Shown here piece by piece: positions 1 through 37,191 of a DNA stretch of 37,191 nucleotides. The stretch's first letter is position 1. Each line of letters begins with the position of its first letter. Under the pieces are notes generated by a model, which had not been told where the DNA came from, made no database searches, and saw only the letters and a list, made by a program, of their open reading frames with translations. Position numbers and translations under genes: made by a program. This stretch comes from Hyphomicrobiales bacterium (lineage in GTDB: Bacteria > Pseudomonadota > Alphaproteobacteria > Rhizobiales > Rhizobiaceae): the NCBI GenBank assembly GCA_900474095.1, contig UCOA01000156.1, positions 1 to 37,191 on the forward strand, read 5' to 3'.

Positions 1-20
1 CGTGGGCACATGTGCCCACG
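1..20. promoter_or_regulatory. Perfect 20-bp palindrome ahead of sugar permease
   Basis: CGTGGGCACATGTGCCCACG is identical to its own reverse complement. It lies 33 bases before the first permease, where the gene for the periplasmic binding protein would normally end. As RNA it could form a hairpin that stabilises or partly terminates a binding-protein message; as DNA it could be an operator. It touches the window edge, so it may be longer. No T-run follows, so it is not a classical terminator. Confidence 0.6.
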
Positions 21-53
21 GTCTTCCCAGGCTGAAGAAACGGATACCCATCC

Positions 54-980
54 ATGACCACATCACACAGATCCGGCGAAAGGCCTGGATTTTTTGCCTT
101 TGCCCGCGAGCATACCTTCGTGACGATTTTCGGCATCCTGATGCCGCTCGCTGTCTTTGCCGTTTTCGTCGGCTATCCGATCCTGTTCACCATCTATCTC
201 AGCCTGTTCGAATGGAACGGCATGACGCCGGAAAAGACCTTCGTCGGACTGGAAAACTACCGGTACATGATCGGCGACAGCCATTTCCACATCGCGCTGC
301 TCAACAATTTCAAATGGCTGGCTGTCACCCTCGCATTTCCCGTCCTCGCCGGCCTGCTGATTGCCTATGCGCTGCGCAACAAGATCCTGCCGGCCCCAGC
401 CCTGGTGCGAACCATCATCTTCTTTCCGGTGACGATGTCGCTGATCTCCGTCGGCCTGATGTTTCTTCTGATCCTCAACCCGCTGTTCGGCGCTTTCGAT
501 ACGGTTCTGCGTTCCGTGGGCCTCGACTTCCTGGTGACGGAATGGTTCGGAAACTACAAGGTCGCGATCTATACGCTGGCGATCGTTTCCGGCTGGGCTT
601 TTACCGGCATGCCAATGATCTTCTATTATGCCGGTCTCGGCGACGTACCGAAGGAGACATTCGATGCCGCCCGCATCGAAGGAGCCGGGCACTGGCGGAT
701 GTTGACCAAGGTGGCCGTCCCGCAACTCAGACCCGTGACTGCCGTCGTTGTCATGCTGACGCTGTTTGAGTCGCTGCGCGCCTTCGATCTGGTCGCCGTC
801 ATGACCAAAGGCGCACCCTTCGGCCATACCAATGTTCTCGGCTACATCGTCTATCTCGAAAGTTTCTGGAACACACGCTTCGGCTACGGCGCGGCAATAT
901 CCGTGGCGATCCTCGTCGTCTCGGCATTGATGGCCCTGGTCATCCTGAAGAAACTGATGAAAGGAGCCTTCGATGTCTGA
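54..980 (+). CDS. Sugar ABC transporter permease, MalF/UgpA type
   Basis: This is an inner-membrane permease of a carbohydrate importer (CUT1 class, binding_protein-dependent transport family). The 308-residue product has about six hydrophobic segments, the first near residues 22-45 and the last near 278-300. The cytoplasmic EAA-like loop that docks on the ATPase is near residues 203-225 (DAARIEGAG). It overlaps the next permease by 8 bases, so the two are translationally coupled, and the ATPase follows. The binding protein is not in the window and is presumably to the left. The ATG at 54 lacks a strong ribosome-binding site, so the exact start is less certain than the family. The sugar cannot be predicted. 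Confidence 0.93.
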   Translation: MTTSHRSGERPGFFAFAREHTFVTIFGILMPLAVFAVFVGYPILFTIYLSLFEWNGMTPEKTFVGLENYRYMIGDSHFHIALLNNFKWLAVTLAFPVLAGLLIAYALRNKILPAPALVRTIIFFPVTMSLISVGLMFLLILNPLFGAFDTVLRSVGLDFLVTEWFGNYKVAIYTLAIVSGWAFTGMPMIFYYAGLGDVPKETFDAARIEGAGHWRMLTKVAVPQLRPVTAVVVMLTLFESLRAFDLVAVMTKGAPFGHTNVLGYIVYLESFWNTRFGYGAAISVAILVVSALMALVILKKLMKGAFDV

Positions 981-1836
981 CACGCTCATTGTGGCACATC
1001 GGCGCGATCTGTTCCGATTTACGGCGCGGTTCCTCGGCTACACCCTGCTTGCCGTCCTGCTTGCCATCTGGTCCGGGCCAATCATTCTGGTGCTGATCAC
1101 CTCGATCAAATCGAACCAGGACTTCCTCGCCGGCCCTTTTTCCATTCCCGCGTACCCGACGTTCCAGCCCTACATCGACGTCTGGAATTCGTTGGGCTTC
1201 AGCGGCCTGCTCGCCAACAGCTTCCTCTATGCGACCGCCGGTTCGGCGCTTGCGGTCCTGCTGGCCTTGGTTCCGGCCTTCGCCCTATCGCGCATGGAGG
1301 TTCCCGGCAAGACGTTCATCTTCGGGCTGATCCTGACCGGTCTCATGCTGCCGCAGCAGACGGTGCTTATTCCGCTCTACGACACGCTGCGCACGCTGCA
1401 CCTGCTCGATACCAAGATCGGGCTGATCATCGTTCACGCCGCCTATGGCATGCCGGCTCAGATTCTCATCCTGCGTGGTTTCATGACCAGCATCCCGCGG
1501 GAAATCGAGAAGGCGGCCTATATCGAAGGGGCGACCGATTTCCAGGTGTTCTACAAGATCATTCTGCCGCTGTCCCTGCCGGGCATCGTCGTGGGCTTCA
1601 CGCTGAATTTCATCGCGATCTGGAAGGAGTTCGTCTTCGGCCTGGTGCTTTTGAATTCCGAGCAGAATTTTCCGGTCACGGTCGGCATGCTAAAGCTGAA
1701 CAGCGATCGCTATATGGCAGTGTTCAACCTGCCGGCCGCCGGCCTCGTCATCTCCCAGCTTCCCATCATCGTCCTGTTCATCCTGACCTATCGCAAGATT
1801 GCCTCGGGCAATTTCGCAGGCGCAGTCAAGGGTTGA
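973..1836 (+). CDS. Sugar ABC transporter permease, MalG/UgpE type
   Basis: Second inner-membrane subunit of the same CUT1 importer, expected to pair with the upstream permease. The 287-residue product starts with a hydrophobic segment at about 20-42. It has a well-kept EAA loop near residues 177-200 (EKAAYIEGATDFQVFYKIIL), the contact site for the ATPase. The start is supported by AAAGGAG six bases upstream, inside the end of the previous gene. The 8-base overlap implies coupled synthesis. The substrate is not evident. Confidence 0.94.
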   Translation: MSDTLIVAHRRDLFRFTARFLGYTLLAVLLAIWSGPIILVLITSIKSNQDFLAGPFSIPAYPTFQPYIDVWNSLGFSGLLANSFLYATAGSALAVLLALVPAFALSRMEVPGKTFIFGLILTGLMLPQQTVLIPLYDTLRTLHLLDTKIGLIIVHAAYGMPAQILILRGFMTSIPREIEKAAYIEGATDFQVFYKIILPLSLPGIVVGFTLNFIAIWKEFVFGLVLLNSEQNFPVTVGMLKLNSDRYMAVFNLPAAGLVISQLPIIVLFILTYRKIASGNFAGAVKG

Positions 1837-1869
1837 GCACAGGTATCTGGCACAAGGAATTGCATTCAC

Positions 1870-2970
1870 ATGGCTGAAGTTTCCCTCACCCACATCGAAA
1901 AAAGATATGGCGCCCACACCGTCATTCCGCGCCTGGACCTGACCATTCGCGATGGCGAATTCACCGTACTCGTCGGCCCCTCTGGTTGCGGCAAGTCAAC
2001 CACGCTGCAGATGATCGCCGGTCTGGAATCCATTTCAGGCGGACGATTGATGATCGGCGGCGTCGATGTCACGCATCTTCCGCCCAAGGACCGCAACATC
2101 TCGATGGTCTTCCAGTCCTATGCGCTGTTTCCCCATATGAATGTCCGCGACAATATCAGCTTCGGGCTGAAGACCCGCCGCGTGCCGACGGCGGAAGCCA
2201 ATCAACTGGTCGCGGACGTATCGAAAAGGCTGAAGATGGAGAACTATCTCGACCGGCTGCCGCGGGAACTTTCCGGCGGACAGCGCCAGCGCGTGGCGCT
2301 TGGCCGTGCGCTGGTGCGCCGGCCCGGCGTTTTCCTGATGGACGAACCCCTGTCCAATCTGGACGCGAAACTGCGGGTCGAAGCCCGAAGCTTTCTCAGC
2401 AAGATGCATCAGGAACTGGGAATCACCACCGTCTACGTCACGCACGATCAGTCGGAAGCCATGACGATGGGGTCACGTATCGTCGTGATGAACGGCGGCA
2501 CGATCCAGCAGGCAGCGCCGCCGATGGAGGTGTACCGCCGCCCGGCCAACCGCTTCGTCGCCGGCTTCATCGGCTCGCCGTCGATGAATTTCATCGATCT
2601 CGATGTCGCTTCACCCGCCGAACTGGTGGACGCGAAGAACGGCATCCGTATTTCCGTTCCACAACGCCGGCAGGCCGAGCTGGCGAAATCCGGCCTTCGC
2701 GCCGTCGTTCTCGGGCTGCGGCCTGAGCACGTCAAGCTGGCAGCCGATGGCGAGGCAAGCCTCGGTGCGACGAGCTTCAAAATCGAGGTCTGCCAGTTTC
2801 TGGGCTCGGAGACGCTCCTCGACATTACGCGCGGCACCTGCCGGGTCATTGCAAGAGTGGGGGCCGAGGAAACCGTGAAACAGCGCGAGGACCGCATTTT
2901 TGTGTTCGATATGGACCACGCCCATTTCTTCGACCCCGATTCGGGAAATAACATTGCCTTGAATAGTTGA
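1870..2970 (+). CDS. Sugar ABC transporter ATPase, UgpC/MalK type
   Basis: ATP-hydrolysing subunit that powers the two permeases. The 366-residue protein has Walker A GPSGCGKST near residue 37, the MalK-like Q-loop segment MVFQSYALFPHM, signature LSGGQRQRVALGRAL, Walker B VFLMDEPLSNLD and the switch histidine in YVTHDQSEA. The C-terminal ~130 residues match the regulatory beta-barrel (TOBE/MalK C-domain) found in sugar ATPases. An AAGGAA ribosome-binding site lies about ten bases before the ATG. It closes a permease-permease-ATPase operon and is followed by a LacI regulator on the same strand. Confidence 0.95.
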   Translation: MAEVSLTHIEKRYGAHTVIPRLDLTIRDGEFTVLVGPSGCGKSTTLQMIAGLESISGGRLMIGGVDVTHLPPKDRNISMVFQSYALFPHMNVRDNISFGLKTRRVPTAEANQLVADVSKRLKMENYLDRLPRELSGGQRQRVALGRALVRRPGVFLMDEPLSNLDAKLRVEARSFLSKMHQELGITTVYVTHDQSEAMTMGSRIVVMNGGTIQQAAPPMEVYRRPANRFVAGFIGSPSMNFIDLDVASPAELVDAKNGIRISVPQRRQAELAKSGLRAVVLGLRPEHVKLAADGEASLGATSFKIEVCQFLGSETLLDITRGTCRVIARVGAEETVKQREDRIFVFDMDHAHFFDPDSGNNIALNS

Positions 2971-3012
2971 CGACGCTTGTCTGGTCGAAGCCGAGCCGAC
3001 ACGATAGACGGG

Positions 3013-3026
3013 GTGTTTAGAAACAC
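3013..3026. promoter_or_regulatory. Inverted repeat, candidate LacI-family operator
   Basis: GTGTTT-AG-AAACAC has perfect 6-bp arms and lies 24 bases before the LacI-family start codon. Its size and symmetry suit a LacI-type dimer, although the usual central CG is AG here. The position suggests autoregulation. It could also be a leader hairpin. Confidence 0.4.
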
Positions 3027-3049
3027 GATTTGACTGAGAAGCAAGGTAA

Positions 3050-4057
3050 ATGGCCACGATCGCCGATGTTGCAAGGATTGCCGGAGTTTCGCAATCCACC
3101 GTATCCCACGTCATCAATGGGACGCGATTTGTTAAGCCGGAAACGGAACAGGCGGTGCGCGACGCCGTTTTACGCACCGGCTATACACCCAACACACTCG
3201 CCCGCGCTCTGGCCCGGTCATCATCGAGCAACAGCGTCGGCATCGCAATTTCCGCGATATCCAATCCCTATTTCGCCGATATTATTCGGGCCGTGGAAAG
3301 CGAATGCGCCGCGTGCGGCATGACCGTTTTCTTGGCCGATACGCATGACACACCCGAAAAGGAGCTGGAGGTCGTTCAGGCGCTGCACCAGTTGCGCGTC
3401 GATGGGATTATCATCGCGCCTTGCTCGACGGACGAACTTGGGGCGCTTCGCTATCTCGAAGATCACGCCATCCCTACTGTGCTCGTCGATCGGTTGGCTT
3501 CCACGAAATTCGATCAGGTTGGCGTACAGAATGCCAAGTCGATGGAGGTTTTGGTCGAGCATCTTGTCAAGCGCGGTCACACGCGGATTGGCCTGATCCC
3601 AGGCCACCCGGGCTTCGCTACAACCTTGGAGCGCATCGATGGTTTCGTGAACGCGGCGCGCCGGGCAAAATTGCAAGCCAGCGAATGCTCTGTCGCGCCG
3701 GGTTCGAACGATGTGGACAGCGCGGCAAAATCCACGATCGACATGATGAGCCGTGCGGTATGTCCAACCGCACTCGTTGCCGGCAACAACATGGCAACGA
3801 TCGGCATCATGCGAGGACTGAAATCGCTTGGCAAACGTGTTCCGGACGATATCGCCCTTGTGGGATTTGACGATTTCGAGTGGGCCGATTGCTTCGAACC
3901 ACGCCTTACAGTCATCGCTCAACCCTGTATCGAACTCGGCCGCAGATCGGCCAAGCTCTTGCTCGACCGGATAAAGGATCCGGGCAAGGCGCCAAAGACA
4001 GTGAGGGTGAAAACAAGTCTTATTGTTCGCAACTCGTGCGGATCGTCAACTCGTTGA
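3050..4057 (+). CDS. LacI-family transcriptional regulator
   Basis: Sugar-responsive DNA-binding protein of 335 residues. The N-terminal ~55 residues are a textbook LacI helix-turn-helix and hinge (TIADVARIAGVSQSTVSHVI, then the AQVNxxA-like TPNTLARALA). The rest is a periplasmic-binding-protein-like sensor domain, with GIAISAISNPYF near residue 64 and the D-x-x-A-x-G-x-x-x-G-like IALVGFDDFEWAD near 270. It lies 79 bases after the ABC ATPase and probably controls that importer. The gene directly downstream is a broken RbsC-type permease, so it may once have belonged to a ribose-type cluster. The effector is unknown. Confidence 0.93.
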   Translation: MATIADVARIAGVSQSTVSHVINGTRFVKPETEQAVRDAVLRTGYTPNTLARALARSSSSNSVGIAISAISNPYFADIIRAVESECAACGMTVFLADTHDTPEKELEVVQALHQLRVDGIIIAPCSTDELGALRYLEDHAIPTVLVDRLASTKFDQVGVQNAKSMEVLVEHLVKRGHTRIGLIPGHPGFATTLERIDGFVNAARRAKLQASECSVAPGSNDVDSAAKSTIDMMSRAVCPTALVAGNNMATIGIMRGLKSLGKRVPDDIALVGFDDFEWADCFEPRLTVIAQPCIELGRRSAKLLLDRIKDPGKAPKTVRVKTSLIVRNSCGSSTR

Positions 4058-4060
4058 CAT

Positions 4061-4283
4061 CACGCTCAGCTCGCGTTTATTGGTGGCGTGAGCCTGGGCG
4101 GTGGCCGGAGTCATTGGCGTCGTGAGCGGCGTGCTTTTGATCGGCGTCATCAACAATCTGCTGACGCTGGCTCAGGTTCCATCCTTCTATGTCCAAGCAT
4201 CGACGGGAGCCGTCATCATCGTCGCTGCGATACTTACAACGGTTGCGAGCACACGGTCGAGCGAAGTCCGGACGCGTACCTAA
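4061..4283 (+). pseudogene. Remnant of RbsC-type sugar permease (C-terminal end)
   Basis: Only the last part of a ribose/xylose-type (CUT2) permease is left. In the reading frame of the LacI gene, just past its stop, the DNA encodes IGGVSLGGGR (about 4079-4108). From about 4101 another frame encodes VAGVIG, GVLLIGVINNLLTLAQV and SFYVQASTGAVIIVAAIL, ending in TAA at 4281-4283. These two pieces are adjacent in intact RbsC-like proteins, so a small frame-disrupting deletion separates them. There is no start or ribosome-binding site. A 60-residue open frame here from GTG 4101 is therefore unlikely to be a gene of its own. Confidence 0.7.
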
Positions 4284-4352
4284 ATTTAAACCAAAGCGTC
4301 AATCCAAGAAACTACTTCGGAGCATTAAGTTTGCAGTGTCGGCATTCTGATG

Positions 4353-4393
4353 AAAATGAGCCGAGGCTGCGATGGTAGCCTCGGCTCATTTTT
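4353..4393. terminator. Strong bidirectional rho-independent terminator
   Basis: Perfect 13-bp arms ATGAGCCGAGGCT (4356-4368) and AGCCTCGGCTCAT (4377-4389) enclose an 8-base loop. An A-run precedes and a T-run follows, so it works in either direction. It ends transcription from the LacI side (plus strand) and from the aminotransferase gene whose stop is at 4398 (minus strand). Confidence 0.93.
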
Positions 4394-4397
4394 GTGA

Positions 4398-5714
4398 TCA
4401 GAGCGATTTCAACACATCGCCCAACGCACCCACCAGCATGTCAGCATTTTCGCGGGAGAAGACCAGCGGTGGCCGGATTTTCAGGATGTTGGCGTGGGGC
4501 CCGGAGGCGCTGATAAGGATACGGCGTTCGCGCAGGCCGTTGACGATGCGCGTCGTCAGCGCGGCATCGGGGTGCTTGGCGACCGAGTCGGCGACGATCT
4601 CGACTCCGATGAATAGGCCGGAGCCGCGCACATCGCCGAAGGCCGGATGGCTGGTGGCCAGGCCCCTGAGGCCGTTCATCAGGTAGCGTCCGACTTCCAG
4701 CGCGTTCTGTTGCAAACCTTCTATGCGGATCGTGTCCAGCACGGCCTTGCCGGCGGCGGCCGCGACCGGATTGCCGCCGAACGTGTTGAAATAGCGCGCC
4801 CGTGGGCCGAATTCGGCGATCACTTCAGGGCGAAGCACGATGCCTGCCATGGGATAGCCGTTGCCCATCGGCTTGCCGATCGTCACCATGTCGGGCGCAA
4901 CGCCGTGGCGCTCGAAACCCCACATGGCCTCGCCGGTGCGGCCGAAACCCGGCTGCACTTCGTCGGCAATGAAGAGGCCGCCCGCCTCGTGGATTGCGTC
5001 CACCGCCGACTTCAAAAAACCCTTCGGGCCCGCGAAAATGCCGTCGCTCGAAAAGATCGTGTCGGTGATCAGCATGGCTGGCTTGATGCCGTGGCGCTTC
5101 AGGTCGGCGATCGCCGCGCGCACGTCGCGGCCGAACTTTTCCATCAGCTCGTCCGGCGAATGACGGTAGCTGTCCGGCGCGGCGACGGTGCGCACATGCG
5201 GACCCAGTGTCACGGATTCGCCGAGCGAGGGCGAGAACTCGGCCACCGCGCTCGTCAGGCCGTGATAGGCGAGATCGGTTGCAATGATGCCGGTGCCGCC
5301 TGTCACATAGCGGGCGATGCGCACGGCGAGGTCGTTCGCCTCGCTGCCGGTGCAGGTGAACATGGCCTGGCTGAGCGCGTCCGGGAAGGTCGCCGTCAGC
5401 GCCTCGGCATAGTCAACGATGCCTTCGTGCAGATACCGCGTGTGGGTGTTCAGCACGGCGGTCTGCTGCGTGATCGCCTCCACCACGCGCGGGTGGCAAT
5501 GGCCCAATGAGGCAACGTTATTGTAGGCGTCGAGATACCGTTCGCCGGCCATATCATAGAGGAAGACACCTTCGCCGCGCACGAGATGCAGCGGCTTTTC
5601 GTAGAAGAGGCGGTAGGCGGGGCCGAGCACCTTTTCGCGTCGCGCAATCAGCGCCCGTTCCGCCTCGTTCAGCCGTTCGAAATCTTCGCGCGAAAAAGCA
5701 TTCACCATCGACAT
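4398..5714 (-). CDS. Class III PLP enzyme, phospho-lyase/aminotransferase type
   Basis: A 438-residue PLP enzyme of aminotransferase class III. Visible features are the phosphate-binding GSEAND (residues 123-128), the cofactor aspartate in ADEVQPGFGRTG (D251) and the Schiff-base lysine K281 in VTIGKPMGNGYP. The GKPMGNG context is typical of the branch containing animal ethanolamine-phosphate and 5-phosphohydroxy-lysine phospho-lyases, which release ammonia and phosphate rather than transaminate. The kinase stop lies 3 bases before its start, so kinase and lyase form one minus-strand unit. I infer that it acts on the kinase product. Ordinary transaminase activity cannot be excluded. A GAGG motif precedes the ATG at 5714. 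Confidence 0.88.
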   Translation of the reverse strand: MSMVNAFSREDFERLNEAERALIARREKVLGPAYRLFYEKPLHLVRGEGVFLYDMAGERYLDAYNNVASLGHCHPRVVEAITQQTAVLNTHTRYLHEGIVDYAEALTATFPDALSQAMFTCTGSEANDLAVRIARYVTGGTGIIATDLAYHGLTSAVAEFSPSLGESVTLGPHVRTVAAPDSYRHSPDELMEKFGRDVRAAIADLKRHGIKPAMLITDTIFSSDGIFAGPKGFLKSAVDAIHEAGGLFIADEVQPGFGRTGEAMWGFERHGVAPDMVTIGKPMGNGYPMAGIVLRPEVIAEFGPRARYFNTFGGNPVAAAAGKAVLDTIRIEGLQQNALEVGRYLMNGLRGLATSHPAFGDVRGSGLFIGVEIVADSVAKHPDAALTTRIVNGLRERRILISASGPHANILKIRPPLVFSRENADMLVGALGDVLKSL

Positions 5715-5717
5715 GAT

Positions 5718-6767
5718 TCAGGCCTCGGAAAGGTTGGGCAGGAGCGTCTTCAGCCCGGCCAGTGTGAGATCGGAAATGTTTTGCAGCCCCCGCCAGGCGG
5801 TGACATGGTTGCGCATGATATAGTCGCGGTTTTCCGGAAAAAGCGCGGACCGCCACTCGGCGATGATGATCGACATCGCCAGCCGTGAGCGCGCGAGAAG
5901 CGGCAGAAGTTCGATTTCGCCAGGCTCGAGCGCGCGGGCAGATAGAAAGCCCTCAAGGAAGGCACGGGTGCGCGCTGGCCAGTTGTCGGTCGCCAGATGG
6001 TAGGAGACAGCGACGGCGAGATCGTTGATCAGCGGTGCATGCACCATGTCGCCGAAGTCGATGATGCCGACGACATCGGTCGGCACCGCCGGATCGAGCA
6101 GGATATTGTGGGGGTTGAAATCGTTGTGGATGATCTGCCAGCGCTGGAGCGCAGCGATGGCGGGCAGCGACCGCTCGAATTCGCCGAGAACGGCCTCGAC
6201 CTGTGCCCGGCGTTCCGGCGCGACATGGTCGATGACGGCGGCAAGGTCGAGCGTATGGGAGATGTCCCACATGAGCTTTCCGGCCGGCGGACGCCCGTTA
6301 TAGTCCTTGAGGCCGAGTCCCAGCTCCGCGAGCGCGCGGCCGACATTGTGGCTCTGCGCTTCGGATGCAGGCGTGCGGTATTGCAGTTCACCGCGCAGGA
6401 AGGTGAGCAGGCGCATAATGCGCGGGCCGTCGGCGGTGGAAAGCGTATGGCTCGGTGCGCCGCCTTTCGTCGACACGAGCCGCGGCACGGGCACCGCGGG
6501 TGCTATAGCCGCCAGATGTAGTAGCGCGCCGTCCTGGAATTCGAGGGCGGCCGGGTCTTCGGCAGCGTTGGCGATCTTGAGGACGAAGTCCGTCCCGTCC
6601 GCACGGGTGAAGAGGAAGGTCTCGTCCCGCTCGCTGGAAAGCCGCTTTGCGGCGCCGTCGAGGCCATAGACGTCCGCGACCGCAGCCTCGGCATCGGCAA
6701 TTGCCGTGGCGCTCCATGTCGCCGACATGGAGTCCGTCTTCTTGGTGGCGGGCAATGGCTCCGTCAT
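5718..6767 (-). CDS. APH-family small-molecule kinase (hydroxylysine kinase-like)
   Basis: Aminoglycoside-phosphotransferase-fold kinase of about 349 residues. It carries the ATP-contact lysine in FVLKIAN (about K64), the catalytic loop HNDFNPHN (base D216, N221) and the metal-binding DFGD (D237). The fold phosphorylates hydroxyl groups of small molecules. Adjacency to the phospho-lyase-type PLP enzyme suggests it phosphorylates a hydroxy-amine or hydroxy-amino acid, as hydroxylysine kinase does. The open frame runs upstream to 6908, but the ATG at 6767 has GGAG seven bases before it and the extra 47 residues look non-coding. Another ATG at 6728 has a weaker site. It is divergent from the GntR gene. 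Confidence 0.87.
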   Translation of the reverse strand: MTEPLPATKKTDSMSATWSATAIADAEAAVADVYGLDGAAKRLSSERDETFLFTRADGTDFVLKIANAAEDPAALEFQDGALLHLAAIAPAVPVPRLVSTKGGAPSHTLSTADGPRIMRLLTFLRGELQYRTPASEAQSHNVGRALAELGLGLKDYNGRPPAGKLMWDISHTLDLAAVIDHVAPERRAQVEAVLGEFERSLPAIAALQRWQIIHNDFNPHNILLDPAVPTDVVGIIDFGDMVHAPLINDLAVAVSYHLATDNWPARTRAFLEGFLSARALEPGEIELLPLLARSRLAMSIIIAEWRSALFPENRDYIMRNHVTAWRGLQNISDLTLAGLKTLLPNLSEA

Positions 6768-6896
6768 GCTTGCTCCGTTGCGCGCGGCTTCCCGCGTTTC
6801 CCCCGATGGCCGCCCTGTTTTGCCGGGTTCCGATCGCCCGTTGAAAGCAGTTTGGCAGCCTTGCACCGGGCAGAAAGTACCGGCCGCTGCAGACTG

Positions 6897-6932
6897 TACT
6901 TGAAACACGTCAAAAAAGATGCATCAAGTATC
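6897..6932. promoter_or_regulatory. Candidate GntR operator in divergent kinase/GntR promoter
   Basis: GATGCATCAAGTATC lies at 6918-6932 and differs at two positions from GATGTATCAAGCATC at 7686-7700. An opposed half-site TACTTGA at 6897-6903 mirrors TCAAGTA at 6924-6930. The site sits 29 bases before the GntR start and 150 bases before the kinase start, so one regulator could control both directions. Assignment to the adjacent GntR protein is inferred. Confidence 0.55.
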
Positions 6933-6960
6933 CTACTAATCGATTTCCCGGATCAATTCC

Positions 6961-7641
6961 ATGCCTGAATTCACGACACTGGAATATGAGAACCTGAACA
7001 GCGCGGTCTACGGTGCGCTGTGCGATGCTCTGATCCAAGGCCGGTTCCAGCCCGGCGACAGGTTGAAGATCCGCGATCTCGCCGAGCAGTTCGGCACGAG
7101 CGTCACGCCGATCCGCGATGCCATTCTCCGGCTTGCCAATGACGAGGCGATCATCTTCCGCTCGCCGCGCGACATTCGCATTCCGGGCCTCAGCGAGAGC
7201 CGCTACCGGGAGATCCGGTCGATCCGCGTTCGCCTGGAGGGGCTTGCCGCGGAAACGGCCGCTCAGGTGGCGACGAGCGCCGATATCGAGGCTTTGGAGC
7301 GCATTTTGCGCGAAAACGAGCAGGCAATCGAGGCGGGCGACCGTCTGAAAGGCACGCAGCTCAACCAGGCTTTCCACTTCATACTGCCGCAGATCGCCGG
7401 GCTTCCGGTGCTGAATGGCATCCTGCGGCGGCTGTGGCTGCAGATGGGGCCGCATATTTCCGACGCCTATATCCAGGGTGGCCGGGCGATGATCGACCAT
7501 CATTATCCGGTCGTGGAGGCGTTGAAACGGCATGATTCCGCGGCCGCCTCCATGGCGATCGTCGATGACATCCTGCTCGGCGGCAAGCCGATTCTGGAAC
7601 GCATCGAGCGGGGCGAGGAGCGGCAGACTCGGCGGGCCTAG
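6961..7641 (+). CDS. GntR-family regulator, FCD (FadR) subfamily
   Basis: A 226-residue transcription regulator. Residues ~10-75 form the winged helix-turn-helix (LIQGRFQPGDRLKIRDLAEQ, then GTSVTPIRDAILRLANDEAI). Residues ~85-210 form an all-helical FCD ligand domain, with the histidines typical of its metal/ligand pocket in FHFIL and DHHYPVVEAL. Proteins of this subfamily usually repress catabolic genes until an acid or amino compound binds. It is divergent from the kinase and 75 bases before the SDR start. A repeated 15-bp motif occurs on both sides of it. The effector is probably the substrate or an intermediate of this locus. Confidence 0.93.
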   Translation: MPEFTTLEYENLNSAVYGALCDALIQGRFQPGDRLKIRDLAEQFGTSVTPIRDAILRLANDEAIIFRSPRDIRIPGLSESRYREIRSIRVRLEGLAAETAAQVATSADIEALERILRENEQAIEAGDRLKGTQLNQAFHFILPQIAGLPVLNGILRRLWLQMGPHISDAYIQGGRAMIDHHYPVVEALKRHDSAAASMAIVDDILLGGKPILERIERGEERQTRRA

Positions 7642-7685
7642 GCCTTTCGCGAGAGGAGGCTTGCATTTCGCGAGCCGCCGATTAC

Positions 7686-7700
7686 GATGTATCAAGCATC
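7686..7700. promoter_or_regulatory. Second copy of the GntR-type operator motif
   Basis: GATGTATCAAGCATC, with GATG/CATC arms, matches the 6918 motif at 13 of 15 positions. It ends 16 bases before the SDR start codon at 7717. A binding protein here would block transcription into the SDR and the transporter genes behind it. The ATG inside the motif (7687) is therefore unlikely to be the SDR start. Confidence 0.5.
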
Positions 7701-7716
7701 AACGGAGAATGCTCGC

Positions 7717-8457
7717 ATGACCGAAGAACGCCGATACATGTTGCTGACCGGCGCGAGCCGCGGCATCGGCCATGCGACGGTCAAGCTCTTCCAGTCGAAG
7801 GGCTGGCGTATCCTCACGGTTTCGCGTCAGGTCTTTTCCGAGGAATGCGCCTGGCCGTCGGCCCGCGAAAGCCATATCCAGGCCGACCTTGCCGAACTCT
7901 CGCAGATCGACCGTCTCGCCGCAACCGTGCGCGAGCGGCTGCCGAACGGCCGGCTGCACGCGCTGGTCAACAATGCCGGCATTTCTCCGAAGGGGCCGGA
8001 AAAGAGCCGCCTCGGCGTGATGGGCACGGACGCGGATGTCTGGACGCAGGTGCTCAATGTCAATGTCGTCTCGACGGCGCTGATCGCCCGCGCGCTCATG
8101 CCGGAGCTCGAAGCGGCGAAGGGTTCGATCGTCAATGTCACCTCGATTGCCGGAACGCGTGTCCATCCCTTTGCCGGTGTCGCCTATGCGGCATCCAAAG
8201 CGGCTCTCGGTTCGCTGACGCGCGAAATGGCGCATGAATTCGGCCGTCGCGGCGTGAGGGCGAATGCCATTGCGCCAGGCGAGATCGAAACATCGATCCT
8301 GTCGCCCGGAACGGATGAATTGGTGGCAGCGGAAGTGCCGATGGGAAGGCTGGGAGACCCGCGCGAAGTCGCGGAAACTATCTATTTCCTGTGCACCGAG
8401 CCGTCATCCTACATCAACGGCGCTGAAATCCACATCAACGGAGGGCAGCACGTCTGA
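7717..8457 (+). CDS. Short-chain dehydrogenase/reductase (SDR)
   Basis: Classical NAD(P)-dependent oxidoreductase of 246 residues. The nucleotide-binding TGASRGIG is near residue 10, the structural NNAG near 85, and the catalytic Ser/Tyr/Lys sit in VTSIAG and YAASK. The ATG at 7717 is preferred because ACGGAG lies nine bases upstream. The ATG at 7687 falls inside the putative operator and would add ten unlikely residues. It lies between the GntR gene and the transporter, so it probably oxidises or reduces the hydroxyl/carbonyl group of the imported compound or of the lyase product. The exact reaction is not readable. Confidence 0.9.
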   Translation: MTEERRYMLLTGASRGIGHATVKLFQSKGWRILTVSRQVFSEECAWPSARESHIQADLAELSQIDRLAATVRERLPNGRLHALVNNAGISPKGPEKSRLGVMGTDADVWTQVLNVNVVSTALIARALMPELEAAKGSIVNVTSIAGTRVHPFAGVAYAASKAALGSLTREMAHEFGRRGVRANAIAPGEIETSILSPGTDELVAAEVPMGRLGDPREVAETIYFLCTEPSSYINGAEIHINGGQHV

Positions 8458-8460
8458 CAA

Positions 8461-8491
8461 CGGTCAAAACGGGAAAAATCTCCGTTGACCG
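8461..8491. repeat. Inverted repeat after SDR gene
   Basis: CGGTCAA (8461-8467) is mirrored by TTGACCG (8485-8491), and neighbouring bases extend the stem imperfectly. It starts four bases after the SDR stop. No T-run follows, so it may be a weak attenuator or a 3' stabiliser between the SDR and the transporter message. Confidence 0.4.
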
Positions 8492-8502
8492 GCACTGACT
8501 GG

Positions 8503-8663
8503 AATGCATCAATCGGCCGACACGCCCCGGGGAAAGGGCGCGACGACCGGAGAGGCTGCAACCGATGCCGACCGCTGAATGGCGGGGCTGAGGCCAGCAG
8601 TCCGCATGAGACCGTCATCGGAGCCGGCGCCAAACCGGTTCGTTCACAAACGAAGAAAAGGGG
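8503..8663 (+). promoter_or_regulatory. Structured leader before binding-protein gene
   Basis: The ~160-base leader holds several potential RNA stems. CGCCC/GGGCG lies at about 8523-8539. CCGATG (8562-8567) can pair with CATCGG (8616-8621) and enclose two hairpins: CCGC/GCGG at 8572-8585 and GCTG/CAGC at 8587-8598. TTCGTT/AACGAA (8639-8654) stands just before the GGGGAG ribosome-binding site. ATGCATCAA at 8504-8512 repeats nine bases of the GntR-type motif. I could not match it to a known riboswitch class. Pairings were found by eye, not by folding. Confidence 0.4.
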
Positions 8664-8669
8664 AGTGCA

Positions 8670-9722
8670 ATGAAGACAATCATGAAATCCGGAATCCTGG
8701 CGGCTGCCGCCGTCGTACTGTCCGTTAGCCTTGTCGCGCCGGTTTTCGCCCGCGACCTGACCGTCGTCTCCTGGGGCGGCAACTATCAGGACGCGCAGCG
8801 CAACATTTACTTCAAGCCGTTCTCTGAAAAGACCGGCAAGCCGGTGCTCGACGAGTCCTGGGACGGTGGCATCGGCGTCATCCAGTCGAAGGTGAAGGCC
8901 GGCGCGCCGAACTGGGATGCCGTGCAGGTCGAGGCCGAAGAACTGGCGCTCGGCTGTGCCGACGGTCTCTATGAAAAGATCGACTGGGACAAGATGGGCG
9001 GTAAGGACAAGTTCCTCGATTCCGCCGTCAATGATTGCGGCGTCGGCGCGATCGTCTGGTCCACGGCAATCGCCTATGACGGCGACAAGCTGAAGGAAGG
9101 CCCGGCCTCCTGGGCCGATTTCTGGAACGTCGAAAAGTTCCCCGGCAAGCGCTCGCTGCGCAAAGGCCCGAAATACACGCTCGAATTCGCGCTGCTTGCC
9201 GATGGCGTGTCGAAGGACGAGCTCTATGACGTGCTTTCGACCGAAGAGGGCGTCGCGCGCGCCTTCAAGAAGCTCGACGAGCTGAAGCCGAACATCGTCT
9301 GGTGGGAATCGGGTGCCCAGCCGCTGCAGTTCCTCGCCTCCGGGGAAGTGGCGATGGCGTCCGCCTATAACGGCCGCATCACCGGCATCAACCGGTCGGA
9401 AGGCAAGAACTTCAAGGTCGTCTTCCCGGGCAGCATCTATGCGGTCGACAGCTGGGTCGTGCTGAAGGACGCCGAGAACAAGGATGCCGCGCAGGACTTC
9501 ATCGCCTTCGCAAGCCTGCCCGAGAACCAGGCGAAGCTTCCCGAATTCGTGGCCTACGGCCTGCCGAACAAGGAAGCTGCTGCGCAGGTTCCGGCGGAAT
9601 TCGCCAAGGACCTGCCGACCGATGCGGCGAACATGACGGACTCGATTTCGCTGAATGTCGATTTCTGGATCGACAATGCGGAAACGCTGACGCAGCGCTT
9701 CAACGCCTGGCTGGCCCAGTAA
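8670..9722 (+). CDS. Polyamine-type ABC transporter substrate-binding protein (PotD/PotF-like)
   Basis: Periplasmic binding protein of 350 residues in extracellular solute-binding family 1. A signal peptide of about 27 residues ends at VFA-RD. The mature protein begins with LTVVSWGGNYQDAQR, typical of PotD/PotF-like proteins. A GGGGAG ribosome-binding site precedes the ATG. The ATPase and two permeases follow, completing an importer. Relatives bind spermidine, putrescine, GABA, opines and other small amino compounds. With the kinase/lyase pair nearby, an amino alcohol or hydroxylated amino acid is plausible but unproven. The leader is long and structured, and a hairpin follows the gene. Confidence 0.92.
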   Translation: MKTIMKSGILAAAAVVLSVSLVAPVFARDLTVVSWGGNYQDAQRNIYFKPFSEKTGKPVLDESWDGGIGVIQSKVKAGAPNWDAVQVEAEELALGCADGLYEKIDWDKMGGKDKFLDSAVNDCGVGAIVWSTAIAYDGDKLKEGPASWADFWNVEKFPGKRSLRKGPKYTLEFALLADGVSKDELYDVLSTEEGVARAFKKLDELKPNIVWWESGAQPLQFLASGEVAMASAYNGRITGINRSEGKNFKVVFPGSIYAVDSWVVLKDAENKDAAQDFIAFASLPENQAKLPEFVAYGLPNKEAAAQVPAEFAKDLPTDAANMTDSISLNVDFWIDNAETLTQRFNAWLAQ

Positions 9723-9736
9723 GAACATCCTCGGTG

Positions 9737-9764
9737 AAGGGCGCCCCCGAAAGGGCACCCTTCC
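9737..9764. repeat. Intercistronic hairpin between binding protein and ATPase
   Basis: GAAGGGCGCCC (9737-9747) pairs with GGGCACCCTTC (9754-9764) around CCGAAA with one mismatch in 11 pairs. No T-run follows. Such hairpins commonly shield the 3' end of a binding-protein message and lower expression of the ATPase and permeases. That role is inferred from position. Confidence 0.6.
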
Positions 9765-9834
9765 TATCTGGCCGGGTGCGTTCTCGCGGGTTTTCCGGAT
9801 CGCGCGTCCTCCGCCTCAAGCGATGGAGTCTTGC

Positions 9835-10902
9835 GTGCCCGAATTCATTCGATTTGACCGTATCACCAAATTCTACGGCCCGCTCTGCGTGGTCGAAAAC
9901 CTCGACCTCGGCATCGTGAAGGGCGAATTCGTCAGCCTGCTCGGACCCTCGGGTTCCGGCAAGACGACGCTTCTGATGATGCTCGCCGGCTTCGAGCAGC
10001 CGACCTCCGGCAACATCCTGCTGGAGGGAACGGCCATCAACGCCGTGCCGACCCACAAGCGGGATATGGGCGTCGTCTTCCAGAGTTATGCCCTCTTCCC
10101 GCACATGTCGGTCGGCGAAAACGTCGCCTTTCCGCTCCAGATGCGAGGCGTGGGGAAGGCGGAGATTGAAAAGCGCGTGGCGCGCGCGCTCGACATGGTA
10201 CAGCTTTCAGCGCTTGCCGAGCGCCGGCCGTCTCAACTTTCCGGCGGCCAGCAGCAGCGCGTGGCGCTGTCCCGCGCTCTGGTCTTCGAGCCGCGTGTGG
10301 TGCTGATGGACGAACCGCTCGGCGCGCTCGACAAGCAGTTGCGCGAGCAGATGCAGCTCGACATCCGCGACCTGCACCGCCGTCTCGGCCTCACCATCGT
10401 CTTTGTCACGCATGACCAGTCCGAGGCCCTGACCATGTCGGACCGCGTCGCCGTCTTCAACAAGGGCAAGATCGAACAGATCGGGACGCCGCGGCAGGTC
10501 TATGACGAACCGGCGACGCGCTTCGTTGCGGAGTTCATCGGCGAGACCAATCTGGTCGAGGGCGTCGTCGAGGCGGTAGAGGGCGCGGAAGCCAATGTGC
10601 GGTTGACCTCCGGTGCTCAAATCGTTTCGGCCGTTTCCGGCACGGTGGCGCCGGGGCAGACGGTCTATCTTTCCATCCGACCCGAGCGGGTCGATCTCAC
10701 GGAGATCCGCGGCGATGCCCGCAATTGCCTGGAAACGGAGGTGACGGACTCTGTCTACCAGGGCGATCACCTGCGTGTGCAATTGCAGAACGCCGCCTAT
10801 CCGCTGATCGCCAAGCTCGGTCGACGGTCGCGCGAGTTTCCGCCGGGCACCAAGGTCTATGCGGCCTTTTCGGCGGGTGACTGCCGGGTCATCGCGCCAT
10901 GA
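9835..10902 (+). CDS. Polyamine-type ABC transporter ATPase (PotA/PotG-like)
   Basis: Energy-coupling subunit of about 355 residues. It has Walker A GPSGSGKTT, Q-loop VVFQSYALFPHM, signature LSGGQQQRVALSRAL, Walker B VVLMDEPLGALD and switch histidine FVTHDQSEA. A C-terminal TOBE domain covers the last ~90 residues. The frame is open from ATG 9823, but GTG 9835 has GGAG six bases upstream while 9823 has no such site, so GTG is preferred. Its stop overlaps the next permease start by 4 bases (ATGA). Confidence 0.93.
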   Translation: MPEFIRFDRITKFYGPLCVVENLDLGIVKGEFVSLLGPSGSGKTTLLMMLAGFEQPTSGNILLEGTAINAVPTHKRDMGVVFQSYALFPHMSVGENVAFPLQMRGVGKAEIEKRVARALDMVQLSALAERRPSQLSGGQQQRVALSRALVFEPRVVLMDEPLGALDKQLREQMQLDIRDLHRRLGLTIVFVTHDQSEALTMSDRVAVFNKGKIEQIGTPRQVYDEPATRFVAEFIGETNLVEGVVEAVEGAEANVRLTSGAQIVSAVSGTVAPGQTVYLSIRPERVDLTEIRGDARNCLETEVTDSVYQGDHLRVQLQNAAYPLIAKLGRRSREFPPGTKVYAAFSAGDCRVIAP

Positions 10903-12077
10903 TTGCAGGTCCCTCCCGAACCGTTCGGTCGCTGATTCTGCTGGCGCCGCTGCTCGTCTTCCTCATCGGCTTCTTCATCTGGCCGCTGTTCAGCATGATG
11001 TCGCAGTCGGTGTCGGATACGGCCGTGCTGCGCCTGCTGCCGCGCAGCGCGGTGGTGCTGCCGGTCTGGGACCGCAAGTCGCCGCCGACCGTGTCCATGC
11101 AGACCGCGCTGATGGAAGACCTGAAGGCTGTCGATGACGATCAGGCGCTGGGCGACATGGTGCGCCGCCTCAACAGTGCCCGCTCCGGCTTCCGCACGCT
11201 GATATCGAAAACGACGAGCGCACTCGGTAACACGGCGAACCCGCCCGCCGACCTCGTTTCCATCGACAAGCGCTGGGAGAAACCGGAATTCTGGCTGGCG
11301 ATCGCCGATGCGCTCTCGCCGCTGACCGACCGCAACCTGCTCGCCGCCGTTGATCTCGGCCGCAATGCCGCTGGCGATATCGAGCACCTGCCGGCCGACC
11401 AGTCCGTAAACCGCGTCATCCTCGTACGCACCTTTTGGATCGCCGCGCTCGTTACCTTCTTCTGTGCCTGTATTGGCTTTCCCTATGCGATGATTGCCGC
11501 CTCGCTCGACGGCTGGAAACGCGACCTGATGCTGGCCGCTGTGCTTCTGCCGCTCTGGACCTCGCTTCTGGTGCGCACTGCCGCCTGGTTCATCCTTCTG
11601 CAGGAACAGGGTCTCATCAACGATCTCCTGCGTTGGATTGGCGTTATCGACGCGCCGTTGCCGCTGATCTTCAACCGCACCGGCGTCATCATCGCAATGA
11701 CCCATGTGCTGCTGCCCTTCATGGTGCTGCCGATCTATTCCGTGCTCATCACCATACCGAAGAACCTGATGCCGGCGGCGGCATCCCTCGGCGCCCATCC
11801 GCTGCGCGCCTTCCTGCGCGTGCTCCTGCCGCTCAGTCTGCGCGGCGTCGCCTCCGGCAGCCTGCTCGTCTTCATCTCAGCCATCGGCTACTACATCACG
11901 CCGGCGCTGATCGGCGGTCCGGGCGACCAGATGATCTCCTCGATCATCGCCTTCTACGCTACGGGCTCGGCAAACTGGGGCATGGCCGGCGCTCTTGGCG
12001 TCGTGCTGCTCGTCGCAACATTGCTTCTCTACAGCGTCTATGCGCGGCTCTCTGCCGAAGAACCGGGGAGGCGCTAG
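10899..12077 (+). CDS. Polyamine-type ABC permease (PotB/PotH-like) with large insertion
   Basis: Inner-membrane permease of 392 residues, longer than the usual 280-310 of this family. TM1 spans about residues 11-33. The next clear segment begins near residue 178, so roughly 140 mostly hydrophilic residues are inserted where the family usually has a short periplasmic loop. Four or five further segments follow, with an EAA-type loop near 288-312 (AAASLGAHPLRAFLRVLLPL). The 4-base overlap with the ATPase indicates coupled translation. The loop may contact the binding protein; this is inference. Confidence 0.92.
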   Translation: MIAGPSRTVRSLILLAPLLVFLIGFFIWPLFSMMSQSVSDTAVLRLLPRSAVVLPVWDRKSPPTVSMQTALMEDLKAVDDDQALGDMVRRLNSARSGFRTLISKTTSALGNTANPPADLVSIDKRWEKPEFWLAIADALSPLTDRNLLAAVDLGRNAAGDIEHLPADQSVNRVILVRTFWIAALVTFFCACIGFPYAMIAASLDGWKRDLMLAAVLLPLWTSLLVRTAAWFILLQEQGLINDLLRWIGVIDAPLPLIFNRTGVIIAMTHVLLPFMVLPIYSVLITIPKNLMPAAASLGAHPLRAFLRVLLPLSLRGVASGSLLVFISAIGYYITPALIGGPGDQMISSIIAFYATGSANWGMAGALGVVLLVATLLLYSVYARLSAEEPGRR

Positions 12078-12080
12078 GCC

Positions 12081-12863
12081 ATGCCAATGAAGATCACCAA
12101 GTTCGCCTTCGCGTCGCTCACGATCCTTTTCCTCGTCGCCCCCCTCATCGCGATCCTGCCGCTCGCCTTCACCTCGAGCGTCATTCTCACCTATCCGATC
12201 CCCTCTTGGTCGCTGCGCTGGTTCGAAGAGCTGTTCTTCGCTGATGCCTGGCGTCGGGCGATCGTCAACAGCCTGATCATCGGCACGGGCACGACGCTGC
12301 TCGCAACCGTGCTCGGCACCGCCGCGGCGCTGGGGCTTCGCAACCGCCTTATCTTCTTCCGCGGCACGATACGCACGCTCTTCCTGCTGCCGATGGTGGT
12401 TCCGGCTGTGGTGCTCGGCGTCGGCATGCAGGTACTGCTGGCAGGCTTCGGCCTGACGAACAGCTATGCCGGCGTGATCATTGCCCACACGGTGGTTGCC
12501 GTGCCCTTCGTGGTTGTGAGCGTCACCGGGGCGCTTGCCGGGATCGACGAGCGCGTGGAACTCGCCGCGCAAAGCCTCGGCGCGTCCCCCACGACGGTCT
12601 TTCGTCGCGTGACCTTGCCGCTCGCCATGCCGGGCGTGGCGTCCGGTGCGGTGCTCGCCTTCGCGACCTCGCTCGACGAGGTCGTGCTGACGCTCTTCGT
12701 CGCCGGCCCCAACCAGCGCACGCTGGCGCGGCAGATGTTCTCCAGCATCCGAGAGAACATCAGCCCGGCGATTGCCGCCGCCGCCTTCCTCTTCATCGCC
12801 GCGACGATCATCATCGCCCTCGTTGTCGTGTTGTCCCGGTCCATGCTGGCGAAACGGCGCTAG
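12081..12863 (+). CDS. Polyamine-type ABC permease (PotC/PotI-like)
   Basis: Second permease of the importer, 260 residues and six hydrophobic segments, of normal family length. The ATPase-docking EAA loop is ELAAQSLGASPTTVFRRVTL near residues 157-177. It starts three bases after the PotB-like stop and ends the binding protein-ATPase-permease-permease operon. A short hairpin follows its stop. Distance from the SDR suggests the whole SDR-transporter block may be co-transcribed, with the leader before the binding protein as an internal control point. Confidence 0.93.
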   Translation: MPMKITKFAFASLTILFLVAPLIAILPLAFTSSVILTYPIPSWSLRWFEELFFADAWRRAIVNSLIIGTGTTLLATVLGTAAALGLRNRLIFFRGTIRTLFLLPMVVPAVVLGVGMQVLLAGFGLTNSYAGVIIAHTVVAVPFVVVSVTGALAGIDERVELAAQSLGASPTTVFRRVTLPLAMPGVASGAVLAFATSLDEVVLTLFVAGPNQRTLARQMFSSIRENISPAIAAAAFLFIAATIIIALVVVLSRSMLAKRR

Positions 12864-12881
12864 GACGCGCTTCAGGCGTCC
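12863..12881. terminator. Short hairpin at end of transporter operon
   Basis: GGACGC (12863-12868) and GCGTCC (12876-12881) form a 6-bp stem around a 7-base loop directly at the PotC-like stop. A short T-run (CTTTT) comes only about 15 bases later, so it is at best a weak terminator. Confidence 0.35.
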
Positions 12882-13100
12882 GCAGTGCCCCCCTCACTTT
12901 TAATGACCGAAATCACCGCAAGGGTGGACGCGGCACGTTCGATGAATTCCTGCGGACGAGGCGGAACGGGAGAGGGTCAACCTGGATCCGACAGCACTGG
13001 TGCTGAAGTCGCCGAAGTGGCACGGACCATCCTCGGCGATATCGGGAATATGGTAAGGAAGCGACGTTTGGCGTCGCCGACTGAGAACGGCTGGCTCATT
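12882..13100. other. Non-coding stretch, no recognisable gene
   Basis: About 220 bases between the transporter operon and a broken small gene. Open frames on either strand (for example plus strand from 12885) have no ribosome-binding site and no familiar product. Given the IS fragments to its right it may be an end of a lost mobile element, but I see no inverted terminal repeats to prove this. Confidence 0.4.
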
Positions 13101-13321
13101 CTAGTTCATGAGCCTCCGAAACAGTCGCGCAAACCGGCGAAACTCGACCTCTCACCCTCGAACCAAGCGTCCAGCCCGCAGTAGGCAATCGCGGTCGCTG
13201 CATCGCTGCCATAAAGCGCGTGTGCCTGGTCGATGATGGCGTCATCGCCCGGATTGCCTTGGGCGGCGGGTTGCAGACTTTTGACTTGCGGTCTCTTGCA
13301 CCGGACTGGATTGCGCGACAT
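13101..13321 (-). pseudogene. Small rhizobial hypothetical gene with probable frameshift
   Basis: Starts at ATG 13321 with GGGGAG six bases upstream. It encodes about 60 residues including DDAIIDQAHALYGSDAATA and AYCGLDAWFEGE. In the continuing frame it ends oddly in CFGGS at 13106. Near 13140 a neighbouring frame instead reads FRRFARLFRRLMN and stops at TAG 13101-13103, which is a more natural basic, amphipathic end for such a protein. I infer a one-base indel. The function is unknown. It could be a real variant end or a decayed gene. Confidence 0.5.
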
Positions 13322-13458
13322 CATCGTCTCCCCGTGTCTGAAGTGATTTTGCATGATCGCCGGCGTTGCCGGCACCTACAGCACCACATCTCGAACGCTC
13401 ACCGCGACAGCGCTGTTGCAGGCTGTCTGGATGTCGTTTTGCATTACCGGGTTCTTCC

Positions 13459-13707
13459 TCACTTTGCGTAGCGCGGAGGGAACATACGCGCCCTCAGCAG
13501 TTCAGGGCCTGCCCTACCGTACATTGCACGCTTCAGCGTCTTGAGGCGGTTGATCTGGCCTTCGGCCTCGTCGATCCACGCATCCAGTGGTGCCGATTTC
13601 TTGCCGCGGAGGATGCCGTGGAAGCGCATCGCCAGGCGCCGCATCTCGGCGAACGCGTCAGATCCGTGCTTCAGGGCATCGACCTTCCTTGCCTGCCGGT
13701 CTGTCAG
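13459..13707 (-). pseudogene. ISL3-family transposase C-terminal remnant
   Basis: The minus strand encodes RRLAMRFHGILRG, LDAWID, then EGQINRLKTLKRAMYGRAG and ELLRARM, the hallmark end of ISL3-family transposases. In intact enzymes several dozen residues, including a catalytic acidic position, separate LDAWID from EGQINRLK. Here they are directly joined (LDAWIDEAEGQ), so an internal in-frame deletion has occurred. The N-terminal half is also missing. The remnant cannot be active. Confidence 0.8.
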
Positions 13708-13790
13708 CAGGCCTCGCGTTTGGCACTTTGAGCTTGCAAGCTCGAGATTAAGATTTGGACCCGCTCCGCAGATCACCATACCGGCCGGCG

Positions 13791-13919
13791 CCATTGCGCC
13801 GTGGCGAGGTGATGAAATTCTTCGCTGGCCTTCACCCCTGCCTCATCGGCATCGAGGCGTGTGCGACGGCTCATCATTGGGGCCGTGAATTGAGCAAGCT
13901 CGGCCACACGGTTCGCCTG
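13791..13919 (+). pseudogene. IS110-family transposase N-terminal fragment
   Basis: The plus strand encodes about 43 residues, LRRGEVMKFF then PCLIGIEACATAHHWGREL and LGHTVRL. This is the segment around the second acidic position of the DEDD domain in IS110-type transposases. The frame then changes to unrelated sequence, and neither the start nor the rest of the gene is present. It abuts the ISL3 remnant, which points in the opposite direction. Confidence 0.75.
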
Positions 13920-14021
13920 GTCGACGAGCCACAGAATGAGGGGTTAATGCTAATATACTGCGCCGATTGGCCAGCAAGTGTACTTTCGCGCCGGTGTCCC
14001 GAGCGCGACTGTTTACACGAC

Positions 14022-14349
14022 CTATTCGAGCTTCAGGTCTCCAATCAGTTGAGCGGGAAGATCGGCTGCGATTGCGTATGTGTGGGCTGTGGCCAAAGGC
14101 CATCTCACCCTCAACCCATATGTGGTATTCCATGTCGATCCGCATCCCGTCGCGGTCAAGCACAGCCCAGGAGAAATCCAGGCCGCCGCCTTTTCGCAGG
14201 GACCAACCTGCAGCCGCCAACGCGTCGATTGCTGCCCGCCAGATTTCTTCTGATATATCGGAAAGACAAACCTGATCCAAGATTTCCATTGCTTTCAACT
14301 TTTTGGCGAGCCGGCGTTTCCATGGTGTTTTGGTGGCCCGTCTTAGCAT
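14022..14349 (-). pseudogene. Unrecognised gene with apparent frameshift
   Basis: From ATG 14349 the minus strand encodes a plausible protein with EEIWRAAIDALAAAGW, GGGLDFSWAVLDRD and MEYHIWVEGEMAFG. It then degenerates into arginine/serine-rich text. A second frame beginning near 14097 continues sensibly as AHTYAIAADLPAQLIGDLKLE and stops at TAG 14022-14024. This suggests a broken gene of about 108 codons. I do not recognise the family. It stands between IS fragments and the beta-lactamase. Confidence 0.4.
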
Positions 14350-14414
14350 CCTTCTCAACCCCAATGTTCATCTTAACGGTAGATCGATAAGGGCATCGCG
14401 TAGGTGCTCGGGGT

Positions 14415-14448
14415 CTGTCGCAAACTTTGAGAAAGGTTGCGGGGACAG
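14415..14448. terminator. Hairpin after beta-lactamase gene
   Basis: CTGTCGCAA..CTTT pairs with AAAG..TTGCG..ACAG around GAG, giving about 13 pairs with a small mismatch and a GGG bulge. It lies 8 bases beyond the stop of the minus-strand beta-lactamase gene, where a terminator is expected. There is no clear T-run. Confidence 0.45.
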
Positions 14449-14455
14449 CTTATCG

Positions 14456-15619
14456 CTAGTTCACACCGAGCTGTGTCAATATCTGATGTGCTGCTGTGAT
14501 CCGATCCTCGTTTGGGAAGTTCTTGTTTGCCAGTACGACGATACCCAGCCGTTTCTCCGGGACGAACGCGACATAGGCGCCGAATCCGTTTGTCGAACCG
14601 GTCTTGTTGATCAACACATCGTCACGCGGTTTCTGCGGCGGGGTGAGTTGTGTAACAGACGTCGGCTCGTAGATAATCTCATTCGAGTTGCCTTGCAGCA
14701 GCGTCTTCAGATCGGCCGGATAGGCGTACTGCTCCCAGATCAGGCCCTGAGTCATCTTGCCGACCGTGAAGTAGCCCTTGTGGGTATCGGTCACCGCCCG
14801 TTGTAGCTTTTCGTCCAGGGGGATCATTTTCATGTTCGCCTGCACGAAGCGGATCAGATCGGCGGCCGTGGTCTTCACACCATAGGCTTCGGAAGAAAGC
14901 ACGGCAGGCGTCATCCGGGCGGGAGCATCCTTCCTCGTGTAGCCCTGGGCATAGTCTTTCAATTTACTCTTCGGCACATTGATATAGGTACTGGTCAGCC
15001 CAAGTGCCGAAAACAGCTGGCCTTCCATCAAGGCGGCATAGTCTCCGTTCATGCTTTTTGCCGTGATGACCCCAAGCATTCCAATGCTCGGATTGGCATA
15101 GGTCCGGAAGGTACCGGCCTTGTAGGTCGGCTTCCACGCCTCGAAGTAGCGCATCAGCTGCTCGTTGTTCTTGATATCGTCGGGCAACTGCAACGGAAAT
15201 CCGCCGGGCGTATGCGTGCCGAGATGAAACAGGCTCACATCGCCAAACGCGGTCCCCTGCAGGGAGGGGAGATGTGCGCTGGTCTTGTCCAACAAGGAGA
15301 GCTGGCCGGTCACCTCAGCATAGGAGGCCAGCGTCACCGTGAAGGTCTTGCTGATCGACCCGACTTCGAAAATGGTGGCGGGTGTGACGGGCTGACGGGT
15401 TTCCTTCGAGATGAAGCCATAGTCGAACAGGTACGGTTTTCCGCCGACGATGACGCCGATCGCCATACCGGGAATGTTGTACTTTTCCATGATCGGCCGG
15501 ATCGCGGCATCCACGGAAGCCTTGACCTTCGCCTGTTGGTCAGCAGCATGGAGAACGGATGCAGAGGCAAACAGGGCAACAAGCGTTGCTATCGGGACTG
15601 CTTTCATCGTGGAGTTCAT
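14456..15619 (-). CDS. ampC: Class C (AmpC-type) beta-lactamase
   Basis: Periplasmic serine beta-lactamase of 387 residues that hydrolyses beta-lactam rings. A signal peptide covers about residues 1-25 (ends LHA-AD). All three active-site motifs are intact: SISK (S88-K91), YAN (Y174-N176) and KTG (K339-G341). Length and motif spacing fit class C. The ATG at 15619 has AAGGAA about eight bases upstream; ATG 15607 is an alternative. No LysR-type ampR lies beside it, so ampR-linked induction is not evident here. It sits at the edge of an IS-remnant zone, but nothing shows that the gene itself was mobilised. Confidence 0.93.
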   Translation of the reverse strand: MNSTMKAVPIATLVALFASASVLHAADQQAKVKASVDAAIRPIMEKYNIPGMAIGVIVGGKPYLFDYGFISKETRQPVTPATIFEVGSISKTFTVTLASYAEVTGQLSLLDKTSAHLPSLQGTAFGDVSLFHLGTHTPGGFPLQLPDDIKNNEQLMRYFEAWKPTYKAGTFRTYANPSIGMLGVITAKSMNGDYAALMEGQLFSALGLTSTYINVPKSKLKDYAQGYTRKDAPARMTPAVLSSEAYGVKTTAADLIRFVQANMKMIPLDEKLQRAVTDTHKGYFTVGKMTQGLIWEQYAYPADLKTLLQGNSNEIIYEPTSVTQLTPPQKPRDDVLINKTGSTNGFGAYVAFVPEKRLGIVVLANKNFPNEDRITAAHQILTQLGVN

Positions 15620-16109
15620 ATAAGGGTTTCCTTTATATCAGCTTGTGGTTCGCCACTTTTTTGCCAGCTTTCTCCATTGTCCGGTTCCCTACCAATACCG
15701 CCGCTGGGCAGGGGATTGCAGGCTGCCTTTTGCAGTCTATGGCGAAATTGGCTCGTGGTGTCTATTGCCGCTGTGATCCCTTGACAAACGCTGATATCTG
15801 GGATGAGGCATAAGAGAAACTAAGGCATCCTATGGTTCGACCATTCCTCCCTCTTAACGGCTTGAATGGATAGAGAAGGCCTCTCATTTTGGAAAAATGC
15901 GCAAATCTTGCCAAGCGCGCGAACGCAGCGCGATGAGAAATATACTCTGCAAAGCCTTCGCTTTGAAGGATGCGAACCCGCGGCACATATATCCGATTAC
16001 ACAGGATCGGTGCCTAAGGGGCAAATCGCAGCTTTTGGAGCGTAAGGCGATTTATGAACATGCCATTGAATTGTCATCAGTATCAATAGTCGACGACCCT
16101 GATGGCTGG
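15620..16109. other. 490-base intergenic region between ampC and btuD
   Basis: Holds the upstream region of the beta-lactamase and the downstream region of btuD. Open frames here (for example 15897 plus, 15762 minus) lack ribosome-binding sites and familiar motifs. A CAAAGC-CTTC-GCTTTG hairpin stands at 15950-15965. No regulator gene and no convincing terminator for btuD were seen. Confidence 0.5.
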
Positions 16110-16874
16110 TTAGTCGATCCGGTACTGGACATGGTATCGACCATTATAGGCGGAGCGTTCGATATGGGCGCGTACGCCAAAAACGTCGGCCATAAGTCTT
16201 TCCGTCAGAATATCCTCCGGCGTGCCCGCGGCCACGACCTTGCCTCGGTGCAGCACGGCAAGACCGTCGCAGAACATCGCTGCCAGATTGAGATCGTGCA
16301 GCGCGACGATGCTGGTCACTGGGAGCCGCGCCACTAGGCTGAGGATTTCCAACTGGTGCTGGATGTCGAGATGGTTCGTCGGCTCGTCGAGCAGCAGTTC
16401 GCTCGGTGTCTGCGCCAATGCGCGGGCGATGTGCACGCGCTGGCGCTCGCCGCCCGACAGCGTGTGCCAAAGCTGTCCGGCGCGACCGGGCATGCCGACG
16501 TGGAAAAGAGCGGTATTTACTGCCGCATCGTCCACGGCACTCCACGCAGAGAGCGCGCCGCGATGGGGTGTGCGTCCCAGGCGCACCACGTCGAGAACGG
16601 TCACTTGCGCGTCCGTCGTTGCCTGCTGTTCGACGAAGGCGACGCGGCGGGCAATATCGAGACGGGACAGTGCGGCGATATCTGTATCTCCCAGCGAAAT
16701 GATACCGCTCCTGACGTTGCGCAGCCGGCAGATGAGACGCAGGAGGCTGGATTTGCCCGACCCATTGGGGCCAAGCAGGCCAAGCGTCTTGCCGGGTGCC
16801 ACGTCGATGCTGACGCCGTCGACGATCATCGCGCTGCCGGCTGACCAATGGACGTCGCGGACGGAAATGCTCAA
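16110..16874 (-). CDS. btuD: Corrinoid ABC transporter ATPase (BtuD/FecE-like)
   Basis: ATPase of a metal-chelate/vitamin-type importer, 254 residues. It shows Walker A GPNGSGKSS near residue 37, signature LSGGERQRVHIARAL, Walker B ELLLDEPTNHLD and switch VALHDLNLA. These are typical of the BtuD/FhuC/FecE branch. It overlaps the permease gene by 4 bases. The cobalamin riboswitch at the head of the operon identifies corrinoids as the likely cargo. It is the last gene of the operon. Confidence 0.9.
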   Translation of the reverse strand: MSISVRDVHWSAGSAMIVDGVSIDVAPGKTLGLLGPNGSGKSSLLRLICRLRNVRSGIISLGDTDIAALSRLDIARRVAFVEQQATTDAQVTVLDVVRLGRTPHRGALSAWSAVDDAAVNTALFHVGMPGRAGQLWHTLSGGERQRVHIARALAQTPSELLLDEPTNHLDIQHQLEILSLVARLPVTSIVALHDLNLAAMFCDGLAVLHRGKVVAAGTPEDILTERLMADVFGVRAHIERSAYNGRYHVQYRID

Positions 16875-17926
16875 ACCGGTCTCCTCGCTTTGTAGAGAAT
16901 GAACGCAAAGGCTGGGGCGCCAAACAGCGCGGTGACGACGCCGATCGGCAGGATCTGTTGCGGAACGATGACGCGCGATGCGATATCGGCAGCGACCATG
17001 AAGATCGCTCCGATCAATGCCGAGGCGGGCAGGAGGCGGCCATGCGAGGGACCGACGAGGAACCGCGCCGCATGCGGAATGACCAGCCCGACAAAGCCGA
17101 TGGAGCCGACGATACTGACCATGGCCGCCGTCATCAGCGCCGTTGTACCGAGAAGGATCATGCGGACGCGGTTGACCGCAATGCCCAAGGCGGCGGCTGC
17201 ATCGATCCCGAAGGTAAAGGCATCCAGCGCCCGGGCATGAAACATCGACACGGCAAAACCGCCAAGAGCGACGGGCGCTGCCAGATAGACGTCCGGCCAG
17301 CGCACGCCGGCCAGGCTGCCAAGCAGCCAGAACATGACGCCGCGCGCCTGCTCGGCACTGGCCGATGTGGTGACGATGTAGGAGGTGAGCGCGTTGAAAA
17401 GCTGTGAGCCCGCAACGCCGGCCAGGATGATCCGGTCCGCCCCTCCCCCAGCACCTACCGCAAGGGCTGATACCAGAACGAAGGCGACGACGGCGCCGAG
17501 GAACGCGCCGGCCGAGAGTGTCAGCACCCCGTAACCGAAACCGAGGATCATCACCGCGACTGCGCCGGTGGAGGCGCCGGCGGAAATGCCGAGCACATAG
17601 GGCTCGGCCAGCGGATTGCGCAGCAGCGCTTGCAGGATCGCGCCGGACAGCGCAAGCGCCGCACCGGCACTCGCGGCAAGTAGCGCCCGGCTCAGGCGAT
17701 AGTCCCAGACAATGCCCTCATGGATACGGCTGAGTTCGAAGGACGCGCCGAAAATCCGGTTGGCCACGGCCTTGCCGGTTGTTGTGAGCGGGATGGAGAT
17801 CTCGCCGATCGAGACGGCGAGGCTGATCATGAAGGCAAGCGCGACGAGCGTCAGGGTGGCGAGCGCCAGGCGCGCCCACCATCTTTCGCCGGTCGCCACA
17901 GGTTGACCGATAGCCGCAAGAGTCAC
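16871..17926 (-). CDS. btuC: Corrinoid ABC transporter permease (BtuC/FecCD family)
   Basis: Inner-membrane permease of 351 residues with about ten hydrophobic segments, as in BtuC. Family hallmarks are the LSGAILQALLRNPLAEPYVL segment near residue 92 and GFVGLVIPHAARFLVGPSH near 272, which contacts the ATPase. The first segment follows a short positively charged cytoplasmic start. It overlaps both neighbours by 4 bases, indicating tight coupling in a binding protein-permease-ATPase order. The cargo is assigned from the upstream B12 riboswitch, not from the permease itself. Confidence 0.92.
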   Translation of the reverse strand: MTLAAIGQPVATGERWWARLALATLTLVALAFMISLAVSIGEISIPLTTTGKAVANRIFGASFELSRIHEGIVWDYRLSRALLAASAGAALALSGAILQALLRNPLAEPYVLGISAGASTGAVAVMILGFGYGVLTLSAGAFLGAVVAFVLVSALAVGAGGGADRIILAGVAGSQLFNALTSYIVTTSASAEQARGVMFWLLGSLAGVRWPDVYLAAPVALGGFAVSMFHARALDAFTFGIDAAAALGIAVNRVRMILLGTTALMTAAMVSIVGSIGFVGLVIPHAARFLVGPSHGRLLPASALIGAIFMVAADIASRVIVPQQILPIGVVTALFGAPAFAFILYKARRPV

Positions 17927-18981
17927 TGCGACAATCCAAATGCCTTGATGCCTTGCGCCAAGGTCTCGATGCCGTCGATCGTGCGGATCGTCGGGTTCAT
18001 CGATTGCGCATCCATCTGAACGAAGCGCTTGTTCTTGACCGCATCCAGCTGGCTGGTGACGGGATCCGTCTCTAGGAAATCAATCTTCACCGCCGGATCG
18101 TCCGCCGCATAGCGCCGGCGGTCCATCGTGGCGATGACGATGACGGATGGATAGGCCTCGACGATCGTCTCCCAGCCGACCAGCGGCCATTCCTCCTCGG
18201 TCGTCACGACGTTCTTGGCGCCGAGCGTCTTCAGGATATAGGCCGGAGCGCTGTTCTTGCCGGCGATGAAGGCGTCACCCGCAACTTCCTTGCTCGAGAA
18301 CCAGAAAACGACGGGAATCTCGCCGATATTGCCGCCGATCGAAGCGACGGCGCGCGACTCCCGCTTTTTCAGGTCGACGATCAGCGCATCGCCGCGATCC
18401 TTTATGTCGAAGATTTCCGAGAGTTCACGGATTTCCTGGTAGATCAGGTCCATGGTGAAGAGTTGCCTGCGCACGCCATCGCCGCCATGCGTGTTGACCT
18501 TGGCGACGCAATCGGCCGGCGAGACATAGGTGTTGATGCCGAGGCCTGCAAACTGCTCACGCTTGCCCACCGACCCTTGCGCGCCGACGTGCCATTCGAA
18601 CTCCGCCGCGACGAGGTCAGGTTGCTCGCCGACGACGGATTCGAAGCTCGGATCGTTGTCGGCAAGACGCTTGACCTTCCGGTTTTCGGCCTCATACCCT
18701 TTCAGCACCGGACCGACCCAGACGGCGGTCCCGGCAATTTTGTCGGCCAGGCCGAGCGAGAACAGGATTTCGGTCATGCCCTGGCCGATCGAGACGATCT
18801 TCTGCGGCGGCTTCTCGAAGCGGACGGTCTGGCCGCAATTGGCAATTTCCAGTGGGTAGTGCGTCGGCGCAGCCACAGCCGGTGTGCAAAGGCTCCCCAA
18901 CGCAACAACTGCTGCGGGTATCGGCGCGAAGATACGGGAATAGGCGACAAAGCGCCCGGCAAGGCGGTCGAAATCGATCAT
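17923..18981 (-). CDS. btuF: Corrinoid ABC substrate-binding protein (BtuF-like)
   Basis: Periplasmic binding protein of about 352 residues in the Peripla_BP_2 (BtuF/FhuD) family. The open frame extends to 19110, but that part lies inside the riboswitch. ATG 18981 has AAAGGAA six bases upstream and begins a good signal peptide ending near AVA-AP (about residue 38). The mature part has KIVSIGQGMTEILFSLGL, the usual opening of the first lobe. Binding of B12, a precursor or another corrinoid is inferred from the riboswitch. The family also includes haem and siderophore binders. Confidence 0.9.
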   Translation of the reverse strand: MIDFDRLAGRFVAYSRIFAPIPAAVVALGSLCTPAVAAPTHYPLEIANCGQTVRFEKPPQKIVSIGQGMTEILFSLGLADKIAGTAVWVGPVLKGYEAENRKVKRLADNDPSFESVVGEQPDLVAAEFEWHVGAQGSVGKREQFAGLGINTYVSPADCVAKVNTHGGDGVRRQLFTMDLIYQEIRELSEIFDIKDRGDALIVDLKKRESRAVASIGGNIGEIPVVFWFSSKEVAGDAFIAGKNSAPAYILKTLGAKNVVTTEEEWPLVGWETIVEAYPSVIVIATMDRRRYAADDPAVKIDFLETDPVTSQLDAVKNKRFVQMDAQSMNPTIRTIDGIETLAQGIKAFGLSQ

Positions 18982-18984
18982 GAC

Positions 18985-19011
18985 GGTTCCTTTCCGGGCA
19001 ACCCCGCCCGG
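18985..19011 (-). promoter_or_regulatory. Alternative hairpins masking the btuF ribosome-binding site
   Basis: On the minus strand CCGGGC can pair with GCCCGG (plus 19006-19011 with 18994-18999). Alternatively GGTTgCC (plus 18997-19003) can pair with GGAACC (plus 18985-18990), which covers the AAAGGAA ribosome-binding site. The two stems share bases and exclude each other. This is what an expression platform that controls translation should look like. No T-run is present, so termination is unlikely. Confidence 0.5.
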
Positions 19012-19029
19012 GTGAGTGGATCTTGCTTT

Positions 19030-19245
19030 CGACGGCAGGTCTCCTGGCTTGCGGATATCTGCTTTGCGTCTGCCTTCCCGCGAAACCAGAGGCTCGCAGT
19101 GGCATGGCACCTGAAAAAAGGCGCCACAAGGACGATCGGCAATCCGCTTACAGTTGCGGGGGCAGCCACGGTCTTGGTCCCTGTTGGGTCTTCCGCACCG
19201 TGTTCCCTATTAATCCCCTCGAAGTCATCCATCGGGGAACCGTCG
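19030..19245 (-). ncRNA. Cobalamin (adenosylcobalamin-type) riboswitch
   Basis: Reading the minus strand, the conserved elements appear in order: GGGAACACGGTG (near 19211-19200), GCTGCCCCCGCAACTGTAAG (near 19175-19150), GCCACTG, CGGGAAGGC, and the B12 box AAGCCAGGAGACCTGC (19050-19035). CGACGG (19245-19240) can close P1 with CCGTCG (19035-19030). It lies 48 bases upstream of the btuF-like gene. Bound cobalamin is expected to lower expression of the importer. Boundaries are set by the P1 pairing. Confidence 0.95.
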
Positions 19246-19333
19246 GCGGTGATTTAGTCCGAGCTTGGCCGCCGCGTCAAGGCGATCGGTGCCACTGTCA
19301 ACAGCGATGGATCAAACGTGAGGCATCGGCGCG

Positions 19334-20122
19334 CTACGGCATCAATTGGCCGCCGTTGACCTCGATGATCTGGCCGGTGATGTAGCCGGACAAAGCTGGT
19401 GATGCCAGGAAGAGATAGGCGCCGACGCAATCCTCCGGCGAGCCGACCCGGCCCATCGGCACCGTGCGTCGTTGCGCGTCAAGCATTTCAGGGCTGGTGT
19501 AGCGCTCGTGGAACGGCGTCGCGATGATGCCGGGCGCCACGGCGTTGACGCGGATGCCATCACCGACGAATTCCTTGGCGTGGCCGCGGGTGATGGTCGA
19601 TACGAAGCCTTTGGCTGCCGCGTAAAGAATAGCCCCATTGCCACCGCCATTGCGGGCGGCGATCGACGTCGTATTGATGACGAAACCGCCCTGTTTGCGC
19701 AGCCAGGGATGTGCGGCCCGCGTCGCGGCAAGCACCGAACGGGCGTTGAGATCCATCACGCGTTGGTAGTGCGCGTCGCTCATTTCGGCGGTCGCGATGC
19801 GGCCGAGCATGCCACCGGCATTGTTGATCAGCCCGTCGAGCCGGCCGAAATGACCGGCGGCCCCCTCGACCACCCGTTCAGTCACTCCATCGGCGGACAC
19901 GTCGCCCTGGACAAGCACCGCCTTGCCGCCCGCGGCCTCAACCTCCGCCAGCAGTTCCGTTGCCGCCTGGCGGCTCTCATTGTAGTGGATCGCAACGCTT
20001 GCGCCCTGGGCAGAAAACGCCAGCGCCGCGCCGATGCCCGACGATGCACCGGTGATCAGAACGGTTTTTCCGTCGAGATCGGGGATCCGGATCCCCTGCC
20101 ATATATTCAACCCGCTAGCCAT
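19334..20122 (-). CDS. Short-chain dehydrogenase/reductase (SDR)
   Basis: NAD(P)-dependent oxidoreductase of 262 residues. It has TGASSGIG near residue 24, NNAGG near 98, the catalytic serine in NTTSIAARNG, and Tyr/Lys in YAAAK. The open frame extends to 20272, but ATG 20122 has AGGGGC a few bases upstream and starts just before the Rossmann fold, so it is preferred. The gene is separate from the riboswitch unit that follows and from the efflux gene that precedes it. The substrate is unknown; closest by look are 3-oxoacyl-ACP or sugar-dehydrogenase-like SDRs. Confidence 0.88.
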   Translation of the reverse strand: MASGLNIWQGIRIPDLDGKTVLITGASSGIGAALAFSAQGASVAIHYNESRQAATELLAEVEAAGGKAVLVQGDVSADGVTERVVEGAAGHFGRLDGLINNAGGMLGRIATAEMSDAHYQRVMDLNARSVLAATRAAHPWLRKQGGFVINTTSIAARNGGGNGAILYAAAKGFVSTITRGHAKEFVGDGIRVNAVAPGIIATPFHERYTSPEMLDAQRRTVPMGRVGSPEDCVGAYLFLASPALSGYITGQIIEVNGGQLMP

Positions 20123-20246
20123 GCGTCGCCCCTTTCGGTCCACGTCCGAAGACGAGATAACGCTCCAGCCGGAATTATCCAGCTCACTGGCAGAGAGGCG
20201 CGGAATATTGCCCTGGCTGGTATTCCATGCGATCGATGATCCGCGG

Positions 20247-21458
20247 TTATTCGGCTGCGGCAGCCACCGCACGGCGGCGACCGATCGTCGCCTGGGTCAG
20301 CACCAGGGCGCCGACTGCACACAGCGCGATCCCCATCGCCATCGGCACCGCGGTGCCATCGAAGAAGACCGACACAACCATCATGGCAACAGCGGCCGTG
20401 ACGAAATGCAACGTTCCCATCAGCGACGAGGCCGTGCCGGCAATCTCACCGTGATCCTCCAGCGCCAGAACCGCCGTCGTCGGGATGACGAGACCAAGAC
20501 AGCCATAGCCGACGAAGAGGAAGACAGCCAACACGGGCAGCTGGTTGAAGCCCAGGCTCATGACGATGGCCATCGTTGCCATGGTCAGCGCAAAAGCGGT
20601 GACGGCGACGCGCATGACCCGCACGAGGCCGAAACGCTCGCCGAACCAGCCGGTCGCCTGCGATACGCCGAAAAACGAAACCGCATTGACCGAGAAGGCG
20701 AGGCTGTATTGCGTCGGGGTCAGGCCGTAATGGTCGATCAGCACGAAGGGCGAGTTCGCCAGATAGACGAGGAAGCTGGAAATGCCTAGTCCGCCGATGA
20801 AGGCGAGCGTCAGGAAGTTTCTGTCCCTTAGCAGCGCACCATAGGCCGCCATGGCGCTGCCAAGGCTGCTTTCGGCGCGATGCGCCTTCGGACGGGTTTC
20901 CCGCAACTGCGTTGCTAAAAGGATCAGGCCGATGAACGACGCAATCGTGACCGCCCAGAAGACGCCGCGCCAGCCGTAGAATTCGATGACGGCGCTGCCG
21001 GTAAGCGGTGCGAGGATCGGCGAAATACTGAAGACCAGCATCAGCAGCGACATCAGCCGCGCGGCCTGCACGCCGGTATGCATGTCACGAACGATGGCGC
21101 GCGGAATGACCATGCCCGCGGCTCCGCCGATCCCCTGCAGAAAGCGGAAGGCGATCAGAGTTTCGATATCGGTCGCCAGCGCACAGCCGATGCTGGCGGC
21201 GGCAAACAGGCCGATGCCGAGATAAAGCGGCGCCTTGCGGCCCCACATGTCCGACAGCGGGCCGTAGACGAGCTGGGAGAGCGCAAAGGAGATGAAGAAA
21301 GCAAGCAGGCTGAGTTGAACGATGTTGTTTTCAGCGCCGAGATCCTGTCCGATCGAGGGCAAGGCCGGAAGATACATGTCGATGGCGAAGGGGCCGATCG
21401 CCGACAAAAGACCGAGGATCAGCGCTGTGCGAAAGAAGGAAGTCGTCATGTTGATCAT
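20247..21458 (-). CDS. Bcr/CflA-family MFS drug efflux transporter
   Basis: Major-facilitator efflux pump of 403 residues with twelve hydrophobic segments. The opening PFAIDMYLPALPSIGQDL and LVYGPLSDMWGRKAPL (the loop 2-3 motif) are characteristic of Bcr/CflA proteins, which export bicyclomycin, chloramphenicol or related compounds by proton antiport. It is divergent from a TetR repressor with operator-like repeats between them, the usual arrangement for an inducible pump. ATG 21458 and ATG 21449 are both possible starts. The real substrate cannot be read. Confidence 0.93.
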   Translation of the reverse strand: MINMTTSFFRTALILGLLSAIGPFAIDMYLPALPSIGQDLGAENNIVQLSLLAFFISFALSQLVYGPLSDMWGRKAPLYLGIGLFAAASIGCALATDIETLIAFRFLQGIGGAAGMVIPRAIVRDMHTGVQAARLMSLLMLVFSISPILAPLTGSAVIEFYGWRGVFWAVTIASFIGLILLATQLRETRPKAHRAESSLGSAMAAYGALLRDRNFLTLAFIGGLGISSFLVYLANSPFVLIDHYGLTPTQYSLAFSVNAVSFFGVSQATGWFGERFGLVRVMRVAVTAFALTMATMAIVMSLGFNQLPVLAVFLFVGYGCLGLVIPTTAVLALEDHGEIAGTASSLMGTLHFVTAAVAMMVVSVFFDGTAVPMAMGIALCAVGALVLTQATIGRRRAVAAAAE

Positions 21459-21580
21459 CTTTCAAACAGCGGCGCGCAGCCGGGACACCGCGTTGCCGCA
21501 TCGCTCTCAGGAGGGTTCAAGGGGCTCTCAATCAGAATGGTCGCGGGCTTGGGAGGACCCACGCTTTATTTTGCCAGCAG

Positions 21581-21627
21581 GTGTCAATTATTTTGGACAC
21601 ACATGTAAAACTAGACACAGTTGTCTA
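21581..21627. promoter_or_regulatory. Tandem operator-like repeats between bcr-type and tetR genes
   Basis: A perfect inverted repeat TAGACA-CAGT-TGTCTA lies at 21612-21627. Exactly 18 bases to its left stands a degenerate copy, TGGACA-CACA-TGTAAA (21594-21609). GTGTC (21581-21585) also mirrors GACAC (21596-21600). The cluster lies 29-75 bases before the TetR start. It is the likely binding site of the adjacent TetR protein for both directions. Confidence 0.6.
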
Positions 21628-21655
21628 AAACGTCAATAGGCACTATCTTCGCCAC

Positions 21656-22354
21656 ATGAGAAGTCCCAATGACACCGTTCCCAAGACCTCCGTGCACAGT
21701 CAGCGCGGACAATGTGCCAAGCGTTTGTCGATCCTGGATGCCGCCGCCGAAGTCTTTTGCCGCCAGGGTTTTGCTGGCGCGAGCATTGACGAGATCGCCG
21801 CCGAAGCCTGCGTGTCGCGCCAGACGGTCTACAATCACTATCGGGAGAAAGAGAACCTGTTCACAGCCGTCGTCGAGGACGTGATGGACCGGGCGAACGC
21901 GATGTTGTTCTCGATTCTGTCGACCTTCCCGGAAAATCCGGACAATCTGGAAGATGATCTTGCAGCCTTTGCCGTGCGCCTCAGCCGCAACTGCATCTGC
22001 AATCAGGATGGGAAATTCCTGCGCAGGCTGGTGCAGTCGGAAGGCGAACGCTACCCACATCTGTTCGAAGCCTGGCGCCAGCACGGTCCGGGCAAGATCG
22101 GCACGGCCCTCGCCGCCCTCTTCGCCCGCCTCGCCCACAAGAATCTCTTACAGATCGACGATTTCGACCTCGCGGCACGACAGTTTCTGGCGCTCGTCAA
22201 TGCCGACCTGCAGATGAGCACTCTGTTCGGCGCAAAACCAACGGAGGACGAGTTGGAAAATGCCGCGCGCAATGCGGTCCGGACGTTTCTTCGAGCTTAT
22301 GCCGCAACGACGTCATCAGGATCTGCGCCCGCGATACTGCTCGCCGGACGCTGA
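21656..22354 (+). CDS. TetR-family repressor (AefR-like C-terminal domain)
   Basis: DNA-binding repressor of 232 residues. The helix-turn-helix is at about residues 25-70 (ILDAAAEVFCRQGFAGASID then EACVSRQTVYNHYREKENLF). The C-terminal ligand domain has FLRRLVQSEGERYPHLFEAW, typical of the AefR-like branch that governs efflux pumps. The N-terminal extension carries about 20 extra residues. It is divergent from the Bcr/CflA pump and probably represses it and itself. The GH2 gene begins 36 bases downstream on the same strand and may be co-transcribed. Confidence 0.92.
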   Translation: MRSPNDTVPKTSVHSQRGQCAKRLSILDAAAEVFCRQGFAGASIDEIAAEACVSRQTVYNHYREKENLFTAVVEDVMDRANAMLFSILSTFPENPDNLEDDLAAFAVRLSRNCICNQDGKFLRRLVQSEGERYPHLFEAWRQHGPGKIGTALAALFARLAHKNLLQIDDFDLAARQFLALVNADLQMSTLFGAKPTEDELENAARNAVRTFLRAYAATTSSGSAPAILLAGR

Positions 22355-22389
22355 GCCGCACCTGACAGCCCGTTTCAAAGGAAACCGCG

Positions 22390-24633
22390 ATGCGTTCGCT
22401 TGCCAGTTTCAACGACGCCTGGATCTTCCACGAAGGCTTTTCGCCTGATCTTGTCGGGGCTTTCCGGGAAGGGGAGGCAATCAGCCTTCCCCACAACGCC
22501 GTCGAGCTGCCCTTCAATTATTTCGACGAGACCTGCTATCAGCGCGCCTTCACCTACCAGAAAGTCCTCCCATGGCAGCCGAACTTCGCCGGTTGCGAGG
22601 TCTCACTCGTCTTCGATGCGGCCATGGCCGACGCCGTTGTCTACCTGAATGGCGAGAAGATCATCGCGCACAAGGACGGCTACACGCCCTTCGAGGCCCG
22701 GCTGACCGGCCTGCTACGCGACGGCGACAACCTGATCACCGTCAAGATCGACGGCAGCGAGAACCCCGCCATCCCGCCCTTCGGCGGCCGGATCGATTAT
22801 CTCACCTATGCCGGCATCTACCGTGATGTGTGGCTAAGGGTGACCAACCCGGTCTCGATAGCCAATATCAAGATCGAGACCGCAAATGTTCTGACAGATG
22901 CAAAATCCGTTTCGGTCCGCTGTGACCTGAGCAACCCGCAGGGCGTTGCCTTTGCCGGGACGATCGACATCGAGCTGAAGAATTCAAAGGGTGAAGTCCT
23001 TGCCAGCGTCGCGTCGGAAACGGATGGCGCCAGCACCACGCTCTCGATGGAAGACCTCCCCGGGCTCGATCTCTGGACCCTCGACGATCCCGTTCTCTAC
23101 GAGATTGCCGTCACGCTGACCTCCGCGGAGGGCTCGGATAGCTGCGCCTCTCACTTCGGCTTCCGCACGGCCGAATTCACATCCGAAGGCTTCCGCCTCA
23201 ACGGCAAGCCGCTGAAAATCCGCGGACTGAACCGCCATCAGTCCTTCCCCTATGTCGGCTACGCTATGGGCCGCGCGGCCCAGGAGCTCGACGCGGATAT
23301 TCTGAGAAACATGCTGAAGTGCAATCTCGTGCGCACCTCGCATTATCCGCAGTCGAAATGGTTCCTCGACCAGTGCGACCGCATCGGCCTTCTGGTGTTC
23401 GAGGAAATCCCCGGCTGGCAGCATATCGGCGACGAGGAGTGGAAACAGGAATCCATCCGCAACGTCCGCAGGATGATCGAGCGTGACTGGAACCATCCGT
23501 CGATCGTCATCTGGGGCGTGCGCATCAACGAATCCCTCGACGACGACGATTTCTATACGGAAACCAACCGGCTTGCGCGCGAACTCGATCCGACGCGACA
23601 AACGGGCGGCGTCCGCTACATCACCGATAGCGAGTTGCTAGAAGACGTTTACACCATGAACGACTTCATCCTCGGCAACGAGGAACTCCCCGGTGCCAAC
23701 CGCCCGCGCACGGCGCTGCGCAGCCAGCAGGAATGCACCGGCCTGTCGCGCAACGTGCCTTATCTCATCACCGAATTCGGTGGGCACATGTACCCGACGA
23801 AAATCTACGACCAGGAACAGCGCCAGGCAGAGCACGTCCGCCGTCATCTCGAGGTGCTGAACGCCGCTCACGGCGATCCGTCTATCTCCGGCTGCATCGG
23901 CTGGTGCATGTTCGACTACAACACCCACCTGGATTTCGGCTCCGGCGATAGGGTCTGCTATCACGGCGTGCTCGACATGTTCCGTGAACCGAAATTCGCG
24001 GCTTATGTCTATGCCAGCCAGTGCGACCCTGCCGAGGAGATCATTCTGAAGCCGGTGACCTACTGGGCGCGCGGCGAGCGCAGCATAGGCGGCGTGCTGC
24101 CGTTGATCATCTTGACCAATTGCGACGAGGTCGAGCTGCGCTATGGTTCGCTCACCAAACGCGTCGGCCCGGACCGGGAGAATTTCCCGCACCTGCCGCA
24201 CCCGCCGGTCGTCGTCGACCACCGGCATTTCAGCAATGACGAACTCGGCGTCTGGGGCCTGAAATGGGACGACGGCTTCTTTACCGGTTTCATCGATGGC
24301 AAGCCGGTGGCGAGCCTCCACATGGTCCCCAACCCGCTGCCGACGACGCTCGACATCCGGCCCGACCGCGAGTCGCTGAACGCTGAGGGTCGTGACAGCA
24401 CCCGCGTGATTGTCCGCGCACTCGATCAGGTCGGCGCCCGCCTGCCCTTCCTGAACGACGTCGTCACGATCGAAGTCGATGGCCCGGCCCGCATGATTGG
24501 ACCGAAGACGCTCGCTTTTCAGGGCGGCACGACAGGATTTTGGCTCGAAACGACGGGAGCACGAGGGGCGATCACGATCACCGCCTCTTCGCCGCGTTTC
24601 GACAGTGTTGCGCTGGACCTGCAGGCCATTTGA
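22390..24633 (+). CDS. Glycoside hydrolase family 2 protein
   Basis: A 747-residue GH2 enzyme (beta-galactosidase, beta-glucuronidase or beta-mannosidase type). The N-terminal jelly-roll domain (to about 155) contains GGRIDYLTYAGIYRDVWLRV. An Ig-like domain spans about 156-262 and a TIM barrel follows (LKIRGLNRHQSFPYVG). The acid/base glutamate is E381 in WGVRINES and the nucleophile E462 in YLITEFGG. A C-terminal beta region completes it. No signal peptide is present, so it acts in the cytoplasm on imported sugars. AAAGGAAA lies six bases before the ATG. The specificity is not resolvable. Confidence 0.93.
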   Translation: MRSLASFNDAWIFHEGFSPDLVGAFREGEAISLPHNAVELPFNYFDETCYQRAFTYQKVLPWQPNFAGCEVSLVFDAAMADAVVYLNGEKIIAHKDGYTPFEARLTGLLRDGDNLITVKIDGSENPAIPPFGGRIDYLTYAGIYRDVWLRVTNPVSIANIKIETANVLTDAKSVSVRCDLSNPQGVAFAGTIDIELKNSKGEVLASVASETDGASTTLSMEDLPGLDLWTLDDPVLYEIAVTLTSAEGSDSCASHFGFRTAEFTSEGFRLNGKPLKIRGLNRHQSFPYVGYAMGRAAQELDADILRNMLKCNLVRTSHYPQSKWFLDQCDRIGLLVFEEIPGWQHIGDEEWKQESIRNVRRMIERDWNHPSIVIWGVRINESLDDDDFYTETNRLARELDPTRQTGGVRYITDSELLEDVYTMNDFILGNEELPGANRPRTALRSQQECTGLSRNVPYLITEFGGHMYPTKIYDQEQRQAEHVRRHLEVLNAAHGDPSISGCIGWCMFDYNTHLDFGSGDRVCYHGVLDMFREPKFAAYVYASQCDPAEEIILKPVTYWARGERSIGGVLPLIILTNCDEVELRYGSLTKRVGPDRENFPHLPHPPVVVDHRHFSNDELGVWGLKWDDGFFTGFIDGKPVASLHMVPNPLPTTLDIRPDRESLNAEGRDSTRVIVRALDQVGARLPFLNDVVTIEVDGPARMIGPKTLAFQGGTTGFWLETTGARGAITITASSPRFDSVALDLQAI

Positions 24634-24650
24634 TAGAACCGAGAACCCGT

Positions 24651-24666
24651 CGCCCGGTAGCGGGCG
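24651..24666. terminator. Hairpin between convergent GH2 and PhnD-like genes
   Basis: CGCCCG-GTAG-CGGGCG forms a 6-bp GC-only stem in the 40-base gap between two converging genes. There is no T-run in either direction, so it may act as a weak shared terminator or message end. Confidence 0.4.
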
Positions 24667-24673
24667 GCGGATG

Positions 24674-25495
24674 TCACGCGATGACGGGATAGCCCAGCCG
24701 CTGCGCCTGCCGTTCCAGCGCCACGAGCGGTTCATAGTCGGCATCGGACAGAACGACAAAATCCTTCAGCGCCAGCACATCGCGCACGGGACCAAGCGAT
24801 GGCTCGGCGATCGCCTGCCGCAGCACCTGCCGCAGCACCTGCCGCAGCAGCGAAACCTCCTCGTCGGCAGCATCGCCCCGGGTGATAAGCGGCAATCCCG
24901 GCCCCCTGACCGTTTGGGAAAGGATGCGAACTCCCGCAAGGCTCTCCGGATCGAAACGCAGCACATTGCCATAGGTGACGCAATCGATCGCCGCCACATC
25001 CGCTTTTCCGGAGTTGATCGCCGCAATGCTGTTGCGATGCCCGCCCGTTTCTATCACCAAGGAAAAGAACCGCCCGTCCCGGGCCAGCGGCGCGATTGCC
25101 GCGCGAAACAGATTGACGCCGGAATTGCTGACGGGCTCATTGATTGCGGCTCGCGCGCCAACCAGGTCCTCCAGCGAACGGGCATCCGAACCCTTGCCGA
25201 CAATGATGAAGCTGCATGTTGACGGCCCGTCACAGCCCGGATGGCCATAGATCGGCGTTGCCACCAGACGCACCTTGCCGCGCAGCAGTTTGACATAGGG
25301 AAAGCCGCAGGTCTGGGCCAGCAGCAGCCCGGGGTGCGTCCAGGCTTCATTGTAGCACACCGCCGTGTCGAGGCGGCCTGGAATATCGTCGAGACCCGCG
25401 CGATTCAGTGCATCGCTCAGGAAACGCCACAAAGCCGCGGTGGCTTCAGCGAGTGGAGGCGGGCTGGCATACATGGCGAGGCTGGCGAGGCGCAT
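24674..25495 (-). CDS. PhnD-like phosphate/phosphonate-binding family protein without signal peptide
   Basis: A 273-residue protein resembling PhnD-type binding proteins (COG3221-like). Visible segments are GLLLAQTCGFPYV, LVATPIYGHPGCDG, the serine-rich ligand loop INEPVSNSGVNLFR, and IAAINSGKADVAAIDCVTYG. The open frame starts at GTG 25531, but ATG 25495 begins at the domain edge and has GAAAG upstream. Neither start gives a signal peptide, unlike true periplasmic members. No permease or ATPase is nearby. The C-terminal part contains LRQV repeated through a 12-bp DNA repeat. It follows the desaturase gene by about 80 bases and may share its transcript. The function is unknown. Confidence 0.78.
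   Translation of the reverse strand: MRLASLAMYASPPPLAEATAALWRFLSDALNRAGLDDIPGRLDTAVCYNEAWTHPGLLLAQTCGFPYVKLLRGKVRLVATPIYGHPGCDGPSTCSFIIVGKGSDARSLEDLVGARAAINEPVSNSGVNLFRAAIAPLARDGRFFSLVIETGGHRNSIAAINSGKADVAAIDCVTYGNVLRFDPESLAGVRILSQTVRGPGLPLITRGDAADEEVSLLRQVLRQVLRQAIAEPSLGPVRDVLALKDFVVLSDADYEPLVALERQAQRLGYPVIA
24815..24850. repeat. Three tandem 12-bp repeats inside PhnD-like gene
   Basis: CTGCCGCAGCAC occurs at 24815, 24827 and (last base G) 24839. On the coding strand it gives three in-frame copies of a leucine-arginine-glutamine-rich four-residue unit. Copy number could vary by slippage without breaking the frame. Confidence 0.9.
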
Positions 25496-25577
25496 TCGGG
25501 AACTTTCGCAGGTTGCGGGCGTGCTTACCACGCCTCGGCTGGCGCGGGATCGCCGTATACCGGGATTTCGGCTTCGA

Positions 25578-26498
25578 TCATGAGTGTTCGGGATGGGTCA
25601 ACGTGTCATGCGGTTTCAGGAAGAACCGCCAGGCGATGTCCCAGTAGCTGTTATAGAGCAGACCGCCATTGCTGGCGATCAGAGCCTCCCGGTTCCTGCG
25701 ATAGACGGAGGGCAGGTGATACCAGGAAATCCCGGGCTTCAGGTGATGCAGGACATGCAGGTTGTTGTAGAGAAACAGCAGTCCGAACACATGGCTGTTT
25801 TCCACGATCGCAGTTCGCTCCTCGTGCCGCTCGGCATAGCGGTGCTCGGCATAGGACCGCAGCCGTGTCATCGCAGCGCCCAGGTAGACGAAGCCGGAGA
25901 CATAGAGCCAGAACGGCATGCCGCAAATTGCAATGATCCAGAAAAGCACGCCAGCCACGCCGATCATATGGACCGCCCAGATGCGTGCCCTGCCCGGTTC
26001 TCCCGCCACGAGCAACCGTCTTTCCTGTCCAAGAAAACTCAAGACCATGACGGCCGGTCCGATGGTCAGCCGTCCGAGCAGCGTCGTGTTCCAATGCGCA
26101 AGCAGCCTGCCGGCGGCACCCAGGCGCTGCCAGGCCGCCCTGGTGAAATAGGAGGATTCCGGATCCTCGATGGGATCCGTCAGATGCTCGTCGCGGTGAT
26201 GGTCCAGATGGCTTTGGCGATAGATGTCATAGGGCAGCCAGAGCGACAGCGGGATCGATCCGATGGCATTGTTGATCCGCTGGTTGCCTGTCGGATGGCC
26301 ATGGATGATCTCATGCTGCAGCGATCCCTGCCAGGCGATCAGCCAGCCGCCGGCAAACGCGACGAGGATCAGCGGCAGGGACTGCCACCAGAGGGTCAGC
26401 GCCAGAAAGCCTCCGTAGATCGCGATCGTCAGGAGAATGGTCGGCCATTCCACGCTGTGTTGAGGGACCTTGATGGCGTAGAATGGTCTAGCGGACAT
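25578..26498 (-). CDS. Membrane fatty-acid desaturase family protein
   Basis: Integral-membrane di-iron enzyme of 306 residues. Three histidine boxes are clear: HEIIHGH (62-68), HLDHH (97-101) and HVLHH (248-252). They are separated by hydrophobic segments at about 20-55, 175-205 and nearby. Such enzymes introduce double bonds or hydroxyl groups into acyl chains or other lipids. An extra histidine cluster YAEHRYAERH lies near 216-225. AGAGGA precedes the ATG by about ten bases, and the upstream region is very AT-rich. Whether it is a desaturase or a hydroxylase cannot be decided. Confidence 0.9.
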   Translation of the reverse strand: MSARPFYAIKVPQHSVEWPTILLTIAIYGGFLALTLWWQSLPLILVAFAGGWLIAWQGSLQHEIIHGHPTGNQRINNAIGSIPLSLWLPYDIYRQSHLDHHRDEHLTDPIEDPESSYFTRAAWQRLGAAGRLLAHWNTTLLGRLTIGPAVMVLSFLGQERRLLVAGEPGRARIWAVHMIGVAGVLFWIIAICGMPFWLYVSGFVYLGAAMTRLRSYAEHRYAERHEERTAIVENSHVFGLLFLYNNLHVLHHLKPGISWYHLPSVYRRNREALIASNGGLLYNSYWDIAWRFFLKPHDTLTHPEHS

Positions 26499-26519
26499 GC
26501 ACTGTTATTCCTCTGGAGT

Positions 26520-26620
26520 TGAGGGAAATTACAGCGCGGCTGTCGATTTAGATAACTATGTTTATTTATTTTATAGACTAAAATTGAAAAACGTTCGCTT
26601 TCAAGGATTGGGGGTGCAGC
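26520..26620 (-). promoter_or_regulatory. AT-rich upstream region of desaturase gene
   Basis: This stretch is far richer in A/T than the rest of the window. On the minus strand it contains TATAAA-like sequence. An interrupted inverted repeat pairs TTTAG (26547-26551) with CTAAA (26578-26582) and CTAT (26556-26559) with ATAG (26573-26576). It is the natural place for the desaturase promoter. No single -35/-10 pair is convincing. Confidence 0.45.
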
Positions 26621-26666
26621 TTTTACCATCCTCTTGCCGGTTTTCTCAGGCGAAATGGAAGATGGA

Positions 26667-27182
26667 TCAGACCCACGACGCTGGCGTTTTCGGCAATCGT
26701 CCATCGGGATCAATGACGTCGAGGCGCGGCGTACCCTTTGCATTCCACCGCCAGAGCGCCACGCAGGTTCCGCCCGGCGACATGAAGGACGGATAGATCA
26801 ACCCGTCAAAACCGAGGCCGATCAAGCGTTCGCGCAGACGGTGCGTTTCCGGCACCTTGCCGCTGTCGAGGTCCATCCGCCATTCGCAGCGATGAATGTC
26901 GGGCGAGCTTCCAAGCTCGGAGAGAATTGCCGAATGCGTCAGGTCGGCCAGAACGGCATCCTTGAGCTCCAGCTGCACGATCAGCGCCGGATGCTGCACG
27001 AAGCCCTGGTTGTACTCCGCCCAGGCGGTCGAGAGTTCGCGCGCCGCATAGATCGTCGGCGCGCCGACCGGGTTCCAGCGGCCACCGAAGCGCGCAGCAC
27101 CCTCGCCTGAAAGCGGCGCAAAGGCCCATTGCGGCACGAAGGCGCGCCACAGGGTCAGCGTTTCAACGCAACTGTCAGGCAT
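26667..27182 (-). CDS. RES-domain toxin of type II toxin-antitoxin pair
   Basis: About 171 residues with the RES fold. It has ARFGGRWNPVGAP with the conserved arginine, IYAARELSTAWAEY with the glutamate, and PSFMSPGGTCVALW with the serine. RES toxins are known to degrade NAD+ and halt growth. ATG 27182 overlaps the antitoxin stop by 8 bases (ATGCCTGA), so translation is coupled. The open frame reaches 27206, but the extra residues would lie within the antitoxin gene. All three family residues are present, so activity is plausible. Confidence 0.92.
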   Translation of the reverse strand: MPDSCVETLTLWRAFVPQWAFAPLSGEGAARFGGRWNPVGAPTIYAARELSTAWAEYNQGFVQHPALIVQLELKDAVLADLTHSAILSELGSSPDIHRCEWRMDLDSGKVPETHRLRERLIGLGFDGLIYPSFMSPGGTCVALWRWNAKGTPRLDVIDPDGRLPKTPASWV

Positions 27183-27546
27183 AAACGCCGGACCGCACCG
27201 CCTCAAGATAGGCCAGCACCTTGTCCGACTTGCCCTCGCTCACCAGATCATAGGCCGTCTTGCCGGCCCAGCCGGGGATTGGCTGGTGCTTGAACCAGAT
27301 GGTCGCGCGGTTCTCGTCTCCGGCCATTTCACTGGCCATGGCAAGGATGCGCACGACCTGACTCAAGGCGCTGTCCACCTTGCGCGCGCCCGATTTCGCC
27401 GTCAGCGTGTTGCGGGCAACACCGATCAGCCGGGCAAGCTCGGACAGGGTGACGCCAAGCTGTTCCGAAACACGCGACGGCGACAGGAACGGCGACCGAC
27501 CGTCGCTGAACCGGCTTGCCGCAATATCGAAGCTCAAGGCTGTCAT
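27175..27546 (-). CDS. Xre/MbcA/ParS-type antitoxin (DUF2384)
   Basis: A 123-residue antitoxin for the adjacent RES toxin. The N-terminal part holds an Xre-like helix-turn-helix (VSEQLGVTLSELARLIGVAR). The C-terminal DUF2384/MbcA-ParS-Xre toxin-binding domain includes IWFKHQPIPGWAGKTAYDLV, which covers the toxin active site in known pairs. AGGA lies nine bases before the ATG. An inverted repeat 20 bases upstream is a likely autoregulatory operator. Confidence 0.93.
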   Translation of the reverse strand: MTALSFDIAASRFSDGRSPFLSPSRVSEQLGVTLSELARLIGVARNTLTAKSGARKVDSALSQVVRILAMASEMAGDENRATIWFKHQPIPGWAGKTAYDLVSEGKSDKVLAYLEAVRSGVYA

Positions 27547-27565
27547 GACGCATTCCTAACACATC

Positions 27566-27584
27566 TTGATAAAGACACTATCAA
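27566..27584. promoter_or_regulatory. Candidate autoregulatory operator of RES-Xre pair
   Basis: TTGATA (27566-27571) and TATCAA (27579-27584) are perfect arms around seven bases, 20 bases before the antitoxin start. The position overlaps where its promoter must be, as expected for repression by the Xre antitoxin. Confidence 0.6.
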
Positions 27585-27597
27585 AATATGCTCAAAT

Positions 27598-27618
27598 CAT
27601 GCGCGTTTCAAGCGCATG
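27598..27618. terminator. Hairpin after liu operon
   Basis: CATGCGC-GTTTCAA-GCGCATG has a perfect 7-bp stem and lies 7 bases beyond the liuC stop. Only a short T-rich stretch follows on the minus strand, so termination may be leaky toward the toxin-antitoxin genes. Confidence 0.5.
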
Positions 27619-27624
27619 ACGCGA

Positions 27625-28419
27625 TTAGACCGGTTTGCGCCAGCTCGGCTCCCGCTTCTCCAGAAATGCCGAAATGCCTTCGCGCGCTTCCGCCGTCTCC
27701 CATGCATCGGCCAGACGCTCGATCGTCGCCTCGATGATGTCGTCAGTGATCCGCATGCCGAGCGACCGCGCCAGGGCCTTCGAGCGTCCAACAGCGCCCG
27801 GAGCGACCTGCAGATAGGGTTGAATCTCCGCCTCCAGCGCCTTGTCGAGCACCGGCATTGGTACGACGCGCGTCACCAGTCCGGCCGCGTGCGCCTCGTG
27901 CGCGCCGATGATCTTCCCGGACATGAACAGCGGCCGCGCCTGGCCCTCGCCGATGCGAGCCACTACATAAGGGCTGATCGTCGCCGGAATGAGCCCGAGC
28001 CGCGTCTCTGTCAGCCCGAATTTCGCCGTGTCGGCAGCAATGACAACGTCGGCAACGGCAAGCAGGCCGATGCCGCCGCCAAAGGCATTGCCATGGACGC
28101 GGGCAATGACGGGTTTTGCCACGTCATTCAGCGCCTTGAACATCAGCGCCAGCCGCCGGGCCTCCGCCATCCGCGTCGCCCGGTCGGCTTCGACCTGCGC
28201 CTTCATCCAGCCGAGGTCGCCGCCGGCGCAGAAGCTCGCCCCCTCGCCTGTCAACTCGACCACGCGCACGAACCGGTCGACGCCCAATTGGCCGGCCACG
28301 TCGGTCAGCTCGTCGATCATTGTGCCCGAGAGCGCATTGTGTTTTTCCGGCCGGGCAAGCGTCAAGCGCGCCACGCCGCGATCATCGACGAACAAGCGAA
28401 GGGTCTCGAAAGTCATCAT
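27625..28419 (-). CDS. liuC: Methylglutaconyl-CoA hydratase
   Basis: Crotonase-fold enzyme of 264 residues that hydrates 3-methylglutaconyl-CoA to HMG-CoA in leucine breakdown. The oxyanion-hole segments are GASFCAGGDLGWMK (near residues 60-73) and RVHGNAFGGGIGLLA (near 104-118). The GDLGWM and FGGG forms are typical of this hydratase rather than general enoyl-CoA hydratases. It is the last gene of the operon and overlaps liuE by 4 bases. The operon context makes the substrate assignment strong. Confidence 0.92.
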   Translation of the reverse strand: MMTFETLRLFVDDRGVARLTLARPEKHNALSGTMIDELTDVAGQLGVDRFVRVVELTGEGASFCAGGDLGWMKAQVEADRATRMAEARRLALMFKALNDVAKPVIARVHGNAFGGGIGLLAVADVVIAADTAKFGLTETRLGLIPATISPYVVARIGEGQARPLFMSGKIIGAHEAHAAGLVTRVVPMPVLDKALEAEIQPYLQVAPGAVGRSKALARSLGMRITDDIIEATIERLADAWETAEAREGISAFLEKREPSWRKPV

Positions 28420-29297
28420 GAACTCCTCAAACTGCGAGCGAAATCCGCCGCCTTTTCAAGTGCATCCTCGTCAAGCCCCGTTTTGAAGCCGCGCGCTTTC
28501 AAATACCGGTCGACCAGCAGCGTATCGACGTTGCCCTTGGCGCCGGGGGCGTAAGGGCATCCGCCCAATCCGCCCACCGAAGCGTCGAACACGCGGATAC
28601 CGCGTTCCAGCCCAACGCCGATGTTGTCGAGCGCCCGCCCCGACGTATCGTGAAAATGCCCGGCCAGCTTGGACGCGGGGATCGCCGTCAGCACGGCCGT
28701 CAACATGCGATCGATCGCCTCCGGCGTCCCCCGGCCGATCGTATCGCCGAGACTGATCTCGTAGCAGCCAAGCGCCATGAGCTGCGCGGCAACATCGGCG
28801 ACGCTTGCGGGAGCGATCGCGCCATCATAGGGGCATTCTACCACGCAACTGACATAGCCGCGCATCGGAATGCCGTGCTGCCGGGCGACCTGCGCCACCG
28901 GGCAAAACCGCTCCAGGCTCTTCGCGATGGAGCAATTGATATTGTGCTGCGAAAAGCCTTCGGACGCCGAGGCAAAGATCGCAACTTCGTCCGCGCCCGC
29001 CAGAAGCGCTGCTTCGAAGCCCTTCATATTCGGTGTCAGCACCGCATAACGCACGCCCGGCCTGCGGCCGATGCCGGCCATGACCTCGGGCGCATCGGCG
29101 AGTTGCGGCACCCATTTCGGGCTGACGAAACTCGTGACCTCGATCCGTTCGAACCCGCAGGCCGAGAGCATGTCAACGAGCCTGATCTTGGCCGCCGTAT
29201 CGATCAGGACCTTCTCGTTCTGAAGCCCGTCCCGCGGCGCCATCTCGACGATCGAGACGCGGTTTGAAGCGCCGCCTGTATCCGTTTTCGACATCAC
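28416..29297 (-). CDS. liuE: Hydroxymethylglutaryl-CoA lyase
   Basis: A 293-residue TIM-barrel lyase that splits HMG-CoA into acetyl-CoA and acetoacetate, the final step of leucine degradation. It has the opening motif VEMAPRDGLQNEK, metal-binding histidines in AGHFHDTSGRAL, and the signature GGLGGCPYAPGAKGN with the catalytic cysteine. The length is normal. It overlaps liuD upstream and liuC downstream by 4 bases each. Confidence 0.95.
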   Translation of the reverse strand: MMSKTDTGGASNRVSIVEMAPRDGLQNEKVLIDTAAKIRLVDMLSACGFERIEVTSFVSPKWVPQLADAPEVMAGIGRRPGVRYAVLTPNMKGFEAALLAGADEVAIFASASEGFSQHNINCSIAKSLERFCPVAQVARQHGIPMRGYVSCVVECPYDGAIAPASVADVAAQLMALGCYEISLGDTIGRGTPEAIDRMLTAVLTAIPASKLAGHFHDTSGRALDNIGVGLERGIRVFDASVGGLGGCPYAPGAKGNVDTLLVDRYLKARGFKTGLDEDALEKAADFARSLRSS

Positions 29298-31279
29298 GCG
29301 GCCTCAGGCCTCAGCGACAGGAGAACGGTACCCTCGGAGGTCTGCTCGCCCTCAGTGACGTTCATGCTCTCGACAACCCCGTCCCGGCTTGCCGAAAGGG
29401 TCAGCTCCATCTTCATCGCCTCCATCACGATCAAGGCGTCACCCTTTGCGACCGTATCTCCCGCCTGAACGCGCACCAGCTTGACCAGTCCCGGCATCGG
29501 CGCAACGACACGATCGGTTCCGGCCGCACTCTCGGCCTCGCCATCGAGCGGATCAGGTACATGGAATTCATGGGCCCTGCCATCGAGTAGCAGCGTCAGG
29601 CCATGTGGAGCCTCAAGCAACAGCAGGCGAAGCTGCCGGCCATCGATCTCGGCATGGCACCCGCCGTCGAACCGGCCGAAAATGCGAACCGGCAGGACAC
29701 GGCCGCCGATATGAACCGCAAACAGATCAAGCCCTCGCGCTGCCACCCGCAAGGCATGCCGCTGGCCGGCATGATCAAGCGTCACCGTGCGGGTCGCCTG
29801 CCCCCAGATCTGCCAGTGACCAAGCGACAGCCAGGGATCGCTGATCGGTCGTTTCCGCAAGATGTCGAGAGACAGAACCGCCGCCAGCGCCACCGCGGTC
29901 TCGTCGGGTGCCTCGGCGGCAGTGAGCGTCTCGACCTCCCGGTCGATGAGCCCGGTGTCGGGGTGCCCGGAGGCAAAGTCCGGCTGCTGGCTCAGACGGC
30001 GAAGGAATTCGAGATTGTTGGCGACGCCGCCGATATGGCTGTTTTTCAAAGCCTCCGTCAGTCGTGCGAGTGCCACAGCTCTGGTCGGGCCGTGCACGCT
30101 CAGTTTGGCGATCATCGGATCGTAATAGGGGCTGATGCGATCGCCCTGTCGCACGCCAGCATCGATCCGTGTGTCATCGTTGGGGAAGCTCAGATGCCAC
30201 AGCGTGCCGATCGACGGCAGGAAACCCCGTGTCGGATCCTCCGCATAGACCCGCGCCTCGAAGGCCCACCCATCGATTGCAAGCTCGGACTGCTTGAGCG
30301 GCAAAGGTTCACCATTTGCCACCCGCAACTGCCATTCGACAAGATCGATCCCGGTGATCGCCTCGGTTACCGGATGCTCTACCTGAAGCCGCGTGTTCAT
30401 CTCCATGAAGAAGAACTTGTCGGGCTGGAGCCCATCGGAGACATCGACGATGAACTCGACAGTGCCTGCCCCCTGATAGCCGATAGCCTGCGCGGCGCGA
30501 ACCGCTGCCTCTCCCATGGTCATGCGCATTTCCGCCGTCATGCCCGGCGCCGGCGCCTCCTCGATCACCTTCTGGTGCCGCCGCTGCAAGGAGCAGTCGC
30601 GCTCGAACAGATGCACGACATTGCCGTTGCGGTCGCCGAAGACCTGGATCTCGATATGGCGGGGCCGTTGCAGATATTTCTCGATCAGCACTGCGCCGTC
30701 GCCGAAGGCCGCTTCCGCCTCCCGCCGCGCCGCTTCGAGTGCCGCGCTGAAATCATCCGGCTGTTCGACCCGGCGCATTCCCTTGCCGCCGCCACCGGCG
30801 CGCGCCTTGATCAGCACAGGAAAGCCGATCTCCGCGGCGCGCGCGCTCAGGAACGCCGCGTCCTGATTGTCCCCGTGATAACCGGGAACCACCGGAACGC
30901 CGGATTGCTCCATCAGCACCTTGGCCGCGTCCTTCAGGCCCATGGCGCGAATGGCAGCCGGCGATGGCCCGATGAAGGCCATTCCGGCCGCCTCGACCGC
31001 CTCGGCGAAATCCGCATTCTCCGAGAGAAACCCATAGCCGGGATGGATCGCCTGTGCGCCGCACCTTTGCGCCGCTCCGATGATACGCTCAATGGAGAGA
31101 TAGCTCTCGGCCGCCACGGCAGTGCCGATGCGGAAGGCTTCGTCGGCCATTTCGACGTGAAGCGCCCCCGCATCGGCATCGGAATAGACCGCTGCCGTGC
31201 GGATGCCGAGCCGCCGTGCCGTGCGGATGATGCGGCAGGCGATTTCACCGCGATTGGCAATGAGGATCTTCGAAAACAT
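29294..31279 (-). CDS. liuD: Methylcrotonyl-CoA carboxylase, biotin-carrying alpha subunit
   Basis: A 661-residue subunit that carboxylates biotin and carries it to the beta subunit. The N-terminal ~450 residues are the biotin carboxylase (MFSKILIANRGEIACRIIRT at the start, the glycine-rich KARAGGGGKGMRR ATP loop, EMNTRLQVEHPVTE). A linker domain follows. The C-terminal biotin carrier has EAMKM, with biotinylated K623. The gene lies 12 bases after the Rid-family gene and overlaps liuE. Confidence 0.95.
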   Translation of the reverse strand: MFSKILIANRGEIACRIIRTARRLGIRTAAVYSDADAGALHVEMADEAFRIGTAVAAESYLSIERIIGAAQRCGAQAIHPGYGFLSENADFAEAVEAAGMAFIGPSPAAIRAMGLKDAAKVLMEQSGVPVVPGYHGDNQDAAFLSARAAEIGFPVLIKARAGGGGKGMRRVEQPDDFSAALEAARREAEAAFGDGAVLIEKYLQRPRHIEIQVFGDRNGNVVHLFERDCSLQRRHQKVIEEAPAPGMTAEMRMTMGEAAVRAAQAIGYQGAGTVEFIVDVSDGLQPDKFFFMEMNTRLQVEHPVTEAITGIDLVEWQLRVANGEPLPLKQSELAIDGWAFEARVYAEDPTRGFLPSIGTLWHLSFPNDDTRIDAGVRQGDRISPYYDPMIAKLSVHGPTRAVALARLTEALKNSHIGGVANNLEFLRRLSQQPDFASGHPDTGLIDREVETLTAAEAPDETAVALAAVLSLDILRKRPISDPWLSLGHWQIWGQATRTVTLDHAGQRHALRVAARGLDLFAVHIGGRVLPVRIFGRFDGGCHAEIDGRQLRLLLLEAPHGLTLLLDGRAHEFHVPDPLDGEAESAAGTDRVVAPMPGLVKLVRVQAGDTVAKGDALIVMEAMKMELTLSASRDGVVESMNVTEGEQTSEGTVLLSLRPEAA

Positions 31280-31291
31280 GCTCTATCCGGT

Positions 31292-31675
31292 CTATTGCGC
31301 AGCGACGACTTCGACCTCGAGAAGCCAGGCTCCGTCGAAAATCCCGGCGATCACCACCGTCATCGCTGGTGCAAGGCTGCCGAGATACTCGCTGCGGATC
31401 TCGCGGTTGGCCGAGGCGTGATGCCGATCGGCGAGATAGGTCGTCACCTTGACGATATCAGCCTTGGTCATTCCCGCGGCTTTCAGCTGCGCATCGACGT
31501 TGAGCCAGACCTGACGGGCCTGCGCATCGAAGCCCGCCGGCACGGTGTCGTCGGATGTTGCCGGAATCTGGCCGCTGACGAGAAGCAGCCGCTGGAAATC
31601 CTCAAGCCGGACGGCCTGCGAATAGCCGCCGCGGGGTTGAGGGGCATTCTTGGCATTGAAAACGTCGCGTTTCAT
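31292..31675 (-). CDS. Rid-family (RidA/YjgF-like) protein in leucine operon
   Basis: About 127 residues with the chorismate-mutase-like Rid fold: GGYSQAV near residue 17, LLLVSGQIPA, then DIVKVTTYLADR. In imine-deaminating RidA a conserved arginine lies in the PAR motif; the aligned place here reads PAMTVVI, so that arginine is methionine. Imine deaminase activity is therefore doubtful. ATG 31675 has GAGGAG about eight bases upstream and lies 10 bases after the liuB stop; the frame's extension to 31705 overlaps liuB and is rejected. A role with the carboxylase or its CoA intermediates is possible but unproven. Confidence 0.88.
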   Translation of the reverse strand: MKRDVFNAKNAPQPRGGYSQAVRLEDFQRLLLVSGQIPATSDDTVPAGFDAQARQVWLNVDAQLKAAGMTKADIVKVTTYLADRHHASANREIRSEYLGSLAPAMTVVIAGIFDGAWLLEVEVVAAQ

Positions 31676-31685
31676 AGTCGTCTCC

Positions 31686-33293
31686 TCACATCCTGAACAG
31701 GCCAAAACGGGTTTCGTCTATCGGTGCATTCAAAGTCGCCGAAAGGGAGAGTGCCAGCACGTCGCGGCTCTTGCGCGGATCGATGATGCCGTCATCCCAG
31801 AGCCGCGCCGAGGCATAGAGCGGATGGCTCTGGGTTTCGAACAGGTCCAGCACCGGCTGCTTGAATTTTGCCTCGTCTTGCTCCGTCCAGGGCGTACCTG
31901 CCCGCTTCAGCGCATCACCGCGTACGGTCGCCAAAACGCCTGCCGCCTGCTCGCCGCCCATCACCGAAATCCGGCTGTTTGGCCAGCTCCAGAGGAAACG
32001 CGGCGAAAAGGCCCGGCCGCCCATGCCGTAATTGCCGGCGCCGAAGGAGCCGCCGACCAGCATGGTGATCTTCGGCACCTTGGTCGTCGCCACCGCCGTC
32101 ACCAGCTTGGCGCCATGCTTGGCAATGCCTTCCGTCTCGTATTTCCGCCCCACCATGAAGCCGGTGATGTTCTGCAGGAAGACAAGCGGAATCTTGCGCT
32201 GTGAACACAGCTCGACGAAATGCGTGCCCTTCAGCGCCGATTCCGAAAACAGCACGCCGTTATTGGCGATGATGCCAACGGGAATGCCGTGCACATGGGC
32301 AAAACCGCAGACCAGCGTCGTGCCGTAGCGTGCCTTGAACTCATCGAGCCGCGAGCCGTCGACGATGCGGGCAATCACCTCGCGAATGTCATAGGGCGTG
32401 CGCAGGTCAGATGGCACGATGCCCGGGATATCGTCGGGATCGTAGACCGGCTCCTCCGGCGGCTTCCGTTCGACGGTCGCAATCGCTGGCCGATTGAGAT
32501 TGGCGACGGTCCGGCGTGCCAGGGCCAGCGCATGCGCATCGTCGCGCGCCAGATGGTCGGCGACGCCGGATAACCGCGTATGCACGTCGCCGCCGCCAAG
32601 ATCCTCGGATGAGACGATCTCGCCGGTTGCAGCCCGAACAAGCGGCGGGCCGGCCAGAAAGATCGTCCCCTGCCCCCCGACGATGATCGCCTCGTCCGAC
32701 ATCGCCGGCATATAGGCGCCGCCCGCCGTGCACGATCCCATCACCACCGCAATCTGCGGAATGCCGGCGGCCGACATGTTGGCCTGGTTGTAGAAGATGC
32801 GGCCGAAATGATCGCGATCCGGAAAAACCTCGTCCTGGTTCGGCAGGTTGGCGCCGCCGGAATCGACCAGATAGATGCATGGCAGATTATTCTCCGCCGC
32901 GACCTCCTGCGCCCGCAAATGCTTCTTCACCGTCATTGGATAATAGGTGCCGCCTTTGACCGTGGCGTCATTGCAGACGATCATGCAGTCGCGGCCGGAA
33001 ACGCGGCCGATCCCGGTGATCAGGCCTGCAGCCGGCGCATCACCGTTGTAGAGGCCGTGCGCGGCGGTCAAACCGACTTCGAGGAAGGGCGTTGCCGGAT
33101 CGACCAGCTGGGCCACGCGCTCGCGCGGCAGCATCTTGCCGCGGCTGACATGGCGTTCGCGCGCCACCTCGCCGCCGCCGCCGGCCGCCAGAAGCGCTGC
33201 CTCCTCCACCACGCGCATCGCTTTGCCCATTGCCGCGCTGTTTGCGCGGAATGCCTCCGAAGACGTCGAAATCTGCGATTTCAGAACGGCCAT
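31686..33293 (-). CDS. liuB: Methylcrotonyl-CoA carboxylase, beta (carboxyltransferase) subunit
   Basis: A 535-residue carboxyltransferase that moves CO2 from biotin to 3-methylcrotonyl-CoA. The two crotonase-like halves are visible: [20 protein letters not shown] with [18 protein letters not shown] in the first, and [15 protein letters not shown] with [16 protein letters not shown] in the second. The length is normal. A GGGGGA motif precedes the ATG, and liuA ends 46 bases upstream. The alpha subunit is encoded two genes downstream. Confidence 0.95.
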
Positions 33294-33339
33294 TCGTCCC
33301 CCGATCGACCAAACATTCTGCAGTCCTCCTCCCCTGGTG

Positions 33340-34503
33340 TCATGCCGTCTCGCCGAAAATCTCCCTGCCGATCAGCATCCGCCGTATTTCCGAGGTTCCC
33401 GCGCCGATTTCATAGAGTTTCGCATCTCTGAGCAGGCGGCCCGCGGGATAGTCATTCGTATAGCCGTTGCCACCCAGCACCTGGATGGTTTCGAGCGCCA
33501 GCGCCGTCGCCCGTTCCGCTGCATAAAGGATGCATCCCGCCGCGTCCTTGCGGGTCGTCTCGCCGCGGTCGCAGGCGGATGCCACGGCGTAGACATAGGC
33601 GCGCGCGGCATTCAGCGTCACGTACATGTCGGCGATCTTGCCCTGCATCAATTGGAATTCTCCGATCGGCTGACCGAATTGCTTTCTTTCATGCAGATAG
33701 GGGACCGCGGCGTCGAGGCAAGCCGCCATGATGCCGATTGGGCCGGCAGAGAGCACGACGCGCTCGTAGTCGAGGCCTGACATCAGGATGCGGACACCGC
33801 CGCCGACGCTTCCGAGCACATTCTCCTCCGGCACCTCGCAATCGCTGAAGATCAGTTCGCAGGTGTTGGAGCCCCGCATGCCGAGTTTGTCGAGCTTCTG
33901 GCCGGTGGAAAAGCCGGAGAAACCCTTTTCGATCAGGAAGGCCGTTATGCCGCGCGGACCGGCCTGCGGATCAGTCTTGGCATAGACCACCAGTACATCG
34001 GCATCCGGACCATTGGTGATCCACATCTTGTTGCCGTTCAGCACATAACGATCACCGCTCTTGTCGGCCCTGAGCTTCATCGAGACGACATCGGAGCCGG
34101 CGCCCGGCTCAGACATCGCCAGCGCGCCCACATGCTCGCCGGAAATGAGCTTCGGCAGATATCGAGCCTTCTGCGCATCCGAGCCGTTGCGGTTGATCTG
34201 GTTGACGCAGAGATTGGAATGCGCCCCATAGCTCAGGCCAACCGAGGCCGAAGCGCGGCTGACCTCCTCCATCGTCACGCAATGGGCGAGATAGCCGAGA
34301 CCGCTTCCGCCGTAAGCTTCGTCCGCGGTGATGCCGAGCAACCCAAGATCGCCCAACTCCCGCCAGAGCGGCGTCGGAAAACTGTTGTCCCGATCTATGT
34401 CGGCTGCATGCGGGGCGATGCGCTCGCTGGCAAACCGGCGCACGGTCTCTCGCAGCACCTCGATTTCTTCGCCCAGAGCAAAGCTCAAACCACCTGAATA
34501 CAT
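33340..34503 (-). CDS. liuA: Isovaleryl-CoA dehydrogenase
   Basis: FAD flavoprotein of 387 residues that oxidises isovaleryl-CoA to 3-methylcrotonyl-CoA. The family signatures are [13 protein letters not shown] (near 127-139) and [19 protein letters not shown]. The catalytic glutamate is E247 in GLDYERVV, the position used by isovaleryl-CoA dehydrogenases rather than the C-terminal one of short-chain enzymes. It is the first gene of the operon, and AGGGAGGTG is a very good ribosome-binding site. No MerR-type liuR is next to it. Confidence 0.94.
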
Positions 34504-34845
34504 CGGGCCACCTCCCTGTCACGCTGCTCCATGGTGTGCGAACGATCCACCGCGACCGCAACCCGGGGTGCTTGGCGGACGCTGCTCTCCTCCGAGTTCA
34601 CAGCCATCGTGTGATGCCGGCGCAGCGGGCTCCTCTTCCGCCGCGTCGGTATCGAATTTCGAGACTATCACACCCGCGCAACAATTTCCGAACCAAGACA
34701 GGGGCTTGCACGCACGATTTGCAAATAATCGCCGCGGCAAAGCCGTCGTTTCGATTGCCCGGGCAATCGCTTACGTCGCTCTCGCCCTTGCATACGACGC
34801 CGACAAGCTTCAAGACGGGACCGCGACAACGGCAACGGACAGATC
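34504..34845. promoter_or_regulatory. Divergent promoter region of liu operon and flavoprotein
   Basis: This 342-base gap between divergent genes has no credible coding frame. It must hold the liuA promoter and probably that of the flavoprotein. The only strong symmetry is the 18-bp palindrome at 34752-34769. I see no classic MerR/LiuR-type spaced repeat. Confidence 0.55.
34752..34769. promoter_or_regulatory. Perfect 18-bp palindrome, candidate operator
   Basis: CGATTGCCCGGGCAATCG equals its reverse complement. It lies 76 bases before the flavoprotein start and about 250 bases before liuA. It could be a dimeric regulator site or an RNA hairpin in the flavoprotein leader. Confidence 0.55.
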
Positions 34846-36060
34846 ATGGCAGTAAAACAGATCGCGATCATCGGCGGCGGGCCGGCGGGCCTGATGGCGG
34901 CAGAGGTGCTGTCGCTGTCCGGCCATGCGGTGACGGTCTATGACGCGATGCCAACCTTCGGCCGGAAATTCCTGCTGGCCGGCAAATCCGGCCTCAACAT
35001 CACCCATTCCGAGGACTACGAACGCTTCGCCAGCCGCTTCGGAGCAGCTTCCGACCGGCTGCGTCCCGCGCTCGACGCCTTTACGCCCGCTGACGTACGG
35101 GCATGGGCGGCAGGGCTCGGGACGGAAACCTTCGTCGGCACGTCGGGTCGTGTTTTTCCGAGCGTCATGAAGGCATCGCCGCTCCTTCGCGCGTGGCTCG
35201 GCAGGCTCGAAGCGCAAGGGACAAAGCTGCTGAAACGTCATCGCTGGACGGGTTTTGTCGGCGACGATCTTGTTTTTGAAACGCCGAATGGAAGGGCCGT
35301 GATCCGCAGCGAAGCGACGCTGCTCGCGCTCGGCGGCGCCAGCTGGCCGCGCCTGGGGTCGGATGGAGCCTGGACCACGCTGCTGCGAAACGAGGGCGTT
35401 GAAATAACCGACCTTCAACCCGCCAATTGCGGCTTCGACGTTGCCTGGAGCGATATCTTCAAAACCCGCTTTGCCGGCGCCCCGCTGAAAACGGTAACGG
35501 CCACGTCGGATGCCGGGACCTTTCCCGGCGAACTCGTGATCTCCAGACACGGCATAGAGGGCAGCCTCGTCTACGCACATGCAGCCGCGTTGCGGGACCG
35601 GCTTTCCTCAGATGGACGGGCAGATCTGCGCATAGATCTCGCGCCGGGAAGAAGTGTCGAACGCCTGGCGCGAGACCTTGACCGGCAGGACACAAAGGCC
35701 AGCCTGTCCAACCGTTTGCGCAAGGGCGCGGGGCTCGAAGGCGTCAAGTCCGCCCTGCTGCGGGAACTGCTCCCGGAAATCGCGCTCGCCGATCCGCAAC
35801 AACTTGCACGATCGGTCAAGGCGCTGCCGATCCCAGTGCTTAGGCCGCGGCCGATCGCCGAAGCGATTTCGTCGGCGGGCGGTGTCCGCCTCGATGATCT
35901 CGACGAGCGATATATGCTCAAATCCCTGCCCGGTATCTTCGCCACGGGAGAAATGCTGGACTGGGAGGCGCCGACCGGCGGCTATCTGCTGACCGCCTGT
36001 TTCGCCACCGGCCGCGCCGCCGCGCGCGGCATCATGGAATGGCTGCAAGCCCGGCAATGA
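34846..36060 (+). CDS. HI0933/BaiN-type FAD-dependent flavoprotein
   Basis: A 404-residue NAD(P)/FAD-dependent oxidoreductase of the HI0933-like family. The FAD-binding IAIIGGGPAGLMAAEVLS begins at residue 6, followed by GRKFLLAGKSGLNITHSE, a hallmark of the family. A GG(A)SW-type loop lies near 165 and a second dinucleotide segment ATGEMLDWEAPTGGYLLTAC near 365-385. The cellular substrate is unknown for most members. It is divergent from the liu operon and converges with the DUF4174 gene, with only seven bases between the stops. The ribosome-binding site is weak. Confidence 0.9.
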   Translation: MAVKQIAIIGGGPAGLMAAEVLSLSGHAVTVYDAMPTFGRKFLLAGKSGLNITHSEDYERFASRFGAASDRLRPALDAFTPADVRAWAAGLGTETFVGTSGRVFPSVMKASPLLRAWLGRLEAQGTKLLKRHRWTGFVGDDLVFETPNGRAVIRSEATLLALGGASWPRLGSDGAWTTLLRNEGVEITDLQPANCGFDVAWSDIFKTRFAGAPLKTVTATSDAGTFPGELVISRHGIEGSLVYAHAAALRDRLSSDGRADLRIDLAPGRSVERLARDLDRQDTKASLSNRLRKGAGLEGVKSALLRELLPEIALADPQQLARSVKALPIPVLRPRPIAEAISSAGGVRLDDLDERYMLKSLPGIFATGEMLDWEAPTGGYLLTACFATGRAAARGIMEWLQARQ

Positions 36061-36067
36061 TCTTGCC

Positions 36068-36481
36068 TCAGTTCGACGATTTTAGTTGTGACGTCTGGTC
36101 GATCAACTCGAAAATGGTGGAGATCGGCACCACATCGTCCGACCGCAGCTTGATCAATCCGTCCTTGCCGACAAGCAGCAGGGCAAAGACGCCATCGTCG
36201 ACATCGAGATCGTAGCGGATGGCGGACGGATTGAGATCGAAATGCGGCCCGAACAGCACCTTCACATCGTCGCGGCCGACTTCCAGCACGATCAGATCGC
36301 GCTCCTGCAGCCCCTCAGTTTCGGCCGCCAGCATATTGGCCTGGCGCGTGGCCTTACTGCGGTCCTTGCAGGGAAAGATGACGAGAACGCGGTAGCGCCA
36401 TTCGAAATCGACAAGGCTTTCGCCGCCATGCTGCGGATCGACACCCATGCCGAACACATCGGCAGTCAGTGATTTCAGCAT
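36068..36481 (-). CDS. DUF4174-domain protein
   Basis: A 137-residue protein with the DUF4174 pattern: DFEWRYRVLVIFPCKDRS near the start, LQERDLIVLEV in the middle, and ALLLVGKDGLIKLRSDDVVP near the end. The fold looks thioredoxin-like, but no CxxC pair is present. The function of the family is unknown. The frame extends to 36799, but ATG 36481 has GAGGGA about nine bases upstream and begins the conserved part. No signal peptide is evident in this start. Confidence 0.85.
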   Translation of the reverse strand: MLKSLTADVFGMGVDPQHGGESLVDFEWRYRVLVIFPCKDRSKATRQANMLAAETEGLQERDLIVLEVGRDDVKVLFGPHFDLNPSAIRYDLDVDDGVFALLLVGKDGLIKLRSDDVVPISTIFELIDQTSQLKSSN

Positions 36482-36566
36482 CGCTTTGATCCCTCGTGAT
36501 TGTGAACCATGAGGGGACAAACAGACAGGCCGGCGTTTGGTTCCGCATTTTTGCTCAGGGATAGAG

Positions 36567-37191
36567 TTATTGAACGAGGATCGCCCGAAAATCATTGACG
36601 TTCGTGCCGGTCGGCCCCGGCTTGAAGATGTCGCCGATCGCATCGAAGGCGGACCAGCTGTCATTGCGGTCGAGAAGCGCCGCGGCATCGATATTGTTCG
36701 CGGCAAGACGCGCAATCGAAGTACCATCGGCAAACGCCCCGGCATTGTCTTCAGACCCGTCGATCCCATCCGTATCCGCTGCGAGCGCCGAGACACCAAG
36801 GTATCCGTCGATCCCCAGAGCCAGGGACAGAAGAAACTCGCTGTTGCGCCCGCCCTTGCCCTTGCTCCTGCCTTCTTCCTTGATCGTCACGGTGGTCTCG
36901 CCACCGGAGAAGATGATGACGGGCTTCTTGAACGGCCGGTTGCGCACGGCAATTTCGCGTGCGATCGCGGCATGCACACGTCCGACCTCGCTCGCCTCTC
37001 CTTCCATCGCATCGGAGAGAATGACGGCCTCGACGCCGGCCGCGCAGGCTGCCTCCACGGCTGCCTCCAGCGAAGCCGCGGCCGATGCGACGAGACGGAC
37101 GCTATTTTCTGCAAAACGCGGATCGGAGGGTGTTGGTGCGGCGCAGTTTCCACCGCGGATGAAATCCATGACTTTTTGTGGCAGGTCCAGC
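36567..37191 (-). CDS. Glycerate 2-kinase (MOFRL family), C-terminal part, cut by window edge
   Basis: About 208 codons of a glycerate kinase of the GckA/TtuD type, which phosphorylates D-glycerate to 2-phosphoglycerate. The visible part carries RGGNCAAPTPSDPRF, the MOFRL core FSGGETTVTIK with GKGGRNSEFLLSLAL, and AADTDGIDGSEDNAGAF near the end. The frame is open through the right edge (reading LDLPQKV before the internal Met), so the N-terminal half is missing and this is not a short gene starting at 37169. The gap to the DUF4174 gene is 85 bases. Confidence 0.92.
   Translation of the reverse strand, partial: LDLPQKVMDFIRGGNCAAPTPSDPRFAENSVRLVASAAASLEAAVEAACAAGVEAVILSDAMEGEASEVGRVHAAIAREIAVRNRPFKKPVIIFSGGETTVTIKEEGRSKGKGGRNSEFLLSLALGIDGYLGVSALAADTDGIDGSEDNAGAFADGTSIARLAANNIDAAALLDRNDSWSAFDAIGDIFKPGPTGTNVNDFRAILVQ

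What the first reader, a model, noticed from the sequence alone, without database searches (positions are those of the whole stretch)
4398..12863. Candidate undescribed pathway: kinase + phospho-lyase + SDR + polyamine-type importer under GntR control
An APH-fold kinase and a class III PLP enzyme with the GKPMGNG context lie 3 bases apart. In animals, hydroxylysine kinase and two phospho-lyases of this class act on 5-phosphohydroxylysine and phosphoethanolamine. Here the pair is divergent from a GntR/FCD regulator, an SDR and a full PotFGHI-like importer. I infer uptake of a hydroxylated amine or amino acid, phosphorylation, then elimination of ammonia and phosphate to give an aldehyde. The compound is unknown and could differ from hydroxylysine or ethanolamine.
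Basis: partly seen in the sequence, partly recalled or inferred. Interest (0 to 1): 0.7.

Follow-up and report, generated by a model that had tools for sequence, protein, structure and literature searches.

The report
Kinase–lyase gene set for hydroxy-amino acids
A soil bacterium carries a self-regulated set of genes that probably imports a GABA-like compound bearing a hydroxyl group, tags it with phosphate and splits off ammonia and phosphate to make an aldehyde; the exact compound is unknown, and a hydroxylated form of GABA is the best guess.

Summary
The PLP enzyme is of the ammonia/phosphate-eliminating type: its two best solved relatives are named phospholyases, and it separates from four other class III enzymes of this genome. 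(2) The importer's binding protein is nearest to GABA-binding proteins, not polyamine ones; it keeps the residues that hold GABA's ends, with a changed lining. (3) In one related cluster the next gene after the lyase is a succinate-semialdehyde-dehydrogenase-type enzyme. (4) The genome holds five lyases of this class; a different one is nearest to ETNPPL. I favour a hydroxylated omega-amino acid, with 4-amino-3-hydroxybutanoate (GABOB) to succinate semialdehyde as single best guess, over hydroxylysine or ethanolamine. The kinase/lyase pair also occurs with other importers or none: it is a module. No chemistry is shown. New variant of a known kind.

The parts
4398..5714 (-). Class III PLP enzyme of the ammoniophospholyase clade (438 aa, catalytic Lys281)
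   Evidence: Best solved relatives 5g4i 'phospholyase' 2.3e-117 and 6tor 'ethanolamine-phosphate phospho-lyase' 1.8e-108; best transaminase 1.1e-53. Residues R26 N65 N66 R132 P282 F302 K412 in 101 of 101 lyase-class rows and in none of 5 outgroup rows.
5718..6767 (-). APH-family small-molecule kinase (349 aa)
   Evidence: PF01636 116.9 bits, gathering score 23.2; HNDFNPHN and DFGD motifs present; start set from the S. meliloti annotation.
6917..6932 (.). Operator 1, AGATGCATCAAGTATC, in the divergent gap between kinase and GntR genes
   Evidence: GATGCATCAA at this place in all 11 aligned rows, window included; GATGYATCAAGYATC occurs exactly only twice in the 6.4 Mb genome, both in this cluster.
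6961..7641 (+). GntR/FCD transcriptional regulator
   Evidence: PF07729 and PF00392 above gathering scores.
7686..7700 (.). Operator-like site 2, GATGTATCAAGCATC, just before the SDR start
   Evidence: Second exact copy of GATGYATCAAGYATC in the genome; the pattern was drawn from these two sites.
7717..8457 (+). Short-chain dehydrogenase/reductase (246 aa; upstream alternative start 7687)
   Evidence: PF13561 179.8 bits; best solved relative 4x54, 9.2e-96.
8504..8512 (.). Operator-like half site, ATGCATCAA, before the binding-protein gene
   Evidence: ATGCATCAA occurs twice in the window, here and in operator 1; expected 0.46, 7 of 100 shuffles reach 2.
8670..9722 (+). Periplasmic solute-binding protein, relative of GABA-binding proteins
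   Evidence: Best solved relatives 4eq7/4euo 1.1e-51, 4i1d, and the GABA sensors 9d57 and 6dgv; W35, R236, D260, Y296 match GABA-site residues of Pf622.
9823..10902 (+). ABC importer ATPase
   Evidence: TIGR01187 potA subfamily 392.8 bits, cut-off 355.6.
10899..12077 (+). ABC importer permease 1 (PotB/PotH-like)
   Evidence: PF00528 above gathering score; PotH model 163.2 bits, below its cut-off 489.
12081..12863 (+). ABC importer permease 2 (PotC/PotI-like)
   Evidence: PF00528 above gathering score; PotC model 146.7 bits, below its cut-off 326.

Best explanation
The eight genes form one GntR-controlled catabolic unit. The ABC importer brings in an omega-amino acid like GABA that carries a hydroxyl next to its amine. 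The kinase phosphorylates that hydroxyl with ATP. The PLP lyase removes phosphate and ammonia, turning the former amine carbon into an aldehyde. For the best single candidate, 4-amino-3-hydroxybutanoate (GABOB), the product is succinate semialdehyde, which a dehydrogenase encoded elsewhere turns into succinate. The GntR protein binds TGATGCATCA-like sites before each transcription unit and is relieved by the substrate or an intermediate. The SDR's step is unresolved; I think it most likely works on the hydroxyl of the imported compound (oxidation or epimer exchange). Shown by computation: gene set, lyase clade, shared operator-like sites, GABA-type binding protein. Inferred: substrate class, GABOB itself (about 0.3), SDR role (weak). 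The confidence given is for the unit and substrate class together.
For: Lyase; K412 stands where four of the five outgroup rows have Arg, which I recall as the 2-oxoacid-binding position. Regulon: TGATGCATCA occurs 23 times in 2.21 Mb of loci, 22 of them within 320 bases before (two overlapping by 1 and 14 bases) the matched start of a GntR, kinase, SDR or binding-protein gene; it is in 16 of 19 loci with a 42-59% identical GntR (18 tabulated, plus L049). In 7 of 10 genomes the cluster is the single best place for the 14-base form. SDR within 6 kb of the lyase in 14 of 80 loci, always with GntR. Importer: relatives include GABA binders; Arg and Asp at GABA's ends kept, lining changed; related importers lie beside SSADH or gabT genes. 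Product: in L013 a dehydrogenase starts 23 bases after the lyase, best NCBIfam hits SSADH though under cut-off, and the 7 solved relatives at 1e-120 are all named SSADH, one putative. A gabT above cut-off lies inside the Rahnella cluster.
Against: No assay. L013 lacks the SDR and its kinase is 54% identical, so its dehydrogenase may not tell of this pathway. 4eq7 is deposited as 'polyamine'; its identity with the GABA protein Atu4243 is recalled. The Arg/Asp pair also occurs in mannopine-binding MotA. The Trp/Thr pair at 102/104 that marks the window type is also in L124, beside an SSADH without kinase or lyase, and kinase/lyase-linked L014, L017 and L112 have other pockets. A HisD-like gene and aminotransferases accompany the same pocket in Microvirga and Aureimonas, which suggests a ligand with more to remove than GABOB. 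One cluster with the same decamer (Microvirga L022) uses an importer of another type and hydrolases. SDR relatives sit beside pdxH, which GABOB does not explain. Operator controls: 28 of 100 shuffles match the 15-mer result with 3 mismatches; the window clade is not significant in the per-locus shuffle test nor the one-mismatch decamer in the window (2 against 1.7 expected).
Confidence: 0.55

Rival explanations
1. Same mechanism, but the substrate is a lysine-type compound: hydroxylysine, or 5-amino-4-hydroxyvalerate derived from it, giving aminoadipate or glutarate semialdehyde.
For: Hydroxylysine kinase and phospholyase are the animal precedent (a title cited in PMC8154272, passages seen). 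Three P. aeruginosa binding proteins studied for GABA also bound 5-aminovalerate (PMC11113362, passages).
Against: No lysine-pathway gene was recognised in the cluster; the L013 dehydrogenase is of the Sad/GabD1 SSADH type.
Confidence: 0.13
2. Amino-alcohol pathway: ethanolamine or 1-amino-2-propanol is phosphorylated and split to acetaldehyde or propionaldehyde.
For: One of the two closest solved lyases is ethanolamine-phosphate phospho-lyase.
Against: In L078, where the permease passes the ethanolamine-permease cut-off, and in the four loci with a permease of the same sequence cluster (L073, L079, L087, L088) the kinase is 24-27% identical to the window's, partly over short stretches. Of this genome's lyases the C224 one is nearest to 6tor, 52% against 43%. 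The binding protein keeps a carboxylate-type Arg.
Confidence: 0.09
3. The imported compound is larger or has two amines (for example a hydroxylated diamine such as 2-hydroxyputrescine); aminotransferase, SDR or HisD-like steps trim it to the kinase substrate.
For: A PRK06105-type aminotransferase recurs with a related importer or SDR (L027, L095, L100; L123), and a HisD-like enzyme in L027, L122 and L128.
Against: Neither gene is in the window's cluster or beside the annotated S. meliloti and Shinella copies (Shinella has a 'PLP-dependent aminotransferase family protein' after the importer).
Confidence: 0.13
4. The unit degrades isoserine or a related beta-amino acid freed from N-carbamoyl or N-acyl precursors, giving malonate semialdehyde.
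For: A hydrolase of one sequence cluster accompanies the pair in L012, L022, L029 and L031; the L031 copy is a hydantoinase/carbamoylase-family amidase.
Against: No such hydrolase is in the window's cluster; at least L022 pairs it with another importer type.
Confidence: 0.07
5. The PLP enzyme is an ordinary transaminase and the kinase next to it is unrelated.
For: Fold and family are class III aminotransferase.
Against: Lyase-clade placement and residues; kinase within 3 kb in 66 of 80 relatives.
Confidence: 0.03

Closest known systems
Class III ammoniophospholyases: 6tor (ETNPPL; human, recalled), 5g4i (A1RDF1 of Arthrobacter, recalled name), and PHYKPL (recalled, no sequence compared)
   Same: Sequence clade, PLP lysine motif, diagnostic residues
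   Different: 43% and 45% identical to the two solved ones; importer and gene partners differ; substrate untested
Hydroxylysine kinase / APH-family kinases
   Same: PF01636 family and catalytic motifs
   Different: No close solved relative (best 6e-07, a homoserine kinase); hydroxylysine kinase itself not compared
GABA-binding proteins Atu4243 and Pf622 with their ABC importers
   Same: Among the nearest solved relatives; W, Arg, Asp, Tyr of the GABA site kept
   Different: T13, F100, F102, W202 of Pf622 replaced by Y, I, W, Y
PotFGHI/PotABCD polyamine importers
   Same: Set of four components and ATPase subfamily
   Different: Binding protein and permeases far below the polyamine equivalog cut-offs
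PRK06148 (NCBIfam NF004799), kinase and lyase in one protein
   Same: Best model for both the kinase and the lyase here; the C224 frame of this genome, 1040 residues, looks like one, not scanned
   Different: Separate genes; 515 of the 1128 bits required
PbfA, (R)-1-hydroxy-2-aminoethylphosphonate ammonia-lyase
   Same: Class III enzyme turned lyase (PMC8154272, passages)
   Different: 189.5 bits against a cut-off of 525

Membership tests
Class III ammoniophospholyase | Closer to named phospholyases than to transaminases | tested here: met
   396 and 367 bits against 186 for the best transaminase; tree split SH-aLRT 99 (quick tree, no bootstrap; the tool flags 5g4i and the outgroup as long branches and the 6tor/L113 join as a meeting of long branches)
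Class III ammoniophospholyase | Residues shared by both solved lyases and absent from transaminases | tested here: met
   12 columns, 7 of them invariant in 101 rows; partly circular, as rows were chosen as at least 38% identical; 4 of 5 outgroup rows are unassayed enzymes of this genome taken as transaminases
Class III ammoniophospholyase | 2-oxoacid-independent release of ammonia and phosphate | not testable with these tools
   needs enzyme assay
Hydroxylysine/ethanolamine-type kinase | APH family with HxDxxxxN and DFG motifs | tested here: met
   motif definition recalled
Hydroxylysine/ethanolamine-type kinase | Phosphorylates hydroxylysine or ethanolamine | not testable with these tools
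   needs assay
Ethanolamine kinase-lyase-permease cluster | Ethanolamine permease next to kinase and lyase | tested here: not met
   window has an ABC importer; ethanolamine permease found in L078 (TIGR00908 633 bits, cut-off 382)
Polyamine importer (PotF/PotD) | Binding protein passes polyamine equivalog cut-off | tested here: not met
   PotD 54.8 of 582, PotF 39.1 of 636 bits
GABA-binding protein (Atu4243/Pf622) | Residues R205 and D228 of the GABA site | tested here: met
   R236 and D260; site list from PMC12999171 (passages)
GABA-binding protein (Atu4243/Pf622) | Pocket lining T13, F100, F102, W202 | tested here: not met
   Y39, I128, W130, Y233
PbfA | Curated NCBIfam cut-off | tested here: not met
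   189.5 of 525 bits
GntR/FCD regulator of its own cluster | Shared palindromic operator at cluster promoters | tested here: met
   with the weak controls; DNA binding itself not tested

The most novel reading that the evidence does not exclude
An undescribed bacterial route that degrades beta-hydroxylated GABA-like acids (GABOB first) by phosphorylation and PLP-dependent elimination to succinate semialdehyde, bypassing GABA transaminase; one of a family of parallel kinase/phospholyase pathways (five lyases in one genome), each tuned to another hydroxylated amine, with one operator code shared by clusters from rhizobia to Pseudomonas and Rahnella.
Probability: 0.3. Interest if true: 0.72.

Novelty: new variant of a known kind. 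Interest (0 to 1): 0.55.

Why it matters
Enzymes of this class are often named 'aspartate aminotransferase family protein' or 'aminotransferase class III-fold' in annotation (one record says ethanolamine-phosphate phospho-lyase). If the reading holds, a widespread set of plasmid- and chromosome-borne genes in plant-associated bacteria would be catabolic phospholyases, not transaminases, and a new nutrient or signal in the rhizosphere related to GABA would be implied. The operator gives a direct way to find regulon members and to test inducers in a laboratory strain such as S. meliloti 1021, which carries all eight genes (L101).

Tried and rejected
Transaminase reading: rejected. PbfA-type phosphonate lyase: rejected. 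Polyamine import: not taken as the default because binding protein and permeases fall far under polyamine cut-offs and the nearest solved relatives include GABA binders. Ethanolamine: disfavoured. Naming the SDR's step from neighbours: inconclusive; stand-alone SDRs lie beside unrelated genes or, in 3 of 5 stretches fetched, pdxH. Extra regulon members in the own genome: none at 0 mismatches beyond the two cluster sites; the 21 two-mismatch places were not followed up; the reversed control pattern gives 5 places. Extra operator places in three other genomes were fetched: one precedes an importer operon of another type (type named by eye), two showed nothing that I recognised. The per-locus shuffle test of the 14-base consensus gives p 0.03-0.38 for the window's own clade and p of 0.05 or less for 12 of the 18 other loci with a 42-59% GntR. 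With 3 mismatches the 15-mer has 2 matches in the window, 28 of 100 shuffles reach that. One-mismatch decamer scan of the window: 2 hits against 1.7 expected, one outside the cluster at 2402. The first clustering of loci genes was spoilt by antisense frames and redone; the redone clustering split the lyases into singletons, so lyases were taken from tblastn. Paper searches showed no title that I recognised as describing such a bacterial pathway; each lists only the best 6-20 papers, and only listings and abstract starts were seen, except passages of PMC8154272, PMC12999171 and PMC11113362. The paper on the animal enzymes is not held and is known here only as a cited reference. A three-dimensional model of the binding protein was not obtained.
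Full report
Observation. The eight genes are present as described and each belongs to the stated class. Lyase and kinase lie 3 bases apart on the minus strand; GntR, SDR and the four importer genes lie on the plus strand, divergent from them. I move two starts: the kinase to 6767 (349 aa, as annotated in S. meliloti) and the SDR to 7717 (246 aa, as in Shinella). The window is C247:1-37191 of a 6.4 Mb draft genome; the nearest lyases of named origin are from Rhizobiaceae.

The PLP enzyme. Against all solved structures its best hits are 5g4i (deposited as phospholyase, 396 bits) and 6tor (ethanolamine-phosphate phospho-lyase, 367 bits); the best transaminase has 186 bits. In a tree of 105 rows it falls with both lyases, apart from four of this genome's own class III enzymes (SH-aLRT 99; quick search, no bootstrap; the tool flags several long branches). 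Seven residues are the same in 101 of 101 lyase-class rows and differ, or have no counterpart, in five outgroup rows; K412 stands where four of the five have Arg. I recall that Arg as the 2-oxoacid-binding one. The 101 rows had been picked as at least 38% identical, so this is partly circular.

Five lyases in one genome. Searching the own genome gives four more enzymes of the class at 45-57% identity (C148, C8, C206, C224); the remaining matches are at 28-35%. The C224 enzyme lies in a 1040-residue frame that also matches the kinase and is nearest to 6tor, 52% against 43% for the window enzyme. C206 has its own divergent kinase, lyase and importer of this type (binding protein 57%), near genes that weakly match HpaG and the glyoxalase family; the same importer type lies beside hpaH and hpaI in R. 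leguminosarum. The class looks like a set of parallel pathways for different hydroxylated amines.

Conservation. All eight genes recur in 5 of 80 genome loci, 4 plasmid loci and 3 unnamed relatives. Within the genus 4 of 26 genomes have the lyase orthologue; 5 of 26 have the SDR, the same 4 at 97% or more plus one at 62%. Those four clusters are complete. Over the 80 loci the kinase is within 3 kb in 66, GntR (40% or more) near in 19, the binding protein (45% or more) in 18, the SDR (55% or more) in 14; all 14 SDR loci also have the GntR. So the kinase/lyase pair often occurs without this importer; the pair is a module with changing partners.

Operator. Aligning the divergent gap (11 rows, window included) shows a conserved GATGCATCAA in all. 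The exact palindrome TGATGCATCA occurs 23 times in 2.21 Mb of loci; 22 lie within 320 bases before the matched start of a GntR, kinase, SDR or binding-protein gene, two of them overlapping it by 1 and 14 bases; the last lies 612 bases before a Paracoccus lyase. It is present in 16 of 19 loci whose GntR is 42-59% identical to the window's (misses L029, L031, and L049, which fell just outside the distance cut), eight of the 16 being Pseudomonas, so not all independent; none of the ten loci with a GntR of 31-37% has it. Rahnella has three copies, before the binding protein, the SDR and GntR. In whole genomes the 14-base form finds the cluster in nine of ten, by coordinates matched by hand; in seven it is the single best place, in L022's genome it ties with one other place and in L012's with five. 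In the window the sites are variants: GATGCATCAAGTATC (6918-6932) and GATGTATCAAGCATC (7686-7700) are the only exact GATGYATCAAGYATC in the own genome (the pattern was drawn from them), and ATGCATCAA stands before the binding protein. Against: 28 of 100 shuffles match the 15-mer result at 3 mismatches, the plain decamer with one mismatch is not enriched in the window (2 against 1.7 expected), and shuffles do not single out the window clade (p 0.03-0.38).

Importer. The binding protein's best solved relatives are 4eq7/4euo (deposited as polyamine-binding; I recall them as the GABA protein Atu4243), 4i1d and the GABA sensors 9d57 and 6dgv. From the published site of Pf622 (W9, T13, F100, residue 102, W202, R205, D228, Y264; PMC12999171, passages) the window keeps W, R, D and Y and changes the other four to Y, I, W, Y. 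The same set at nine positions is found in all 16 proteins of 68% or more first compared, window included, and in L122, L123 and L128. A protein from a cluster with annotated gabT and SSADH has Tyr and Phe at 102/104 like Atu4243 (L125), where the window type has Trp and Thr. I read this as a GABA-like ligand with an extra polar group. Against: Trp/Thr also occurs in L124 beside an SSADH without kinase or lyase; L014, L017 and L112, which do have the pair, differ; MotA, a mannopine binder, also has the Arg and Asp.

Product. In R. leguminosarum Vaf-46 (L013; importer 77-82%, lyase 76%, kinase 54%) an aldehyde dehydrogenase starts 23 bases after the lyase. Its best NCBIfam models are succinate-semialdehyde dehydrogenases, below their cut-offs; the seven solved relatives at 1e-120 are all named succinate-semialdehyde dehydrogenase, one of them putative. 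In Rahnella a gabT above cut-off sits inside the cluster, apparently with its own regulator. These point to succinate semialdehyde, hence to 4-amino-3-hydroxybutanoate as substrate. Other contexts pull elsewhere: a HisD-like enzyme and a PRK06105 aminotransferase in Microvirga, annotated hisD and an aminotransferase in Aureimonas; lhgO and an alpha-ketoglutarate-semialdehyde-type dehydrogenase in Phaeobacter without kinase or lyase; another importer type, a TPP enzyme and amidohydrolases in Microvirga L022 (with the decamer) and L031 (without it).

SDR. Cluster-linked SDRs group together (19 rows at 100/99, including stand-alone copies L092-L094 from rhizobial plasmids; the Pseudomonas/Rahnella group joins at 98/95; the root is unsure because one outgroup row fell elsewhere), while their lyases are far apart, for example in Paracoccus and Haematobacter. 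So the SDR is a steady partner of diverse lyases. Relatives at 62-64% lie beside pdxH in three genomes. Its step is open: substrate oxidation or epimer exchange, aldehyde reduction, or a link to vitamin B6.

Verdict. Ordinary parts in a defined, probably co-regulated and conserved unit whose substrate class can be narrowed but not fixed. It works like the animal hydroxylysine and phosphoethanolamine routes; its lyase passes the sequence tests for that enzyme class; membership by activity is untested. Novelty: new variant of a known kind.

Noticed in passing
window 19017-19259 (-): Cobalamin riboswitch, 112.8 bits against a gathering score of 31.5, at the 5' end of the Peripla_BP_2 gene 17923-19110, which is followed by permease- and ATPase-like frames; probably a B12 importer.
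   Followed up: partly
window 27625-34503: Genes that look by eye like a leucine/isovalerate catabolic cluster (acyl-CoA dehydrogenase, carboxylase subunits, enoyl-CoA hydratase, HMG-CoA lyase); names not tested.
   Followed up: no
window 13755-14390: An open frame behind the importer, part of which reads to me like a transposase fragment; Pfam finds nothing in it.
   Followed up: partly
L112 (own genome C206:1-12000): Second kinase/lyase/importer cluster near genes weakly resembling aromatic acid catabolism; octopamine or phenylethanolamine to a phenylacetaldehyde is a possible route, untested.
   Followed up: partly
L151, L152, L153: SDR 62-64% identical to the window's lies next to pdxH (TIGR00558 above cut-off) in three genomes, suggesting a vitamin B6 link of this SDR family.
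   Followed up: partly
L110 (own genome C148): Kinase/lyase pair beside a HAD hydrolase, a DAO-type oxidoreductase and a class V aminotransferase, similar to Aminobacter L105.
   Followed up: partly
L141 7233 (Microvirga G070): TGATGCATCA in the gap before an importer operon (Dpp-type by eye) that runs into a TPP-enzyme gene, about 12 kb from that genome's kinase/lyase pair.
   Followed up: partly
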